A DNA stretch of 64,000 nucleotides, taken from assembly GCF_003431825.1 (NCBI RefSeq), contig NZ_CP020083.1:310001-374000 (forward strand), read 5' to 3'. A program made the position numbers and the translations under genes. The notes beneath the pieces were generated by a model, which saw only the letters and a list, made by a program, of their open reading frames with translations, was not told where the DNA came from and made no database searches. The first letter of the stretch is position 1; the number at the start of each line of letters is the position of its first letter. Below are positions 1 to 64,000 of the stretch, piece by piece. This stretch comes from Blastomonas fulva. GTDB lineage: Bacteria; Pseudomonadota; Alphaproteobacteria; Sphingomonadales; Sphingomonadaceae.

Positions 1-849
1 CGGAATGAATATCTGGTAATGGATCGTAGGGACGGTGAAGGACTGGGTTTCCGCCATGATGGTCAGATCGACCGGCCCTCGGTTGAGCCGCAATTGGCCG
101 CGCAGACCATGGCCTTTCTGCTGATCGAAATAGACGTCGTTGTTCGGGTTGTAGAAAAACCCGTCATCCTGCTCCACCAGTTCCCCGCTCAGGCGGAACG
201 CCAGACCATCGGCCACCGGCACGTTCACCGCGCCCTGGATCTGCAGGGCATTGTTCTCGAACGTGTAGCGCGCGCTGCCCCAGCCAGACAGATCAAACTC
301 GGGCGTGGCCGAGATGATGTTGATCGCACCGCCCACCGCGTTGCGGCCATACAGCGCGCCCTGCGTGCCGCGCAGTACCTCGACGCGCCCGATGTCGAGG
401 AAATCGAGCCGGGTGAAGTTGCGCCCGCCGATCGCGCCACCGCCGATATACGCGCCGTTGCGGTACAGGCCAATGCTGGGGTCACCATTGGTGGCCCGCG
501 CGGTCGACGATGCGCGGATCGAGATTTCCGAGGTGATCGACGAATTGAGGTTGTTGAACCGGACGCTGGGCTGATCGGCGAGCAGTTCGCCGCTGCCGGT
601 GGCGCCGCCCCTGTCATACAGCGAAGCGGCATCGATCACCGAAGCCGCGCTTGGCACGTCGGCCAGCCGCTCCTCGCGGCGGCGTGCGGTCACCACGATC
701 GAGCCGTCGTTGGCATCTGCCGCGCTGTCCTGGGCCGCCGCCTCGGCTTCATCATCCGCAGACTGATCTACCGCCTGGGCGAAGGCCGGGGTTGCCATCG
801 CCGTCCAGATTGCGGCCGAGCAGTAAAGCAGGTGCGCGGTGCCCTTCAT
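1..849 (-). CDS. TonB-dependent receptor, N-terminal part (runs off left edge)
   Basis: The first 283 codons of an outer-membrane TonB-dependent receptor; the beta-barrel C-terminus lies beyond the window. The start ATG at 849-847 is followed by a clear signal peptide ending near AFAQA. A TonB-box-like stretch (SIVVTARRREE) and the plug domain follow, with the plug signatures RVEVLRGTQGALYGRNAVGG and GAINIISATP. The family imports large substrates such as siderophores, glycans, peptides and cobalamin, and the substrate cannot be told from this part. A 15-bp element shared with the serine hydrolase gene at 3170 lies 25 bp upstream, suggesting co-regulation by the GntR protein encoded at 2270-2998. 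Confidence 0.93.
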   Translation of the reverse strand, partial: MKGTAHLLYCSAAIWTAMATPAFAQAVDQSADDEAEAAAQDSAADANDGSIVVTARRREERLADVPSAASVIDAASLYDRGGATGSGELLADQPSVRFNNLNSSITSEISIRASSTARATNGDPSIGLYRNGAYIGGGAIGGRNFTRLDFLDIGRVEVLRGTQGALYGRNAVGGAINIISATPEFDLSGWGSARYTFENNALQIQGAVNVPVADGLAFRLSGELVEQDDGFFYNPNNDVYFDQQKGHGLRGQLRLNRGPVDLTIMAETQSFTVPTIHYQIFIP

Positions 850-873
850 AAGTCCCTCTCTATTTCTTATGTC

Positions 874-888
874 ATTATTATCGATAAT
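874..888 (-). promoter_or_regulatory. Putative GntR operator, copy 1
   Basis: Read toward the receptor gene, the minus strand carries ATTATCGATAATAAT. Its first 12 bases are a perfect palindrome. The same 15 bases occur at 3121-3135 in the same orientation relative to the next gene. The site ends 25 bp before the receptor start codon, where a repressor would block transcription. Assigning it to the nearby GntR regulator is an inference. Confidence 0.6.
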
Positions 889-944
889 TCTGTGCACAAG
901 GCACGTCGCTGTCAAGGCCAAAACCGACGTGGCTGTTTGAAGCG

Positions 945-2243
945 TCAGATCTTCGGGCGAAGGGCAGCCGCAATCAGGGCGCAGCAGCCCCTGGCCGCAG
1001 CGTGCAGCGCGTCGGGCAGGATCGTCTCCAGCGTGTCCGATGCAGCATGATGCTGGCGGTGCGCACCGAAGATTCCGGCATGGCGCGGATACCCGGCCCT
1101 GACGATTTCCTGCAGTTCGCCCGCCGCACCTTCCGCCGAAGAATAGGCCGCCTCAAGCCCCGGCTGGTTGCGAAATGCCGCGCGCGCCTGTGCGAGCAGA
1201 TCGTCCGACGTCATTAGAAAACGGAACGGATCGGCGCTGGGCAAGGGCAGCAGCCGGTCGGGCAGTTCGTGCCAGTCGCGCGTCGCGACATTCGCCCCAA
1301 GGTGCAGCCACAAGGCGGTCTGCTCCGGCGGCGGGCCGAACGTTTTGATCATCCGCTTTGCCCCCAGATTCTCATACTCATGGCCCGAATTGGTGACCAT
1401 CAGCACGCTGTGCCTTGGGAAGTGGCGCGGCAGCCACTGCACCAGCGCCAGCCAGATCGCGACGCCCGGCGCGCGTTCGCCGACGCAGTCGGTCCAGCCG
1501 GACCGCGGCGTCGATATGACGATCCAGGGCGCGCGCGCAACGATGCGCTGGCCGATGATGTTCTGCGCCTGGCGCACACCGTCCTGCCCTTTGATCTGCA
1601 ACCGCGCCGTAAGCCCGGTCTGCGCGGCCTCCACCACCGGCGCTGCCTTGCGCGGTGCGAGCAGCGCGATGGGCACCGGCGCGAACGGTGCATCGGCATG
1701 CGCGTTGAGCAGCAGCGCTTCGCCGGTAGGCCCGGTGGTGGCCACGACCACCGCCACCGCGCCGCGCGCCACCGCATCGGCAACCGGCCTGCGCACCGCC
1801 GCATCGACCAGCGACGACCAGCGACGATAGGGCAGCCGCACCACCGCGATGCTGCCATCCAGCCTGCCGCCGATCTCCGCCAGCCGCAGCGGCGCGGTGA
1901 TCCCGGACGGCGGCGTAGGCACCACAAGCGGCTGCGCGATCACCGGGATCGCCGCATCGCCCAGCACCAGCGCGCAGCGCCCGGGCTCAAAGAATGGCGC
2001 ATCGAACGCTTGGGCCTGCACGGCATAGCCAGCCGCCGTGAGCCGCTCGGCGGTCCAGCCAGCCGTCCAGCGATCGCCCGGACCGCCCGATTGCTTGTTG
2101 CCGGCCCCTGCGTACGCGCGGACGTCTGCCATCAAGCGCTCTGAAGACATTTCGTCGGACTCCGAAACTTGAGCAGCGGCAGAGGCAAACGGCAGCGCCA
2201 GCGGGGCGGCTAGCCCGGCCTTGAGCAGCGCTCGCCGTGCCAT
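945..2243 (-). CDS. Exported M28-like peptidase-fold protein with degenerate metal site
   Basis: About 432 residues. The chosen start at 2243 gives MARRALLKAG followed by a hydrophobic stretch, which resembles a Tat signal; an upstream in-frame start at 2273 would overlap the GntR stop. The layout resembles M28 zinc aminopeptidases: an inserted PA-like domain, then a catalytic region. However, the segment where the family carries His and Asp ligands reads VISTPRSGWTDCVGERAPG, without them. Later pieces (NSGHEYENLG, HHAASDTLETI) still look like M28. It may be a non-catalytic relative or use another chemistry. It lies directly downstream of the GntR gene and probably shares its transcript. Confidence 0.55.
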   Translation of the reverse strand: MARRALLKAGLAAPLALPFASAAAQVSESDEMSSERLMADVRAYAGAGNKQSGGPGDRWTAGWTAERLTAAGYAVQAQAFDAPFFEPGRCALVLGDAAIPVIAQPLVVPTPPSGITAPLRLAEIGGRLDGSIAVVRLPYRRWSSLVDAAVRRPVADAVARGAVAVVVATTGPTGEALLLNAHADAPFAPVPIALLAPRKAAPVVEAAQTGLTARLQIKGQDGVRQAQNIIGQRIVARAPWIVISTPRSGWTDCVGERAPGVAIWLALVQWLPRHFPRHSVLMVTNSGHEYENLGAKRMIKTFGPPPEQTALWLHLGANVATRDWHELPDRLLPLPSADPFRFLMTSDDLLAQARAAFRNQPGLEAAYSSAEGAAGELQEIVRAGYPRHAGIFGAHRQHHAASDTLETILPDALHAAARGCCALIAAALRPKI

Positions 2244-2269
2244 GTCCCCCCGTGGTATGTCCCCCCGTC

Positions 2270-2998
2270 TCACGCAGGCTTGCTCCTGCGCCGCGCAGGC
2301 TTGGCCTTGACCCGGCGGTCCTTGTATTCCTGCAGCGCCTCGGCAAAGCTCGCCTGGGTGACGCCGATCAGTTCGCGCGCGGTCTGGTCGGCCGCATCCG
2401 CCTCATGCGCGACGATATGGCGGCACAGCTTTTCATACAGCACCGCCGATTGCCTTCCGGCCTCGCTGGCATGCTCGGTCAGGTACGTTTCGGTATAGAC
2501 ATTGTGCTGCCAGCGCGCGAGCAAAGCGACCCGGTCGAGCAGCTCAAGCGCCAGCGGCGCGTTGCAGCGCTTGGCGATGAACCGGCCGATGCGGTTGGAC
2601 ACGCGGATATGCTCGAAGGTGTTGTCGGTCCGCTGGGTGATGTCCTTGTATTCGACCAGCCGGTGCATCAGTTCGCGGCCATCGCGGTCGCTCATCGTCA
2701 GGCTCGCCAACCGGCAGACAACGCCGAACAGCGCCTTCCACAGCTCGTACACCTCGTTGGCGGCATGATCATCGACATCGATGACGAACGTGCCCCGCCA
2801 CGGCACCACCTTGACCAGGCCGATGCGCGCCAGATGGCGGAACGCCTCGCGCACCGGCGCATGCGACACATCGAACCGCGCCGCGATCTCGCGCTCGCGC
2901 AGCCAAGTGCCCGGCGCGATCCGCCATTCGACGATGTCGTTGGTCAGCAGCCGTGCGATAACCCGGTCCTGGGTGGGGGTGGTTTCCTCATCGGTCAT
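2270..2998 (-). CDS. GntR family transcriptional regulator (FCD/FadR subfamily)
   Basis: A DNA-binding regulator of about 242 residues. The N-terminal winged helix is clear (PGTWLREREIAARFDVSHAPVREAFRHLARIGLV), followed by an all-helical FCD effector domain containing the metal/ligand His pattern (EHIRVSNR, CRHIVAHEAD). The C-terminus is very basic (RRVKAKPARRRSKPA). ATG 2998 is preferred because it begins just before the conserved fold; longer starts at 3010 and 3073 exist. It is divergent from the serine hydrolase at 3170, and its gene end overlaps the possible upstream start (2273) of the M28-like gene. It likely controls the receptor and hydrolase through the repeated 15-bp palindromic element. 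The effector is unknown. Confidence 0.9.
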   Translation of the reverse strand: MTDEETTPTQDRVIARLLTNDIVEWRIAPGTWLREREIAARFDVSHAPVREAFRHLARIGLVKVVPWRGTFVIDVDDHAANEVYELWKALFGVVCRLASLTMSDRDGRELMHRLVEYKDITQRTDNTFEHIRVSNRIGRFIAKRCNAPLALELLDRVALLARWQHNVYTETYLTEHASEAGRQSAVLYEKLCRHIVAHEADAADQTARELIGVTQASFAEALQEYKDRRVKAKPARRRSKPA

Positions 2999-3120
2999 GC
3001 GGGCGGTCATGGCTTTCAAGCTGTGGCATTTCAGGCAGCGAATGCTTTTTAAGGCAGTAACGGCGAGCAGCATCCTAGCTATGCTGAAACGGCAGGCAAT
3101 CGATCGTTGTCAAACACGAT

Positions 3121-3135
3121 ATTATCGATAATAAT
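3121..3135 (+). promoter_or_regulatory. Putative GntR operator, copy 2
   Basis: ATTATCGATAATAAT, identical to the element at 874-888. The palindrome here extends to 14 bp (3120-3133). It sits 34 bp before the serine hydrolase start and in the divergent space shared with gntR, so it could serve autoregulation as well. Confidence 0.6.
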
Positions 3136-3169
3136 CTTAAAGACAATAGCAACCGGCAAGGCAGTTCCT

Positions 3170-4198
3170 ATGATGCAGTTTCCTATGATGAGGCAATGGC
3201 GGGCGATGGCCCTGGTGACGGCAGCATGGCTTGTGCCACACGGTGCAGCAGCCTCCGCGCAGACCCTCCCCGGCTGCGATGCTGCCATCGCCTATTCACA
3301 GGCGCGCGACGGTGTCGCGGTGCTGGTGCTTGAAGACGGGCGCATTGCATGTGCGTCTGCGGGCGTGGACGTGTCGCACGAATTGTGGTCCGGCACCAAG
3401 AGCCTGATCGGGCTGGTGGCGGCAGCGGCCGTGCAGGATGGCCTGCTAACCCTCGACGAGGCCGCCGCCGCCACGATCACCGAATGGCGCGACGTTCCGC
3501 AGAAGAATGCGATTACGATCCGGCACCTGCTGTCGATGACCAGCGGCCACCCTTCTGCCGTCGGTCGGCCGCAGGGCTATGCCGCCTCGCTTGATGTGCC
3601 GCTGACCCAGGCGCCCGGCACAGCCTTTCAATACGGGCCGACACCGCTGCAGATCTTCGGCGAGATCCTGAAGCGCAAGCTTTCCGCCGGTGGCCAGGAT
3701 GCCGACCCCCGCGCCTATGCCGAGCGGCGTCTGCTGCAACCTTTGGGCGTGACGGTGGCCGATTGGCGCAATGGACCGGACGGCCAGCCGCTGATGCCGC
3801 AGGGCGCCGTCATGAGCGCGAAGCAATGGGCCAGGCTTGGCGAGTTCGTGCGCGCAGGCGGCGTGCAGAACGGCAAGCCGCTGGTCGACGGGGCGACCTT
3901 GCGCGCGCTGTTCGATGGTAGCACGCCCAACCCTGCTTATGGCCTGACCTGGTGGCTGCCGCGCGCCACCCCCGCCAAGGACGCCGTCACCGCCGCCACC
4001 GACATCACCCAAGCCGGCGGCGAACTTCCCCAAGACATGGTGTTGGCAGCGGGCGCAGGCGACCAGCGGCTTTACGTGATCCCCTCGCGCAAACTGACTA
4101 TCGTGCGCCAGGCCAGGCTCAATATGGCCAACGTGCTTAGCGGAAAAGCCAGCGGCTGGTCCGACCGCCAGTTCCTCGGGCTGCTTCTCGGCTCTTGA
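3170..4198 (+). CDS. Exported serine hydrolase (beta-lactamase/PBP-like, class C type)
   Basis: A protein of about 342 residues with a signal peptide ending near AAASAQ. The nucleophile motif SxxK is S74-G-T-K77 (HELWSGTKSLIG). A helix with SMTSGHPS follows, and FQYGPTP sits where class C enzymes have YxN, so the Asn is replaced. No clear KTG triad is visible. The family includes esterases, D-aminopeptidases and peptidoglycan-active enzymes. It is probably periplasmic and under the GntR operator just upstream. ATG 3170 was chosen because it leads straight into the signal peptide; an in-frame start at 3107 would place the operator inside the gene. Confidence 0.8.
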   Translation: MMQFPMMRQWRAMALVTAAWLVPHGAAASAQTLPGCDAAIAYSQARDGVAVLVLEDGRIACASAGVDVSHELWSGTKSLIGLVAAAAVQDGLLTLDEAAAATITEWRDVPQKNAITIRHLLSMTSGHPSAVGRPQGYAASLDVPLTQAPGTAFQYGPTPLQIFGEILKRKLSAGGQDADPRAYAERRLLQPLGVTVADWRNGPDGQPLMPQGAVMSAKQWARLGEFVRAGGVQNGKPLVDGATLRALFDGSTPNPAYGLTWWLPRATPAKDAVTAATDITQAGGELPQDMVLAAGAGDQRLYVIPSRKLTIVRQARLNMANVLSGKASGWSDRQFLGLLLGS

Positions 4199-4466
4199 CC
4201 TTGCCTAACACCATATGGTGGTAATGTGCTGCTTATTCTGAGGCTTTTCGAGCAAATGGAAGCTTCGCAATGTCGTTTTCGACCATGGCGAGTGAACGCA
4301 TATATGATGCCAGATATTTGACCTGAAAGCTCGGATGGGAGCGCGTATCTGGCCGCCGTCTTCGCAACCTCAATTCGGCAGCTGCTGTGGCGAGTGGGCG
4401 TTTACTGTGAACTACGTGAATGACCGTGTCTGATCGGCAGCTGACATGGTCGCAGCCTTGACCAGC

Positions 4467-5591
4467 TTACCCTCCTTCGGACACCTCGAGGAACCTCCGG
4501 ACAAGCTCGGTATTGATGTAGTAGTTGTGCTTGCCAGCGCGCTGTTTCACCACGAACCCGTGCTCCGCTAGCGCATCGAGGTAATTTGCAGCAGTCTGTC
4601 GTGCCTTCAGGTCAAGGTGTCCCGCTGAACATATTCGAAGCGCGTATAAGGATGCCGGAACAGGTTGTTCAGCAGCTCCTGACTGTAGAGCCGGGGTAAC
4701 TCGGCACGCGTTCTGTGCTTTGCCCGGGCCATCTGGTCACGGATCCCTTCGACGATGCGAAGCGTTGTTGCCGCTGACTCGGCTACACCCTCGAGCATGT
4801 AGATCACCCAATCTTCCCAAGCAATTTGCGCCCCTCCGCTGTCACGCACAGCCTGCAGCAGGCGATAATAGTCGGCCTTGTGCCGGGTGATGTGGCGGGA
4901 AAGGTAGAGGACAGGGATGTCGAGCAGCCCGGTCCGCGCTAGATAGAGTACGTTCAGGATCCGGCCAATGCGTCCATTCCTGTCGGGGAACGGATGTATA
5001 TTCTCAAACTGGTGATGGATCAGCGCCATCTTGATCAGTGGATCGAGGTCGCTCACTGTGTCATCGGTCACGAAGCGCTCGAGCGCGGTCATTTGCGGGA
5101 CAATGTCTCGCGCATCTTGCGGCGGAACATACACGATTGCCCCCGTCCGGTAATGCCTGAGCGCAGTGCCGGGCGGCGCCCGAAACCCGTCTTCGCGTCC
5201 TTTCAGGAGCCTGAACATATCGATGAGAACGGAGTTGGGGATCAGGCCGCCGGTCTCCTGAATTCAGGCATAGCCGAGCCGCATTGCGTCGCGGTAGAGC
5301 GCAACTTCCTTGGAAGCAGGCGATTGCGGATCATCAGGAAAGAGTTCGGCCTGAAACAGCTCGTCCTGGGTCGTGATGATGTTCTCCACCTCGGATGATG
5401 CTTTGGCCTTCTGAAGGGCAAGCGTGTCGATCAGGATCCCCTGATTGGGGATCGTGCGCGCCTGACCTTTCAAGTCGGCGAGAGCCAGACTGGCGGCATT
5501 GAGTGCCTTGAGAATAGGCACCGTCTCGAGATCGACGCCGGGCGGAATCGGCGGGTTGATATAGGTCGGCGCAATATAACACTCGCAACAT
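4467..5591 (-). pseudogene. Fic-domain AMP-transferase, disrupted by nonsense and frameshift
   Basis: A class II Fic protein reads almost end to end on this strand but is broken. The N-terminal part (YINPPIPPGVDLETV to the inhibitory motif SSEVEN) has no start codon in frame; an ATG at 5591 is out of frame. An in-frame TGA at 5266-5264 interrupts the coding sequence. The catalytic core continues in the same frame with HPFPDRNGRIGR. A one-base frameshift near 4610 then separates the C-terminal winged helix (ARQTAANYLDALAEHGFVVK), whose natural TAA is at 4469-4467. A residual open frame from ATG 5218 to 4607 keeps the catalytic motif but lacks the autoinhibitory helix. Fic enzymes transfer AMP to target proteins. 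Confidence 0.85.
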
Positions 5592-5790
5592 GTTAATGAA
5601 ACTCCGATTATCCTAACACGACATAGCGCACATGGCAGCGAAATGCCGGTCGCGCGCACTCGAAAATTGTTTGACTGGCGTCGCACGACGGAAGCGCCCA
5701 AAATGACACCCACCAAAGCGAGACTTTTCGGGCGCGCGCGATCTCTCATCCCGAGAGCATCCATAACGATGACGATATGGTGGCGCCTTA

Positions 5791-5810
5791 ACCCATCCCC
5801 TGAACTGGGT
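5791..5810 (+). promoter_or_regulatory. Possible lux-box-like dyad upstream of luxI
   Basis: ACCCA and TGGGT arms separated by 10 bases give a 20-bp dyad. This is the length and arm spacing of LuxR-type binding sites. It ends 60 bp before the luxI start. The inner positions do not match the classic consensus well, and no luxR gene is in the window, so this is tentative. Confidence 0.3.
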
Positions 5811-5870
5811 ATACCGGCGAAAGTCCGATCGTGGTCTGGTTCGAAGGACAACAGTTCTGGGACAACAGCC

Positions 5871-6494
5871 ATGATCAGCGCCGTTACTCATCCGAAAATT
5901 GCGGAAAGCAGCATGGCCATGTGCGCCATGTTTGCGGCCCGCAAGCAGGTGTTTGTGGATCTCCTCAAATGGGACCTTCCCGTCCTCGACGACCGGTTCG
6001 AGATCGACCAGTTCGACACGCCAGATGCCCGCTACCTGATCCTGCTCGGCGCAGATGGACAGCATCGCGCCTCGGCCCGCCTGCTGCACACCACAGGGCC
6101 GCACATCCTGGGCGATCTGTACCCCCATCTGTGCAACGGCCAGGTTCCGCGAGGTCCGCGCATCCTGGAGATCTCGCGCTTCTGTCTTGACCGGAACCAG
6201 GACGCTGGATCGCGCCTGTCGGCCCGCAACCAGCTTGTGACCGCGCTGGTCGATCACGCGATCGATGAGGGCATCAACTATTACACCGGCGTTGCCGAGC
6301 TTGGCTGGCTCGCCCAGATCCTCCGCTTCGGGTGGCAATGCGAGCCGCTGGGGGAACCTCAGGGCAATAAGGGGTCGAAAATCGGCGCCCTCCGCATCGG
6401 GATCGATGACCAGACACGGGCCAAGCTGGAGCGCACTGGTATCTACACCCCGTTGTCGCTGCAGCTTATTGAAAGCCGGGAGTCAGTTGCATGA
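5871..6494 (+). CDS. Acyl-homoserine-lactone synthase (LuxI family)
   Basis: A quorum-signal synthase of about 207 residues that joins an acyl chain to S-adenosylmethionine. The conserved residues of the family are present at the usual positions: R24, F28, W34, D46 and D49, then the RASARLL strand and LEISRFC with its Glu and Arg. ATG 5871 puts these at standard numbering; longer in-frame starts back to 5643 do not add family sequence. The stop overlaps the dioxygenase start by ATGA, so the two are translationally coupled. No luxR lies next to it, so the receptor must be elsewhere or the signal is used without a local partner. The acyl chain cannot be predicted. Confidence 0.92.
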   Translation: MISAVTHPKIAESSMAMCAMFAARKQVFVDLLKWDLPVLDDRFEIDQFDTPDARYLILLGADGQHRASARLLHTTGPHILGDLYPHLCNGQVPRGPRILEISRFCLDRNQDAGSRLSARNQLVTALVDHAIDEGINYYTGVAELGWLAQILRFGWQCEPLGEPQGNKGSKIGALRIGIDDQTRAKLERTGIYTPLSLQLIESRESVA

Positions 6495-7357
6495 ACGCTA
6501 TGTCGTCCGAAACGCTGGCAGACGCACTGCTGGATAGAGGCTTTTGCATCGTGCCTGATCTCGTGCCGCGCGCCACCATCGAGGCACTTGCCACCGATCT
6601 CGACCCGGTGTTCGCGGCCACGCCCTTTGGGCAGGGCTGTTTTTATGGCTACCGAACCAAACGCTTTGGCGGTCTGCTCCGGCGATCGGCCAATTCGCAT
6701 GCACTGGTTCTTGAAAAAACCATAATGGGGGCAGTGCAGGCCATTCTTGGGCAAGCCTGCGACCGCATCCAGCTCAATGTCGCGCAGGCCATCGAGATTC
6801 ATCCCGGCGAGCAGCGCCAGTTCCCCCACCGGGACCATGATATGTGGAACGGCGAAAAAGGTGCACACGAGTATCTGGTCAATGTGATCTGGCCACTGAC
6901 GCCATTCAGCGCAGCGAACGGCGCAACCCACATCTATCCCGATAGCCACGGCGCAGACGGCATGGCGCGGCAGGATCCGGGCGCACCGGTTATCGCAGAG
7001 TGCGAACCCGGAGCCGCGATCTGTTTCCTCGGTTCAACTGCCCACGGAGCGGGCGCCAATGTAACCAGTCAGGTCAGGCGCGGCGTCGTCATCGGCTACA
7101 GCCTGGGCTGGCTCAAGCCCTATGAGAATCTGTGGCTTGCCTATCCGCCATCCGTAGCCCGGACGTTTCCTCCCGACCTTGCGGCACTGGCAGGCTATGT
7201 CCAGCACCGACCCAATCTCGGCAATTACGAGGGCCAGTGCCCGTCCGTTCTTCTCGGCGATGTCGTGCCGGAACATCTCGGAGCCATCGACGCCCTGCGC
7301 CCCGATCAGGAAGCGATGCTGGATGCATTCGCCGAGCAGGAGCCCATAAGCCGGTGA
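6491..7357 (+). CDS. Phytanoyl-CoA dioxygenase (PhyH) family Fe(II)/2-oxoglutarate oxygenase
   Basis: A soluble oxygenase of 288 residues. The iron facial triad is visible as H113-x-D115 (FPHRDHD) and H185 (STAHGAG). R196/R197 (QVRRG) are the likely 2-oxoglutarate anchor. It is translationally coupled to the upstream luxI and the downstream GntR gene (GTGA overlap). I recall phyH-like genes being reported downstream of luxI in sphingomonads, but that is recollection rather than a search result. A plausible role is hydroxylating the acyl-homoserine lactone or a co-regulated metabolite; this is inference. Confidence 0.85.
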   Translation: MNAMSSETLADALLDRGFCIVPDLVPRATIEALATDLDPVFAATPFGQGCFYGYRTKRFGGLLRRSANSHALVLEKTIMGAVQAILGQACDRIQLNVAQAIEIHPGEQRQFPHRDHDMWNGEKGAHEYLVNVIWPLTPFSAANGATHIYPDSHGADGMARQDPGAPVIAECEPGAAICFLGSTAHGAGANVTSQVRRGVVIGYSLGWLKPYENLWLAYPPSVARTFPPDLAALAGYVQHRPNLGNYEGQCPSVLLGDVVPEHLGAIDALRPDQEAMLDAFAEQEPISR

Positions 7358-7947
7358 GCCCTGCACATGTCATCGAGCCGACCTATGAAGCGATCAAGCG
7401 CCGATTGATGCATGGCCACTGGCCGCCGGGAACGCGGCTGGAGGCTGCAAGGATTGCAGACCTGCTTCATGTCAGCATCACGCCGGTACGCGACAGCCTG
7501 TATCGGCTGACAGGTGAGCGCATGGTCGACTTTACGCATGGCGAAGGATTTCATGCGCCGCGGATGACCGAAAGCGATTTGCGCGGCATGCTCGAGCTGC
7601 ATCTTGTCCTGATGCTGGCAGCGCTGGCGACCCAAGTGCGCGATTCAATTACGCCAGTGGGCCGGCTGGACAAAGGATCAGACGGATTTGGTTTGCTGTT
7701 CCTTGCGATTGCCCGGCGCTCGGGTAACGCCGAGCTTGCAAGCTGCATTGCTGGCCTCGGTGACCGGCTCCATATCGCCCGTCTCGCCGACACCGAGATA
7801 CTTGGCGACACAGCTGACGAGCACGGCGCTCTCGAAGCGGCCTATTCAAAAAACGCAACTCACCCAGAAGTCCGCGCGCTGTTGCTGCACTACCATGAAC
7901 GACGCGCGCAAGAGGCTGCTGCCTATATCCGGCATATCACCGCCTGA
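7354..7947 (+). CDS. GntR family transcriptional regulator (short FCD type)
   Basis: A regulator of about 197 residues starting at GTG 7354, which overlaps the stop of the PhyH gene. The N-terminal winged helix is clear (PPGTRLEAARIADLLHVSITPVRDSLYRLTGERMV). The following helical domain is shorter than a full FCD domain and has few of its metal-binding His residues. As the third gene of the luxI operon it may control that operon or respond to its product. A longer in-frame start at 7132 would lie inside phyH and is not favoured. Confidence 0.8.
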   Translation: MSPAHVIEPTYEAIKRRLMHGHWPPGTRLEAARIADLLHVSITPVRDSLYRLTGERMVDFTHGEGFHAPRMTESDLRGMLELHLVLMLAALATQVRDSITPVGRLDKGSDGFGLLFLAIARRSGNAELASCIAGLGDRLHIARLADTEILGDTADEHGALEAAYSKNATHPEVRALLLHYHERRAQEAAAYIRHITA

Positions 7948-8086
7948 CACGAAGCATTGCTGCAGGATGCTCAAGTCGCCTGCACGTACGACTTTTCCTT
8001 GTCATTGCAATGGCATCCTGACATCATTGGCATGCACGGGGCATATCTGGCAGTCCGGTGCGGGATACTCCGCCAGGCATCAAAAG

Positions 8087-8110
8087 CGCCTGTCCATTCA
8101 GGGACAGGCG
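8087..8110. terminator. Stem-loop, possible terminator of the luxI operon
   Basis: CGCCTGTCC and GGACAGGCG pair perfectly around a six-base loop. No run of T follows on the plus strand, while four A precede it, so intrinsic termination on the minus strand or a factor-dependent role are both possible. Confidence 0.4.
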
Positions 8111-8298
8111 GCCGTAACGGATCATGTGACCCTCTTTGAGTCACCGAACGTCGGCGCAGCACTGGATGATGGACAGACTGGCTTCGCCCGGCCTGTCGAT
8201 CTGTGCCGTGCGGGTACTGCTGCGTGTCGTCGTCAAAATGGAAAAGCCTTTCTTCCGAACGTCACCCGTTCTCGGTGTCATCGGCATGCCACGCTCAT

Positions 8299-8314
8299 CC
8301 GGACGATCGTCCGG
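8299..8314. promoter_or_regulatory. 16-bp perfect palindrome before the ECF sigma start
   Basis: CCGGACGATCGTCCGG, ending 14 bp before GTG 8329. It may be an operator or an RNA hairpin that limits translation of the sigma factor. No protein can be assigned from sequence alone. Confidence 0.4.
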
Positions 8315-8328
8315 TGCAGAGCGGGACG

Positions 8329-8832
8329 GTGTCGCGCGAGACGAGCGATCTGGATACGGCCTTTCGGGAACATGCCTCTGCGCTGCTGCAGTTTCTGCGT
8401 CGCAAGGCGAGCCCGCAGGAAGCGCCCGATCTGGTGCAGGAGGTGTTCGCAAGGGCAGCAGGCAGCGCCCAGAGGCACAGCCTCGTCAACCCTGGCGGCT
8501 TTCTCCGCCGCATCGCCCAGAACCTGCTGATCGACCGGTCTCGCAAGGTTCATCGGCATGGGGCACCTGAGGTGTCGTTCTGCGAAGAACGGGATTTTGT
8601 CACACCCCCACAGCAGGAATGGAGCATGGAAGCGGCTGATCTGATGAGCCTTTATGAAGCAGCCGTGGACTCGATGTCACCCAAAACGCGCGAGGTTTTT
8701 CTGATGCACCGGGTCGACGAACTGACATATCGCGAGATACACGAGCATCTGGGAATCAGTGTTGCAACGGTGGAATACCACATGATGAAGGCGCTCGCGC
8801 ATATCGCGCAAGCCGTGGACTATAATCGATGA
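8329..8832 (+). CDS. ECF sigma factor, FecI-like
   Basis: A protein of about 167 residues. Region 2 (FREHASALLQFLRRKA, DLVQEVFARA) and region 4 (SPKTREVFLMHRVDELTYREIHEHLGISVATVE) are both present. GTG 8329 is chosen because region 2 begins about ten residues later; upstream in-frame sequence looks non-coding. Its end overlaps the FecR start by ATGA. With FecR and a TonB receptor it forms a surface-signalling trio, here attached to a lasso-peptide isopeptidase. It likely transcribes the receptor/isopeptidase genes, and possibly the precursor. Confidence 0.92.
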   Translation: MSRETSDLDTAFREHASALLQFLRRKASPQEAPDLVQEVFARAAGSAQRHSLVNPGGFLRRIAQNLLIDRSRKVHRHGAPEVSFCEERDFVTPPQQEWSMEAADLMSLYEAAVDSMSPKTREVFLMHRVDELTYREIHEHLGISVATVEYHMMKALAHIAQAVDYNR

Positions 8833-9839
8833 CGCACAAGCACCGCGATGACACGATCGATGACGCTGCGCGCACTTGGCTGATCAGGATGCGGGGTCCG
8901 GATGCTCCCCAGCTGCGTCACGAGTTAGAAGCCTGGCGCGCTGCCGATCCAGCGCATCACGCGGCATATGAGCGGGCTGAAGCCATCTTGGTACAGTCCG
9001 CTATTCTGAAAGGGTCTGTGCGACATGGCCAGAGCCGCAAGTCCCGCCTGGCCCCTCAAAGACCCTTTGTTCGGCGGTGGCTCACCGCCGGTGCGCTGGC
9101 GGCTGCCGCGGCCATGCTGTTTGTGGCGATCAGTGCCGGAGGCGCCTCTCTTTCCGGCCCTCACGGTCAAAATCCCATGGCTGCCTGGGCTGCCGAGCCG
9201 CTGGTGACAAGGCACGGCGAAATCAGAAGCTTCCGTCTTGATGACGGATCCGTTGTCACACTCGATACCGACAGCCGCCTTGACGTGGCGTTGACTGATA
9301 ATGCGAGGATCGTGAAGCTGGCCAGAGGTCGGGCACGCTTGCAGATCGCCACTGACGTGCGGCCATTCCGCATTCTGGCAGGGTCCGGTCAGGTCACCAC
9401 AACGCAGGCCTTACTCGATATCGGTTACGACAGCGAAGGTATGATCGGCCTCACTCTGTCCGATGCCGCGGCGGTGATCGCACCAGCTGGCCAGACTACC
9501 CACAAATCCGTGATGCGGGAGATTCCTGCAGCAACTCCCCTGGTATATCGCGCCGATGATGCCGCGCTGAGACTTGGGGCACAGTCGTCGGACTTTGGCG
9601 ACAGTGATTGGCCGTCTGGCTGGGCGGAATACCGCACGGTCAGGCTCGACCAGCTGGTGGCCGCAGCCAACCGCTATGCGGCGGTTCCGATCATCATAAA
9701 GGACCCTGCCATTGCCCGGCTCGAAGCGTCTGGTCGTTTCAAGATCAGCCAGACGGATACCTTCGTCAGGCGCCTTGCACAGCTGTTCGATCTTGCCGTC
9801 GAGCGCAGGGCCGACGGCATATATCTGCAACGGCGATAA
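8829..9839 (+). CDS. FecR family anti-sigma factor/signal transducer
   Basis: A single-pass inner-membrane protein of 336 residues. It has a cytoplasmic N-terminal domain of the DUF4880 type (AARTWLIRMRGPD, WRAADPAHHAAYERA) and one membrane helix around residues 82-106. A periplasmic FecR domain follows (GEIRSFRLDDGSVVTLDTDS), and the C-terminal part contacts the receptor's STN domain. It keeps the upstream sigma factor inactive until the receptor signals that it is loaded. It is coupled to the sigma gene by ATGA. Confidence 0.93.
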   Translation: MTHKHRDDTIDDAARTWLIRMRGPDAPQLRHELEAWRAADPAHHAAYERAEAILVQSAILKGSVRHGQSRKSRLAPQRPFVRRWLTAGALAAAAAMLFVAISAGGASLSGPHGQNPMAAWAAEPLVTRHGEIRSFRLDDGSVVTLDTDSRLDVALTDNARIVKLARGRARLQIATDVRPFRILAGSGQVTTTQALLDIGYDSEGMIGLTLSDAAAVIAPAGQTTHKSVMREIPAATPLVYRADDAALRLGAQSSDFGDSDWPSGWAEYRTVRLDQLVAAANRYAAVPIIIKDPAIARLEASGRFKISQTDTFVRRLAQLFDLAVERRADGIYLQRR

Positions 9840-9942
9840 TTTTTCTAATGCCTGACTAAGGTGCCCCGACAACCATCGTCATTCCCCCTTCAAAGGCCGT
9901 GTGTCTCCTCGACAAGCGGCCCCAAACCGAAGGGGGATCAGG

Positions 9943-12486
9943 ATGATGTCAGGAAAATCACAGGTGATGCGTGCGCTGATGGCCAGCGTGGCGCTGGGGC
10001 TTATGCCAGTTGCAGCGCACGCCCAGCAGCAGGAAAAAATGGTCTACGACCAGCCAGCGCAGGACTTAGGCAACGCGCTGCGCAGTGTGGCCACGCGGGC
10101 CGGAATCGAACTCTATGCCTCGGCGGATGATCTTGACGGACTGCAGGCGCCAGCCCTGAAGGGCGATCTTACGACACGCGAAGCCTTCGAGGCCCTGTTG
10201 CGAGGCACTGGCCTAACCGCGCGGTTCGAACGGGGATCGGTCACGATCGGACGCGCTAGTGGCAGGCGAGCTGATGAAGCTGGCTCGCAATCCGATCCCA
10301 TAATTGTCACAGGATCACGCATCAAGGGTGCGCCCTCGGCTGTTCCGGTCACGACAGTAACCAGCGAGGACATCCGCAATGCCGGTCAGAACGATCTGGG
10401 CGAAGTCGCACGCAGCCTGCCGCAGAATTTTGGTGGTGGCCAGAACCCGGGCATTGGCAACTCGCAAGGTGCTCAAAACGAAAATGTGAACGTCAACGGG
10501 GCATCGACTTTCAACCTGCGCGGGATCGGCCCCAATGCGACTCTGACGCTGATCAACGGCAATCGTTTTGCCTTCAGCGGGGTCAACTCGGTCATCGATG
10601 TGAGCGCAATTCCGGTGTCGGCGGTCGAGCGTGTCGAGGTGATCGCCGATGGCGCTTCGGCGATCTACGGCGCAGATGCGGTGGCGGGCGTCGTCAATAT
10701 CATCCTTCGGAAAAGCTACGATGGCGTGTCCACCAGCGCGCGCGTAGGCGGATCGACCGACGGCGGCAATTTTCAGCAGCAGTTCAGCGTACTGGCCGGG
10801 ACCAGCTGGTCGACCGGCGGAGTAATGGCTGCTTATGATGTCAGCAGCAATTCTTCGATCCAGGCCGGGTCGCGCAGCTATGCCGTCTCGAACAATCCGG
10901 ATGCCACCCTGTTCCCCGACCTGCGTCGGCACGCCGTGCTCGTCAGCGCCCACCAGGCTTTTGGTGATCGCGTCGAACTGAGCGCCGACGCCATTTTCAA
11001 GACGGGCAGACAGATCGGGGCCTCGGGCTTCTCGGCTACTGTGCCAATCACTACGTCTGGCAACCAGGTTCGCACCGAGTTCGAGACATTCGGGATTGCT
11101 CCGAAAATCGTCGTCGATCTGTCTGACGACTGGACCTTCGAGATCCTCGGCTTTTATGGCACCGACACAACCGATGGTCTTACCCGGGTTTTTTCAGGAG
11201 GCATTCAGACGAGCACCGGCCCCCGATACTTCTTCAACCGGAATTTTTCTGTGGAGGCGGGGCTTCAGGGCGCGCTGTTCGAACTGCCCGCAGGACCCGC
11301 CCGTATTGCAGCGGGCGCTGGTTACCGCTCCAGTTTTTTCGAGGCGAGGCTTGGCGGCAGGGCGTTCGACCAGCTTCGGAAAAACTATTTTGCCTATGGG
11401 GAGTTGTTTGTGCCGCTCACCAGCCCGGAACAGGGCGTCTCGCTCGCGCACCGGGCGTCGCTGACGGGCGCGCTGCGCTATGAGGATAACTCGGATTCGG
11501 GCGACATCGTCACTCCGAAGCTTAGCATGATCTACGAGCCGGTAGCCGGGCTGACGTTTGGCATCTCATGGGGCAAATCATTCAAGCTGCCGACGCTCTT
11601 TCAGCAATATACGGGCTATTCGGCGGTTCTCGTTCCGGTTGGCGGCTTCGGACAGGGTTTTCCGGCGAGCGCGACGCTCGCGATTGCCCAAGGGGCAAGC
11701 GAAATTCTGGGGCCTGAGCGCTCGGAAAACTGGACCTTCAGCGCGACGACGAAACCGGTAGAAGGTCTGGAGCTGTCCGCTGCCTATTTCCATATCGACT
11801 ATACGGACCGGGTAACACCTCCGCTGCCCTCAGGTGCTGGCGCGCTCAACAATCCGATCTTCGCAGATCTGATCACCTTCAATCCGTCAGCAGCCTTGCT
11901 CGATGCACTGTTCAGCGGCGCAAATGGAGGGCTACAGAATGGGACTGGCGCTCCCTATGACCCGCGGCGCGTGATTGCGCTTCTTGATGCGCGCACCCGC
12001 AATATTGCCCAGCAGACCTATAGCGGCGTCGATGTGTCGCTACGATATGACCTTGAGACTGGCCCGGGTCAGCGGCTCTCGCTGAGCGGCGGCGGTACAT
12101 GGATGGAAAGCAGCCAGCGTCTTCTTCCCGGGCTGCCCGTGACCGAACTTGCCGGAAACATCTTTTTTCCGCCGCATATTCGCGCGCGGGCCGGGGCGAC
12201 TTACAGCACAAAGCGGTTCTCGCTCTCTTCCTTCGTCAACCATAGCGGCGGAGTAACCGACAATCGCAGACCGGCTCGAACTAAGCTGTCTTCATTCACC
12301 ACCCTGGATCTGACGGCGCGTCTGACGCTGGGCAGTGGCACTGAGATCGCGCTTAATGCCCTCAACATTCTCAACGAAAAGCCCGATCGCATCTTCACGG
12401 CGGCCGCGTTCGACGCAGCATTCGATTCGACCAATTACTCGGCGGTCGGACGCTTTCTCGGCCTGACGGTGCGCCATGACTGGTAA
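9943..12486 (+). CDS. TonB-dependent receptor with N-terminal STN signalling domain (lasso-peptide locus)
   Basis: An outer-membrane receptor of about 847 residues. Start ATG 9943 follows a good Shine-Dalgarno (GGGGATCAGG); a signal peptide ends at AHAQQ. The STN domain (YDQPAQDLGNALRSVATRAG) is followed by a TonB box (PIIVTGSRI). The plug (RVEVIADGASAIYGADAVAG) and a 22-strand type barrel come next, ending in the usual aromatic residue (VRHDW). The STN domain marks it as a transducer working with FecR and the ECF sigma factor. From context its ligand is probably a lasso peptide, either self-made or from relatives. It overlaps the isopeptidase gene by 11 bases. Confidence 0.93.
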   Translation: MMSGKSQVMRALMASVALGLMPVAAHAQQQEKMVYDQPAQDLGNALRSVATRAGIELYASADDLDGLQAPALKGDLTTREAFEALLRGTGLTARFERGSVTIGRASGRRADEAGSQSDPIIVTGSRIKGAPSAVPVTTVTSEDIRNAGQNDLGEVARSLPQNFGGGQNPGIGNSQGAQNENVNVNGASTFNLRGIGPNATLTLINGNRFAFSGVNSVIDVSAIPVSAVERVEVIADGASAIYGADAVAGVVNIILRKSYDGVSTSARVGGSTDGGNFQQQFSVLAGTSWSTGGVMAAYDVSSNSSIQAGSRSYAVSNNPDATLFPDLRRHAVLVSAHQAFGDRVELSADAIFKTGRQIGASGFSATVPITTSGNQVRTEFETFGIAPKIVVDLSDDWTFEILGFYGTDTTDGLTRVFSGGIQTSTGPRYFFNRNFSVEAGLQGALFELPAGPARIAAGAGYRSSFFEARLGGRAFDQLRKNYFAYGELFVPLTSPEQGVSLAHRASLTGALRYEDNSDSGDIVTPKLSMIYEPVAGLTFGISWGKSFKLPTLFQQYTGYSAVLVPVGGFGQGFPASATLAIAQGASEILGPERSENWTFSATTKPVEGLELSAAYFHIDYTDRVTPPLPSGAGALNNPIFADLITFNPSAALLDALFSGANGGLQNGTGAPYDPRRVIALLDARTRNIAQQTYSGVDVSLRYDLETGPGQRLSLSGGGTWMESSQRLLPGLPVTELAGNIFFPPHIRARAGATYSTKRFSLSSFVNHSGGVTDNRRPARTKLSSFTTLDLTARLTLGSGTEIALNALNILNEKPDRIFTAAAFDAAFDSTNYSAVGRFLGLTVRHDW

Positions 12487-14695
12487 GCCGCGCACAAAAT
12501 ACGCAAACCTCGGCAGATGCTCGCTTCTTGGGGGGTTGGCATTGATCGTATCCTGTCCGGCAGCGATGGCCGACGATCCAGGCCGCCGCTGGACGCCAGA
12601 AGACATCGTGTCAGTGCCAAAGGTGATCTCGATGGCATTGTCATATGATGGAGCAGAACTGGCTTATCTCGAGCGGACAGTGGACATTGCCGGGAACCGC
12701 ACATTGCTCGTGCTGTATCGGCTGGATCTGGCTTCGGGCGCCAGGGCAGAGGTTGCGCGTGCGATTGCAGCCGATAAGCTCGAGGCAATTGCAGGGAAGC
12801 GGGCCTGGAATGTCCTGCTCGATCTGGGCGACGGACAGCAGCTGTACCAGATCGATTCTGGCGCATCGGCGCGACTTGTTCTTGCCAGCGAGGCAAAGGT
12901 CACTGTCGGACAGGCCGAGGGCAATCTATTTGCCGTATCGTCCCTCGCACCCCATCGCGTCGGCGTACTGGCCTATGACTGGTCACCGGATCGCAGATGG
13001 TTGTGGTATGCAGCACTCAAGCCGGGGCCCAGCGATACCCGGGTCCAGTTCGACAGCGAGGTAACGGCGCAAAAGCACCGGCGCCGTGCTCCTGTCCCTG
13101 CTGTTGTCGAGCTGCGGCTGCGTTCGTCGTCAGGGGAAGACACGCTGATCGCAACCCGCCCCACAAGCGATCGCCTCGCATTCTACTTAGGCGCCACCGT
13201 GCGATGGGGCGAAGACGGGCTGCGGTATTTCGTCGAGACCACATCGGGCATCAAAAGCGATGAGTCAGAAGCTTTCGATCTGAAATTTGCCTCGCTGGTC
13301 AGCACTTCGGCGGGAACGCTGCCTGGCCTTCCATCGGTCGACTATCTCAAGGGCCCGCATGGTGGCCAGTTGGCCAGCGAAGGAACCGGCGCGTCGCTGG
13401 ACCTGATAGAAACAGGTCCGGACGGAACGAAACATAGCTATGGCAGATACGGTTTCTATATCGGGGATCCAAGGTCCGCAGCGAGCTGGAGATCCGAGGA
13501 CGGCAAACGCCTGGTTCTCGGCGTGCGGACTACCACCCACCCGCGTTATGGACTGGCTGTCGTTTCGAAAGCAGGCATACGCACAATCCTTACCGGGAAA
13601 AGCCTGAGCCGATGCGATTTTCGGGCTGATCTATCATGGGGCATCTGTGTGGAGGAATCGCTCAGCCAGCCGCCCCGGTTTGTCAGGGTCGAGCCCGGCA
13701 GCGGCAGGATCACAAAGGTGCTGACTCTCTCGGCGCGGCATGAAGCGATAGCGCCTTTGAAAATCACAGCACACCAGTGGAAGAACAGGGCTGATCACAT
13801 TGCCACGGGTTTCATCGTTTGGCCTCGCGATTATATAAAGGGCCAGCCGTACCCCGCAATCCTCGTGACCCATGGCAGTGATGCGGATGAGCGATTTGCA
13901 GATCAGGATCTTCAATGGGATTTTCCCGTGCAGGCCTGGGCCGAACGGGGTTATGTTGTTGTTCTGATCAATGACCCATCTCCCCGCCTGAACCCGGACC
14001 TGATGGCGGGTTATGCCCAATGGCGCTCGGGCAAAGGCCACCTGTCCCCGGCTAAAGTTCAGGATAGTGCCTGGATTGGTGTGGTGCATATGCTGGAAGA
14101 TGTCGTGAGCCAGCTGGTCAGCGATGGGCTTGTGGATCGCAGCCGGGTCGGAATTGCCGGCTATAGCAGGGGATCGCAGATCACGAACGTGGCCGTCACG
14201 CAGTCCGGTCTTTTCAGAGCGGCTTCAAGCGGTGATGGCAGCTTTCTCGAGCCTTCAGCCTGGTCCCAGGTGACGCGGTCTTACACAGCCATCTTTGGCG
14301 GTCCCCCAGCCGGGGATTTCCTGGAGAATTACCGCCGCCTTTCGCCCTCTCTGCGCGCCGATCATGCCTGTGCAGCTGTCCTCCAGCAGATGGCAACGCC
14401 CCTTGCCGGTGCGATTGATTTCCACATGAGCCTCCGGGCTGCGCGCGTTCCTTCGCAGATAAGCCTTTATCCAGGCGAAACGACCGCTACCGATGAGACG
14501 CACCTGTTTCACATTCCATCGAACCGTCTGGCTGCCATGCGCGAGAACCTTGCATGGTTTGATTTCTGGCTCCGCGATGTGGAGCAGACTGACGCCTCCT
14601 CTGCGGGACGTGCCGGCCACTGGATCGAAATGGCGCGCAGCCGTCGCGACAATTGCCCGACATTTCCGGCTATTTCATCCCATGCCCCCCCTTGA
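12476..14695 (+). CDS. Atxe2-family lasso peptide isopeptidase (prolyl-oligopeptidase fold)
   Basis: A secreted/periplasmic enzyme of 739 residues that would hydrolyse the isopeptide bond closing a lasso ring. A signal peptide is followed by an N-terminal beta-propeller-like domain (about 40-430) and an alpha/beta-hydrolase domain with the nucleophile in GYSRGSQ (Ser564) and a probable catalytic His676 (DETHLF). Where the third triad residue is expected, about 35 residues before the His, I see MATPLAG with no Asp; D648 is the nearest acid. The gene follows the TonB receptor directly, as in astexin-type clusters. Its end overlaps the convergent cyclase gene by 26 bp. Specific recognition as Atxe2-like rests on fold plus neighbours. 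Confidence 0.85.
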   Translation: MTGKPRTKYANLGRCSLLGGLALIVSCPAAMADDPGRRWTPEDIVSVPKVISMALSYDGAELAYLERTVDIAGNRTLLVLYRLDLASGARAEVARAIAADKLEAIAGKRAWNVLLDLGDGQQLYQIDSGASARLVLASEAKVTVGQAEGNLFAVSSLAPHRVGVLAYDWSPDRRWLWYAALKPGPSDTRVQFDSEVTAQKHRRRAPVPAVVELRLRSSSGEDTLIATRPTSDRLAFYLGATVRWGEDGLRYFVETTSGIKSDESEAFDLKFASLVSTSAGTLPGLPSVDYLKGPHGGQLASEGTGASLDLIETGPDGTKHSYGRYGFYIGDPRSAASWRSEDGKRLVLGVRTTTHPRYGLAVVSKAGIRTILTGKSLSRCDFRADLSWGICVEESLSQPPRFVRVEPGSGRITKVLTLSARHEAIAPLKITAHQWKNRADHIATGFIVWPRDYIKGQPYPAILVTHGSDADERFADQDLQWDFPVQAWAERGYVVVLINDPSPRLNPDLMAGYAQWRSGKGHLSPAKVQDSAWIGVVHMLEDVVSQLVSDGLVDRSRVGIAGYSRGSQITNVAVTQSGLFRAASSGDGSFLEPSAWSQVTRSYTAIFGGPPAGDFLENYRRLSPSLRADHACAAVLQQMATPLAGAIDFHMSLRAARVPSQISLYPGETTATDETHLFHIPSNRLAAMRENLAWFDFWLRDVEQTDASSAGRAGHWIEMARSRRDNCPTFPAISSHAPP

Positions 14696-16421
14696 GCCCG
14701 TCAGAGCTGGTCCACCACTGCGCCCATGCCTCTGCAGCACATATTGCCAGGATCCGACGCGCGGATTGGGATCCCGCCGCGGTAGGAAGCTGCGCCTGGC
14801 TGAGGATCGAAAGGTCCAGCATTCCGGCTTGGGCCAAAAGGCCCCCACGCAGAAAATCTTCGGCTTTGCTGCGGTTTGCGAGATATATGTCCCTCATGAA
14901 GCCAGAGGGGCCTCCTTTTGAGGTTCGTCTGAGCAGTTCGTCCGGCACGATCCCCCCGAAAGCTGCGCGGGCGACTGCCCTGTTGGCCCCGCCATGAACC
15001 CAAAGCCACGTTGGAATGCTCAAGCACAGTTCGACGACTGGCTGAGACATCAGCGGAGCAATATGCGTCAGATAAGTCTGGCGCGGATACAGCTCGATGC
15101 TGCGATGAGCCCGGAGGAGCTGCTTCACATGTCCGATCTTGCCCGGAAGGGCGTTCTGCGGCGGATTGAGCCAGGGATGGAGCGGCTGTTGGGGTGCCAT
15201 CGCTTCGAAGAACGATGATGACAGACCCAACGTGTCACACAAAGTCCGGGGCGGGCTGCCCGCCTTTCGATAGATATCCCAGGCATGTCGGAGAATCGTC
15301 ATGCCGTCCGCTCCGGTCAGGACGCCGATATCGCGCAGAGTATTCATGATTCCAGAGCGTGAGCCCTGAGACATGAACCGGTCGACGAACGGAGCGGCCG
15401 TGCGAAGGCTGCAGAACACGTTGTCACCACCATTACCGGAAAAATATGCATCTACAGGCTGATCATCACGAAATGCAGAATGGGTGGCCTGCATTGCCTG
15501 CAGAAAATACGCGGCATTTGGCCAGGGGTGGGTGGGCGCCGCAGGCTGCTCAATAACGACCGATCCGATGTCGAAGTGCCGCTCGTGCAGCCGAAGGCCG
15601 AGCGCATCCGTCAGAACAGATGCATAGCGACGCTCATCCCCACCCGCTCCGCTGCTGACAAAATTGACACAATGCAGTGCTGCGGCTCCTGGATGGGCGC
15701 AGCAGGCGACTATAGAAGAGTCCAGCCCTCCGGAAACTCCGATCAGGATGGAATGGAAACAGGATGCCCAAGCCCCGCCGCAGTCAAAAGCGACCTTGCG
15801 AAGTCTGGCTGCGGCGTCGTCGAATTTAGGAGGTGTTTCCGGGCAGGTCCATTCCCATGGCGACCACCATTCATGCAGGGTATTTCTTGCTGGCGAACTG
15901 TTCAGGCACTCACCTGCCAGCAATTCGGAAACGCCGGACAGACAGGTGTTGCGGCCCATTGCATCCGGGCTGGCAAGAAGTCTGCCGATCTCTGTCAGAT
16001 TGACAGCCCCCGCCCCCCGGCTCGCGAGATCGGCTACATCGCCCGCCAGCACTGCGCCGTCGGCGCGGGTCCGATAATAACACGGCAGCAGGCCGGACGG
16101 GTCGCGTAGCACCGAGACAGCACCATCTGGCCCAGCCACGACCGCAACATAAGCACCCCAGAATTCCTTCAGAAGCATGCGTCCATTGCTGGCTTCGATT
16201 GCGCGGGCTGTTTCAGTATCGAACTCCAGAACGCGGCGAGAAGGCGATGTTTGGGAAAACAAATGTCCGATGATGCAGCCAGTGCTGCCAATCCGGATTA
16301 CGGGTAAATGGCTCCACACGCGGACTGCAGGATTATTGAACGAAGGCTCTCCCATATCGCTGACGGAACGGACCTGTGAGGAAGCGCCCGGGTTAATGTC
16401 TATGATGAAACGCCCTGCCAT
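14670..16421 (-). CDS. Lasso peptide cyclase (asparagine-synthetase-like C protein)
   Basis: An ATP-dependent macrolactam synthetase of 583 residues. The N-terminal half resembles a class II glutaminase domain that lacks the catalytic N-terminal Cys (it begins MAGRF). The C-terminal half is an asparagine-synthetase domain with the ATP pyrophosphatase loop ILIGVSGGLDSSIV and a later SGNGGDNVFCS motif. It adenylates the ring acid of the precursor core and closes it onto Gly1. The start ATG at 16421 overlaps the B-gene stop by one base, so B and C are translationally coupled. The 3' end runs 26 bp into the convergent isopeptidase gene. Confidence 0.92.
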   Translation of the reverse strand: MAGRFIIDINPGASSQVRSVSDMGEPSFNNPAVRVWSHLPVIRIGSTGCIIGHLFSQTSPSRRVLEFDTETARAIEASNGRMLLKEFWGAYVAVVAGPDGAVSVLRDPSGLLPCYYRTRADGAVLAGDVADLASRGAGAVNLTEIGRLLASPDAMGRNTCLSGVSELLAGECLNSSPARNTLHEWWSPWEWTCPETPPKFDDAAARLRKVAFDCGGAWASCFHSILIGVSGGLDSSIVACCAHPGAAALHCVNFVSSGAGGDERRYASVLTDALGLRLHERHFDIGSVVIEQPAAPTHPWPNAAYFLQAMQATHSAFRDDQPVDAYFSGNGGDNVFCSLRTAAPFVDRFMSQGSRSGIMNTLRDIGVLTGADGMTILRHAWDIYRKAGSPPRTLCDTLGLSSSFFEAMAPQQPLHPWLNPPQNALPGKIGHVKQLLRAHRSIELYPRQTYLTHIAPLMSQPVVELCLSIPTWLWVHGGANRAVARAAFGGIVPDELLRRTSKGGPSGFMRDIYLANRSKAEDFLRGGLLAQAGMLDLSILSQAQLPTAAGSQSARRILAICAAEAWAQWWTSSDGLKGGHGMK

Positions 16422-17062
16422 CAGACCACCAGTATCGGCTTATAGGGCTCGACCAGATCGAGAGGGTCGGTCAGGATGGTGTCACCAGACTGAACCCAGG
16501 CATGCGCTGAAAAGGGAAGCGCTACCCCAATCACAAGGTCCACATGACATCCGTGGCTGGCAAGAACCTTCTTCATGGCGATACTCCTGACGAGGCACTG
16601 GTCTTTTGCCGGAACGAAATGCCTTGCCCGCTGAAATGCGGCTGTCACAAGGGAGACCTGGTGATTTTGGTCCTGCGCGACGCGCTGCGCAGTTGACCAG
16701 CCTGGTTTCAGTATCTCCGCAAAAGGCAGACGCCGGAGCATCCGCCGTGCTGTGATCTGTGCTGCAATCGCTCTGATGGTGGAGACAACGTCAGCAGACA
16801 GCGATGGATGATTTTCAAGGCCGGATGTCGGAGCCGGGACTTTAGGGTTATGCAATGTCGGATCATCGCAACCCTCGGTTATGATGTTCCGTGCGATCAG
16901 CCAGTGAAAGTCGGCGGCATCAGCACTTTGCTCAAGGAATCGCCGGAACCTCGCGTCCGCTCTGTCTTGCAGCAGAAAATATCGTGCGCGGTCAACGTCG
17001 AGAAATATCGAGGCTGACGCAAAGAGGCAGTAGCGCAGGTGCGGAGACAGTCTGTAGGTCAT
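16421..17062 (-). CDS. Lasso peptide leader peptidase B (fused RRE + transglutaminase-like protease)
   Basis: A protein of about 213 residues. The N-terminal 80 residues look like a PqqD/RRE leader-binding domain (IFLDVDRARYFLLQ). The C-terminal part is the B2 cysteine protease, with Cys in AKDQCLVRSIAMKK, His in SAHAWVQ and Asp in LTDPLDLVE. It recognises the precursor leader and removes it. ATG 17062 is chosen because it begins the RRE domain; an in-frame start at 17110 would fall inside the hairpin that follows the precursor gene. It lies 60 bp downstream of the precursor and overlaps the cyclase by one base. Confidence 0.92.
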   Translation of the reverse strand: MTYRLSPHLRYCLFASASIFLDVDRARYFLLQDRADARFRRFLEQSADAADFHWLIARNIITEGCDDPTLHNPKVPAPTSGLENHPSLSADVVSTIRAIAAQITARRMLRRLPFAEILKPGWSTAQRVAQDQNHQVSLVTAAFQRARHFVPAKDQCLVRSIAMKKVLASHGCHVDLVIGVALPFSAHAWVQSGDTILTDPLDLVEPYKPILVV

Positions 17063-17087
17063 CGCAATGGGACAATGATCAGCAAAT

Positions 17088-17113
17088 GGCGTGCAGCCAG
17101 CAGGCTGCACGCC
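17088..17113 (-). other. Stem-loop between lasso precursor and B gene
   Basis: GGCGTGCAGCC and GGCTGCACGCC form a perfect 11-bp stem with a four-base loop. It starts 9 bases after the precursor stop and ends 25 bases before the B start. No strong U-tract follows, so it is best read as an mRNA-stabilising or attenuating hairpin. It would let the precursor be expressed above the enzymes. Confidence 0.65.
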
Positions 17114-17122
17114 ACCCGCTGC

Positions 17123-17266
17123 TCAGTCCTCGGAAGCAAGGCCGAAGACCAGGAACCGCTGATTGGTCTCGAGGTCTTCGTCGCCGAGGATCGAGGCACC
17201 GTGGGTTTCGTCCTGGACGGCACCCAGATCGATGACATCGTCATGCTGAGGTTCAAACGAGTTCAT
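17123..17266 (-). CDS. Lasso peptide precursor (A peptide), 47 residues
   Basis: ATG 17266-17264 follows a Shine-Dalgarno (AAAGGAAC), and TGA lies at 17125-17123. The product begins MNSFEPQHDDVIDLGAVQ, an acidic leader. It then has D-E-T21-H22-G23, which gives the Thr at position -2 and the Gly at core position 1 expected of proteobacterial lasso precursors. G15 and T21 keep the usual GxxxxxT leader spacing. The predicted core is residues 23-47 (25 residues), starting GASILGDEDLE. Ring acceptors D29, E30 and D31 are core positions 7, 8 and 9, so 7-, 8- or 9-residue rings are all possible. The tail holds R37, F38, L39 and F41 as candidate steric plugs and ends in SED. Followed by a hairpin and the B and C genes. 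Confidence 0.88.
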   Translation of the reverse strand: MNSFEPQHDDVIDLGAVQDETHGASILGDEDLETNQRFLVFGLASED

Positions 17267-17342
17267 GCTCAGTTCCTTTCCGTAATATGCGACTGGGATA
17301 GTCGCCGGGAAAGGCTATGCCCGGTTGAACGTCAGCTCCATT

Positions 17343-17359
17343 TTATAATCCGATTATAA
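17343..17359. promoter_or_regulatory. Operator-like palindrome upstream of lasso precursor
   Basis: TTATAATC-C-GATTATAA is a perfect 8-bp inverted repeat around one central base, 76 bp upstream of the precursor start. Each arm contains TATAAT, so it may overlap the -10 region of a promoter. A partly similar string (ATAATCGGAT) occurs near 17670. Confidence 0.5.
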
Positions 17360-17505
17360 TTGGTTCTAGCAGATCTAAAACGTGACCGAGCAATAGGAAA
17401 CGCACGTCGGATGCACGTACTGACACCTTTAGCTGTACGCCTGGACATGCGTGTCAGAACCCGGTCACACGCCGATATTAAATCAGCGTTTGTCAATACT
17501 GACTC

Positions 17506-17541
17506 ATCCGGTTCCAGCCGCAAGGACAATTAGAACCGGAT
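17506..17541. repeat. Inverted repeat, 9-bp arms
   Basis: ATCCGGTTC (17506-17514) and GAACCGGAT (17533-17541) face each other across 18 bases. It could be an integrase arm-type site or a regulatory dyad of the island; the function is unknown. Confidence 0.35.
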
Positions 17542-17798
17542 CCGGATGCATCGATTCAATCTTGGTGGGTTGAACCTTTTCACTAGAAGCACCCACCGCC
17601 GCTCGAACGACTGCTGAGCGCGCATCACCGCACTACAATCATCTTTCTGGAAACATTACTTTTTCCCATAATCGGATGGAATTATCGCGCATCTTTGAGG
17701 CGAGAAAATTCAGCCCCAACCAGTGCGACGGGTTCGCCTACAGCTTTGCCGGACGATGATAACAGGTGATATCATCGACGGATGCATGCAAAGAAGCT

Positions 17799-17832
17799 TC
17801 GCGGTCAAGCCGAGCAAGCAGCTTGACCGCGA
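17799..17832 (-). terminator. Strong hairpin after the integrase gene
   Basis: TCGCGGTCAAGC and GCTTGACCGCGA form a perfect 12-bp stem with a 10-base loop, starting 36 bp past the integrase stop. On the minus strand a pyrimidine stretch with CTTCTTT follows, consistent with a terminator. Confidence 0.6.
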
Positions 17833-17867
17833 TTACGAACCTACAGATCATCGTGATGCGAGTTCAT

Positions 17868-19019
17868 TCAGCTTTCCTTGTCACAGTAGGCGGCCCATCC
17901 CGCCATCATGACGCGCCTCTTCTCCAGCAGGTTGCCGCGCCGGTAAGCTGCCTCAGTCTTGTTTGCCACGACGTGCGCCAACGCCGCCTCGGCAACATCA
18001 CTGGGATGCTCCGTCTCCTCGCTCACCCAATCGCGAAACGATGAGCGAAAGCCGTGCGGTGTGTACGGCTGGCCCATCTCCTTCATCAGCTTGGACAGCG
18101 TCATGTCAGACAAGGGCTGCATATTCTTGAAGCCGGGAAACACATAGGGCGACTCCCGAAGGCGAAGTTGCTTGCAACGGCGCAGGATACGCATTGGGCG
18201 GGAGGCCAGAGGGACCACATGTTCGCGAAATGCCTTCATCCGTTCCTTAGGGAGGGTCCAGAGGCCGTCTTCGAGGTCAACCTCATCCCAGGTCATGCCG
18301 CGCACCTCGCCAGACCGGGCAGCCGTGAAGATGGCAAACTCCAGCGCCAGACGGCTAAAAGATTCTCGTGACCGCAACTTCTGGACGAATTTCGGCACCT
18401 TCTCGTAGGGCATGGCAGGAAAGTGGCCATCACGGCGCGGCTGACGCGGCAGGCCTTTGGTGATAGCGCGCATCGGCGCTTCGGTATCGCGATAGCCGGA
18501 CGCATATGCCCAATCTAAAACTACCCCTACCCGCTGCCGGACCCTTCGTGCCGTTTCCGGCTTTGTCAGCCAAATTTCGGCGAGAAGGTCACGGATCATG
18601 GGCCCCGTGATCCTGTCGACCTTCATCTTGCCGATGAAGGGAAACGCATATGCTTCAAGGGTTCGCATCCACTGGCCGTGGTGCTTGCCATTGCGCCAGG
18701 TCTTCGAGTGAACCTCATAGACCCGCTGCGCTGCATCCTTAAAGCTCGGCACGGCGTCGACCTTTCGCCGCTCGAACTGCGGGTCGAGGCCCATCTCGAC
18801 CTGGCTTCGTACTTCGCGCGCCCGTTCGCGGGCATCAACCAGGCTAACCTTGCTGCAGCTACCCAGGCCAAAATCTCTCCGGTCGCCCTTGTGCTGCACC
18901 CGGCAAACCCAGCTGCTGCTCCCTCCCGGCCTCTCATAGCGATAAAGGCCGTCACCGAACCCTACTCGGCGGGTGGTCTGGCTCCTGGTAGCAGAGCCTG
19001 TCTTGGAAGTCGTTTTCAT
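17868..19019 (-). CDS. Tyrosine recombinase/integrase (P4-like)
   Basis: A site-specific integrase of about 383 residues. The N-terminal arm-binding domain (DGLYRYERPGGSSSWVCRVQ) precedes a SAM-like core-binding domain. The catalytic domain has Arg in SGEVRGMTWDEVD, HGFRSSFRDW (H-x-x-R), a second His in LAHVV and the Tyr in TEAAYRRGN. ATG 19019 is used because the conserved part follows closely; in-frame starts at 19031 and 19082 exist. The gene lies 143 bp from the 3' end of tRNA-Ser, the classical attachment target, so it marks the edge of an integrated element extending leftward. Which of the genes to the left are its cargo is not proven. Confidence 0.92.
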   Translation of the reverse strand: MKTTSKTGSATRSQTTRRVGFGDGLYRYERPGGSSSWVCRVQHKGDRRDFGLGSCSKVSLVDARERAREVRSQVEMGLDPQFERRKVDAVPSFKDAAQRVYEVHSKTWRNGKHHGQWMRTLEAYAFPFIGKMKVDRITGPMIRDLLAEIWLTKPETARRVRQRVGVVLDWAYASGYRDTEAPMRAITKGLPRQPRRDGHFPAMPYEKVPKFVQKLRSRESFSRLALEFAIFTAARSGEVRGMTWDEVDLEDGLWTLPKERMKAFREHVVPLASRPMRILRRCKQLRLRESPYVFPGFKNMQPLSDMTLSKLMKEMGQPYTPHGFRSSFRDWVSEETEHPSDVAEAALAHVVANKTEAAYRRGNLLEKRRVMMAGWAAYCDKES

Positions 19020-19161
19020 GGAGGTGATCATAAAATTTGTTCCCACATTTGCAAAAATGTCGGCCTGGACGACGTGGGACACATTTGGATCCGAATCACC
19101 AGCGTAACCCGCAGGAAAGCTGGACGTCTGGAGCCAGTCAGGGATTTTGTGGGATTAGTAC

Positions 19162-19252
<91 letters not shown>

Positions 19253-19434
19253 GGCCTGGCTGGGTCAGGGAACATGCCTTGACGCCCGAACGGGTTCCCG
19301 CAGTGCAGAAAGCGATGTGGTCGATCTGCGGGAAGGCGGGCCATTAGCGCAGGCATTGCGGCTTGCCAAGGGGAAACCTGCTGTGCAGATGCGGAAAGCT
19401 TGTATGCTGCGGCGCAACACCCTAGATTGAGGAT

Positions 19435-19833
19435 ATGAGCAACAATTCCTTCCGATCCGGCAATGACGATGCGTCGGGGGTCACCCAGTCTCCCGGCGGC
19501 GTGATCATGCCGCGCATATCCCGCGCGCGCTATGCGATTGGCGATGTGGTGCGGCATCGCATCTTCGATTTCCGCGGGGTGGTATTCGATATCGACCCCG
19601 TGTTCGCCAACAGCGACGACTGGTACGAATCGATTCCCGAAGAGCTGCGCCCTGCCAAGGACCAGCCCTTCTATCACCTGTTCGCCGAGAATGCGGAGAA
19701 CAGCTATATCGCCTATGTCAGCCAGCAGAACCTCGTGACCGACGACAGCGGCGAGCCGGTCGATCATCCCGCAGTGCCGCAATTGTTCGGTCCGTTCAGC
19801 GATGGTCGCTACCGCCTGCGCACGATGCACTGA
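19435..19833 (+). CDS. hspQ: HspQ/YccV-like hemimethylated-DNA-binding domain protein
   Basis: 132 residues. The conserved domain begins at ARYAIGDVVRHRIFDFRGVVFDIDP and continues through DQPFYHLFAEN and AYVSQQNL. HspQ proteins tune Lon protease and bind hemimethylated DNA in enterobacteria. The first 24 residues are not conserved, so ATG 19507 is an alternative start. It stands alone between the tRNA and the convergent permease gene. Confidence 0.9.
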   Translation: MSNNSFRSGNDDASGVTQSPGGVIMPRISRARYAIGDVVRHRIFDFRGVVFDIDPVFANSDDWYESIPEELRPAKDQPFYHLFAENAENSYIAYVSQQNLVTDDSGEPVDHPAVPQLFGPFSDGRYRLRTMH

Positions 19834-19863
19834 TTTTCGGCCGTATCCGGGTTTAAGCCCGGA

Positions 19864-20742
19864 TCAGGAGCGCAGCTTCCATCCCGAGCGCAGCAATGCG
19901 TAGCAGGCAAAGCCCAGCGCGACGTTGATCGCCAGCAACAACCCCGCGCCCAGCAGCAGCGGCGAATCGGCCGAGCCGATGAAGCCATAGCGGAAGCCCG
20001 AGATCACGTAGAAGAACGGGTTGGCGTGGCTGAGCGTGCGGAACGCTGGTGCCATCGCCTCGACCGAATAGAAGGTCCCCGAAAGCAGCGCGAGCGGGGC
20101 GACCACGAAGTTGGTGATGGCAGCGGCGTGATCGAACTTCTCGGCCCATACCGATGTCAGCACGCCCATGAACGCCAGCATCATCGCGCCCATCAGCCCG
20201 AACCACAATATTGCCAGCGGATGCTGCGGAGTCACGTCGATCCCCGGCCACAGCAGCATCGCCAGCCACACCGCTGCGCCGACCAGAAACGCGCGAGTGA
20301 CCGCGGCGATGACCAGCGACACCAGCACTTCAAGCTCGGACAGCGGCGGCATCAGATAATCGATGATCGTGCCCTGGATCTTGCCGACCAGCAGCGAGAA
20401 GCTGGAATTGGCAAAGCTGTTCTGCATCATCGCCATCACGATCAGCCCGGGGGCGAGGAAATCGGCGAAGGGCACGTCCAGCACGGTGCGTCCGCTGCGC
20501 CCCAGAGCGACCGTGAATATCACCAGATACAGCATGGTGGTGATCGCCGGAGCCCAGATGGTTTGCAACTGGACCTTGAAGAACCGGCGCACCTCTTTCA
20601 TATAGAGGGCTTTCAACCCTCCCCAGTTGATCGTGCCAATCCGGACGGTGCCTGGCTCTGCAAAGGCCGGACCCGTTCCCAATTCGGGCCGATTGCCCGC
20701 CGCAGCAGCGGCGGCGGAGGGATTTGGTGCTTGATCGTTCAT
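19864..20742 (-). CDS. ABC-2 type transporter permease
   Basis: A 292-residue integral membrane protein with six predicted helices and the ABC-2 permease signature region (PFADFLAPGLIVMAMMQNSFANSSFS). No ATP-binding subunit is encoded in the window on either side, so its partner is elsewhere. The N-terminus (about 45 residues) is Ala/Pro-rich and cytoplasmic. It is divergent from gcrA. The substrate is unknown. Confidence 0.88.
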   Translation of the reverse strand: MNDQAPNPSAAAAAAGNRPELGTGPAFAEPGTVRIGTINWGGLKALYMKEVRRFFKVQLQTIWAPAITTMLYLVIFTVALGRSGRTVLDVPFADFLAPGLIVMAMMQNSFANSSFSLLVGKIQGTIIDYLMPPLSELEVLVSLVIAAVTRAFLVGAAVWLAMLLWPGIDVTPQHPLAILWFGLMGAMMLAFMGVLTSVWAEKFDHAAAITNFVVAPLALLSGTFYSVEAMAPAFRTLSHANPFFYVISGFRYGFIGSADSPLLLGAGLLLAINVALGFACYALLRSGWKLRS

Positions 20743-20810
20743 GGTGGTTGCGCCTATCGGCGGACACCAGACCGGGCAAGCCCCAATTGGTCAAGAAGGA
20801 ATTGCTGTTC

Positions 20811-21563
20811 ATGTCATGGACCGACGAGCGCATCGATCAGCTCAAAACCATGTGGGAAAAAGGCCTCACCGCCAGCCAGATCGCTGAAGAGCTGGGCGGG
20901 GTCAGCCGTAACGCGGTGATCGGCAAGGCGCACCGCCTTGGCCTGAAGTCCCGTCCCTCGCCGGTGAAGCCGGGCGAGGCCAAGCCCAAGCCCGCCAAGA
21001 AGGCGGAGGCACCCAAGCCCGCCAAAAAGGTCGAGGCTGAGGCTGCGAGCGATGCGCCGCCGTTCAAGGTCGACGCTCCTGCCCAGCCCGTGCGCGGCGC
21101 CGCGCCGGCACCAGCCCCTGCACCTGCACCTGCTCCGCGCCCTGTCGAAGCCGCCGATGTGGCCGATGACGCGGACGAAGGCGATCTGGATGCCGGAGCC
21201 GACGCCGTTGCAGCCCCCAAGCCGCAGCCGCGCATCGTCTCGGTCGGTCCCGGCGGGTTCTTGCGTCAGGGCCCCGGCGACCAGCAGGCGCCGATTCCGC
21301 CTGCCCCGCCGCGCCGTCTGGTCCCTGCCCGTCCGAGCGCAGAGATTGCCGACAAGACCACATTGCTCGATCTGACCGACCGCATCTGCCGCTGGCCGAT
21401 GGGTCACCCGGGCGAGCCGGATTTCCACTTCTGCGGCCAGGCGGTCAATCCGGGCTTCCCGTACTGCGTGGAACATTGCGGCCGTGCCTATCAGGCCCAG
21501 CTGCCCCGCGGCACGCGTCGCCCGCCCCCGCCCATGCCGTTCGGCGGACCACGCGTCCGCTGA
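20811..21563 (+). CDS. gcrA: GcrA cell cycle regulator
   Basis: 250 residues. It starts MSWTDERIDQLKTMWEKGL with a helix-turn-helix (SQIAEELGGVSRNAVIGKAHRLGL). A long Ala/Pro/Lys linker follows, and the C-terminal sigma70-interaction domain contains CRWPMGHPGEPDFHFCG and its Cys residues. GcrA binds CcrM-methylated GANTC promoters with RNA polymerase in alphaproteobacteria. The linker is longer than in Caulobacter. An upstream in-frame start (20724) lacks family sequence. Confidence 0.95.
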   Translation: MSWTDERIDQLKTMWEKGLTASQIAEELGGVSRNAVIGKAHRLGLKSRPSPVKPGEAKPKPAKKAEAPKPAKKVEAEAASDAPPFKVDAPAQPVRGAAPAPAPAPAPAPRPVEAADVADDADEGDLDAGADAVAAPKPQPRIVSVGPGGFLRQGPGDQQAPIPPAPPRRLVPARPSAEIADKTTLLDLTDRICRWPMGHPGEPDFHFCGQAVNPGFPYCVEHCGRAYQAQLPRGTRRPPPPMPFGGPRVR

Positions 21564-21638
21564 TCAACCTTCGATAGCGGCGGATAAGTCCGGCAGCGTG
21601 CTTGCCGGACCGCTGCATTGCGCCCTATAGCAGGCGGC

Positions 21639-23630
21639 ATGTCAGACGATCTGTTCGCAAAATCGCACGCCCCTGCCGAAACCTATGATGCCTCTGCGAT
21701 CGAGGTGCTCGAGGGGCTTGAGCCGGTGCGGCGCAGGCCGGGCATGTATATCGGCGGCACCGACGAGCGCGCGCTGCATCATCTGGCCGCCGAGGTCCTC
21801 GATAACTCCATGGACGAGGCGGTGGCAGGCCATGCCAGCCGGATCGAGGTCACGCTGCGCCCGGGCAACCATCTGACGATCAGCGACAACGGCCGCGGCA
21901 TCCCTGTCGATCCACACCCCAAATTTCCCGGCAAATCGGCGCTCGAGGTGATCCTCACCACGCTGCATTCGGGTGGCAAGTTCTCGGACAAGGCCTATGC
22001 CACCAGCGGCGGTCTGCACGGCGTCGGCGTGTCGGTGGTCAATGCGCTGTCGACCGAACTCCTGGTCGAGGTCGCGCGCAACAAGGAATTGTACGCGCAG
22101 CGCTACTCGCGCGGCGCGCCGCTGGGCCCGCTCGAGAAGGTGGGCGCTGCCCCCAACCGTCGGGGTACGACGATCAGCTTCGTGCCTGACGAGGAAATCT
22201 TCGGCGCAGGCGCAAAGTTCAAGCCCGCGCGGCTGTTCGCGCTCGCGCGCTCGAAGGCGTATCTGTACGCTGGCGTCGAGATCCGCTGGAAATGCGATGC
22301 CGAACTGTCCGACGACAAGGTGCCGCAGGAGGCGGTGTTCCAGTTCCCCGGCGGGCTTGCCGATCACCTGCGCGAGCAACTGGGCGGGCGCGAATGCGCG
22401 ACCTCGGATTTCTTCGCCGGGCGGCAGGATTTCCCCGATGGCAAGGGCCGGGTCGAATGGGCGGTCGCCTGGCCATTGTGGAGCGACGGCAGCTACAGCT
22501 ACTATTGCAACACCATCCCGACCCCCGATGGCGGAACGCACGAGTCAGGGCTGCGCGCGGCGATCCTGAAAGGGCTGCGCGGCTTTGGTGAGCTGATCGG
22601 CAACAAGAAGGCGACGCAGCTTACCGCCGAGGACGTGATGACCGGCAGCGAACTGATGCTCTCGGTGTTCATCCGCGATCCGCAGTTCCAGAGCCAGACC
22701 AAGGACCGGCTGACCTCGCCCGAGGCGGCGCGTCTGGTCGAGAACGCAGTGCGCGACCATGTCGACCACTTCCTCACCGACAATATGGAGCGCGGCAAGG
22801 CGCTGCTCGGGCTGGTGCTCGAGCGGATGGACGAAAGATTGAAGCGCAAGGCCGAACGCGAGGTCAAGCGCAAGACCGCGACGAGCGCGCGCAAGCTGCG
22901 CCTTCCCGGCAAGCTCACCGATTGCAGCAACGACGGCACCGGGGTCGAGGGCGCGGAAACCGAGATCTTCATCGTCGAGGGCGACAGCGCGGGTGGCTCT
23001 GCCAAGCAGGCGCGCGACCGCAAGACCCAGGCGATTCTGCCGATCCGCGGCAAGATCCTCAACGTCGCTTCGGCCAACAGCGCCAAGATCGGCGCCAACC
23101 AGGAAATCGCCGATCTGGCGCTTGCGCTGGGCTGCGGGACCGGCAAGCATTGCGACCCGGGCCAGCTGCGCTACGACCGGATCATCATCATGACCGACGC
23201 CGATGTCGACGGCGCGCATATCGCGACCTTGCTGATGACTTTTTTCTTCCAGGAGATGCCCGATATCGTCAAGGCAGGGCATCTGTACCTCGCCCAGCCG
23301 CCGCTCTACCGGCTCGTGGTTGGCGCCAAGAGCTGGTACGCGCGCGACGATGCGCACCGCGCCGAGCTCGAACGGACGATCCTCAAGGGCAAGAAGGTCG
23401 AGGTCAGCCGCTTCAAGGGGCTGGGCGAGATGAACCCCGGGCAGCTCCGCGAGACGACGATGAACCGCCAGAGCCGATCGTTGCTGCGGGTCACGCTGCC
23501 GCCCAATTACGAGCAGTATTCTGCGGTCAAGGAGCTGGTTGGCGAGCTGATGGGCAAGAACCCCGAGCACCGCTTCAACTTCATCCAGAACCACGCGGCG
23601 CAGGTCGACCGTGAAGCGATCGACGCATAG
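21639..23630 (+). CDS. parE: DNA topoisomerase IV subunit B
   Basis: About 663 residues. The GHKL ATPase motifs (EVLDNSMDEAVAGHA, DNGRGIP, GGLHGVG) and the TOPRIM motifs (FIVEGDSAGGSAKQARDRK, MTDADVDGAHI) are complete. Length and the short C-terminus (NPEHRFNFIQNHAAQVD) fit ParE rather than the longer GyrB. It decatenates chromosomes together with ParC, which is not in this window. ATG 21639 begins the conserved protein. Its last 20 bases overlap the next gene. Confidence 0.93.
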   Translation: MSDDLFAKSHAPAETYDASAIEVLEGLEPVRRRPGMYIGGTDERALHHLAAEVLDNSMDEAVAGHASRIEVTLRPGNHLTISDNGRGIPVDPHPKFPGKSALEVILTTLHSGGKFSDKAYATSGGLHGVGVSVVNALSTELLVEVARNKELYAQRYSRGAPLGPLEKVGAAPNRRGTTISFVPDEEIFGAGAKFKPARLFALARSKAYLYAGVEIRWKCDAELSDDKVPQEAVFQFPGGLADHLREQLGGRECATSDFFAGRQDFPDGKGRVEWAVAWPLWSDGSYSYYCNTIPTPDGGTHESGLRAAILKGLRGFGELIGNKKATQLTAEDVMTGSELMLSVFIRDPQFQSQTKDRLTSPEAARLVENAVRDHVDHFLTDNMERGKALLGLVLERMDERLKRKAEREVKRKTATSARKLRLPGKLTDCSNDGTGVEGAETEIFIVEGDSAGGSAKQARDRKTQAILPIRGKILNVASANSAKIGANQEIADLALALGCGTGKHCDPGQLRYDRIIIMTDADVDGAHIATLLMTFFFQEMPDIVKAGHLYLAQPPLYRLVVGAKSWYARDDAHRAELERTILKGKKVEVSRFKGLGEMNPGQLRETTMNRQSRSLLRVTLPPNYEQYSAVKELVGELMGKNPEHRFNFIQNHAAQVDREAIDA

Positions 23631-24978
23631 CCGATCGCACCATCCGTCTGTCGTTCCCCAGCGGTGGGGAGTCCGGGCGCTCGTCATCGCTGCGTGGATG
23701 AGCCCCTTCATGGTCGCCGCCCAGACGCCCCCGCCGCCCTCGCCTGCATCGCAAACGCTTTTCGACCAGCCCGCTGCCAATGTTCTTGCGCTGATGCAGG
23801 GCAAGGCTGCGGCGCCGGACATCTTCGACCCCGCGTTTCTTACCGCGGTCCCTCCCGAGCAATTGACCTCGGTGATCGCCTCGCTCAAGACGCAGTTCGG
23901 CGAGCCGCAGACCCTCGAGGCGGTGCGGCGGATGGACGTGCGATCGGCCAGCATCGATATTCGCTTCGACAAGGCGGTGGTCACCTTCACCATCGGCGTG
24001 CTCGACGGAAGGCTCTCGGGGCTGTTCATCACAGGATCGCGCACCCAGGGCGACACGATGGAGCAGATCACCGCAGATATCGCCGCGTTGCCCGGTCGCA
24101 GCGGCTTTGTCGTGCAACAGCTGACCCCCAGCGGTGCGCAGACCATCGCCAGCCACCGCCCGGATGAGCGCTTTGCCATCGCCTCGGTGTTCAAGCTGTA
24201 CGTACTTGCCGAGATCGACCGGGCGGTGCGCGCGGGCGAGCACCGATGGAGCGATGTGCTGCCCCTGTCGCAGAAATCGCATCCCTCGGGAATCGCGCAG
24301 GATTGGCCCGACGCCGCGCCGATGACGCTGCAGACGCTGGCGACGCTGATGGTTTCGGTCAGCGACAACAGCGCCACCGACACGCTGATCGCCGCCATAG
24401 GCCAGGAAAAACTTGCTGCGATCGTCCGCGCGAGCGGACACTCCCGGCCGTCGGACATGATCCCGCTGCTCTCGACCCAGGCGGTGACGGGGCTGAAGAT
24501 GCCAGCGAACGCGGCGCTGCGCGACCGCTTCCTCGCCGCGGACGATGCCGAACAGACACGCCTTGTCGCCGATGCGGGCGACACGTTGCGGCTCAAGAAC
24601 CTTGATCTTGCAGTCTATACCGGCGGCCCCAACCAGATCGACACGATCGAATGGTTTGCCAGCCCCGCCGATGTCGCGCGGCTGCTGGCGATGCTGGAGC
24701 GCGATGGCGACCCGGTGACGCGCGCGATCCTCAAGGTCAATTCCGGGATTCCTCCGGTCAACGCCGGACGCTGGGCGTATCTGGGTTACAAGGGCGGGTC
24801 GGAGCCCGGGATCATGGGCATGAGCTTTCTCGCCCGCACGAAGCAAGGCGACAGCTATGTGATCACGGCTTTTGCCAACAACCCCGCCGCCGATATCGAC
24901 CAGCCCGGCTTTATCCAGCTGATGACCCGGCTGCTCGATCGGCTGGCTACTGGCGATGCGCCAGCCACTCGTCCCTGA
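23611..24978 (+). CDS. Exported class A beta-lactamase-like serine hydrolase
   Basis: 455 residues with an N-terminal membrane/signal segment (about 20-37). Residues 40-150 form an extra domain resembling DUF3887-type modules. A class A penicillin-recognising fold follows, with S192-V-F-K195, S251-D-N253 and K394-G-G. The Ambler Glu166 region is not obvious, so true beta-lactamase activity is doubtful; related proteins are D,D-peptidases or esterases. It overlaps parE by 20 bp and probably shares its transcript. It converges with the acetyltransferase gene, overlapping it by about 32 bp. Confidence 0.85.
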   Translation: MKRSTHSRSHHPSVVPQRWGVRALVIAAWMSPFMVAAQTPPPPSPASQTLFDQPAANVLALMQGKAAAPDIFDPAFLTAVPPEQLTSVIASLKTQFGEPQTLEAVRRMDVRSASIDIRFDKAVVTFTIGVLDGRLSGLFITGSRTQGDTMEQITADIAALPGRSGFVVQQLTPSGAQTIASHRPDERFAIASVFKLYVLAEIDRAVRAGEHRWSDVLPLSQKSHPSGIAQDWPDAAPMTLQTLATLMVSVSDNSATDTLIAAIGQEKLAAIVRASGHSRPSDMIPLLSTQAVTGLKMPANAALRDRFLAADDAEQTRLVADAGDTLRLKNLDLAVYTGGPNQIDTIEWFASPADVARLLAMLERDGDPVTRAILKVNSGIPPVNAGRWAYLGYKGGSEPGIMGMSFLARTKQGDSYVITAFANNPAADIDQPGFIQLMTRLLDRLATGDAPATRP

Positions 24979-25489
24979 GCAGACCGAAGATCAGGCTATC
25001 ACGCACGCCGATATGCGTTTCCCATTCGGCGCGCAGATAGCCTTCGCGGACAAAGCCCATCGACGTCAGCAGGCCGATCGAGTGAATGTTTTCAGGATCG
25101 GTATCGGCAAACACGCGGCGCTGGCCTTCGGTCACCAGCAACTGGTCAAGCACCATCGCCACCGCTTCGCGTGCAATCCCCTGCCCCCAGGCCGGGCGCG
25201 CCAGGATATAGCCGATCTCGCTGACGTTCTCGCGCCGGTCATGCGCGGCGACCCAGCCCAGCGCGATGTCTTCGCCGGCCCGCGTGATCGCCCAGCTGCG
25301 CCAGTTGCCCACCGCCGCCGGTTCCAGATAGGTGCGGGTTTCCTCGACCGACCGGTGCGGGCCCGACGACCACCAGGTCATCAGCGCTTCGTCGGAAAGC
25401 ACGGGAAACAGCGCTGCAGCATCGTCGCTCCGCACCTGACGCAGCACCAGCCGCGCGCTGGTCAGCACCGGCATCGCCACCGTGCTCAT
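24947..25489 (-). CDS. GNAT family N-acetyltransferase (RimJ/RimL type)
   Basis: 180 residues. It begins MSTVAMPVLTSARLVLRQV, with the acetyl-CoA loop ARPAWGQGIAREA and the strand-helix ENIHSIGLLTSMGFVREGYLR. This subgroup acetylates protein N-termini or small molecules; the substrate is not predictable. It is coupled to the upstream LysR gene by ATGA overlap. A longer frame upstream is the reverse of lysR and is not coding. Confidence 0.88.
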   Translation of the reverse strand: MSTVAMPVLTSARLVLRQVRSDDAAALFPVLSDEALMTWWSSGPHRSVEETRTYLEPAAVGNWRSWAITRAGEDIALGWVAAHDRRENVSEIGYILARPAWGQGIAREAVAMVLDQLLVTEGQRRVFADTDPENIHSIGLLTSMGFVREGYLRAEWETHIGVRDSLIFGLLRDEWLAHRQ

Positions 25490-26298
25490 GTCGCTGTCAG
25501 CGCGTCGACCAGCGCGCGGACCTTTTTCTGCCGCCATTGCGGTGTGGGCGCGACCACCCAATAGGCACGCCGCGCCGGGCGAGCCTCGCCGATCGCCACC
25601 AGCCTGCCTTCGGTCAGATCGCGTTCGGCAAGCAGATAGGGCACGGTCACGCTGCCAAAGCCGGCAATTGCCGCATCCAGCCCCAGTCCTGCATCGGCGA
25701 CCTGCATTACCGCCCTGTCTTCGAAATCTTTGCTGTCTTGTCCGCGGGTGCAGCCGGGCCATTCGATCCCGCGATTGCCATCATATCCGGGCGCAGCCAC
25801 GGTGACGAACTGCGCCGGGCCGATCTGCGCCCCCTCGAGCTCCGCCGGGCCATCGGCAAGCCGGATCGCGCAATCGAGGTTCGCCTCGGTGAAGTCGATG
25901 TCGCTGTCGCCCGAGACCAAAGTGTAGCGGATTTCGGGGTTGTCGGCAGCATAGCCAATCAGCCGGTGGTGCAGCCATTTGGCGGCAAAGTCACGCGGCA
26001 CCGCGATCGTCAGGCGGAAGCTCGACTGGCCTTGCTGCATCGCGCGCACGGCTTCCTCGAACTGCAGGAAACCCCCGCGCAGCGCATCGAGCCCGGCGCC
26101 AGCCTCGTCGGTCAGTTCCAGCCCCTTGGGCGTGCGGCGGAACAGCACGACGCCCAGCATGTCCTCCAGCGCGCGAATCTGCTGACCGACCGCAGCCGGC
26201 GTCACCGCGAGTTCGTCTGCCGCGCGGGTGAAGCTCAGATGGCGGGCGGCGGCATCGAGCACGCGCAGGCCGTTGAGCGGAAGATGGGTACGCTTCAT
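25486..26298 (-). CDS. LysR family transcriptional regulator (GcvA-like)
   Basis: 270 residues. It has an N-terminal HTH (LRVLDAAARHLSFTRAADELAVTPAAVGQQIRALE) and a substrate-binding domain with the GcvA-group pattern (RDFAAKWLHHRLIGYAADNPEI, CAIRLADGP). It is co-transcribed with the GNAT gene that follows. The target genes are not evident. Confidence 0.9.
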   Translation of the reverse strand: MKRTHLPLNGLRVLDAAARHLSFTRAADELAVTPAAVGQQIRALEDMLGVVLFRRTPKGLELTDEAGAGLDALRGGFLQFEEAVRAMQQGQSSFRLTIAVPRDFAAKWLHHRLIGYAADNPEIRYTLVSGDSDIDFTEANLDCAIRLADGPAELEGAQIGPAQFVTVAAPGYDGNRGIEWPGCTRGQDSKDFEDRAVMQVADAGLGLDAAIAGFGSVTVPYLLAERDLTEGRLVAIGEARPARRAYWVVAPTPQWRQKKVRALVDALTAT

Positions 26299-26310
26299 AA
26301 GGAGCGCTGA

Positions 26311-26730
26311 TTAATCGGCAACTGCCGGGGCGACCAGCGGAAAACGCGGAATTTCGACCGCGATCAGCTCATCATCGTCACGCATCATCCGATAGACGCC
26401 TTCCATCCGCCCGGTTGGGGTGGTGAGCGGGCAACCCGAGACATAATCGTGCGACTTGCCCGGAAGGATCACCGGCTGTTCGCCGACCACGCCTTCGCCA
26501 TCGACCTGGTGCACGCCGCCGCGGCCATCGGTGATCACCCAGTGGCGGGTGAGCAGCTGCACGGCGCTGTCGGAATGATTCTCGATACGGATGTGATACG
26601 ACCAGAACCAACGGGCACTGTCCGCGCGCGACCGGTCCGGCAGAAAGCTGACCGCCACCCGCACCGTGATGCCATGCGTGGTGGCAGAGTGGGTGAAGAA
26701 CCTGTCCATGCTGTCTGAAAATCGGTCCAT
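26311..26730 (-). CDS. apaG: ApaG domain protein
   Basis: 139 residues with the ApaG immunoglobulin-like fold: VRVAVSFL, FWSYHIRIENHSDSAVQLLTRHW, GEGVVGEQPVILPG and YVSGCPLTTPTGRMEG. ApaG proteins are small cytoplasmic proteins linked to divalent cation homeostasis in enterobacteria; the molecular role is unclear. A second ATG at 26709 is an equally good start. It lies 12 bp upstream of lysR on the same strand and may lead that transcript. Confidence 0.93.
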   Translation of the reverse strand: MDRFSDSMDRFFTHSATTHGITVRVAVSFLPDRSRADSARWFWSYHIRIENHSDSAVQLLTRHWVITDGRGGVHQVDGEGVVGEQPVILPGKSHDYVSGCPLTTPTGRMEGVYRMMRDDDELIAVEIPRFPLVAPAVAD

Positions 26731-26808
26731 GGCTATAATATGCCTCTTAATCCGTTGAGGCGAAAGGGGGCACGGGAGAAATTCCTGGAAGCGTGCGCCT
26801 GGGCGAGC

Positions 26809-27198
26809 CTATTTGCCGCTTTCCTTCTTCAGATACGCGATCACATCGGCGCGGCGCTGGGCATCGGCCAGGCGGAACCCCATCTTTGCGCCCGGGATGA
26901 ACGCCTGCGGACTGGTGAGCCATTTGTCGAGGCGCGCGGCGTCCCAGGCGAATTTCGCCTTCTTGAGGCCCGGCGAATAGGCAAAGCCGGGCGCACTGCC
27001 CGCCTTGCGCCCGAAGACACCGCGATGCGCAGGGCCCACACCATTGGCATCGGGCGCATGGCAACCGGTGCAGTTGCTCTCATACACCTTCGCGCCGCGC
27101 GCGGGGTCGCCTGCTGCGGGCGCGCTCTGTGCGGCGGCGGGATGCGCGGCTGTGGTCGCGACCAGCACGGCAAGCACGAGCGACTTGGGGGCAATCAT
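26809..27198 (-). CDS. Class I c-type cytochrome (cytochrome c550/c2-like)
   Basis: 129 residues with a signal peptide (to AAAQS) and one haem site, CTGCH, followed by GPAHRGVFGRKAGSAPGFAYS, typical of the mitochondrial-like cytochrome c family. The distal Met is in GAKMGFRLAD. It is a periplasmic electron carrier. ATG 27198 starts the signal peptide; an in-frame start at 27228 adds ten unlikely residues. Confidence 0.92.
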   Translation of the reverse strand: MIAPKSLVLAVLVATTAAHPAAAQSAPAAGDPARGAKVYESNCTGCHAPDANGVGPAHRGVFGRKAGSAPGFAYSPGLKKAKFAWDAARLDKWLTSPQAFIPGAKMGFRLADAQRRADVIAYLKKESGK

Positions 27199-27276
27199 CA
27201 AAATCCAGGCTCCGCAGATGGTTAGCAAGCGCGGGATATAGGCGCGGGCTGGTGCGGTTCCAAGGCGCCGGTCACA

Positions 27277-28581
27277 TCACTCGGCAGGCGCGGGCATGGC
27301 TTCTGGCTTGACGCGACGTCCGGTGATCATCGCGATCAGCCGCGGCACCGGGCCGTGGCGGTCCATCCAGGCGGCATAAGCGGCATAATCGGGGTCTGCC
27401 ATCAGGTGCCGCTCCTCGGTCCGCGCACGCCAGTAATAGACCCCCGACACAGCAGCGAGCAAAGCGGCGTTGCGCACGCCATCCTGCCATGCGCCGCTGG
27501 TGACCAGGAACGGCATGGTCGCAAACCACCAATAGGCGTTCTTGGAAAGATACGCCGGGTGCTTGGTCCAGCGATAGGGCCCATGCGTCAGGATACCGCG
27601 ATGGGTGAGGTTCGAAAAGCGGATCCCGAAGGCCACCGTCGCCCACGCGTAGATCCCGGTCAGCAGCACCAGCCAGGCGCCCCAGACGATCAGCAGCGGC
27701 GTGTTGCCCTCGAACCAATAGGCCCAGTCGGCGGTGTTGACGTGATAGTTGAGCGGGCCGTTGTCCCCCATCATGATGAACGGCGGATAGCAGATCAGCG
27801 CCGCTGCCCAGCCCGCCATATAGGGGTTGGCGGTGCGGATGTGCGAATCCAGCGGCTTCAATGTCAGCGCATAGCCCACGGTGGCGAACTGCACATCGAC
27901 CAGGAACATCGCGATGATCAGCCAGTTGGCGATCCACACCGGGTTGGTCACGATCTCGGCGACATTGGCATTGACGATATCGGCATAGCCGCCCGGCACG
28001 ATCGACAGCATGAAGGCGAGGAAGAAGCCCTTCACCGCCCACGCGCGCAGGTGGTGGAAGATCGCCTCGCGCTCCCAGCCCGGCTGGCCCGAAATCATCG
28101 CACCGAAATGCCACGCGCCGTCGTGCGGGTCCTTCAGATAGCGGTCTATCCAGATGACATAGGGGATCGAGAGGAAGAACAGGAAAGGCGAGGCATAGAT
28201 GAACACGTTCATCGAGAACTGGTAGTTGCCCATCCAGTACCAGCGCGCCACCGCATAGATCGCGGCGATCCCCGCCCAGGTCATCCACAATCCGGTGAGC
28301 TTGATCATGCTGGCATCGATGACATCCTTGACCGCCCTGGGGTGCGCCCAGTCCAGCCCCGTGCTGGGGCGCAGGTGCACCTTGTCGACCAGCAGCGACC
28401 ACAGCACCATCGGCAGCCCGGTGGCGATGCAGCAGACCAGCGCCGCATTGGGGCCGTTCCACGCATAGTGCCGCGCCAGCAGCACCCAGCCGATCAGCCC
28501 GACAAGCCCGATCAGCCCAGCGCCATGGCTGACGGCGCTGGGGGGACACGGATCATGCAGAGGTGCAGCAGAGCTTGGCAT
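27277..28581 (-). CDS. Multi-pass membrane protein, isoprenylcysteine methyltransferase (ICMT/PEMT)-like
   Basis: 434 residues with about ten predicted membrane helices. The C-terminal region carries the ICMT/PEMT signature: GILTHGPYRWTKHPAYLSKN, then ARTEERHLMADPDYAAY. These match the S-adenosylmethionine-binding part of membrane methyltransferases. The N-terminal 230 residues are unlike ICMT and unassigned. Bacterial members methylate lipids or small thiols, and the substrate is not evident. It lies upstream of the cytochrome c gene on the same strand, 78 bp away. Confidence 0.75.
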   Translation of the reverse strand: MPSSAAPLHDPCPPSAVSHGAGLIGLVGLIGWVLLARHYAWNGPNAALVCCIATGLPMVLWSLLVDKVHLRPSTGLDWAHPRAVKDVIDASMIKLTGLWMTWAGIAAIYAVARWYWMGNYQFSMNVFIYASPFLFFLSIPYVIWIDRYLKDPHDGAWHFGAMISGQPGWEREAIFHHLRAWAVKGFFLAFMLSIVPGGYADIVNANVAEIVTNPVWIANWLIIAMFLVDVQFATVGYALTLKPLDSHIRTANPYMAGWAAALICYPPFIMMGDNGPLNYHVNTADWAYWFEGNTPLLIVWGAWLVLLTGIYAWATVAFGIRFSNLTHRGILTHGPYRWTKHPAYLSKNAYWWFATMPFLVTSGAWQDGVRNAALLAAVSGVYYWRARTEERHLMADPDYAAYAAWMDRHGPVPRLIAMITGRRVKPEAMPAPAE

Positions 28582-28782
28582 GTTGCAGCCTCCTTAACCC
28601 ATATTGGTAAGCAAGGGATGAAGGAATTTCAGGGCCGGCACCCGCCGCCAGTTTGCGACAAAATACATCGCGCGCGCACGAATGCTGCTCGACTTGGCGC
28701 AGCGATCATGCACAAGTCGCAGCTTCGCGCGGAACAAATGCCCGGCGCACGGGTAAGAATTGAATATGGTCGCAAAGGGTCG

Positions 28783-29205
28783 ATGAAGATGTATCTGGGG
28801 ACATCGCGGGTTTGGTTATTGGCTCTGGCCGCGCTGGGGCAGACCGGATTCGCTGCGAGCGCGGCCAGAGCCGAGTCCATCCACGGCACCTGGGAGAACC
28901 CCACAGGCGACGTCCGCGTCGTCACACAGCCGTGCGGCACCGAGCTGTGCGGCAAGGTTAGCTGGGCGAGCGATCTGGCCAAGAAGGATGCTGCCGCAGG
29001 CGGCACGCCGCAGCTGGTCGGCACCAGCCTGCTGCGCAACTATCGCGAGACCAAACCCGGCCACTGGAAGGGCAATGTCTTCGTGCCCGATCTTGGCGAC
29101 ACCTATTATTCGACGATCAAGCAGCTCGACGCCAACCGCATCAAGATCAGCGGCTGCATTCTGGGCGGCCTGCTGTGCAAGTCGCAGATCTGGCGCAAGA
29201 TCTGA
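28783..29205 (+). CDS. DUF2147 family exported protein
   Basis: 140 residues. A signal peptide (to ARAES) is followed by the DUF2147 domain: IHGTWENPTGDVRVVTQPCG, LCGKVSWAS and GNVFVPDLGDTYYSTIKQL, ending SGCILGGLLCKSQIWRKI. The Cys pairs (Q-P-C-G/E-L-C-G and G-C-I-L/L-L-C) may form disulfides. The function is unknown; the family is common in periplasms. It converges with the DUF983 gene four bases later. Confidence 0.88.
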   Translation: MKMYLGTSRVWLLALAALGQTGFAASAARAESIHGTWENPTGDVRVVTQPCGTELCGKVSWASDLAKKDAAAGGTPQLVGTSLLRNYRETKPGHWKGNVFVPDLGDTYYSTIKQLDANRIKISGCILGGLLCKSQIWRKI

Positions 29206-29209
29206 GCCG

Positions 29210-29641
29210 TCAGTCACGCTGACTTTGGCGCGGGGCATCGACGCTTTCGAACCCGTGCATCCGCCAGTGATATTGCAGCGCGATCACCGCACCCTTGGCG
29301 GGCTGCAGCAGCGCGATCGTGAGCAACAGCGCGCCCAAGATCGCGATGACGGCCAGCACCCCCATCGGCAGCAGCTCGCGGCTTCCCGCAGCGATGAGCA
29401 CCGGGGCGAGCAGATGCCCGCTGATGAAGATCGCGATATAGGCGGGAAAATCATCCGCCTGGTGCAGCGTCCAGTCCTGCCCGCACCCGGCACAGCGCTC
29501 AACCGGCTTCAGATAGCGCCGGAACAGCGGCTTGTGGTCGCAGCGTGGGCAATGGTTGCGCATGCCGCGCAGCGCAAGCTGCAGCGCGCTCTGGGTGTCG
29601 CTGCCGGGCGTCACAGAGCCGGGGCGGGCGGAATCGGGCAT
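29210..29641 (-). CDS. DUF983 family membrane protein
   Basis: 143 residues. It has a zinc-ribbon-like N-terminus, CPRCDHKPLFRRYLKPVERCAGCG (two CxxC pairs), then DDFPAYIAIFISGHLL and a second hydrophobic segment, giving two membrane helices. The function is unknown; family members often sit near cytochrome oxidase genes. ATG 29641 is chosen; the upstream in-frame extension to 29794 reads through the divergent photolyase promoter region. Confidence 0.88.
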   Translation of the reverse strand: MPDSARPGSVTPGSDTQSALQLALRGMRNHCPRCDHKPLFRRYLKPVERCAGCGQDWTLHQADDFPAYIAIFISGHLLAPVLIAAGSRELLPMGVLAVIAILGALLLTIALLQPAKGAVIALQYHWRMHGFESVDAPRQSQRD

Positions 29642-29792
29642 GGCCAGTCTTTCAAAGACGCTGGCAAAGGCACCGACGCCGGTAGCTAGATAGGTATTGC
29701 GATGGCCGACATCAAAGCCAAATGCCGCCATTGATCGCACAGGATCACTCCCCATCATTAAGCTGAGCACCGCCCAGGACACCATCTGCCGC

Positions 29793-31325
29793 ATGAAAAC
29801 CCTTATCCCGATCCTGGGCGACCAGCTCAGTCATGATCTGTCCGCACTGGACGGCGCCGACCCCGATCACACCATCCTGCTGATGATGGAGGTGGATGCC
29901 GAGACCAAATATGTCCGCCACCACAAGGCCAAAATCGCCTTCATCCTCTCAGCAATGCGCCACCATGCCGAGGATCTGCGCGCGCGCGGCTGGACGGTCG
30001 ATTATGTGCGGCTCGAGGATTCGGGCAACAGCGGCACCTTCACCGGCGAGGTCGCGCGCGCGATCGAGCGTCACGCCCCGGACCGGATCGTCGCGACCGA
30101 ACCGGGCGAATGGCGCGTGCTCGCTGCGATGCAGGAATGGGCCGACAGGTTCGACGTGCCCGTCGATCTGCGCGAGGACAGCCGCTTCGTGTGCACGCAT
30201 GCCGAGTTCGACACCTGGGCCTCGGCACGCAAGCAGCTGCGCATGGAGTTCTTCTATCGCGACATGCGACGCAAGACCGGGCTGCTGCTCGACGAGCATG
30301 GCAAGCCCGAGGGCGGCGAGTGGAATTACGACAGCGAGAACCGCAAGCCCCCGCCCAACGAGCCGCTGCTGATCCCGCAACCGCTGCGCTTCAAGCCCGA
30401 TGCCATCACCCGCGACGTGCTCGACATGGTCGCCAGACGCTTTGCCGATCACCCCGGCAGTCTAGACCATTTCGTGTTCGCCACCACCCGCGAGGATGCG
30501 CTCGCGCAGCAGGCGCATTTCATCGGCCATGCGCTCGCCCGGTTCGGCGACTACCAGGACGCGATGCTCACCGATCAGCCGTTCCTGTGGCACTCGATCC
30601 TCTCGCCCTATCTCAACTGCGGGCTGCTCGATCCGCTGGCCCTGTGCCAGGCAGTCGAGGCTGCCTATCGCGACGGCAAGGTCCCGCTGAATGCCACCGA
30701 GGGGTTCATCCGCCAGATCATCGGCTGGCGCGAATATGTCCGCGGCATCTATTGGCGCGAGGGGCCCGATTATGCGCAGCGCAATGCGCTTGAAGCGCAC
30801 CGTCCGCTGCCCGGCTTCTATTACGACGGCAAGACCGACATGCATTGCATGGCGCAGGCGATCGGCCAGACGCTGGACCATGCCTATGCGCACCACATCC
30901 AGCGGCTGATGATCACCGGCAACTTCGCGCTGGTCGCCGGGATCGATCCGCACGCGGTGCATACCTGGTATCTGGAGGTCTATGCCGATGCCTATGAATG
31001 GGTTGAACTGCCCAACACCCTGGGGATGAGCCAGTTTGCAGATGGCGGGCTGCTGGCGAGCAAGCCCTATGCCTCGAGCGGCAACTATATCAACGGCATG
31101 TCCGATTATTGCGGCAAGTGCCGTTACGACGTGAAAGCCAAGACCGGGCCCAAGGCCTGCCCGTTCAACCTGCTCTACTGGGACTTCCTCGATCGCAACG
31201 AGGCGGTGCTGGGCAGGAACCAGCGGCTTGCCATGCCCTATCGCAACTGGGCGAAGCGCGGCGAGAAAGACAAGGCGGCAATCCGCGAGGATGCCGCGCG
31301 GTTCCTCGATACGCTCACCAGATAA
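29793..31325 (+). CDS. Fe-S bacterial cryptochrome/(6-4) photolyase (PhrB-like)
   Basis: 510 residues. The N-terminal Rossmann domain starts MKTLIPILGDQLSHDLSAL. The FAD-binding helical domain contains LNATEGFIRQIIGWREYVRG and GNFALVAGIDPHAVHTWYLEVY. The cysteines that bind the [4Fe-4S] cluster are visible in DYCGKCRYDVKAKTG and GPKACPFNLLYW plus an upstream Cys. The family repairs (6-4) photoproducts or acts as a light sensor. It is divergent from the DUF983 gene and its last 11 bases overlap the small membrane gene. Confidence 0.93.
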   Translation: MKTLIPILGDQLSHDLSALDGADPDHTILLMMEVDAETKYVRHHKAKIAFILSAMRHHAEDLRARGWTVDYVRLEDSGNSGTFTGEVARAIERHAPDRIVATEPGEWRVLAAMQEWADRFDVPVDLREDSRFVCTHAEFDTWASARKQLRMEFFYRDMRRKTGLLLDEHGKPEGGEWNYDSENRKPPPNEPLLIPQPLRFKPDAITRDVLDMVARRFADHPGSLDHFVFATTREDALAQQAHFIGHALARFGDYQDAMLTDQPFLWHSILSPYLNCGLLDPLALCQAVEAAYRDGKVPLNATEGFIRQIIGWREYVRGIYWREGPDYAQRNALEAHRPLPGFYYDGKTDMHCMAQAIGQTLDHAYAHHIQRLMITGNFALVAGIDPHAVHTWYLEVYADAYEWVELPNTLGMSQFADGGLLASKPYASSGNYINGMSDYCGKCRYDVKAKTGPKACPFNLLYWDFLDRNEAVLGRNQRLAMPYRNWAKRGEKDKAAIREDAARFLDTLTR

Positions 31326-31518
31326 ACGAGGTGATCGCCACGAAGAACGCCGAGAAGCTCAACAGAAACAGCCGGACTTCCTCGTTGCGCTGTGCCTTTT
31401 TGCGTTTCGCCAGCACCTCGGGCTCATCCACCGGCGTTGCGGCGAGGATTCGCGGGGACAGGCTGCCCCGGAAGCTGTTGGGACGAGCGGGCACGGGAAG
31501 GAATGTCAAACGCTGCAT
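31315..31518 (-). CDS. Small single-pass membrane protein, hypothetical
   Basis: 67 residues. A basic, Pro-rich N-terminus (PVPARPNSFRGSLSPR) and a charged linker (LAKRKKAQRNEE) precede one C-terminal hydrophobic helix (VRLFLLSFSAFFVAITSFIW). The composition is protein-like, and no larger gene overlaps except the last 11 bases of the convergent photolyase. The Shine-Dalgarno is weak. No function is assigned. Confidence 0.5.
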   Translation of the reverse strand: MQRLTFLPVPARPNSFRGSLSPRILAATPVDEPEVLAKRKKAQRNEEVRLFLLSFSAFFVAITSFIW

Positions 31519-31556
31519 AATGAGGGTGTTAACGGATTTTTAACCATTGCCCATCG

Positions 31557-31580
31557 CAATTGATGGTTAATCATCAATTG
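31557..31580. promoter_or_regulatory. Inverted repeat upstream of gcdH
   Basis: CAATTGATG and CATCAATTG face each other around GTTAAT, giving a 24-bp near-perfect palindrome in an A/T-rich gap, 106 bp before the gcdH start. It looks like a regulator binding site; no T-run suggests termination. Confidence 0.45.
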
Positions 31581-31686
31581 TACCAGAAACGGACAGGCAC
31601 GCGGCGTCGGCGGTTTACGCGCGCGTCAACTTTCGAAGAGAAATTGAGGTTTAAACCGGGGAGAAGCTGCGCTAGACCCTGACCCC

Positions 31687-32895
31687 ATGAAGCACGACAC
31701 CATCCGCAAGGCCGAAACCATTCCTTTCACCTGGGACGATCCGTTCCTGATCGACGAGCAGCTGACCGAAGAGGAACGGCTGATCCAGGCAAGCGCGCGC
31801 GGATTTGCGCAAGATGTCTTGCAACCGCGGGTGATCGACGCTTTCCGCGAGGAAATCGACGCGCCCGAACTTTTCCCGATGATGGGCGAGGCCGGGCTGC
31901 TCGGCGCGACGCTGCCCGAGGAATTCGGCGGGGCGGAAGCAAGCTATGTCGCCTATGGCCTGATCGCGCGCGAGGTCGAGCGGGTCGACAGCGGCTATCG
32001 CTCGATGATGTCGGTGCAAAGCTCGCTCGTGATCCACCCGATCAACGCTTATGGCAGCGACGAACAGCGCCGCAAATATCTCCCTGGCCTTTGCGCGGGC
32101 ATGCTGATTGGCTGCTTCGGTCTCACCGAACCCGATGCGGGATCCGATCCTGCGGGCATGAAGACTCGCGCGAAAAAGGTCGATGGCGGCTATGTCATCT
32201 CGGGCGCGAAGACCTGGATCTCGAACAGCCCGTTTGCCGATGTGTTCGTCATCTGGGCAAAGTCCGACGCGCACAATGGCCAGATCCGCGGGTTTATCCT
32301 GGAAAAGGGCATGAAGGGGCTGAACGCACCCAAGATCAAGGGCAAGCTGAGCTTGCGCGCATCGACCACGGGCATGATCCAAATGGACGAGGTCGAGGTG
32401 CCCGAAGAGAACCTGCTGCCCAATGTCGAGGGGCTCAAGGGTCCGTTCGGCTGCCTCAACCGCGCGCGCTACGGCATCTCCTGGGGCGCGATGGGGGCGG
32501 CGGAATTCTGCTGGCACGCCGCGCGCCAATACGGGCTCGACCGCGTCCAGTTCGGCAAGCCGCTCGCAGCGACGCAGCTTTTCCAGAAGAAGCTGGCCGA
32601 CATGCAGACCGAGATCGCGCTGGGGCTCCAGGCATCCTTGCGGGTCGGACGGCTGATGGACGAAGGCCGTTTCGCGCCCGAGATGATTTCGATCGTCAAG
32701 CGCAACAACTGCGGCAAGGCGCTCGATATCGCGCGTCAGGCGCGTGACATGCACGGCGGCAACGGCATCAGCGAGGAATATCAGGTGATGCGCCACATGG
32801 TGAACCTGGAGACGGTGAACACCTATGAAGGCGCGCACGATGTCCATGCGCTGATCCTCGGCCGCGCGCAGACGGGGATCCAGGCGTTCTTTTGA
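31687..32895 (+). CDS. gcdH: Glutaryl-CoA dehydrogenase
   Basis: 402 residues, an FAD acyl-CoA dehydrogenase that converts glutaryl-CoA to crotonyl-CoA in lysine/tryptophan degradation. Diagnostic segments are [65 protein letters not shown] and QMRDMHGG-type sequence ([14 protein letters not shown]). The catalytic Glu is E381 in TYEGAHDVH. It is monocistronic and probably controlled from the palindrome-bearing gap upstream. Confidence 0.93.
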
Positions 32896-32994
32896 CACCA
32901 AATTGGACAAAAGAAAAAACCTCATCGTAACAAGCCGTTAACTAGCATCTTCTAGCGTCCCCCCCAGGCATTTCGGGGAGCTTGCGGCAAGGGC

Positions 32995-33924
32995 ATGGGC
33001 GTAGCTGGGCACAATTTCGGTATCGGCGGGACGGACATCTGTGTCGGCCCGGCGCCCGCGCTTGTCGAGCCGGACAGCCAGTGCATCACCCGGGCCGTCG
33101 CGCGCGCCGGCGTCGGGGTGTTCGAATGCGACCTGCAATCCGAAACCCTGTGCTGGACCCGCAACATCTACGACCTGTTCGGGATCGACCGCAGCGCACG
33201 GCCGCATCGAACCGAGATCGTCGCGCTGTACGACGAGGCATCGCGCGAGACGCTGGACCGGCTGCGCAGCCGCGCCATCGAGCGCCGGACAGGCTTTACG
33301 CTAGATGCGCGGATCACCCGCCCCGATGGCGCCGAACGCTGGGTGCAGATCATCGCGCAGGTGGAAACCGAGCGCGGCCGCGCCGCCCGGCTGGTGGGGA
33401 CCAAGCTCGACATCACCCGCCAGCGTACCGAATTCGAGGCCCTGCAGCAGACTGCCGAACGCGACAGCCTGACCGGGCTGGCCAACCGCGCGGTGTTCCA
33501 GCAGCGCTTTCTGGATGCGTCGCGATCGACGCTGAGCCTGCGTCCGCTGGGCGCGCTGGTGCTGCTCGATGTCGACGGGTTCAAGCAGATCAACGATCGC
33601 TATGGCCATGCTGCGGGCGATGCCTGCCTGGCGCAGTTCGGCCAGCGCATCCAGCAATGCTTTCCCGATGCGCTGATGGTCGCGCGGATCGGGGGCGATG
33701 AATTTGCCGTGCTGATGCCCAGCGACCGCAACTTGCAACGGCTGCCGAGCCGCATTGCCGCAGCGATCGCGCTGCTGCGCATGCCGGTGGCGTGGAACGG
33801 CCATCTGCTGGAAGCCGGCGCCAGCCACGGTGTCGCGTTGGCGCACAACGCGATTTCCTATGATGCCGAGGACATGTTCCTGCACGCGGATCAGGCGCTG
33901 TACGTCGCCAAGCGCGCGCGCTGA
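32995..33924 (+). CDS. PAS-GGDEF diguanylate cyclase
   Basis: 309 residues. A PAS domain (about 35-140; GVFECDLQSETLCWTRNIYDLFGID, then GTKLDITRQR) is followed by a GGDEF domain with the intact active site G233-G-D-E-F237 and the strand DSLTGLANRAVFQQRF. It makes cyclic di-GMP in the cytosol in response to an unknown signal. No inhibitory RxxD site is obvious five residues before GGDEF. Confidence 0.92.
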   Translation: MGVAGHNFGIGGTDICVGPAPALVEPDSQCITRAVARAGVGVFECDLQSETLCWTRNIYDLFGIDRSARPHRTEIVALYDEASRETLDRLRSRAIERRTGFTLDARITRPDGAERWVQIIAQVETERGRAARLVGTKLDITRQRTEFEALQQTAERDSLTGLANRAVFQQRFLDASRSTLSLRPLGALVLLDVDGFKQINDRYGHAAGDACLAQFGQRIQQCFPDALMVARIGGDEFAVLMPSDRNLQRLPSRIAAAIALLRMPVAWNGHLLEAGASHGVALAHNAISYDAEDMFLHADQALYVAKRAR

Positions 33925-33946
33925 CCCACCCAGCCGATAAGCGCGA

Positions 33947-34882
33947 TCAGGCGCGCAGGCCCGCCAGTTCGTCGAGGCCCGCCATGATGTTGAGGTTCTG
34001 CACCGCAGCGCCGCTTGCCCCCTTGCCCAGATTGTCGAGCATCGCGATCAGCCGCACCTGCGACCCATCCGCGCTGGGCAGGACATAGAGCGCCAGCCGG
34101 TCAGTCGGCGCATCGCCCTCCGACAACAGCAGTTCGCCGGGCGCGGTGCCCATGGCTGCGACGCTGACCAAGGCTTCGCCGGCATAATGATCGGCCAGCG
34201 CCTCGTGCAGCGCCGTCGCATCGGCAAAGCCGAGCTCGGGATCGAGGAACAGCGGCACATCAACCAGCATTCCGCGAAACGCACGCACCACGGCAGGCGC
34301 GAACAAAGGCGACCGGCTCAGCCCGGCGTGCACCTGCATTTCGGGCAGATGCTTGTGCTCCAGATTGAGGCCATAGGCGCGGAAGCCGATGTCGGGCGCA
34401 TCGACCTGCATCCGCGCGATCAGCTCCTTGCCGCCACCCGAATAGCCGCTCACCGCATTGACGATGAAGCCGTGATCGGCGGGCAGCAGCGCTTCGGCCA
34501 CCAGCGGCGCGACCAGCGCGAGGAAGCCGGTGGGGTAGCAGCCGGGATTGCTGACCGCGCGCGCATCGCGGATCGCAGCGCGCTGGCCTAAACGCAGCTC
34601 GGCAAAGCCATAGGTCCAGCCATCGGCGACGCGGTGCGCGCTGGAGGCATCGATGAACCGCGTCGGCGCACCCTCGCCCAGCGCCACCGCCTCGCGCGAG
34701 GCGGCATCGGGCAGGCACAGGATCACAAAGTCGGCATCCTGGATCGCGGCGGCGCGCGCCGAGACGCTCTTGCGGTCGGCGTCGCTGAGCGTGATCAACC
34801 GGAACTCGTCGCGTCCTGCCATCCGCTCGGCAATTTCCAGGCCGGTGGTCCCGGCAGCGCCATCGATAAAGAGACTGGGCAT
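33947..34882 (-). CDS. argC: N-acetyl-gamma-glutamyl-phosphate reductase (type 2)
   Basis: 311 residues. The short AGPR form begins MPSLFIDGAAGTTGLEIAER, with the catalytic Cys115 in VSNPGCYPTGF. It reduces N-acetylglutamyl phosphate in arginine synthesis. The start overlaps the stop of the upstream NlpC/P60 gene by one base. Confidence 0.93.
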   Translation of the reverse strand: MPSLFIDGAAGTTGLEIAERMAGRDEFRLITLSDADRKSVSARAAAIQDADFVILCLPDAASREAVALGEGAPTRFIDASSAHRVADGWTYGFAELRLGQRAAIRDARAVSNPGCYPTGFLALVAPLVAEALLPADHGFIVNAVSGYSGGGKELIARMQVDAPDIGFRAYGLNLEHKHLPEMQVHAGLSRSPLFAPAVVRAFRGMLVDVPLFLDPELGFADATALHEALADHYAGEALVSVAAMGTAPGELLLSEGDAPTDRLALYVLPSADGSQVRLIAMLDNLGKGASGAAVQNLNIMAGLDELAGLRA

Positions 34883-35874
34883 CAGGCGATCCGCTTGCGC
34901 GCCAGCACCGGCTGGAGCGTGGTTTCGGGGAAACGGGCGATGACATCGGCAAGCGGCTCGGCCACCACCTGCATCCAGTGCGCATTGGCGTGCACCAGCG
35001 TGTCTGCATCCATCATGATTCCGACATGGCCGGGGAAGAACACGAGGTCACCGCGCTGCAGCGGTTCGTCATCCGCCAGCGCACGGCCAAGCGCTGCCAT
35101 CTGCTGGTCGCTGTCGCGCGGCGCGGCAATTCCGGCAAGCCCCAGTACCAACTGCACCAGCCCCGAACAGTCGAGCGCATCCCCGCCGCGTCCGCCCCAC
35201 AGATAGGGCGCGCCGACCAGCTGCAGCGCGCGGTCGACCGGATCGCAGCCCTGCTCGGCCAGCGGCACGGCATGGCGCGCCGACATCCAGCCGCACGCAA
35301 CGGACAGGAACCTGCCGCACTCACTGGTCGCATCAACCGCGATCCGTGCGCCCATCGGCAAGGCTGCAACCATCGGCGTCTTGATCGAAGGTTCGGCGAA
35401 CACCAATGCGCTGCGGCTGTGGACGACATGGCTGGGATCGGCACTGCCAAGCGTGATCTGGTCCAGCCGCACATAGCCGCAATAGCCATCGTGCAGGCCA
35501 TAGCCCCAGCCCCAGTCGCCGGTGCTGTCGAGCAGCGCGAACGCCTCTCCGGGCAGCAGCTGGCTCACCGCCTGGGCATCGCCCGCTCCGGCCTTGCGCA
35601 GCATTGCGCCACTCGCGGCGACGCGGTGAATCTGCGGGGCAACATAATGCGGCGCGAAGAAGCGACCGGCCAGCGCGATATCCGCAAGATCTCCGCGAAT
35701 GGGTGTCACGCGCGGATCATAGTCGGTCACGGGGCCCGTGAGCACGAACTGCTGCACCGGGTCGGCGCGCGTGTCCGCAGCCTCGCTCGCCGGTCCGCCA
35801 GCCAGCGAAGCCGCCTTGGAATGCGGCGCCAATGAGCCCGATGAATGTGTCAAGAAACCCGGTCCCCCGCGCAA
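34882..35874 (-). CDS. NlpC/P60 cell-wall hydrolase with SH3-like domains
   Basis: 330 residues. Two SH3-like segments (about 85-205) precede the NlpC/P60 domain, with the catalytic Cys in DALDCSGLVQLVLG and the His in FPGHVGIMMD. It probably cleaves gamma-D-Glu-diamino acid bonds in peptidoglycan. There is no obvious signal peptide at the first 30 residues (MRGGPGFLTHSSGS), so the start or the location is uncertain. It is coupled to argC. Confidence 0.85.
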   Translation of the reverse strand: MRGGPGFLTHSSGSLAPHSKAASLAGGPASEAADTRADPVQQFVLTGPVTDYDPRVTPIRGDLADIALAGRFFAPHYVAPQIHRVAASGAMLRKAGAGDAQAVSQLLPGEAFALLDSTGDWGWGYGLHDGYCGYVRLDQITLGSADPSHVVHSRSALVFAEPSIKTPMVAALPMGARIAVDATSECGRFLSVACGWMSARHAVPLAEQGCDPVDRALQLVGAPYLWGGRGGDALDCSGLVQLVLGLAGIAAPRDSDQQMAALGRALADDEPLQRGDLVFFPGHVGIMMDADTLVHANAHWMQVVAEPLADVIARFPETTLQPVLARKRIA

Positions 35875-36013
35875 ATTACCGCCACGACATGATCCTGCGC
35901 CCGTCCATGGCTTCGGGCTGGCGGCGCAGATAGACGAGTTGAAGCGATTTGTCCAAGCCGCCGGTTAGCACAGCGCCCGACGCCGGAAAATGCCTGCCAC
36001 ACAGCGGCCAAGA

Positions 36014-37414
36014 TCAACCAGCCGCGCCATAGCGGCCGCGCAGATAGTGCCATGATGCGCGCAGGCCCAGCGCCTCGCCGCCCTTGGGCTGGCCGGGCCG
36101 GGGCGTGGGCCGCCACGCATAGGTGTCGAAATGCGCCCAGGGCACGCCCTCGCCGACAAAGCGCTGCAGAAACAGCGCCGCGGTGATTGCACCGGCGAAC
36201 GCCCCACCGCTGTTGCCGATGTCCGCGATATCGCTGACATACATGTCCTCGTACCCCGGCCACAGTGGCAGCCGCCAGCACGGATCGCCCACCGCCCTGC
36301 CGCTGGCGACCAGACCATCGGCCAGCGGATCGCTGTTGGCGAACAGGGCTGGCAGATCAGGCCCCACCGCAACCCGCGCCGCGCCGGTGAGCGTGGCGAA
36401 GTTGATCATCACATCGGGCGGAGTCTCGCTCGCCTTGGCCAGGCAATCGCCCAGCACCAGCCGGCCTTCGGCATCGGTGTTACCGATCTCGACGGTGATC
36501 CCCTTGCGGCTCCTGAGCACGTCGCCGGGGCGGAAGGCGTTCCCCGAGATGGCGTTCTCCACCGCGCCGACCAGCATGTGCAACCGCACCGGCAGGCCTG
36601 CGCGCATGATCAGTTGCGCCAGCGCCAAGGCGTGCGCGGCGCCGCCCATATCCTTTTTCATCAGCAGCATGCCCGCCGCCGATTTGATGTCGAGCCCGCC
36701 GCTGTCAAAGCACACGCCCTTGCCGATAATGGCGACGCGGGGATGATCCTCGCGTCCCCAGTGCAGCTCGATCAGCCGCGGCGCATGGCTGCGCGCCGCC
36801 GCGCGCCCGACCGCGTGGATCATCGGATAGCCGGTGGCAAGCGCGTCGCCGCGGGTCACTTCAAGCGTCGCGCCATAGCGCCTGGCGAGCGCCTCTGCTG
36901 CGGATTCGAGATTGCCGGGGCCCATGTCTTCGGCGGGGGTGTTGACCATGTCGCGCACCCAGGCGGTCGCCTCTGCCTCTGCAATGCGATCAGGAAGCCG
37001 CGCGGGATCGCCGGTCAGCAGCACGCGCGAGCCTTGCGGATTCTCCTCTGGCTTCTTGTAGGTGGTCAGACGGTGCTGGGCGAGCGCCCAGCCGATCACC
37101 GCATCGCCTGGCCTGACATCACCTCCCAGCCTGAAGGTGCCCGCGGCGAGAATTTCCGGCGCCTTGGCAAGGCACCAGGGCCGCAGATTGGCGATATCGG
37201 CCACCCCCAGCACCACCGCCCATTCATCGGCCGTATCGCCCGGAACCACGACCAGCTCATGCGGACGCGCGGTGAAGCGCATCGCGGCGAGGTGGTTGCG
37301 CACGCGCGGCGGCGCCGACGCCAGCCAGGCCGCCAGGCCGGCCTTGTCGACGAGGTTAAGCAGGCGTGCGGGCTGGCCAATGTCCGGCTGGACGAGGTGA
37401 GACAAATCCATCAT
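36014..37414 (-). CDS. Leucyl aminopeptidase family protein (M17)
   Basis: About 466 residues. The metal-binding/catalytic segments of M17 are intact: GKGVCFDSGGLDIKSAAGM, LMKKDMGGAA and NTDAEGRLVLGDCLA. It removes N-terminal residues from peptides in the cytosol. The chosen start ATG 37414 follows immediately after another possible start (37432). It is divergent from the DUF3298 lipoprotein gene. Confidence 0.92.
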   Translation of the reverse strand: MMDLSHLVQPDIGQPARLLNLVDKAGLAAWLASAPPRVRNHLAAMRFTARPHELVVVPGDTADEWAVVLGVADIANLRPWCLAKAPEILAAGTFRLGGDVRPGDAVIGWALAQHRLTTYKKPEENPQGSRVLLTGDPARLPDRIAEAEATAWVRDMVNTPAEDMGPGNLESAAEALARRYGATLEVTRGDALATGYPMIHAVGRAAARSHAPRLIELHWGREDHPRVAIIGKGVCFDSGGLDIKSAAGMLLMKKDMGGAAHALALAQLIMRAGLPVRLHMLVGAVENAISGNAFRPGDVLRSRKGITVEIGNTDAEGRLVLGDCLAKASETPPDVMINFATLTGAARVAVGPDLPALFANSDPLADGLVASGRAVGDPCWRLPLWPGYEDMYVSDIADIGNSGGAFAGAITAALFLQRFVGEGVPWAHFDTYAWRPTPRPGQPKGGEALGLRASWHYLRGRYGAAG

Positions 37415-37460
37415 TGTCGCAGCATAGAGCATTTTTCAGCCAGCCGAGCGAGACAGAAAT

Positions 37461-38267
37461 ATGAACGGTCGAAAACCGGCGCAGATCACTCTGGCCGTGC
37501 TGGTGGCACTGGCGCTGCCCGGCATCGCCGCGTGCGAGCAGGGAACCCCAGTCGCCCAGAAGACCAAGGCGCCCGTCGCCAGCACGAAAGCCGCGACCGC
37601 GGTCAGCTTCGAACGCGAAACCAAGGCCTTTGCCTTCACCTATGAATACCCAGCCCAGGCCGCTGCCCTGCCCAGGCTGGCCGCGATGCTCGATGCCGAG
37701 CGCACCAAGGCGCTGGGCGAGCTGGAAGCGCAGACCGCAGAGGCACAGAAGGAAGCGGCGGACAACGACTATCCGTTCAACCCGCACATGCTGGGCGTCG
37801 GCTGGAAGGTTACCGGGGAGAGCCCCGAGATGCTTGCCATGGTGGCGGAGATCAGCAGCTATTCGGGCGGCGCGCACGGCAACACGGGTTATGAAGCGCT
37901 AATCTGGGACAAGGCGGCGGACAAACGCATCCAGCTGGCCGCGCTGTTCACGGACATGGCCATGGCGCTCGAGCCGTTGCGCGAGGGCTATTGCACCGCG
38001 CTCAATGTGGAGCGTCGCGAAAAGCGCGGCGAGCAGATCGGCGAGCCCGACGACATGTTCAACACCTGCCCGCCCTTTGCCGAGCTGGTGCTGGTGCCCT
38101 ATGCCAGCAGCGACAGCGGTTTCGACCGGATGATGTTCATCGCCGCGCCTTATGTCGCGGGCCCCTATGTCGAGGGGGTTTACGAGATCAGCCTGCCGCT
38201 TTCCGGCGCAGTGCTGGAAAGGATGAAGCCCGAATACCGCGCAGCCTTTGCCGCCCCTGCGGAGTGA
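37461..38267 (+). CDS. Lipoprotein with DUF3298/DUF4163-like domains
   Basis: 268 residues. The signal peptide has the lipobox G-I-A-A-C25, so it is a membrane-anchored lipoprotein. A PdaC-type N-terminal region and a DUF3298 domain follow (SSYSGGAHGNTGYEALIWDKAADKRIQL). Related domains occur in RsiV anti-sigma factors and peptidoglycan deacetylases. No catalytic residues are visible. It converges with the monooxygenase gene. Confidence 0.82.
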   Translation: MNGRKPAQITLAVLVALALPGIAACEQGTPVAQKTKAPVASTKAATAVSFERETKAFAFTYEYPAQAAALPRLAAMLDAERTKALGELEAQTAEAQKEAADNDYPFNPHMLGVGWKVTGESPEMLAMVAEISSYSGGAHGNTGYEALIWDKAADKRIQLAALFTDMAMALEPLREGYCTALNVERREKRGEQIGEPDDMFNTCPPFAELVLVPYASSDSGFDRMMFIAAPYVAGPYVEGVYEISLPLSGAVLERMKPEYRAAFAAPAE

Positions 38268-38270
38268 CGA

Positions 38271-39791
38271 TCACTCCGCCGCGATGGCGGTCTGCTGCGG
38301 CGCGTGCGCATCGGCCTTGCGGAAGGCGAGCACGCCATCGTCCACCGCCTCTTCGCGCAGCACCTTGCGGTCGAACAGATAGTCCTGGTTGAGCCGCCAC
38401 GGCATGCGGTCGCCCTGCTTGGGCAGGATATGCAGCGCGCGCTGGACATAGCCCGACGAGAAATCGAAGATTTCCTCCTCGTTGACCGGGCCGTCGCTAC
38501 CCAGCACCGGCACCGCTACATCGGTACCGGTCGCAGCCATGTGGTTGAGCGTGCGGCAGACGAAGTCGGCGACGATATCGACCTTGAGCGTCCAGGAGGC
38601 ATTCAGATAGCCGAAGACGATCGCCATGTTCGGCACATCGCTGAACATGCAGCCCTTGTAGTAATAATGCTGGGTGAAATCGACCGGCTGGCCATCGACC
38701 GAGAACGCGACCTTGCCCGCCATCGCAAGCTTGAGGCCGGTGGCAGTGATGATCACGTCGGCATCCAGATGCTTGCCCGATTTGAGATCGATTCCGGTAG
38801 GCGTGAACCTGTCGATATGATCGGTGACGATATCGGCCTTGCCGTCGCGGATCGCCTTGAACATGTCGCCATCGGGGACGAGGCACAGCCTTTGCTCCCA
38901 GGGGCCATAAGGCGGCTGGAAATCGGGCTCGTTCATTTTCGAACCCATGATCTTGCGGATCCGCTTGAGCAGATAGTCGCCGACCTTCTTGGGATTTTCG
39001 CGCGCACGCTTGAACGAAATCTGCTGCATCCGGACGTTCTTGAAGCGGATGAAGCGATAGGCCCATTCATCGGGCATGATGGCGCGCAAGCTGTTGGCCA
39101 GCCAGTCCTTGGCGGGGCGGCTCCAGTACCAGGTCGGCGTGCGCTGCAGCATCGTGACGTGCTTGGCCTTGTCGGTCATCGACGGCACAATCGTCACTGC
39201 AGTTGCGCCCGATCCGATCACGACGATGTTCTTGCCTGCATAATCGAAGCCCCGGGGCCAGAATTGCGGGTGGATGATCTCGCCGCCAAAGCTCTCGCGA
39301 CCCTCGAACGCGGGGTCGTAGCCCTCGTCATAATCGTAATAGCCGGTGCCCATGAACAGATAGTTGGCGGTGAGGTGGCAAACGCCCTGCCCTTCGACCT
39401 CGGCAGCGATCGTCCAGCGCGCATCGCTGCTCGACCAGCTGGCAGAGAGCACCTTGTGGCCCAGGCGGAGATGGTCATTGAGCCCGCGTTCGTCCTTGAT
39501 CCGGCGCAGATAGCTCAGGATCGAGGGACCGTCGGCGATCGCCTTCTGCTCACGCCAGGGCTCGAACTCGAACCCCAGGGTGTGCATGTCGCTGTCCGAG
39601 CGGATGCCGGGGTACTGGAACAGGTTCCAGGTGCCGCCGATGTCGCTGCGCTGGTCCAGAATCGCAAAGCTGCGTTCGGGGCACTTTTCCTTGAGATGGA
39701 CCGCCATGCCGAGTCCCGAAATCCCCGCGCCGATGATCAGCACATCAAGATGGGTGGCGGCTTTGAGGTCGGACGGCTTTTCGTGCTTCAT
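38271..39791 (-). CDS. Flavin-containing (Baeyer-Villiger type) monooxygenase
   Basis: 506 residues. There are two Rossmann folds: the FAD site GAGISGLGMAVHL near the N-terminus and the NADPH site GSGATAVTIVP. Between them is the Baeyer-Villiger fingerprint FGGEIIHPQFWP. It inserts oxygen next to a ketone or oxidises heteroatoms; the substrate is not predictable. It is the downstream neighbour of the small HTH gene, with its own promoter in the gap 39792-39914. Confidence 0.9.
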   Translation of the reverse strand: MKHEKPSDLKAATHLDVLIIGAGISGLGMAVHLKEKCPERSFAILDQRSDIGGTWNLFQYPGIRSDSDMHTLGFEFEPWREQKAIADGPSILSYLRRIKDERGLNDHLRLGHKVLSASWSSSDARWTIAAEVEGQGVCHLTANYLFMGTGYYDYDEGYDPAFEGRESFGGEIIHPQFWPRGFDYAGKNIVVIGSGATAVTIVPSMTDKAKHVTMLQRTPTWYWSRPAKDWLANSLRAIMPDEWAYRFIRFKNVRMQQISFKRARENPKKVGDYLLKRIRKIMGSKMNEPDFQPPYGPWEQRLCLVPDGDMFKAIRDGKADIVTDHIDRFTPTGIDLKSGKHLDADVIITATGLKLAMAGKVAFSVDGQPVDFTQHYYYKGCMFSDVPNMAIVFGYLNASWTLKVDIVADFVCRTLNHMAATGTDVAVPVLGSDGPVNEEEIFDFSSGYVQRALHILPKQGDRMPWRLNQDYLFDRKVLREEAVDDGVLAFRKADAHAPQQTAIAAE

Positions 39792-39914
39792 GGGTCAGGC
39801 TCTCCGGTCGCAGTCCGCTTGGCCGCGGCTCTCTTGCGTCATCCAAAGGCTATACCATGCTTACATCGTTGTAAATTGCAACCGGTTTTGGCCCGATCCG
39901 GCCATAAAGCGCGA

Positions 39915-40112
39915 TCAGGCGACGCGCTCGTCCGCGATCCTCTCGAGCAGGCGTTGCGCGACCGAGGCGCGGATGGGTTCGCCGCGCTCGATCTTGCGCA
40001 AGGTGTTGTAGCTGATGCCGAAGCGGCTCATCACCGCCTCTTCGGTACGTGCGGGGCAGCTGCGCAGGACATAATCGGCAATATCGTCGGGCAGACGCAT
40101 CAAATCGTCCAC
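39915..40112 (-). CDS. Small helix-turn-helix protein
   Basis: 65 residues. The centre (EEAVMSRFGISYNTLRKIERGEPI) reads as a short HTH of Xre-like type, and the C-terminus SVAQRLLERI continues the fold. It overlaps the 3' end of the dehydrogenase gene by 13 bp; an in-frame ATG at 40100 is an alternative start. It may regulate the neighbouring metabolic genes; this is inference from position. Confidence 0.65.
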   Translation of the reverse strand: MDDLMRLPDDIADYVLRSCPARTEEAVMSRFGISYNTLRKIERGEPIRASVAQRLLERIADERVA

Positions 40113-41686
40113 TTTCCGTCGATCCGCGACAGCACGCCTGGCTGGCCGCCTTCGCGCAGCTCGGGCGGCAGCAGCGCAGCGGGCAGGTCCTGATAGGCGA
40201 CCGGGCGCAGGAACCGGTCGATGGCGAGCGTGCCCACCGAACTGGTGCGGCCATCCGAGGTAGCGGGATAGGGCCCGCCGTGGTTGACCGCATGGGTGAC
40301 CTCGACGCCGGTCGGCCAGCCATTGGCGAGGATGCGGCCGACCCGGCGCTCGAGCACGGGCAGCAGCGCGCGCGCATCGTCGATGTCGGCCTCGTCCATG
40401 TGCAACGTCGCGGTCAACTGGCCTTCGAGTGCGGACAGCACCGCAAGAAGCTCGGCGCGGTCGGCGCAGCGCACGACGATCGACGCGGCCCCGAACACCT
40501 CGTGCTGCAGCTCGGCATTGGCAAGCCAGTCGGCGCCGGTCACGCTGAACAATGCGGTGCGACCCTCGTGCGGGCCGGTGGGGTGCACGCCGCGTGCGAT
40601 GGTCCTGACCTCGGGCGTGGCGGCGAGTGCTGCGCTGCCCTTTTCATAGGCGGCGTGGATGCCTGCGGTGAGCATCGTCTGCGGCGCCTGCGCTTCGACG
40701 AGCTGCCCGGCTTCCGCCAGAAACGCGTCCAGCGCAGCCGACTCGATCGCAAGCACCAGCCCGGGATTGGTGCAGAACTGCCCCGACCCCAATGTCAGCG
40801 AGCCGATATAGCCCGCCGCCAGCGCCTTGCCCCGCGCCGCCAGAGCTTCAGGCAGCAGAATCACCGGATTGATTGCCGACATTTCGGCATAGACCGGGAT
40901 CGGCTGGGTCCGCGCCGCAGCGATCTTCATCAGCGCCTCGCCGCCGCCGCGCGATCCGGTGAAGCCGACTGCCTGGATGCGCGGATCGGCGACCAGCGCC
41001 GCACCAAGCGCATTGCCGGTTCCGCTGAGCAGGCTGAACACGCCTGCGGGAACACCGGTGTCAGTCGCAGCCCGGACAATCGCGCCGGCAATCAGCTCGG
41101 AGGTTCCGGGGTGTGCAGGGTGCCCCTTGACCACCACCGGACAGCCAGCCGCGAGCGCCGAAGCTGTGTCGCCGCCTGCGGTTGAAAACGCGAGCGGGAA
41201 GTTGGATGCGCCGAACACCGCGACCGGGCCCAGCGGCACCATGCGCAGCCGCAGCTCCGGCTTGGGCGGGGTGCGCGCGGGATCGGCATGATCGATGCGC
41301 AGCCTGAGCCACTGGCCGTCGCGCACTTCGCTGGCGAACAGCCGCAGCTGGCCGCGGGTGCGCCCACGTTCGCCGGTGATCCGCGCCACCGGTAGCCCGG
41401 ATTCGCGCGATGCCCGTTCGATCAGCGCATCGCCCAACGCCTCGATATTGGCGGCGATGGCATCCAGGAACGCGGCGCGGGTCTCGCGCGGAAGATCGGC
41501 ATAAGGGATCGCGGCAGCCTCGGCAGCAGCGCAGGCATCGGCAACGTCCTGCTCGCTCGAGCAGAAGAAGCCGATATCGTCGATGCTGGCACCACAAGCG
41601 GGGTCATAGGCGTGGAACACTTCACCGCTGCCGCGCCGCTCGCCCGCGATGAAATATTCGCCCGTGAGAGGCGCGGCGTGGATCAT
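40100..41686 (-). CDS. 2-oxoglutarate semialdehyde (2,5-dioxovalerate) dehydrogenase
   Basis: 528 residues, an NADP-type aldehyde dehydrogenase of the KGSADH type III group. The catalytic Cys is in TLGSGQFCTNPGLV, the general-base Glu in PVYAEMSAINPV, and the cofactor loop is GFTGSRGGGEAL. It is the last enzyme of hydroxyproline catabolism, making 2-oxoglutarate. It is joined by ATGA overlap to the amidohydrolase gene upstream and is the distal enzyme gene of the operon starting at 47448. The role assignment leans on the cluster. Confidence 0.88.
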   Translation of the reverse strand: MIHAAPLTGEYFIAGERRGSGEVFHAYDPACGASIDDIGFFCSSEQDVADACAAAEAAAIPYADLPRETRAAFLDAIAANIEALGDALIERASRESGLPVARITGERGRTRGQLRLFASEVRDGQWLRLRIDHADPARTPPKPELRLRMVPLGPVAVFGASNFPLAFSTAGGDTASALAAGCPVVVKGHPAHPGTSELIAGAIVRAATDTGVPAGVFSLLSGTGNALGAALVADPRIQAVGFTGSRGGGEALMKIAAARTQPIPVYAEMSAINPVILLPEALAARGKALAAGYIGSLTLGSGQFCTNPGLVLAIESAALDAFLAEAGQLVEAQAPQTMLTAGIHAAYEKGSAALAATPEVRTIARGVHPTGPHEGRTALFSVTGADWLANAELQHEVFGAASIVVRCADRAELLAVLSALEGQLTATLHMDEADIDDARALLPVLERRVGRILANGWPTGVEVTHAVNHGGPYPATSDGRTSSVGTLAIDRFLRPVAYQDLPAALLPPELREGGQPGVLSRIDGKWTI

Positions 41687-43332
41687 TGCGTCAAATCTTC
41701 CTGTTCGATTGTCAAATATCCCGGGGGTAACCCGCGATCTGCCTTCGATCGCGCCACAATGGCGCGGATATCTGCTCTCAACGCCTTGCCCTCGTAGAAG
41801 ATGCCATCTTTTACGGTCCAGGCGATACCGCCGACCCGCTGCGCCTTGCCGGTGGCATCGTCGAGCTTGAGCGTACCGGTGGCGAACAGCAGCTTGAGAT
41901 TGGCGATGGGATTGCCCTTCACGATTACCAGATCCGCCTTCTTGCCCGGCTCGATCGTGCCGATATCGGCATCGTGCCCAAGCAGCCGTGCGCCTTGCTG
42001 CGTCGCCGAATTGATCACCTCGAGCGGGCTGAACCCGGCCTCGCGCAGCAGTTCCATCTCCTGGATATAGCCGAAGCCATAGGTGTTATAGATATAGCCC
42101 GCGTCTGAACCCACGGTGACTCGGCCGCCGCGATTCTTGTATTCGTTGACGAAGCTCATCCACAGCCGGTAGTTTTCCTTCCAGTCCATCTCGCGCTCGG
42201 TGGTCCAGTCGAACCAGTACGAGCCGTGATTGATCCGGCTGGGGCGATACCAGTCCCAAAGCGCGGGCATGGTGTATTCGTTGTGCCAGAAAGCGCGGTT
42301 CATCCGCATCAGGTCGCGGCTGGCGAGATAGGCGGTGAAGGTCGGATCGAGCGTGAAGCCGCGCTCGAGCAGCGTCTCCATCACCTCGTTCCATTTGTCC
42401 GACCCGGGCCTTGCGGTCTGCTGCCACAGCCTGCCCGCCTCGCCGAAGCGCATCTGCTCGTCGGTATTGATGAAGTCGGTCGGCCAATCCTGCAATTTCT
42501 GGTTGGTGAACATGGCTTCGGGCAGGCCGTACCAGTGCTCCATCGATTCGAGCCCGGCGCCGCTGGTGCGCAGCACATTGGCATAAGCGACGACACCCTG
42601 CGCGTGGTGCATCGTCGAATGCAGGCCGAGCTTCTTCGCTTCCTCGATACCCGCGATCAGCGCCGCCTCGCTGCCGCCAATGAATTTGATGCCGTCTGCG
42701 CCGCGCCGTTTGGCATCGCGGATCGCCAGACGTCCTTCCTCTGCGGTGCGGATCGGCAGGCCGATCTGCTGGAACATCGGATAGACATCGAGCCGGGGCC
42801 CGGTAATCTCGTTGCGCGCAAGCCGGCCCTTGATCGCGACCTGCTGCTCGATTGACATCTCCGACGAGCCGACATTGCGCGCGGTGGTGATGCCGTGCGC
42901 GAGCCAGAGCTTGAGCACATAATCGGACGGCACGCCCTGTCCGTCGCTCAAGGTGTGCAGATGGACATGCGCATCAACGAAGCCGGGGAGCACGTAGTGC
43001 CCGGTGAGGTCGTACTCCTTGTCGCCGCGCGGGGGACGCCGGGCCTCCTCGATCGCACCGGGCGAACCGATCGAGACGATCCGCACGATGCGGTCGTTCT
43101 CGATGACGATGTCCACCGGGCCCTGCGCGGGCGCGCCCGTGCCATCGACATAGATCGCGTTGCGCAGCACGGTGCGCGGCCATGGCCCCTCGCCCAATGT
43201 GCGCGGCGGAATGGGATCGGCGACCTCGCGCGGCTGCGCCTGCCCGAGCGCCTGACCCTGCAGCGGCGCCGATATGCTCCCCGCCAACGCAAGCGCCGAT
43301 GCAATCGTCAACCCTATGCGCCCGATCCGCAT
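41683..43332 (-). CDS. Exported amidohydrolase (prolidase/imidazolonepropionase-like)
   Basis: 549 residues with a signal peptide (to SAPLQGQA). The metal-binding start is GFVDAHVHLHTLSDG and the late Asp is in VTVGSDAGYIYNTYG. The fold ends with GTIEPGKKADLVIVKGNP, typical of subtype I amidohydrolases. Members of this group include Xaa-Pro carboxypeptidases/prolidases, which would fit release of (hydroxy)proline from peptides in the periplasm. That role is inference from the operon. Confidence 0.82.
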   Translation of the reverse strand: MRIGRIGLTIASALALAGSISAPLQGQALGQAQPREVADPIPPRTLGEGPWPRTVLRNAIYVDGTGAPAQGPVDIVIENDRIVRIVSIGSPGAIEEARRPPRGDKEYDLTGHYVLPGFVDAHVHLHTLSDGQGVPSDYVLKLWLAHGITTARNVGSSEMSIEQQVAIKGRLARNEITGPRLDVYPMFQQIGLPIRTAEEGRLAIRDAKRRGADGIKFIGGSEAALIAGIEEAKKLGLHSTMHHAQGVVAYANVLRTSGAGLESMEHWYGLPEAMFTNQKLQDWPTDFINTDEQMRFGEAGRLWQQTARPGSDKWNEVMETLLERGFTLDPTFTAYLASRDLMRMNRAFWHNEYTMPALWDWYRPSRINHGSYWFDWTTEREMDWKENYRLWMSFVNEYKNRGGRVTVGSDAGYIYNTYGFGYIQEMELLREAGFSPLEVINSATQQGARLLGHDADIGTIEPGKKADLVIVKGNPIANLKLLFATGTLKLDDATGKAQRVGGIAWTVKDGIFYEGKALRADIRAIVARSKADRGLPPGYLTIEQEDLTQ

Positions 43333-43375
43333 GATACCCGCTCCCCTGCCAAGTGAAGTTGCGCTTTTGATGATG

Positions 43376-44803
43376 TCAGATACCCGTCACCGGAGCATCC
43401 TGCCGCGCCTGGCTGCGCGAGCGGCTGTAGAGGAAATAGAAGGCGAGCCCCGCCACATTCCACAGCGCAAAGCGCACCAGCGTCTGCGAAGGCAGGCTGA
43501 TCATCAGATAGAGGCAGCCCAGGATCGCCAGCGTGCCGACCAGATAGGGCTGCGGGCACTTGAACACGCGCTTGAGTTCGGGCGCGCGCTTGCGCAGCAC
43601 CATCAGGCATCCGCCCACCGCGATGAACGCCAGCAGCGTGCCCGCATTGGCGAGCTCGGCAATCTCGTCGAGCCGGAAGAAGCCCGCCACTGCAGCGACG
43701 AACACTCCGGTGATGCCGGTGACAAGCACCGGAGCACCGGTCTTTGCCGACACTCGCGACAGCACCGGGGGCAACAGGCCATCGCGCGCCATGACGAAGA
43801 AGATGCGGCTCTGGCCGTACATCATCACCAGGATCACCGAGGGCAGCGCGATGAGCGCAGCCAGCGCCACCAGATAGGATGCGGTGGGGTGGCCGAGGGT
43901 GCGCAGCACCAAAGCCAGCGGCTCAGGCGAATTGCCCAGCGTCACATAGGACATCGCGCCGATCGCCGACAGCGCGACGGCCATGTAGATCAGCGTGCAA
44001 ACCGCCATCGATCCAATGATCCCGATGGTAAGATCGCGCCCCGGATTGCGCGCCTCTTCGGCCGAAGTCGCCACCGCGTCGAATCCATAGAATGCGAAGA
44101 ACACGATCGCAGCCGCCGCCATCACCCCGCGGGTCGATCCGTCCTGTACCGAGCTGCCGAAGCCATAGGGCATGAACGGGGTAAGGTTGTCGGCATCGAA
44201 CGCCGGTGCGGCCAGCGCGATGAACGCGGTCAGCGCCACGAGCTTGATGATGACGAGGATGATGTTGAGCGTCGCGCTCTCGCGCGTGCCCGCCATCAGC
44301 ATGCCCGCGATCGCCAGCGATACGACCACCGCAGGCAGGTTGATGATCCCGCCGGCATGGGGTCCTGCCAGCAGCATCTCGGGAAGCGAAACCCCAGCCG
44401 ATTGCAGCCAGCCGACCAGATAGCCCGACCAACCGACCGCGACGGTGGAGCAGGCCAGAGAATATTCGAGGATCAGGCTCCATCCGACCACCCAGGCCAG
44501 GGTCTCACCGACCACCGAATAGGTGTAGGTGTAGGCCGAGCCCGCCGTGGGGATCATCGTTGCCAACTCGGCATAGGCCAGAGCCGCGCAGGCGCACACT
44601 GCGCCCGCAATCGCGAACGCCAGGATCACAGCGGGCCCGGCGCGCTCGGCACCGACGCCGGTGAGCGTGTAGATGCCGGTGCCGACGATTGCGCCGACGC
44701 CCAATGCGATCAGGTGCGGCCAGGACAATGTCGGCTTCAGCCGGCTGCCCTCTGGCGCATCGGACGCCTGTACGATCAGCTTTATCGGCCCGAAAAACCC
44801 CAT
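43376..44803 (-). CDS. APC-family amino acid permease
   Basis: About 475 residues with 12 predicted membrane helices. The first helix carries the APC substrate motif (ALGVGAIVGTGIYTLTG) and helix 6 is AAIVFFAFYGFDAVAT. It resembles the cationic amino acid transporter (CAT/YfnA) subgroup. In this operon it probably imports hydroxyproline or proline. ATG 44803 is preceded by AAGGG at a good distance; a GTG at 44827 overlapping the GntR stop is an alternative. Confidence 0.88.
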   Translation of the reverse strand: MGFFGPIKLIVQASDAPEGSRLKPTLSWPHLIALGVGAIVGTGIYTLTGVGAERAGPAVILAFAIAGAVCACAALAYAELATMIPTAGSAYTYTYSVVGETLAWVVGWSLILEYSLACSTVAVGWSGYLVGWLQSAGVSLPEMLLAGPHAGGIINLPAVVVSLAIAGMLMAGTRESATLNIILVIIKLVALTAFIALAAPAFDADNLTPFMPYGFGSSVQDGSTRGVMAAAAIVFFAFYGFDAVATSAEEARNPGRDLTIGIIGSMAVCTLIYMAVALSAIGAMSYVTLGNSPEPLALVLRTLGHPTASYLVALAALIALPSVILVMMYGQSRIFFVMARDGLLPPVLSRVSAKTGAPVLVTGITGVFVAAVAGFFRLDEIAELANAGTLLAFIAVGGCLMVLRKRAPELKRVFKCPQPYLVGTLAILGCLYLMISLPSQTLVRFALWNVAGLAFYFLYSRSRSQARQDAPVTGI

Positions 44804-44823
44804 GATGTGCGTCCCTTGTCGTT

Positions 44824-45501
44824 TCACCCAGCCGCAGCGCCGGGTGTTTCTGTGTCATTTGCGTTCAATTGCACGCGAAGATCGTCGAGCGTCTTGCCGA
44901 TATGCGATACCGCCAGCGCCGTCACCCTCGGTTCGTCGCGCGCGATCCACGCCGCCAGCAATTCGCGGTGCTCCTCGTTGGCGCGCTCGTCGCGGCCCAG
45001 CGGCTCTAGATGCTTGCGGACATAGCGCTCGGACAGCACGTGCAGCCGTTCAAGGATGGTGAATGTCACCGGCCGCCGCGCGGGTCGCAGCAGCGCCAGG
45101 TGAAAGGCGCGGTTGAACGCCCCCACCCCCTCGCCCCGCGAATCGGTGAGCACATCGAGCCTGTCCAGAATATCGGCAGCGGCGCGCTGGTCGACACTGG
45201 AAGCCGCGCGCGACGCCAGTGCGGCCAGATCGGGCTCGAGCTTCAGGCGCAGCGCAAAGACCTCTTCGGCCTCGGCGGTGTTGAGCGCGCGGACGGTGAA
45301 ACCGCGATTGGCCTGCGATGCCAGCAAGCCTTCCTCTTCGAGCCGGGCGAGCGCCTCGCGCAGCGGGATCTTGCTGACCCCCAGCTCCGCCGCCAGCGCA
45401 TCCTGCCGGATCGGACGTCCGGGGGCGACGGCACCGGTAAGGATGCGGTCGCGGACCAGATCGACCAGCTGCTCTGAAAGATTGCGGACAACGATGCTCA
45501 T
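44824..45501 (-). CDS. GntR family regulator (FCD subfamily) of the hydroxyproline operon
   Basis: 225 residues. The winged helix is PGRPIRQDALAAELGVSKIPLREALARLEEEGLL, and an FCD domain with His residues follows (FNRAFHLALL, NEEHRELLAAW). It is encoded within the operon, 8 bp after the epimerase gene and overlapping the permease start region. It likely represses the divergent promoters through the palindrome at 47450-47466, with a hydroxyproline-derived effector (inference). Confidence 0.9.
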   Translation of the reverse strand: MSIVVRNLSEQLVDLVRDRILTGAVAPGRPIRQDALAAELGVSKIPLREALARLEEEGLLASQANRGFTVRALNTAEAEEVFALRLKLEPDLAALASRAASSVDQRAAADILDRLDVLTDSRGEGVGAFNRAFHLALLRPARRPVTFTILERLHVLSERYVRKHLEPLGRDERANEEHRELLAAWIARDEPRVTALAVSHIGKTLDDLRVQLNANDTETPGAAAG

Positions 45502-45508
45502 CGGCCCC

Positions 45509-46507
45509 TCATATCACAGAGAAGCCCTTCCAGAAGGGGTCTTCGTCGTCGATCCAGATCGTGTTGAAGCCGGCGGAAAAAGCCGATCCCTCGATCGACG
45601 GGATGATCGCTGGATGCCCGGCCAGATCGACCCGCGCCTCGACCCGCCCCACAAAGCGGCTGCCGATGTAGCTTTCGTGGACGAAGGCCTCGCCCGTCTG
45701 CAACCGCCCGGTGTGCGCCAGATGTGCGAGCCGCGCGGAGGTTCCGGTGCCGCAGGGCGAGCGGTCGATGGCGCGCTCGCCATAGAACACCGCGTTGCGC
45801 CCGTCGGCGCCCTCGCCCTTGGGAACGTCGGCCCACAGCACATGACTGACGCCGCGGATGCGGTCGTCGAGCGGATGCACCGGCTCGATCGTCTCGCGGA
45901 GCATCGCTCGGATGGTGCGCGACAGCTCGACCAGCCGCGCCGCACCCAGCGCATCGAGCCCCGGATAGCCGGGCTGCGGCTCGATGATCGCGTAGAAATT
46001 GCCGCCATAGGCGATGTCGATGCTAAGCGGGCCCAGCCCCGGCACATCGATCTGCACCCCCTGCGCCGCGACGAACGAGGCGACATTGCGGATGCGGACC
46101 GAGGTCACCTTGTCGCCCGCGCGCACATAATCGATCTCGATATCACCCGCGGGCACTTCGACCTTGATATGGCCGGGCACGCGCGGCTGGATCAGCCCGT
46201 GTTCGAGCGCGAAGGTGATGATGCCGATGGTGCCATGGCCGCACATCGGCAGGCAGCCCGATGTCTCCATGAACAGGATGCCGATGTCGTTTTCGGTGCG
46301 GGTCGGCGGATAGAGAAACCCGCCCGACATCATGTCATGCCCGCGCGGCTCGAAGCACAGGCCGGTGCGGATCCAGTCGAACCGTTCGACGAAGTCCATC
46401 CGCCGCTCGGCCATCGACGACCCGCGCACAAGCGGCGCGCCGCCGACGACCAGCCGCACCGGATTGCCCGCGGTGTGGCCGTCGATGCAGAAGAAGGTGT
46501 GCCGCAT
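45509..46507 (-). CDS. 4-hydroxyproline 2-epimerase (proline racemase family)
   Basis: 332 residues. Both catalytic cysteines of the epimerase class are present: C89 in CLPMCGHGTIG and C252 in DRSPCGTGTSA. Dehydratase relatives would have Thr at the second site. It converts trans-4-hydroxy-L-proline to cis-4-hydroxy-D-proline. ATG 46507 overlaps the stop of the deaminase gene upstream by one base. Confidence 0.92.
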   Translation of the reverse strand: MRHTFFCIDGHTAGNPVRLVVGGAPLVRGSSMAERRMDFVERFDWIRTGLCFEPRGHDMMSGGFLYPPTRTENDIGILFMETSGCLPMCGHGTIGIITFALEHGLIQPRVPGHIKVEVPAGDIEIDYVRAGDKVTSVRIRNVASFVAAQGVQIDVPGLGPLSIDIAYGGNFYAIIEPQPGYPGLDALGAARLVELSRTIRAMLRETIEPVHPLDDRIRGVSHVLWADVPKGEGADGRNAVFYGERAIDRSPCGTGTSARLAHLAHTGRLQTGEAFVHESYIGSRFVGRVEARVDLAGHPAIIPSIEGSAFSAGFNTIWIDDEDPFWKGFSVI

Positions 46508-47448
46508 CAGGCGCCGGCAAGCGGCCGCGTCGCGGCGCACTGTTCGACCCAGGCGATGACATCGGCGCGGCGCTGGCCCGAAAGCGGCATGCGCGGCATC
46601 CGTACCCGTTCCGATCCGCGCCCCATGATCTGCTCGGCCAGCTTGATCGACTGGACGAGGTCATGCTCGGCATCGAGATGGAGCAGCGGCATGAACCAGC
46701 GGTAAATGCGCAGCGCTTCGGCATAATCACCGCGCCGTTGCGCCGCGACCAGCGCGACCGATTCGCGCGGGAACGCGCTGGTGAGCCCCGAAACCCAGCC
46801 CGACGCACCGAGCATCAGACCTTCGAGAGCGACATCGTCGAGCCCTGCCATCAGCGTATAGCGATCCCCGAACTGGTTATACAGATCGGTGAAGCGGCGC
46901 GGATCGGGCGCGCTTTCCTTGATCGCGACGATGTTGGGCACCTCCTCAAGTCGCGCCAGCGTGTCGAAATCGACGTTGACGCGGTAGGCGGGCGGGTTGT
47001 TGTAGAGCATGATCGGCAGGCTGGTCGCCTCTGCCACGGTCCGGAAGTGCGTGTACAATTCGTCGAGATTGGGGACATAGACCATTGCAGGCAGCAGCAT
47101 CAACGCATCGATACCAATTGCCTCTGCGGCTTGCGCATATCTGACCGCGCGATCGGTGGTGAACTCTGAGACGCCAGCGACCAGCGGCACGCGGCTGCCC
47201 ACTGCCTCGACCGCGCCCTTGAGCACTGCCAGCTTCTCATCCGCCTCAAGCGAGTTGTTCTCGCCGCAGGTGCCGAGCACGATCAGCCCATCGACGCCAT
47301 CATCCACCAGCGCGGTCTGCACCCGCTGGGTGGCATCGTGATCGATCGCCAGGCTTTCGGTAAACTGGGTGGTGGCGGCGGGGTAGACACCCTGCCACAA
47401 TGTCTTGGATGGTGTGATCGTCACGCAGAAACTCCGGTTGCAGTCCAT
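46507..47448 (-). CDS. DHDPS-family lyase, probable pyrroline-4-hydroxy-2-carboxylate deaminase
   Basis: About 313 residues, a class I aldolase-like TIM barrel. The Schiff-base Lys is in NIVAIKESAPDPRR and the Tyr in IMLYNNPPAYR; GLIVLGTCGENNSL is the substrate loop. In hydroxyproline pathways this family deaminates pyrroline-4-hydroxy-2-carboxylate to 2-oxoglutarate semialdehyde. It is the first gene of the leftward operon. ATG 47448 abuts the operator, and a downstream GTG (VTITPSKTLWQG) is an alternative start. Confidence 0.88.
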   Translation of the reverse strand: MDCNRSFCVTITPSKTLWQGVYPAATTQFTESLAIDHDATQRVQTALVDDGVDGLIVLGTCGENNSLEADEKLAVLKGAVEAVGSRVPLVAGVSEFTTDRAVRYAQAAEAIGIDALMLLPAMVYVPNLDELYTHFRTVAEATSLPIMLYNNPPAYRVNVDFDTLARLEEVPNIVAIKESAPDPRRFTDLYNQFGDRYTLMAGLDDVALEGLMLGASGWVSGLTSAFPRESVALVAAQRRGDYAEALRIYRWFMPLLHLDAEHDLVQSIKLAEQIMGRGSERVRMPRMPLSGQRRADVIAWVEQCAATRPLAGA

Positions 47449-47449
47449 T

Positions 47450-47466
47450 TCGTATACCGTATATGA
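47450..47466. promoter_or_regulatory. Operator-like palindrome between the divergent hydroxyproline operons
   Basis: TCGTATACCGTATATGA: the TATAC-C-GTATA core is a perfect palindrome, with two of the three flanking pairs also complementary. It resembles sites bound by FCD-type GntR proteins, which often contain GTATAC. The divergent gene starts are only 31 bp apart, so one bound protein could control both. Confidence 0.6.
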
Positions 47467-47479
47467 TTTGCCTGACAAT

Positions 47480-48748
47480 ATGAAAAACAGATGTTCTTCT
47501 TCGGGTGAGACCGGTCTGGTGATCGGCGGAGGGCTTGTCGGCCTTTGCACAGCGTTGCAGCTGCAACGCTGTGGGCTATCTGCGACAGTGCTGGAGCCAC
47601 AGGAAAAACCGCAAGGTGCCTCCTGGGGCAATGCCGGGCATATTGCGGTGGAGCAGGTCCAGCCGCTGGCGTCCCCCGCAATGATCGCGGGCGCACTGGC
47701 GCGGCTGTATCCGCGCGGTGCTCTGGGGCTGCCACTGCGCCAGATCGGCAGCTGGGGTCCGTTTGCGCTGAAGCTGCTGCGCGCCAGCACTCCTGCCCGC
47801 TTTTCCGCCGGAACCGCCGCGCTGTCCGCATTGCTGGCGCAAGCGATGCCCGCATGGCAGCGGATGTGCGCGCTAAGCGGCACCGCGCATCTGCTGCGGC
47901 AGGACGGACATTTCGTCGCCTGGGAAAGCGAGGCCAGCGCCGCAAAGGGCCGTGCGCACTGGCTTTCCACCGATATCGGCACCGCCAGCGTGCGCGATGC
48001 GACGCCCGAAGAGCTATCCGCGATCCGCGCGCTGGCGCCCAATGGCACGATCGCAGGCGCGGTGCGGTTTGTCGGATCGGGCCAGATGACCGATCTCGGC
48101 GCGCTCGCCAATGCGCTGCGCCAGGCGCTGGTCGCTGGCGGAGGCACGATCCGCCATGCGAAGGTTGACAGCATCGAGATCGATGGCGGGACGGCCCATG
48201 CGATCATCGGCGGCGAACGGCTGACCGCCGACCATGTCGTGCTCAGCGCAGGCGCGGCTTCTGCCGAGCTGCTGCGCCCGATGGGGCTGCGTATCCCGCT
48301 GATCGCCGAGCGCGGCTATCACATCCAGTCGCCCGACAGCCGCTGGCCCGTAGACATGCCCCCGGTCGCGTTCGAGGACCGATCGATCATCGTCACCCGC
48401 TTTGCAGGCGGGCTGCGCGCGGCAAGCTTCATCGAGTTTTCCGCGCGCACCGCTCCGCCCGATTCGGGCAAATGGCGCAAGCTGCGCGATCATGTTGCCG
48501 CACTCGGCCTGCCGTTCGACGGACCGGACCACGAATGGATCGGCGCGCGGCCCACGCTGCCCGATTATCTTCCCGCAATCGGCCGCAGCACCCGCGCGCC
48601 CAACCTGCTATATGCCTTTGGACATCAGCATCTGGGGATGACATTGGCGGCCGCGACCGGCGAGGCAATCGCCGCGCTCGCCACCGGTCGGCCCCCGGGA
48701 ATCGACCTTGCGCCGTTTGACCCGGCGCGATTTGGAGACACGACATGA
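47480..48748 (+). CDS. DadA-like FAD oxidoreductase, probable D-hydroxyproline dehydrogenase
   Basis: 422 residues. A DAO-fold enzyme with the dinucleotide site LVIGGGLVGLCTALQLQRCG near the N-terminus, PQGASWGNAGHIAVEQ, and a C-terminal FAD-contact region (YAFGHQHLGMTLAAATGEAIA). In this pathway it oxidises cis-4-hydroxy-D-proline to the pyrroline. ATG 47480 starts directly before the fold. It is coupled by ATGA to the M24 peptidase gene. Confidence 0.88.
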   Translation: MKNRCSSSGETGLVIGGGLVGLCTALQLQRCGLSATVLEPQEKPQGASWGNAGHIAVEQVQPLASPAMIAGALARLYPRGALGLPLRQIGSWGPFALKLLRASTPARFSAGTAALSALLAQAMPAWQRMCALSGTAHLLRQDGHFVAWESEASAAKGRAHWLSTDIGTASVRDATPEELSAIRALAPNGTIAGAVRFVGSGQMTDLGALANALRQALVAGGGTIRHAKVDSIEIDGGTAHAIIGGERLTADHVVLSAGAASAELLRPMGLRIPLIAERGYHIQSPDSRWPVDMPPVAFEDRSIIVTRFAGGLRAASFIEFSARTAPPDSGKWRKLRDHVAALGLPFDGPDHEWIGARPTLPDYLPAIGRSTRAPNLLYAFGHQHLGMTLAAATGEAIAALATGRPPGIDLAPFDPARFGDTT

Positions 48749-49941
48749 AAGGCATTGGCGGATCACACGCGGCCGAGCAGCTTGCGACGATCACCCCCTG
48801 GGCCACCCCTGCGGCCCCGATCACCCAGGACGAACGGCTGGCGCGGATCGAACAGGCACGGCGGCTGACCCGCGACAGCGGCGCCGATGCGCTGCTCATC
48901 GCTGCGGGTTCATCGCTGCGCTATTTCGCGGGCGTCCCCTGGGGCGGCACCGAGCGGCTGGTCGCGATGCTGATCCCCGTGACCGGCGACCCGGTGATGA
49001 TCGCGCCGCATTTCGAGCTCGGCTCGCTGCAGGCCGAAATGCAGATCAGCACCGATTACCGCCTGTGGCAGGAGGACCAGTCGCCCACCGCGCTGGTTGC
49101 GGATATGTGCCGTGGCTGGGGTGCCGATACGCTCGCGATCGATCCGGCGCTGCCGTTTCTGTTCGTCGACCGCATCGCGCGTGACGCGCCAGCCCTCACG
49201 CTGGTCAGCGGCGCACCGGCGATCGATGGCTGCCGGATGCACAAATCGCCCGCCGAGATCGCCCTGATGCAACAGGCCAAGTCGATGACGCTGGAAATGC
49301 ACCGCCGCGCCGCGCTGATCCTGCGCGAGGGCATCCGCGCCAGCGAGGTGGTCCGCTTCATCGACGAGGGACACCGGAAGATCGGCGGCGCACCGAGCAC
49401 CTTCTGCATGGTCCAGTTCGGCCACGGCACCGCGTTTCCGCACGGCGTGCCCGGCGATCCGCAGCTGCGTGAGGGCGACATGGTGCTGATCGACACCGGC
49501 ACCACCGTGCAGGGCTATCATTCGGACATCACCCGCAGCTATGTCTTTGGCACGCCCGATGACGAGCAGCGCCGCATCTGGGATCTGGAACACGCCGCCC
49601 AGGGCGCGGCCTTCGCCGCCGCGCAGCCCGGCCATGCTTGCGAGAGCGTCGATCAGGCCGCGCGCGACGTGCTCGAGGCAGGCGGCCTAGGCCCGGACTA
49701 CAACCTCCCCGGCCTGCCCCACCGCACCGGGCACGGCATCGGCCTTTCGATACACGAACCCGCCTATCTGGTGCGCGGCGACAAGACTCCCCTTGCGACC
49801 GGCATGTGCTTTTCCAACGAACCGATGATCGTCATCCCCGACCGCTTCGGCATCCGGCTGGAGGACCATTTCTACATGGCCGATGACGGCCCACGCTGGT
49901 TCACCCAGCCGCAGGTCGCGATCGACGCCCCGTTCGGTTGA
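48745..49941 (+). CDS. M24 family metallopeptidase (Xaa-Pro dipeptidase-like)
   Basis: 398 residues. A creatinase-type N-terminal domain is followed by the pita-bread domain with all five metal ligands: Asp in VLIDTGTT, Asp in YHSDITRS, His in HRTGHGIGLSIHE, Glu in FSNEPMIV and Glu in IRLEDHFY. It probably cleaves Xaa-Pro or Xaa-hydroxyproline dipeptides, feeding the pathway encoded around it. No signal peptide, so cytosolic. Confidence 0.9.
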   Translation: MKGIGGSHAAEQLATITPWATPAAPITQDERLARIEQARRLTRDSGADALLIAAGSSLRYFAGVPWGGTERLVAMLIPVTGDPVMIAPHFELGSLQAEMQISTDYRLWQEDQSPTALVADMCRGWGADTLAIDPALPFLFVDRIARDAPALTLVSGAPAIDGCRMHKSPAEIALMQQAKSMTLEMHRRAALILREGIRASEVVRFIDEGHRKIGGAPSTFCMVQFGHGTAFPHGVPGDPQLREGDMVLIDTGTTVQGYHSDITRSYVFGTPDDEQRRIWDLEHAAQGAAFAAAQPGHACESVDQAARDVLEAGGLGPDYNLPGLPHRTGHGIGLSIHEPAYLVRGDKTPLATGMCFSNEPMIVIPDRFGIRLEDHFYMADDGPRWFTQPQVAIDAPFG

Positions 49942-49961
49942 GGCACCGCCCCGGCCAGGCC

Positions 49962-50552
49962 TCAGGGCTGGCCCTCGGGCCGTTCCCGCAGCGTCATCGC
50001 CAAGGCTATCGCCAGCAGCAGCGTAGCCGCGGTGCCGGCGGCGCCTGCCGGGAAGATCCAGGCCATCCCGGTTGCCATGCCGAGCAGGTTGACCGCCATC
50101 GCGGCAAGTCCCGACAAGATCGCCAGCACGCCTGCGGCCTTCGCCAGCCCGGTTCCACGCAGCATCGCGGCGCCGACGAGGATCGCAGCGAGGCCGAAGA
50201 GCCATTTGCCCGCGAAATAGAGGAAGAACGCGCCGGCCACCACTGCCTCATAGGCTGGCGCCATCGCCTCTCCGGCGTCTTTGAGCGGGCCGAACATCGC
50301 AAGGCCCATACCCACCTGCACGACATTGAGTACGCCGCCGACAGCGATCGCCGCCCAGGCAGGCGCAAGCCTTGAGTTCTGCGCCAGCGCCACCAGTGCC
50401 AGCACCGTGATCCCCAGAAACGCGACCGCCTCGGTCGTCCAGATCACCATGCGATGCATCTCGAAGCCGCTGTTCGACAGCACGACATAGGAAAGCTGGG
50501 TGACGACGAGCACGATCATGGCCAGAGGAACGGCTTGCAGATATCTGGTCAT
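49962..50552 (-). CDS. Integral membrane protein, hypothetical
   Basis: 196 residues with about six hydrophobic helices (for example AMIVLVVTQLSYVVL, AAILVGAAMLRGTGL, GTAATLLLAIALAMTL). I do not recognise a catalytic motif. ATG 50552 begins directly before the first helix; a longer frame upstream is out of character. It converges with the M24 gene and is divergent from the symporter. Confidence 0.7.
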   Translation of the reverse strand: MTRYLQAVPLAMIVLVVTQLSYVVLSNSGFEMHRMVIWTTEAVAFLGITVLALVALAQNSRLAPAWAAIAVGGVLNVVQVGMGLAMFGPLKDAGEAMAPAYEAVVAGAFFLYFAGKWLFGLAAILVGAAMLRGTGLAKAAGVLAILSGLAAMAVNLLGMATGMAWIFPAGAAGTAATLLLAIALAMTLRERPEGQP

Positions 50553-50688
50553 GACGTGTGATTTCCCCGAAGCTTGCATCTGTCGATGCCGCAGATGGCT
50601 GTGTTGCCGCAGGTGCGCTGGCCAGGCCCGAAAGGTTACAGCGCTCAGCGCGGTTGGCCCCGCCCCGCGTCGGTGATAGGCCCATGCG

Positions 50689-52026
50689 ATGATCATCGAC
50701 GCTTCATCTCCCGGCGCACTGGCCCGGCCCCCGCGCAAACGCTGGTATGCGCAGCTGTATCTGCAGGTGCTGGTCGCCATCGTCGCAGGCGTGACGCTCG
50801 GACATTTCGCACCCGAAACGGGCGCCGCGATGAAGCCGCTGGGCGATGTGTTCATCAAGCTGGTCAAGATGGTCATTGCGCCGGTTATCTTCCTCACCAT
50901 CGTCACCGGGATCGCCGGGATGCGCGATCTGGCGAGTGTGGGGCGAGTCGCGGGCAAGGCCTTTGCCTATTTCCTGTTCTTCTCCACGCTGGCGCTGATC
51001 ATCGGGATGATCGTCGCCAATGTCGTACGCCCGGGCGACGGGCTGAACATCGATCCGGCGACGCTCGACACGGCCAAGGTCAGCGAATTTGCCGCCAAGG
51101 CCGAAGACAGCTCGATCACCGGGTTCCTCACCGCGATCGTTCCCGATACCTTCCTGTCCTCGCTCAGCGATGGCAATCTGCTGCAGGTGCTGTTCGTCTC
51201 GATCCTGTTCGGCATTTCGCTGGCGATGATCGGCGACAGGGGCGCGCGGTTGCTCGATCTGCTCGAGGATGCCTCGATCGCATTCTTCAAGCTGGTCGGC
51301 ATCGTGATGAAGGCGGCACCCGTCGGCGCCTTCGGCGCGATGGCATTCACCATCGGCGAATATGGCATCGGCACGCTCGCCAATCTCGCCGCGCTGGTTG
51401 CGACCTTCTATCTTACCTCGCTGCTGTTCGTGCTGGTGGTACTGGGGCTGGTCGCGCGCGCGTGCGGCTTTTCGATCCTCAAGCTGATCGCCTATCTCAG
51501 GGCGGAGCTGCTGCTGGTGCTGGGCACGTCATCGTCGGAGAGCGCATTGCCCTCGCTGATCGAGAAGATGGAACGCGCGGGCTGCCCCAAGACCGTCGTC
51601 GGCCTGGTCGTGCCCACCGGCTACAGCTTCAATCTGGATGGCACCAACATCTACATGACGCTGGCGGCTTTGTTCATCGCGCAGGCGTGCAATGTCGATC
51701 TGTCTATCGGCGAGCAACTGCTGTTGCTGGGAGTGGCGATGATCTCTTCCAAGGGCGCCGCGGGCGTGACCGGCGCAGGCTTCATCACGCTGGCGGCGAC
51801 GCTGTCTATCGTTCCTTCGGTGCCGGTCGCGGGGCTGGCGCTGATCCTGGGGATCGACCGGTTCATGTCCGAATGCCGCAGCCTCACCAATTTCATCGGC
51901 AATGCGGTGGCGACCGTGGTGGTGTCGAAATGGGAGGGCAGGCTGGACAAGGCGCAGTTCGATGCCGCGCTGGCGGGACGCTTGCCGCCGGTGGAAGAGC
52001 TGCCCGAAGGCGCCATCGGCGCCTGA
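50689..52026 (+). CDS. Dicarboxylate/amino acid:cation symporter (DctA/GltP family)
   Basis: 445 residues with eight membrane helices and two re-entrant loops. The serine-rich hairpin is [17 protein letters not shown] and the conserved transport motif [20 protein letters not shown]. It imports C4-dicarboxylates or acidic amino acids with protons or sodium. It may supply a 2-oxoglutarate-linked metabolite, but its link to the hydroxyproline genes is only by position. Confidence 0.93.
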
Positions 52027-52042
52027 AGCCCAGGGGTAACGC

Positions 52043-52393
52043 TCAGGCCTTTTCGTCGGCCAGCAGGATATTGGGGGAAAGCCCGATGCGCTGCATCTGG
52101 CGCAGCACCGGCGGCCAGATGTGCTTGAGGAAATCCTCGCGTTCCATGTCGCGCAGCTTTTCGGTGGCGCCGGGAGCGACATACATGCCCACCCCGCGCT
52201 GCACTTCGACCAGACCCTGATCCTGGAACATCTGGTACGCCTTGGCGACGGTCAGCGGATTGGCCTGTTGCTCGGCGGCAAAGGCGCGGACCGAAGGGAG
52301 CATGTCGCCTTCGGCATAGATGCCGTCAAGGATCGACGCTGCGATGATATCGCGCAGCTTGAGATAAACGGGTTTGCTGTTGTCTGCCATCAC
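52043..52393 (-). CDS. GntR family regulator, YtrA subfamily
   Basis: 116 residues, with only the winged helix (AEGDMLPSVRAFAAEQQANPLTVAKAYQMFQDQGLVEVQRGVGMYV) and a short dimerisation tail, as in YtrA proteins that usually control ABC transporters. Here no transporter operon is adjacent; it converges with the symporter gene. Confidence 0.9.
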   Translation of the reverse strand: MMADNSKPVYLKLRDIIAASILDGIYAEGDMLPSVRAFAAEQQANPLTVAKAYQMFQDQGLVEVQRGVGMYVAPGATEKLRDMEREDFLKHIWPPVLRQMQRIGLSPNILLADEKA

Positions 52394-52490
52394 TGCCTCA
52401 CTGCCATAATACAGCGTGTCAGGTCAAGCGCATTCGCCTGCCGCCCATGTTGCGCACAAAAGTGCCCGCACAGGACCTGGAAGAACCGGC

Positions 52491-53174
52491 TCAGACGCCG
52501 GTGACCGCGTCGCCGACGTTGATCCGCTCGCCATTGGTGATGATGACGATGTCGCCCAGTTTCACCTGATCGAACAGCTTCTTGGCGAAGGCGGTGGGAA
52601 CGCCGATGCAGCCGCGCGTGCCATAGCCCCATTCGACATCGCTGCCGTGCACCGCAACACCATCGTTGGTCAGCCGCAGCATATAGGGCATCGGCGCATC
52701 ATAGATGTTGGACACATGGTCGGCGTCCTTCTGGGTGATCGGGAAGGCGCCGAGCGGGGTGGGCTTTTCGGGCGTGCCGTACAGGATCACCGCAACCCCG
52801 ATCTCGTGCCCGTCGCGGAATACCGAAAGCGTCTGCGCTGCCAGATCGACGGTGACCAGCATCGGGCCGGTGGCGGGCGCGCGGCTTTCGTCCCAGTAAT
52901 AATTGCCATGGCCCAGCGGACCGTCGATGGTCATCACGCTCTTGATCGCATAGCCGATCTGCTCGGGCGTGGTCGCCGCAGCCTCTGCCTTGGTGAGTGC
53001 GCGAGCCTCGGGGCGTTCGCCGGCATCCGCGCCCGGAAGCGGCGCGACAGCGGCAGACTTGATCGCGGCATCGCCCGGAGCACTGGTGACCACCGCGGTG
53101 ACCAGCAGCGCTGCCGCTGCCAGCATGCCGACGCCTGCCAATTGCCGCGCCTTGGGCCTGAAGGTTGCCGCCAT
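52491..53174 (-). CDS. L,D-transpeptidase (YkuD domain)
   Basis: 227 residues with an N-terminal membrane/signal segment. The YkuD catalytic signature is intact: GVAVHGSDVEWGYGTRGCIGVP with His, Gly-Cys and Arg. The enzyme cross-links peptidoglycan or attaches proteins in the periplasm. Upstream of it the domain GPMLVTVDLAAQTLSVFRDG begins the fold. ATG 53174 leads into the signal segment. Confidence 0.9.
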   Translation of the reverse strand: MAATFRPKARQLAGVGMLAAAALLVTAVVTSAPGDAAIKSAAVAPLPGADAGERPEARALTKAEAAATTPEQIGYAIKSVMTIDGPLGHGNYYWDESRAPATGPMLVTVDLAAQTLSVFRDGHEIGVAVILYGTPEKPTPLGAFPITQKDADHVSNIYDAPMPYMLRLTNDGVAVHGSDVEWGYGTRGCIGVPTAFAKKLFDQVKLGDIVIITNGERINVGDAVTGV

Positions 53175-53505
53175 GATATCTGCTCCGTCGATCCCGCCTT
53201 GCCGCATCATCGCGGCCGTTGGACAGCATGCTAGCCCGCTCCGCGCCGAATCGCCAGCATGCGATCGGCTGCGTCCCCCTGCGGGACGGTGCCGGGGGCG
53301 CAGGTTAACGCCCCGCCAGGGCCCGGGACCTGCGCACCATGGGCGCGCTGCGGCCCGACATAATTCTTGCCATTGCACGGGCACGCGCTTATATGGCGAT
53401 CCATCCCGACATGGTTGTTGAAGCTTGACGGGCTGGCGCCACTGGGGGCCGGCACCATACCGCTTTTGCCGCCATATCCACATTCAAGCCTGTGAGAGCC
53501 CGTTC
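53175..53505. other. Intergenic region before the rimP operon
   Basis: About 330 bp with no supported gene. It must hold the promoters of the L,D-transpeptidase gene and of the rimP-nusA operon, but I see no clear consensus elements. Confidence 0.5.
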
Positions 53506-54075
53506 TTGACCGACCTTTCTGCCGTCTCTGCCCTGATCGAGCCCGAAGCCAATGCGCTGGGATTCGATCTCGTGCGCGTGCACCTTTTCGGTGCGGGCGA
53601 CGAGCGGACGCTGCAGATCATGGCCGAACGCCCCGACACCGGCCAGCTCAACATCGACGATTGCGCCTCGCTGTCGCGGCGGATCTCCGACGTGTTCGAT
53701 GCGCTGGAAGAAGCGGGCAAGGACCCGGTCCCCGGATCCTACCGGCTTGAGGTCAGCTCGCCGGGCATCGATCGCCCGCTGACCCGGCTCAAGGATTTTG
53801 GCAACTGGCTGGGGCATGAAGCCCGGCTGGTGCTGCATGAACCTGCACAGGGTCGCAAGCAATTGACCGGCGATCTGCTAAGCCTGGAAGGCGATCAGAT
53901 CACCGTGCAGGACAAGAAGACCGGCGCGGTCACCGTGCCGCATTCGAACGTGATCAGCGCAAAGCTGATGCTGACCAACAAACTGATCGCTGCCACCCGC
54001 CCGCTCGACACCAGCGGCGCGGATGACATCGAAGAAATCGACGACACCGCAGACCTCGAAGAACAGGAAGACTGA
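53506..54075 (+). CDS. rimP: Ribosome maturation factor RimP
   Basis: About 189 residues starting at TTG 53506 (LTDLSAVSALIEPEANALGFDLV). The core (CASLSRRISDVFDALEE, YRLEVSSPGIDRPLTR) matches RimP. It helps 30S subunit assembly. The acidic C-terminal tail (EEIDDTADLEEQED) is an extension common in this group. It is followed two bases later by nusA. Confidence 0.92.
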   Translation: MTDLSAVSALIEPEANALGFDLVRVHLFGAGDERTLQIMAERPDTGQLNIDDCASLSRRISDVFDALEEAGKDPVPGSYRLEVSSPGIDRPLTRLKDFGNWLGHEARLVLHEPAQGRKQLTGDLLSLEGDQITVQDKKTGAVTVPHSNVISAKLMLTNKLIAATRPLDTSGADDIEEIDDTADLEEQED

Positions 54076-54077
54076 TC

Positions 54078-55697
54078 ATGGCCAGCGCCATTTCCGCCAA
54101 CAAGGCCGAACTTCTCGCCATCGCCAATTCGGTGGCAACCGAAAAGATGATCGACAAATCCATCGTGCTGGAAGCGATGGAAGAGGCGATCCAGCGCGCT
54201 GCCCGGGCCCGTTACGGCGCCGAGAACGATATCCGCGCCAAGCTGGACGGCAACACCGGCGACCTTCGCCTGTGGCGCGTCGTCGAGGTGGTCGAAACCG
54301 TCGAGGATTATTTCAAGCAAGTCGACGTCAAGGCCGCGCAGAAGCTGCAGGCAGGGGCCGTGGTTGGCGATTTCATCGTCGATCCGCTTCCCGCCGTGGA
54401 CCTGGGCCGCATCGATGCGCAGGCCGCCAAGCAGGTGATCTTCCAGAAGGTCCGCGATGCCGAGCGCGAGCGCCAGCATGAAGAGTTCAAGGACCGCGTC
54501 GGCGAGATCATCACCGGCGTCGTCAAGTCGGTCGAGTTCGGCCATGTCATCGTCAACCTCGGCCGCGCCGAAGGCGTGATCCGCCGCGAACAGCAGATCC
54601 CGCGCGAAGTCGCCCGCGTCGGCGACCGCATCCGCGCGATCATCCTCAACGTCCGTCGCGAAAACCGCGGGCCGCAGATCTTCCTCAGCCGTGCGCACCC
54701 CGATTTCATGCGCAAGCTGTTCGAACTTGAAGTGCCCGAAATCTACGACGGCATCATCCAGATCAAGGCCGCTGCGCGCGATCCCGGCAGCCGCGCCAAG
54801 ATCGGCGTGATCAGCTATGACAGCTCGATCGATCCCGTCGGCGCCTGCGTCGGCATGAAGGGCAGCCGCGTTCAGGCGGTCGTGCAGGAAATGCAGGGCG
54901 AGAAGATCGACATCATCCCCTGGTCGGAAGACACCGCGACGTTCGTGGTCAACGCGCTCCAGCCCGCTACCGTCAGCCGCGTGGTGATAGACGAGGAGGA
55001 AAGCCGCATCGAAGTCGTCGTTCCCGACGATCAGCTTTCGCTGGCCATCGGCCGTCGCGGCCAGAACGTGCGTCTGGCCAGCCAGCTCACCGGCTCTGCC
55101 ATCGACATCATGACCGAGGCCGAATCGAGCGAGAAGCGCCAGAAGGAATTCACCGAGCGCTCCGAGCTGTTCCAGAACGAGCTCGACGTCGACGAAACGC
55201 TCTCGCAGCTGCTGGTCGCCGAAGGCTTCAGCGAGCTTGAAGAAGTGGCGTATGTTTCGCCCGACGAGCTTTCGAGCATCGAAGGCTTTGACGACGAGCT
55301 CGCCGCCGAGCTTCAGAACCGTGCGCAGGAAGCGCTCGAGCGTCGCGAGGAAGCTTCGCGCGCCGAACGCCGCGCCCTGGGCGTCGAGGATGCGCTGGCC
55401 GAGCTGCCGCACCTCACCGAAGCAATGCTGGTGACCCTGGGCAAGGCAGGCATCAAGACGCTCGACGACCTGGCGGATCTCGCCACCGACGAGCTGATCG
55501 CCAAGAAGCGCGTCGAGCAGCGTCGCCGTGACAATTCGGCGCCGTCGAACAAGCGCCCCGAAGACAAGGGCGGCGTGCTGGCAACTTATGGCCTGAACGA
55601 AGAGCAGGGCAACGAGATCATCATGGCCGCCCGCGCCCACTGGTTCGAAGACGAAGACACAGTTGGGGAGGACGCGAATGCGGAAACTTCCCAATGA
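54078..55697 (+). CDS. nusA: Transcription termination/antitermination factor NusA
   Basis: 539 residues with the full domain order. The N-terminal RNAP-binding domain comes first (to about 130), then S1 (GVVKSVEFGHVIVNLG) and KH1-KH2 (DPVGACVGMKGSRVQAV, LAIGRRGQNVRLASQL). Two helix-hairpin-helix AR-like repeats lie near the C-terminus. Its end overlaps ylxR by 20 bp. Confidence 0.96.
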   Translation: MASAISANKAELLAIANSVATEKMIDKSIVLEAMEEAIQRAARARYGAENDIRAKLDGNTGDLRLWRVVEVVETVEDYFKQVDVKAAQKLQAGAVVGDFIVDPLPAVDLGRIDAQAAKQVIFQKVRDAERERQHEEFKDRVGEIITGVVKSVEFGHVIVNLGRAEGVIRREQQIPREVARVGDRIRAIILNVRRENRGPQIFLSRAHPDFMRKLFELEVPEIYDGIIQIKAAARDPGSRAKIGVISYDSSIDPVGACVGMKGSRVQAVVQEMQGEKIDIIPWSEDTATFVVNALQPATVSRVVIDEEESRIEVVVPDDQLSLAIGRRGQNVRLASQLTGSAIDIMTEAESSEKRQKEFTERSELFQNELDVDETLSQLLVAEGFSELEEVAYVSPDELSSIEGFDDELAAELQNRAQEALERREEASRAERRALGVEDALAELPHLTEAMLVTLGKAGIKTLDDLADLATDELIAKKRVEQRRRDNSAPSNKRPEDKGGVLATYGLNEEQGNEIIMAARAHWFEDEDTVGEDANAETSQ

Positions 55698-56385
55698 CAC
55701 GGTTGCTGATCTAGCAGCCGACGCGCCTACCCCCTCTGCCGACACCGCAGAAGGTCCCATTCGCCGCTGTATCCTCAGCGGCGAGCGGGACGAGCGCGCG
55801 CATCTGATCCGGCTTGCCATAAGCCCCGACGGCGTCGTGGCACCCGATGTTCGTGCCAAAGCGCCCGGACGCGGCGCGTGGATCGGGGTGGACCGCGCAG
55901 GCCTTGAAGAGGCGATCGCCAAGGGCAAGCTCAAGGGCGCGCTCGCCCGTGCGTTCAAGACCGGCCCGATCACCATTCCGGAAGACTTGCCGCAAGCCAT
56001 CGAGGAAGCGCTGACCCGCGCCCTGCTCGACCGGCTGGGGCTCGAGGCGCGATCGGGCACCCTGCTCACCGGTTCCGACCGGATTGCCGAGACCGCACGG
56101 CGCGGAAAAGTCACCATGTTGCTGCACGCCAGCGATGCCGCCGCCGATGGCAATGGCAAGCTCGACCAGGCCTGGCGCGTGGGCAGCGAGACCGAGGGCA
56201 GCGGCGATCGGGGCATTGTATTGCCTGTAGACCGCACCCGCCTGTCTGTGGCATTGGGGCGCGACAACGCGGTTCATGTTGCGCTGACCGATCATCGCGC
56301 CGCCGCGCGCATTGACCAGTTTCTTGGCCGATTGCTGCATTTCAAAGGGGAGGGGGCTGAACCTGCCCCCGGAATGACGATCTAG
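55678..56385 (+). CDS. YlxR-family RNA-binding protein with L7Ae-like domain
   Basis: 235 residues. The N-terminal YlxR domain is IRRCILSGERDERAHLIRLA to APGRGAWIGVDR. The second half resembles an L7Ae/ribosomal L7Ae-like fold (SGTLLTGSDRIAETARRGKVTMLLHASDAA). It sits between nusA and infB as in most alphaproteobacteria. The role is unclear, probably RNA binding. ATG 55678 lies within the nusA end. Confidence 0.9.
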   Translation: MRKLPNDTVADLAADAPTPSADTAEGPIRRCILSGERDERAHLIRLAISPDGVVAPDVRAKAPGRGAWIGVDRAGLEEAIAKGKLKGALARAFKTGPITIPEDLPQAIEEALTRALLDRLGLEARSGTLLTGSDRIAETARRGKVTMLLHASDAAADGNGKLDQAWRVGSETEGSGDRGIVLPVDRTRLSVALGRDNAVHVALTDHRAAARIDQFLGRLLHFKGEGAEPAPGMTI

Positions 56386-56478
56386 CGCGCATTGGCGTGC
56401 GTGGATCGCCCCACGCGAACCGGCGATGCTGAACCCATCGCCCGACGTGACGTATTTATTGAGGATTGAGTCTGTTCG

Positions 56479-59046
56479 ATGAGTGAAGATACCGAAAACA
56501 AGCCGACACTGGGTCGCAAGCCTCTGGGGCTGAAGCGTTCTGTCGAAGCTGGCGAAGTCAAGCAGACGTTCAGCCATGGCCGCACCAACAAGGTCGTGGT
56601 CGAAGTCAAGCGCCGCAAGCTGGTCGGCAAGCCCGGCGAAGCACCCGTTGCTGCGCCAGTGGCAGCGCCTGCACCCGCCCCTGCGCCCACCCCGGCGCCG
56701 GTGGCAGCCCCGCCCCCGCCGCCGCGCCCGACCCAGTCGTCGATGCTGAGCCGCCGCGAGATCCAGGAAAAGCTGCTGCGCGAAGCAGAAGAAGCACGCC
56801 TGGCCTCGCTGGAAGAAGCACGCCGCCGCGAGACCGAGGAAAAGCAGCGCGCTGCCGAGGAAGCGCGTCGCCGCACCGAGGAAGCCAAGAAGGCCGAAAG
56901 CGAGCCTGCTGCGTCCGCGCCCACGCTCGCAGAGGCCGCCCCTGCCCCCGCCCCGACCAGCGAAGCACCGCAGGCCGCGCCGGTCGAAGCCAAGACAGAA
57001 CCCGCTGCTGCCGCAGCCCCCGCGACCGAAGACGCCAAGCCCGCAGCGGCCCCGCCGCCGCGTCGCTTTACCCCGGTGGCATCGCCGCCGCGGCCCGAGA
57101 TCAAGCCCAAAAAGGCTACCGGCGCCAAGGTTGTCGACAACCGCCGCCAGTCGGGCAAGCTGACCGTCAGCAAGGCGCTGAACGAAGGTGACGGCGGTGC
57201 GCGTGCGCGCAGCCTCGCCGCACTCAAGCGCGCCCGCGACAAGGAACGCCGCCTGCACATGTCGGGTCAGAGCCGCGATGCTCAGCCCAAGCAGGTCCGC
57301 GACGTCGTCGTGCCCGAAGTGATCACCATCCAGGAACTGGCCAACCGCATGGCCGAAAAGGGTTCCGATCTGGTCAAGTCGCTGTTCAAGCTCGGCATGA
57401 TGGTCACCATCAACGAGGCGATCGATCAGGATACCGCCGAACTTCTGGTCGAGGAATTCGGCCACAAGATCACCCGCGTGTCCGATTCCGATGTCGAAAT
57501 CGACCACGACGCCGATGTCGATGCCGATGAAACCATGTCGCCGCGTGCGCCTGTGGTCACCATCATGGGCCATGTCGACCACGGCAAGACCAGCCTGCTC
57601 GATGCCCTGCGCGGCACCGATGTGGTCGCTGGCGAAGCGGGCGGCATCACCCAGCACATCGGCGCCTATCAGGTGCAGGTGCCCTCGGGCGACAAGATCA
57701 CCTTCCTCGACACCCCGGGCCACTCGGCCTTTACCGAGATGCGTGCGCGCGGTGCCAACGTCACCGACATCGTCATCCTGGTGGTGGCGGCCGACGATGG
57801 CCTGATGCCGCAGACGATCGAGGCCATCAACCACACCAAGGCCGCCGGCGTGCCGATGATCGTGGCGATCAACAAGGTCGACAAGGAAGGCGCCAATCCG
57901 CAGAAGATCCGCGAGCGCCTGCTCGAGCACGAGGTCATCGTGGAAGCGATGTCGGGTGAAGTGCAGGACGTGGAAGTCTCCGCGCTCAAGAAGATCAACC
58001 TTGAAGGCCTGGTCGACAAGATCCTGCTGCAGGCCGAATTGCTCGAGCTCAAGGCCAACCCCGATCGCGCCGCCGAGGCTGTCGTGATCGAGGCCAAGCT
58101 GGACAAGGGCCGCGGCCCCGTTGCCACCGTTCTGGTGCAGCGCGGCACGCTCAAGCGCGGCGATATCTTCGTCGTGGGCGAGCAGTCGGGCAAGGTCCGT
58201 GCGCTGATCAACGACAAGGGCAAGCAGGTTCCTTCTGCAGGGCCTTCCGAGCCTGTCGAGGTTCTGGGCCTCACCGGCGTGCCGTCTGCGGGCGACAAGC
58301 TGACCGTGGTCGAGAACGAACAGCGGGCGCGTGAAGTCGCCGATTATCGCCGCCAGAAGGCGCTCGAAAAGCGCACGACGATGGCACCGACCAACATCGA
58401 CACGATGTTCTCGTCGCTCGCCGCCAACCGCGCCAAGGAATATCCGGTGCTGGTCAAGGGCGATGTGCAGGGTTCGGTCGAAGCGATCGTTACCGCGCTC
58501 AACAAGATCTCGACCGATGACATCAAGGCCCGCGTGCTGCACGCTGGCGTGGGTGCCATCACCGAGTCCGACGTGACCCTGGCCAAGGCCTCGAACGCGC
58601 CGATCATCGGCTTCAATGTCCGCGCCAATGCCCAGGCACGGGCGCTGGCGACGCGTGATGGCGTGCGGTTCAAGTATTTCGACATCATCTACGACCTGCT
58701 CGACGATATCCGCGGCGAGATGGCAGGGGTTCTTGGCCCCGAGCGCATCGAAACCGTGGTCGGCCGCGCAGAGATCAAGGAGATCTTCCCGGCAGGCAAG
58801 AAGGACAAGGCGGCGGGTCTGCTCGTCACCGACGGCTTCATCCGCAAGGGCCTGCACGCGCGCATCACCCGCGACGATGTCATCGTCTCCAAGACGGTCA
58901 TCTCCTCGCTGCGCCGTTTCAAGGACGATGTCGCCGAGGTCCGCACGGGCCTGGAATGCGGCGTCGTGCTGCAGGATACGAACGACATCAAGCCGGGCGA
59001 TATCCTTGAAACGTTCGACGTCGAAATGCGCGACCGGACCTTGTAA
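56479..59046 (+). CDS. infB: Translation initiation factor IF-2
   Basis: 855 residues. A short conserved N-terminus ([22 protein letters not shown]) and a long Pro/Ala/Glu-rich linker precede the G domain, whose P-loop is GHVDHGKTS near residue 364, with DTPGH and NKVDK. The C-terminal IF-2 domains are complete. It brings initiator tRNA to the ribosome. Confidence 0.97.
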
Positions 59047-59054
59047 TTCGTGAC

Positions 59055-59083
59055 CCCCGCCGCCTTTTCGAGAGGCGGCGGGG
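59055..59083 (+). other. Stem-loop between infB and rbfA
   Basis: CCCCGCCGCC and GGCGGCGGGG pair perfectly over 10 bp. No U-tract follows, so the transcript probably continues into rbfA with partial attenuation or an RNA-processing signal. Confidence 0.5.
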
Positions 59084-59100
59084 CGTCGTGAGAGGACATT

Positions 59101-59511
59101 ATGGCCAAGCATAACGATACCGGCCCCGAAGGGCGCTCCGTCCGCGTGCTGCGGGTGGGCGAACAGGTGCGGCACGTTCTGTCGGAGCTGCTCGCGCGCG
59201 GCGAGGTGCACGACAAGGTGCTGACCGCGACCACCATCTCGATCACCGAAGTCCGCATGTCTCCTGACCTGCGGCACGCCACAGTGTTCGTGAAGCCGTT
59301 GCTGGGCAAGGACGAAGAGGTGGTGCTCAAGGCACTTCGCACCAACACTGCCTTCTTTCAGAAGGAAGTCGCCTCGCGCATCCGCACCAAATATGCGGCG
59401 AAACTCAAGTTCCTCGCCGATGACAGCTTCGACACCGGCAGCCATATCGACAAGCTGCTCAGCGCGCCCAAGGTGGCGCAGGATCTGGGCAAGGACGATG
59501 CCCAAGATTGA
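59101..59511 (+). CDS. rbfA: Ribosome-binding factor A
   Basis: 136 residues with the RbfA fold: [41 protein letters not shown] and a C-terminal helix rich in Lys. It matures the 16S 5' end. A good Shine-Dalgarno (GAGAGGA) precedes the start. Its stop is the first base of the toxin-antitoxin operator. Confidence 0.95.
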
Positions 59512-59531
59512 CGTCTTACCGGGTAAGACGT
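59511..59531. promoter_or_regulatory. Toxin-antitoxin operator (inverted repeat)
   Basis: ACGTCTTAC and GTAAGACGT face each other around CGG, a perfect 9-bp inverted repeat. It ends 11 bp before the antitoxin start and overlaps the rbfA stop codon. Such repeats are the usual autoregulatory sites of antitoxins. Confidence 0.75.
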
Positions 59532-59542
59532 ATGTTGACGCG

Positions 59543-59824
59543 ATGAATGCGAACGTCAAATTTTCGGCTAAAGGTCAGGTCGTCATCCCCAAGGATGTTC
59601 GCGACCGATATCTCTTTGTGAACGGCGCAGTGGTGGAAATGGTCGAGATGCCCGAAGGCGTGTTGTTGAAGCGGCCGAAATCTCAGAAGGCTGCAACCGC
59701 TGAGGAGGCTTGGGAAAGGCTCCGAGCTGTTGTGAAATATGACGGTCCGGTTTTTTCCGACGACGAGGTCAGAGACAGCATCGACCAGATGTTTCGGGAA
59801 AAATATGGCACGCCGATGCCATGA
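59543..59824 (+). CDS. AbrB/MazE-type antitoxin (VapB-like)
   Basis: 93 residues. A swapped-hairpin AbrB domain starts at once (VKFSAKGQVVIPKDVRDRYLF), and the C-terminal half (AWERLRAVVKYDGPVFSDDEVRD) is the toxin-neutralising tail. ATG 59543 is chosen because the domain follows directly and the operator ends just upstream. It overlaps the toxin start by ATGA. Confidence 0.9.
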   Translation: MNANVKFSAKGQVVIPKDVRDRYLFVNGAVVEMVEMPEGVLLKRPKSQKAATAEEAWERLRAVVKYDGPVFSDDEVRDSIDQMFREKYGTPMP

Positions 59825-60216
59825 TCTCACTCGACACCAATGTTCTGCTCAGACTGGTTCTTAACGACGATCCTGACCAAGTTTACGTGGCGAAGCAACT
59901 TATCGCACAACCCTGCTTCATTGCACCAACCGTGTTGGTCGAGGTTGGTTGGGCGCTGCGTTCCGTTTACCGACTAGATCGCAAGATGGTAGCTGCTGCA
60001 CTTCTTGTCATTCTGGAGTATCCAGCGGTGGAAATCGACAATGTTGAAGCCGTCCGCTGGGCATTGACCCGCCACGCTGCAGCTGTTTCCGATTTGGCCG
60101 ATTTGCTTCATCTGGCATGCTCCCCGCGCGCGGCGGCATTTGGCACATTTGATCGCAAACTGGCGCAGCAAGCTGGTCAGGATATGCCACTCCCAGTGCA
60201 AACGCTGCTGCCCTGA
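59821..60216 (+). CDS. PIN-domain toxin (VapC-like RNase)
   Basis: 131 residues. The PIN acidic residues are D5 (MISLDTNVLL), E41 (LVEVGWAL), D94 (LADLLHLA) and D111 (FGTFDRKL), so the metal site is complete. It cleaves RNA, typically tRNA, when freed from the antitoxin. It overlaps the antitoxin by ATGA and its stop overlaps the tdk start. It is an insertion into an otherwise conserved translation operon. Confidence 0.92.
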   Translation: MISLDTNVLLRLVLNDDPDQVYVAKQLIAQPCFIAPTVLVEVGWALRSVYRLDRKMVAAALLVILEYPAVEIDNVEAVRWALTRHAAAVSDLADLLHLACSPRAAAFGTFDRKLAQQAGQDMPLPVQTLLP

Positions 60217-60791
60217 TGGCCAAGCTCTATTTCTACTACGCCTCAATGAACGCTGGCAAATCGTCCACGCTGTTGCAGGCGGCGTTCAATTATGCCGAGC
60301 GGGGGATGCGGGCGATGCTGTGGACCGCGGCGCATGACGATCGCTTCGGCACCGGGCAGATCACCTCGCGCATCGGACTCCACGCGCCTGCGCATCTGTT
60401 CGAAGCCGACACCGACATCTTCGCTGCGGTCGCGCTCGACCTCGCCTCTGCGCCGCTGGATTGCGTGCTGGTCGACGAGGCGCAGTTCCTCACCAAGGCG
60501 CAGGTGTTCCAGTGTGCGCGGATCTGCGACGAGCTCAAGATTCCCGTGCTGTGCTACGGCCTGCGCACCGATTTCCAGGCCGAACTTTTTCCCGGCAGCG
60601 CGCAGCTGCTCGCCATCGCCGATCATCTGGTCGAGCTCAAGGCCGTGTGCGAATGCGGGGCGAAGGCAACGATGAACCTGCGGGTCGATGAGACCGGCCA
60701 GGCGGTGAAGACCGGCGCGCAGACCGAGATCGGTGGTAACGACCGCTATATCGCGCTGTGCCGCAAGCACTTCATGGCGAAAATGGCATGA
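60216..60791 (+). CDS. tdk: Thymidine kinase
   Basis: 191 residues, type II thymidine kinase. The P-loop is YYASMNAGKSSTLLQ, the DEAQ motif is CVLVDEAQFLTKAQ, and zinc ligands lie in VCECGAKATMNLR and ALCRKHF. It phosphorylates thymidine for salvage. It overlaps vapC by one base (TGATGG) and the next gene by ATGA. Confidence 0.94.
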   Translation: MAKLYFYYASMNAGKSSTLLQAAFNYAERGMRAMLWTAAHDDRFGTGQITSRIGLHAPAHLFEADTDIFAAVALDLASAPLDCVLVDEAQFLTKAQVFQCARICDELKIPVLCYGLRTDFQAELFPGSAQLLAIADHLVELKAVCECGAKATMNLRVDETGQAVKTGAQTEIGGNDRYIALCRKHFMAKMA

Positions 60792-61333
60792 GCGCGCTGG
60801 AGACTGTTCTGGTCGATGGTGATGTCCACCTGGAGCCGCTGGCCGCACACCACATCGAATTGCTGCGCGCGGCGTGTGCGCGCGATCCGGATATCTGGGA
60901 GATTTATCCGGTCTCGATGCTGGGCGAGCATTTTGACCGCGCGATGGAAGACTTCCACGCCACCACCAACTGGGTTCGTTTTGCGGTGCTGCATCGCGGC
61001 GTTCTGGTCGGCATGTCCTGCTATATCGCGCCCGACGAAAGCAACCATGTCGTGGAGATCGGCGGCACCTATATCGAGCCCGCAGCACGGGGCAGCGCCG
61101 GGGTCAATTCTGCGATCAAACGGCTGATGATCGACCACGCCTTTGCCTGCGGCTTCACCCGGATCGAATTTCGAGTCGATAGCCGTAACCTGCGCAGCCA
61201 GGCGGCGGTGCGCAAGCTGGGCGCGATGCACGAGGGTACGCTGCGCCGAAACCGCATCACCTGGACCGGCTATGTGCGCGACACCTGCATGTTCGGCCTG
61301 TTGAAGACGGAATGGTCCGGCGGCCGCGGCTGA
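60788..61333 (+). CDS. GNAT family N-acetyltransferase
   Basis: 181 residues, a RimJ/RimL-like acetyltransferase: EIGGTYIEPAARGSAGVNSA (acetyl-CoA loop without the full QxxGxG) and FRVDSRNLRSQAAVRKLGAM. The substrate is unknown. It is coupled to tdk by ATGA. Its stop codon is the start of a 12-nt tandem repeat. Confidence 0.88.
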   Translation: MSALETVLVDGDVHLEPLAAHHIELLRAACARDPDIWEIYPVSMLGEHFDRAMEDFHATTNWVRFAVLHRGVLVGMSCYIAPDESNHVVEIGGTYIEPAARGSAGVNSAIKRLMIDHAFACGFTRIEFRVDSRNLRSQAAVRKLGAMHEGTLRRNRITWTGYVRDTCMFGLLKTEWSGGRG

Positions 61334-61377
61334 GAGTTTGCCTGAGGATTTGCCTGAGAGTTTGCCGGAGTGTTTGG
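61330..61377 (+). repeat. Four tandem 12-nt repeats
   Basis: CTGAGAGTTTGC, CTGAGGATTTGC, CTGAGAGTTTGC and CGGAGTGTTTGG follow each other without gaps, beginning at the stop codon of the acetyltransferase gene and ending 33 bp before truB. Copies one and three are identical. This suggests slippage rather than function. Confidence 0.7.
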
Positions 61378-61410
61378 TAGCGCCGGATAACGGTGCTAAC
61401 GGCGCTGGCG

Positions 61411-62331
61411 ATGCACGGATGGATCATTCTCGACAAACCTTATGGCATGGGCTCGACCGACGCGGTGACCGCGGTCAAGCGCGCGTTCCGCGCCGGGGGG
61501 CATGGCAAGGTCAAGGTCGGCCATGGCGGCACGCTCGACCCGCTGGCGACCGGCGTGCTGCCGATCGCGCTGGGCGAGGCGACCAAGCTCACCGGCCAGA
61601 TGCTCAACGGCGACAAGACCTATGATTTCACGATAGCCTTCGGCGTGCAGACCGATACGCTCGATGTCGAGGGTGTTGCCGTGGCGGACAGCGATGTGCG
61701 GCCGACGCTAAAAGAAATCGAAGCGGTGCTGCCGTGCTTTACCGGGCCGATCGAGCAGGTGCCGCCGGCGTATTCGGCGCTCAAGGTCGACGGCAAGCGC
61801 GCGTACGATCTGGCCCGGGCCGGCGAAGAGGTGGAACTGGCGAGCCGGGCGGTAACGGTGCATGCGCTTACCATCCACGCACCTTCGTTGTTCCTCAGGA
61901 GGGGACCAGATGAAGAGCGGATTGACGAGATCACCCTCACCGCCCATGTCTCCAAAGGCACCTATATCCGCAGTCTCGCGCGCGACATCGCGCAGGCGCT
62001 GGGAACGGTCGGACACGTCACGATGCTGCGCCGCACGCAGGCGGGGCCGTTCACCCTGGCGGGGGCGATTTCACTGGACATTCTCGACCAAATCCGCCAT
62101 GGCGCGGCCGCAGAAGACATAATCTTGCCATTCGAGGCAGGGCTGGACGACATCCCGGCTCTAGACCTCACACCCGATCAGGCAAGGCGGCTCCATATGG
62201 GGCAGGTCGTGACCGGGATAGCCGCACACGATGGGCGATATTGGGCGCGGGGGAGTGATGGCACTCCACTCGCTCTGGTATCGCTTTCGGACCATGAGGT
62301 TCGGGTGGTGCGCGGCTTCAACCTTGGATAG
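61411..62331 (+). CDS. truB: tRNA pseudouridine(55) synthase
   Basis: 306 residues. It starts MHGWIILDKPYGMGST; the catalytic Asp is D43 in GHGGTLDPLATGVLPIALG. Later motifs are PPAYSALKVDGKRAYDLAR and KGTYIRSLARDIA. An in-frame GTG at 61393 is a possible earlier start. It places pseudouridine 55 in tRNA. Confidence 0.94.
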   Translation: MHGWIILDKPYGMGSTDAVTAVKRAFRAGGHGKVKVGHGGTLDPLATGVLPIALGEATKLTGQMLNGDKTYDFTIAFGVQTDTLDVEGVAVADSDVRPTLKEIEAVLPCFTGPIEQVPPAYSALKVDGKRAYDLARAGEEVELASRAVTVHALTIHAPSLFLRRGPDEERIDEITLTAHVSKGTYIRSLARDIAQALGTVGHVTMLRRTQAGPFTLAGAISLDILDQIRHGAAAEDIILPFEAGLDDIPALDLTPDQARRLHMGQVVTGIAAHDGRYWARGSDGTPLALVSLSDHEVRVVRGFNLG

Positions 62332-62352
62332 ATGTTCGAAGGACGAAGAAAC

Positions 62353-62622
62353 ATGACGATCAGTGCAGAACGCAAAGAAGAAGTTATCAAGGAACATGCC
62401 CGCGAAGCCGGTGATACCGGTTCGCCCGAGGTCCAGGTCGCGATCCTGACCGAGCGCATCAACAACCTGACCGACCACTTCAAGGCGCACCACAAGGACA
62501 ACCACTCGCGTCGCGGCCTGCTGATGATGGTGAACAAGCGGCGCTCGCTGCTCGACTATCTGAAGAAGAAGGACGCCACCCGCTACAGCGACCTGATCGC
62601 CAAGCTGGGTCTTCGCAAGTAA
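62353..62622 (+). CDS. rpsO: 30S ribosomal protein S15
   Basis: 89 residues with the whole S15 sequence: [43 protein letters not shown] and [16 protein letters not shown] 62353 follows GAAGGACGAAGAA. It is followed by a terminator and then pnp, the usual arrangement. Confidence 0.97.
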
Positions 62623-62632
62623 GAATTCTCGG

Positions 62633-62660
62633 ACGGCCCCCAAGCGGGGCCGTTCGTTTA
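62633..62660 (+). terminator. Intrinsic terminator between rpsO and pnp
   Basis: ACGGCCCC and GGGGCCGT form a perfect 8-bp stem with a five-base loop, followed by TCGTTTAT. It ends 173 bp before pnp; the gap presumably has pnp's own promoter. Confidence 0.75.
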
Positions 62661-62833
62661 TCCGCGCCCCTGAACATACCGGGCGCGGGACTCAACGGAC
62701 CTTTTCCGCAATGAGGCGGACAAAGGCCAGCCGGGGCAGCAGAACAGCCCCGAACCGCGCCAGGCCGGTCAGCCTGGCACCAGAAGAGGCCCCGGTCCGC
62801 AATAGGGCGCATCGGGTTCGATAAGGAAAATCC

Positions 62834-64000
62834 ATGTTTGACGTAAAGACTGTAGAAATCGAGTTGGGCGGTAAGACCCTCAAGCTCGAAACGGGCCGCA
62901 TTGCCCGTCAGGCGGACGGCGCTGTGCTGGCCACCTATGGCGAAACCGTGGTGCTGTGCGCCGTGACCGCCGCAAAGTCCGTGAAGGAAGGCCAGGATTT
63001 CTTCCCGCTGACCGTTCACTACCAGGAAAAATTCTCCGCAGCAGGCCGCATCCCCGGCGGCTTCTTCAAGCGTGAGCGCGGCGCGACCGAAAAGGAAACG
63101 CTGACCAGCCGCCTGATCGACCGTCCCGTCCGCCCGCTGTTCCCCGAAGGTTTCTACAACGAAATCAACGTGATCGCGCAGGTTCTGTCGTTCGACGGGG
63201 AATCCGAGCCCGACATGGTGGCGATGATCGCAGCTTCCGCTGCGCTGACGCTCTCGGGCGTTCCCTTCATGGGCCCGATCGGCGCGTGCCGCGTCGGCTA
63301 CCAGGATGGCGAATACCAGCTCAACCCGTCGATGGATCAGGTCAAGGAAGGCGAGCTCGATCTCGTCGTCGCCGCCACCCAGGATGCCGTGATGATGGTC
63401 GAATCGGAAGCCAAGGAGCTTTCCGAGGAAATCATGCTCGGCGCTGTCGAGTTCGCCCATGATGCCTGCCGCCAGGTTGTGGCTGCGATCATCAAGCTGG
63501 CCGAGCAGGCTGCCAAGGATCCCTGGGAAATGGCTGCACAGGCCGATCTCTCGGCTGCCAAGCAGAAGCTGCGCGACCTGATCGGTTCGGACATTGCCGC
63601 AGCGTACAAGCTGACCGACAAGTCGGCCCGCTCGAACGCGCTCAACGAAGCCCGCGCCAAGGCCAAGGCAGCCTTTGCCGACGCTACGCCGCAGGACCAG
63701 ATGGCCGCCAACAAGCTGATGAAGAAGCTGGAAGCGGAAATCGTCCGCGGTGCCATCCTCAAGGACGGCAGCCGCATCGATGGCCGTACCACCACGCAGA
63801 TCCGTCCGATCGAAGCGATGGTCGGCTTCCTGCCCCGCACCCACGGTTCGGCGCTGTTCACACGTGGTGAAACGCAGTCGATCTGCACCACCACCTTGGG
63901 CACCAAGGACAGCGAGCAGATGATCGACGGCCTGACCGGCCTGTCCTATGAAAACTTCATGCTGCACTACAACTTCCCGCCCTATTCGGTCGGTGAAGTC
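62834..64000 (+). CDS. pnp: Polynucleotide phosphorylase, N-terminal part (runs off right edge)
   Basis: The first 389 codons. The first RNase PH domain ([31 protein letters not shown]), the all-helical linker and the start of the second RNase PH domain ([29 protein letters not shown]) are intact. The KH and S1 domains lie beyond the window. ATG 62834 follows AAGGAAAA. Confidence 0.96.

Follow-up and report, generated by a model that had tools for sequence, protein, structure and literature searches.

What is a lasso peptide for when the bacterium that makes it also encodes the means to sense and open it? What isopeptidase-type lasso peptides do in nature has been described as still enigmatic, and the gene architecture of their clusters as almost constant (PMC9266682). 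We addressed this question for a locus in a 64,000-nucleotide stretch of Blastomonas fulva DNA, called the window below. A first-pass annotation had placed a complete lasso locus at positions 8329-17266, with an ECF sigma factor, FecR, an STN-TonB receptor and an isopeptidase-like hydrolase on one strand converging on a precursor, protease and cyclase on the other with a 26-bp overlap. Checking the coordinates and orientations of all seven genes bore out the gene set, the strands and the convergence (Table 1). The overlap is exactly 26 bp because the isopeptidase gene (E) ends at 14695 and the cyclase gene (C) at 14670, and the stop of the protease gene (B) overlaps the start of C by one base (TGATG). 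All seven products pass Pfam cut-offs, for ECF sigma regions 2 and 4, FecR with DUF4880, STN with plug and barrel, Peptidase_S9, Asn_synthase, Transglut_core3 and Subterisin. The locus is a genuine gene cluster by which a lasso peptide would be built, sensed and taken apart again, and related bacteria are already known to have clusters of this kind.

Table 1. Features of the lasso locus and its flanks, with positions in the window.
Feature	Position	Strand	Evidence
LuxI-type acyl-homoserine-lactone synthase	5643..6494	+	PF00765 73.7 bits (cut-off 24)
PhyH-family (phytanoyl-CoA dioxygenase-like) oxygenase	6491..7357	+	PF05721 80.8 bits (cut-off 22)
GntR-family regulator	7132..7947	+	PF00392 43.2 bits (cut-off 27)
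R2, pseudoknot-type structured leader upstream of sigma gene	8026..8126	+	Alignment A5; model match 91.6 bits (own sequence in model)
ECF sigma factor	8203..8832	+	Sigma70_r2 and r4_2 above cut-off
FecR-type anti-sigma/signal transducer	8829..9839	+	PF04773 43.6 bits, PF16220 39.4 bits, above cut-off
TonB-dependent receptor, N-terminal STN signalling domain	9901..12486	+	STN 41, Plug 57.3, barrel 93.5 bits, all above cut-off
Lasso peptide isopeptidase (E), signal-peptide-like N-terminus	12476..14695	+	5jrk 632 bits; alignment to 5txc; NF033523 158 bits
Lasso cyclase (C), asparagine-synthetase-like	14670..16421	-	PF00733 72.5 bits; NF033561 79.5 and NF033535 33.6 bits, both below cut-offs
Lasso leader peptidase (B), transglutaminase-like C-terminal half	16421..17110	-	NF033537 76.6 bits (cut-off 33); PF13471 77.4 bits
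Lasso precursor (A), 47 aa	17123..17266	-	NF033522 33.8 bits (cut-off 33); PF24178 31.9 bits (cut-off 27)
Small hairpin, precursor mRNA 5' region (GCGACT...AGTCGC)	17289..17305	-	Found by inspection of related leaders; z = -1.82 for 51-nt stretch, weak by itself
Palindromic operator/promoter-like motif ATTATAATCGGATTATAAAATGGA	17337..17360	-	Starts 94 nt before precursor start
R1, three-way-junction structured RNA ending in T-rich run	17374..17471	-	Covariation alignment A2, RNAalifold
Tyrosine integrase adjoining tRNA-Ser	17868..19082	-	NF007246 132 bits, below cut-off 434
tRNA-Ser(CGA) flanking integrase	19163..19252	-	ARAGORN; Rfam RF00005

We compared the locus with related ones. A sigma gene and a B gene both lie around the isopeptidase gene in 63 of 77 related loci (64 including the window), and the gene order there is nearly always the one found here, so the arrangement is not due to chance. 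In many of these loci the unit additionally has LuxR, LuxI, PhyH and GntR genes. The seven genes fall inside the span first annotated, but that span is not the full conserved unit, which is larger and extends from about 5.56 to 17.53 kb. The quorum-sensing genes, the GntR gene, the RNAs R1 and R2 and the operator-like palindrome were absent from the annotation, and all of them matter for how the cluster would be regulated.

By its matches to the NF033522 benenodin-family model and Pfam Subterisin, the precursor belongs with the benenodin/subterisin families, and its predicted core, at 17126-17200, is GASILGDEDLETNQRFLVFGLASED. We placed the ring closure at Asp9 by comparing 41 SpI-type precursors, the window's own included: position 9 of the core is an acid in all 41, position 7 in only 7 and position 8 in only 6. 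The predicted product has 25 residues and a computed monoisotopic mass of 2677.287 ([M+H]+ 2678.294). SpI-type cores vary strongly, with 29 distinct sequences among the 41. Related loci carry cores of the sphingopyxin pattern. B, which likely starts at an ATG near 17061, had been labelled an RRE-protease. The NCBIfam lasso B2 match upholds the protease part of that label but not the RRE part, since the lasso-family matches span residues 111-229 only and the N-terminal half matched nothing in Pfam (E up to 0.1) or NCBIfam (E up to 1). Profile searches for lasso families were likewise uneven: A and B score above their cut-offs, the latter a curated one, C and E match lasso families below theirs with C recognised through Asn_synthase, and E strongly matches a solved lasso isopeptidase.

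That match covers nearly the full length of the protein: residues 21-736 of 739 in E align to residues 35-751 of the sphingopyxin I isopeptidase 5jrk at 632 bits. The NCBIfam Atxe2-family model NF033523 matches only the C-terminal half of E, at 158.2 bits against a cut-off of 400, and E was therefore filed as SpI-type and not as an NF033523 equivalog. Ser564 and His676 of E align with Ser527 and His638 of AtxE2; among 43 isopeptidase homologues Ser564 is invariant and His676 is kept in at least 90%. We take these two to be the catalytic residues. E thus combines the near full-length homology and the Ser/His pair of an SpI-type isopeptidase. A home-made rule found a signal-peptide-like start in 83 of the 98 isopeptidase homologues that start with Met. 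By eye we recognised no transporter among the listed ORFs of the unit, some of which were also covered by the family search. An isopeptidase in a cluster from which an exporter is absent marks the isopeptidase type.

The ECF sigma factor, which likely starts at GTG 8329, forms a Fec-type signalling set with FecR and the STN receptor, as judged from their Pfam domains. The first-pass annotation had proposed that the lasso peptide is imported through the receptor, opened in the periplasm and allowed to tune expression through receptor occupancy. The parts that this would require are present (STN and FecR by profile, a signal-peptide-like E by the home-made rule), and we retain import and occupancy control as an inference. 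We looked for a trace of receptor-peptide co-evolution. Compared with locus L002, the window's receptor is 95% identical, yet E and C are each 63% and B 50% identical and the core tail differs, so tight co-evolution is not supported. The correlation of the core tail across 24 SpI-type loci is 0.55 with E and 0.47 with the receptor, but the receptor's share is gone once E is allowed for (partial 0.05, versus 0.34 for E); across 24 Atx-type loci the tail correlates with neither. Receptor-core co-evolution is thus not supported as proof of import. We also rejected the orphan receptor-isopeptidase modules of L034, L039 and L042 as clean evidence of scavenging by non-producers, because in all three genomes a lasso B2 match was found beyond the locus itself. 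B2 was not matched in the actinobacterial L047, whose hydrolase, however, is a partial match of just 28%. A motif search found no common ECF-type promoter before receptor and precursor. The best SpI-type motif close to the receptor gene overlies the last part of fecR and probably reflects coding conservation, and Atx-type loci have a weaker AT-rich motif in the fecR-receptor gap (score 270 versus 128 shuffled).

Left of the sigma gene lie the genes that extend the unit. The luxI ORF as listed probably starts too early, with homology beginning at about 5922, and the true start of the GntR gene is probably near 7354. A genome search returned luxI as the sole match in its own genome. The protein is an AHL synthase by its Autoind_synth domain and by its signature residues (R, F, W, D, D, R, E, R), of which it has 8 of 8, each found in 45 or 46 of 46 aligned LuxI proteins. 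The phyH gene overlaps luxI by 4 bases and recurs among related loci. Among loci with B and at least 19 kb of sequence, a GntR gene occurs in 29/30 of the SpI type and 24/27 of the Atx type, and LuxI in 24/30 and 14/27, respectively. In 249 genomes of the family, 26 of the 40 counted isopeptidase loci have a LuxI gene no more than 16 kb away, and 14 have none nearby. The position of LuxI is left of the sigma gene in SpI-type loci and beside the precursor in many Atx-type loci. In this strain luxR is 10.4 kb from luxI, with about 10.17 kb between them that is unmatched in genome G004; the quorum circuit of this strain may be altered because this DNA displaces the cognate LuxR.

Both operons of the unit are headed by structured RNAs. 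R1 lies about 110 nt upstream of the precursor. Its alignment of 31 sequences has 94.3% of cells paired, and 14 of 27 pairs changed on both sides (0/500 shuffles); RNAalifold recovers the same helices minus three end pairs. R1 copies of other than SpI type (non-lasso and Atx-type) add a covarying loop-to-tail pseudoknot; as aligned, two of the six drawn helices are paired in just 54.5% and 62.7% of their cells. The R2 alignment of 21 sequences has 90.1% of cells paired, a covariation score reached in 0/500 shuffles and a number of two-sided pairs reached in 24/500. The window copies of R1 and R2 fold unusually stably (z of -3.39 and -2.51), but their minimum-energy folds keep P1 but not P2 of R1, and the hairpin but not S1 of R2. 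Across 64 loci the sigma gene is headed by R2 or R1 in 59, and never by both. R1 matched nothing in Rfam 15 (E up to 5 and at the gathering score; for 20 further loci, E up to 0.5). Weak, below-cut-off matches elsewhere to asX1, mir-449, TB8Cs3H1 and RtT were rejected as its family. R2 had no Rfam match either; a search of its region at E up to 5 gave a single weak match, to an lncRNA at 9.2 bits, and we dropped the idea that its motif GCCAGGCAT is a 5S rRNA end. We found no earlier description of R1 or R2.

The distribution of R1 suggests what it may respond to. R1 is present in 97 of the 249 family genomes and lies within 10 kb of 32 of the 40 counted isopeptidase loci. It tracks LuxI in SpI-type loci (24/24 versus 0/6); the association in Atx-type loci is not significant. 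This tracking suggests that R1 may respond to growth state or to the LuxI-PhyH pathway, by way of a metabolite linked to one of them. Both RNAs have a covarying structure and a position before a gene, as riboswitch candidates would. At somewhat below even odds, we propose that R1 and R2 are two undescribed cis-regulatory RNA classes. R1 would be a riboswitch-like class occurring across Sphingomonadaceae that lasso clusters have taken up with two kinds of expression platform. Ahead of the sigma gene, in Atx-type loci, it would control translation; ahead of the precursor, in SpI-type loci such as this one, it would act by termination. It would read a metabolite of the kind named above, and folded RNA, quorum signal and surface receptor would jointly time lasso production. 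If R1 is such a class, its presence in 97 genomes would make it a general regulator in the family, and the two RNAs would be new RNA sensors of sphingomonads. By eye we saw no shared function among the genes downstream of non-lasso R1 copies, which include one sigma-like gene, several GGDEF-like genes and genes for small secreted-looking proteins.

The palindrome between R1 and the precursor has a motif score of 829, versus 127 for one shuffled set. With up to 3 mismatches it occurs at one place in its own genome, and the reversed control pattern also gave one match. It is found in 33 of 37 SpI-type loci having a precursor and in only 5 of 28 Atx-type loci.

We conclude, with a probability of roughly 60%, that the region between about 5.56 and 17.53 kb forms a complete circuit in itself, built around a lasso peptide of the isopeptidase (sphingopyxin) type. 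Gene identities, conserved order, covarying RNA structures, the once-in-genome palindrome and the luxI linkage are observed, and from them we infer the functional steps. B would cut off the 22-residue leader and C would join Gly1 to Asp9, giving a threaded 25-residue peptide that would leave the cell although we recognised no gene for an exporter in the cluster. The STN-TonB receptor would sense and take up this peptide and signal through FecR to the ECF sigma factor, yielding more receptor and isopeptidase. The secreted isopeptidase would open Gly1-Asp9 in the periplasm and so end the signal. Population and metabolic gating would be added by LuxI (with LuxR) and GntR, which would set the level, by GntR or another local regulator acting at the palindrome before the precursor, and by R2 and R1, which would adjust sigma and precursor output from the two operon heads. 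If the unit truly includes quorum genes, a local operator and two RNA leaders, its role becomes testable by asking which signal switches precursor and receptor, with the RNA or palindrome as reporter. A conserved neighbourhood with cell-density signalling and two folded RNAs thus offers a practical way into the purpose of such clusters.

The same genes would be needed if the peptide were a siderophore-like carrier for a metal, an aromatic or another nutrient, with the receptor importing the complex, the isopeptidase freeing the cargo and sensing being secondary. This role has been raised for isopeptidase clusters (PMC9266682, PMC11006600), Sphingomonas BPH lost the ability to use phenanthrene when Tn5 had inserted in its lasso B gene (PMC11006600), and a receptor kept despite peptide divergence would fit reading of cargo or ring, not tail. 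The variety of SpI-type cores (29 distinct among 41) nevertheless fits one shared cargo poorly, and no metal- or aromatic-linked gene was recognised inside the unit, where the main ORFs were family-searched and the rest inspected by eye. We know of no cargo, and regard the carrier as improbable. A narrow-spectrum antibacterial that enters kin through the receptor, with the isopeptidase as immunity factor, has precedents in microcin J25, which enters targets via a TonB receptor (PMC11006600), and in astexin-1, an isopeptidase-cluster product with narrow-spectrum activity (PMC9266682). The divergent tails and the apparent exchange of E together with C and B resemble toxin-immunity pairs. The cluster is without a recognised exporter, however, and other known isopeptidase-type peptides are without antimicrobial activity (PMC9266682), which leaves this reading quite improbable.

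The regulatory parts could also be neighbours by accident. R1 and R2 might be mobile or passenger RNAs (a terminator, a transfer site or a free-standing small RNA) that flank the cluster by chance: of 150 R1 matches in the 249 genomes, 118 have no counted isopeptidase locus within 10 kb, some non-lasso copies sit among plasmid- or transposon-looking genes (by eye), and the window's R1, with its T-run, is separated from the integrase by 400 bp. Their fixed positions at operon heads, the mutual exclusion of R2 and R1 at the sigma gene and the tracking of LuxI by R1 in SpI-type loci argue against this. So does a mechanical rule, run with no control, by which 29 of 33 non-lasso R1 copies are followed within 250 nt by an ORF of at least 60 aa that has a Shine-Dalgarno-like site. 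We consider passenger RNAs unlikely. Similarly doubtful is that luxI-phyH-gntR is an independent quorum operon merely sharing a favoured insertion site with lasso clusters. Although 78 of 104 LuxI genes in the 249 genomes have no counted isopeptidase locus nearby and the luxI-phyH pair is known in its own right (PMC3704786), linkage at 26 of 40 loci, in two arrangements, compares with about 0.2 expected by a rough hand estimate.

Several known systems lie close to this locus. Its isopeptidase is homologous to SpI-IsoP of the sphingopyxin I cluster over nearly the full length; the window has its own core sequence, and E is 43-55% identical to near-full-length SpI-type matches from Sphingopyxis. 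Structures of SpI-IsoP (PDB 5jrk/5jrl) were reportedly described by Fage et al. in 2016. In the astexin/benenodin (Atxe2-type) locus of Asticcacaulis benevestitus, L061, receptor and E converge on C and B with GntR beyond, as in the window; the profiles used found no LuxR, LuxI, PhyH, sigma or FecR there. Clusters of the astexin/benenodin type are without an exporter and have GntR by the precursor (PMC9266682). They differ from the window in a mostly 8-residue ring, versus the predicted 9, and the window's isopeptidase falls below the Atxe2 cut-off. Fec-type signalling (FecI-FecR-FecA) shares the ECF sigma factor, FecR and STN receptor with the window, whose proteins are below Fec equivalog cut-offs and whose ligand is presumably the lasso peptide. 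The sphingocin cluster of Sphingomonas BPH has precursor, B and C with adjoining isopeptidase and TonB receptor, as in the window, and a known mutant phenotype (PMC11006600); its precursor is different, and 'sigma factor' is absent from the main text of that paper. Novosphingobium luxR-luxI-phyH loci contain the same three genes as the window (PMC3704786). The window operon differs in being tied to a lasso unit, and the luxR of this strain has been displaced. The luxI of strain AP12 is listed in that paper, and an AP12 contig is our lasso locus L033 (we assume the same gene); its main text contains no word that begins with 'lasso'.

The integrase beyond R1 is likely a mobility gene that takes no part in lasso function. 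We found no convincing direct repeat of the tRNA-Ser end that would mark an island in contig positions 300001-374000, the best secondary matches being 14 bp. Genome G002 lacks a detectable R1, and its best NF033523 match is a 107-bit peptidase resembling one elsewhere in the window's own genome. A permease-like ORF at 19864-20742 sits in DNA shared with G002 (86%). The different places of the cluster in congeners and the unmatched DNA of about 10.17 kb between luxR and luxI suggest mobility.

The first-pass annotation had read seven genes of the window as a lasso peptide locus, and all seven proved to be real, with the order, strands and overlap that it described. Pfam and NCBIfam searches assigned each of them to a family. 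The precursor (A) scored above the cut-offs of the benenodin-family and Subterisin models (NCBIfam, Pfam), and the leader peptidase (B) passed the lasso B2 cut-off of NCBIfam; neither Pfam nor NCBIfam recognized the putative RRE half of B. The isopeptidase (E) scored 158 bits against the NCBIfam Atxe2 equivalog, under its cut-off of 400, yet its residues 21-736 align with 5jrk, the isopeptidase of sphingopyxin I, at 632 bits. Ser564 and His676 of the window protein align with AtxE2 Ser527 and His638, which we take to be the catalytic residues; entry 5txe has Ala at the AtxE2 Ser position. The locus is very likely a lasso locus. The observation is confirmed; the mechanism proposed with it, in which a lasso peptide is imported through the receptor, opened in the periplasm and sensed to tune expression, is plausible but undemonstrated.

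Features of the lasso locus and its surroundings in Blastomonas fulva
Feature	Position	Strand	Remark
Window	contig 1, 310001-374000		genome size 4.12 Mb
LuxI-like, PhyH-like and GntR genes	window 5643-7947
R2, structured leader before the sigma gene	window 8026..8126	+
End of DNA match to G004	window 12494		end of receptor gene
Restart of DNA match to G004	window 17077
Small hairpin	window 17289-17305	-	between palindrome and ribosome-binding site
R1, structured RNA before the precursor	window 17374..17471	-
LuxR gene	contig 304487-305239
DNA without G004 match	window 1-5561 and contig 305390-310000		~10.17 kb
Second R1 copy (L121)	G000:C1:2274019-2274120		outside the window

A single protein search found 103 isopeptidase homologues, the window's own included, and an alignment of 43 homologues was used to locate 77 loci in named genomes; the nearest named relatives by the isopeptidase are from Blastomonas. 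We split the loci by order of similarity in this alignment-based search into SpI-type (sphingopyxin I-like; L001-L041 and the window) and Atx-type (astexin/Atxe2-like; L042-L077). Genes for sigma, FecR, receptor, E, cyclase (C) and B were assigned in the 77 loci by script. The usual order is sigma-FecR-receptor-E converging on C-B-A, with sigma and B genes both present in 63/77. Exceptions include L034, L039, L042, L047 and L060, which have no B or C in the stretch examined, and several truncated contigs. The available text of PMC9266682 describes the architecture of isopeptidase clusters as "almost constant", with a GntR regulator preceding the precursor; because the order matches this description, the locus is an ordinary addition as a lasso cluster. 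In L034, L039 and L042 (Peristeroidobacter, Pseudoxanthomonas and Caulobacter, by order of naming) genes for sigma, FecR, a receptor and an isopeptidase-like protein are repeated, with no adjoining B or C; lasso B2 genes lie elsewhere in these genomes.

Judged from gene neighborhoods, the conserved unit is larger than the seven lasso genes. The LuxI-like, PhyH-like and GntR genes of the window are recurrent companions of lasso genes in related loci. Among loci with a B gene and at least 19 kb of sequence (30 SpI-type, 27 Atx-type), LuxI is found in 24/30 and 14/27, PhyH in 23/30 and 14/27, GntR in 29/30 and 24/27, and LuxR in 23/30 and 13/27, respectively. In strand and side, these genes go with the sigma operon in SpI-type loci and with the precursor operon in many Atx-type loci. 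Across 249 family genomes we counted 40 isopeptidase loci, comprising 37 above the NF033523 cut-off and three SpI-type matches from the genus of our strain. Among the matches listed, LuxI lies within 16 kb of at least 26 of the 40, R1 within 10 kb of at least 32, and both are near at least 25; a rough hand estimate of the chance expectation for LuxI is ~0.2 loci. These counts are probably lower bounds, since they use listed matches and leave out SpI-type loci of other genera, which score under the NF033523 cut-off. The regulatory surroundings are richer than the first-pass annotation reported, and are the part of the locus most deserving follow-up.

Each of eight LuxI signature residues is kept in 45 or 46 of the 46 aligned proteins; those beyond three already in print are presumably part of the LuxI signature. 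The three are named in the available text of PMC3704786, which reports luxR-luxI-phyH in Novosphingobium and includes the luxI of strain AP12; L033 is a contig of this strain. The main text of that paper, as available, has no word starting with "lasso". At the level of titles and abstract starts in the open-access literature, we found no report tying LuxI-PhyH to lasso clusters, which does not establish absence from print.

Aligning the upstream DNA of related loci revealed a conserved block before the precursor, R1. In 31 sequences it forms a three-way junction in which P1 encloses P3 and P2 with its inner stem; 94.3% of cells are paired, 14 of 27 pairs have both-sided changes, and 0/500 shuffles reached any of five measures. 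RNAalifold reproduced the helices minus three end pairs, and the window copy folded alone (minimum energy) kept P1 and lost P2. R1 tracks LuxI: it is present in 24/24 SpI-type loci with LuxI versus 0/6 without, and in 34/38 versus 5/19 of all 57 loci. In Atx-type loci alone the difference (10/14 versus 5/13) is not significant (p = 0.13). Among the matches listed from the 249 genomes, R1 accompanies 25/26 loci with LuxI versus 7/14 without. Because the loci are related, these counts are not independent events.

Searched over 78 lasso sources, among them its training sequences, the R1 model gave 52 matches at E <=1. The window copy (93.4 bits) is one of two significant copies in its genome; the other, at 47.6 bits, follows a gene that we take to resemble DUF932, and two further matches appear only at E >3. 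R1 occurs in 17/60 genomes, our own included, with 23 matches, nine of them lasso-linked by neighboring genes. One of the nine, L111 (G014), lies beside a broken and apparently degraded cluster, where E, C, B and the receptor are split into many frames and R1 is still recognizable. The 249 genomes hold 150 matches in 97 genomes; 34 reach 60 bits, of which at least 23, among the matches listed, are near a counted isopeptidase locus. Lasso loci L075 and L051 have two significant matches each. By motifs read by eye, R1 precedes GGDEF-like genes at L113 and L142 and a sigma-factor-like gene at L133.

Alignment A3, of extended sequences from 42 copies (29 non-lasso, 13 Atx-type), shows an additional 5' hairpin; its loop pairs with the segment immediately 5' of the P1 3' strand. 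Three of the seven drawn loop pairs form in 42/42 sequences, with three to four pair types each; against it, as aligned there, the outermost of the seven is unpaired in 28/42, the hairpin stem has 62.7% of cells paired and a further long-range helix just 54.5%. By eye, helix register varies among subgroups, and many of these copies lie immediately upstream of a start codon, where a hairpin would often mask the Shine-Dalgarno sequence. SpI-type copies, the window's included, have no 5' hairpin of this kind and mostly end 3' in a T-rich run. A conserved promoter-like stretch was seen by eye upstream of them, where a consensus scanner found no sigma-70 promoter.

R2 is made up of a stem, a pairing of a loop with downstream sequence, and a hairpin. 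Across 21 sequences, 90.1% of cells are paired, and 0/500 shuffles reached the covariation score; support is good yet weaker than for R1, because 24/500 shuffles reached the two-sided pair count and 35/500 the further pair types. The sigma gene is headed by R2 in 45 of 64 loci (20 of which supplied model sequences), by R1 in 14, by neither in five and by both in none. R2 has 27 matches in 22 of the 249 genomes, at least 13 of them near a counted isopeptidase locus (by eye, among the matches listed). Among open-access matches listed for sphingomonad RNA motifs, no title or abstract start described R1 or R2.

The precursor is also preceded by a palindrome, ATTATAATCGGATTATAAAATGGA, which scored 829 in an unbiased motif search versus 127 in one shuffled set. 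With up to three mismatches its pattern occurs at one place in the genome, matched on both strands; a reversed control pattern occurs once. Of the loci with a precursor, 33/37 SpI-type versus 5/28 Atx-type carry it. The natural candidate for acting at this site is a local regulator such as GntR. The small hairpin nearby shows apparent compensatory changes across relatives (by eye).

A script collected 75 precursors from 65 loci, including the window. The junction of leader and core is a conserved Thr-X-Gly, with Thr at -2, as is typical. Position 9 is acidic in 41/41 SpI-type cores, of which seven have an acid at position 7 and six at position 8; position 8 is acidic in 30/34 Atx-type cores. 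In the window core, GASILGDEDLETNQRFLVFGLASED, positions 7, 8 and 9 are all acidic, and we chose Asp9 as the predicted ring-closing residue because position 9 is acidic across SpI-type cores. The predicted lasso mass is 2677.287 ([M+H]+ 2678.294).

The cluster adjoins tRNA-Ser and an integrase both in our strain and in G004, whose lasso locus is L002; by contig coordinates it lies at other sites in G001, G005 and G008. Identity to L002 is 95% for sigma, 83% for FecR and 95% for the receptor, then falls to 63% for E, 63% for C and 50% for B. This drop and the break in the DNA match suggest that the peptide machinery was exchanged behind a constant receptor, which bears on the import idea. The ring is nearly identical between the window and L002 cores, and the receptor may read the ring, or something else.

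Our strain has one LuxI and two LuxR genes. The LuxR at contig 304487-305239 has 94% identity to the luxI-adjoining LuxR of L002 and 87% to that of L001. In G004, 85 nt separate the blocks containing luxR and luxI, versus ~10.17 kb of unmatched DNA in our strain, so the two genes are now 10.4 kb apart. By eye, the unmatched DNA contains a Fic-like gene, a beta-lactamase-like hydrolase, a GntR gene, an M28-like peptidase and a TonB receptor.
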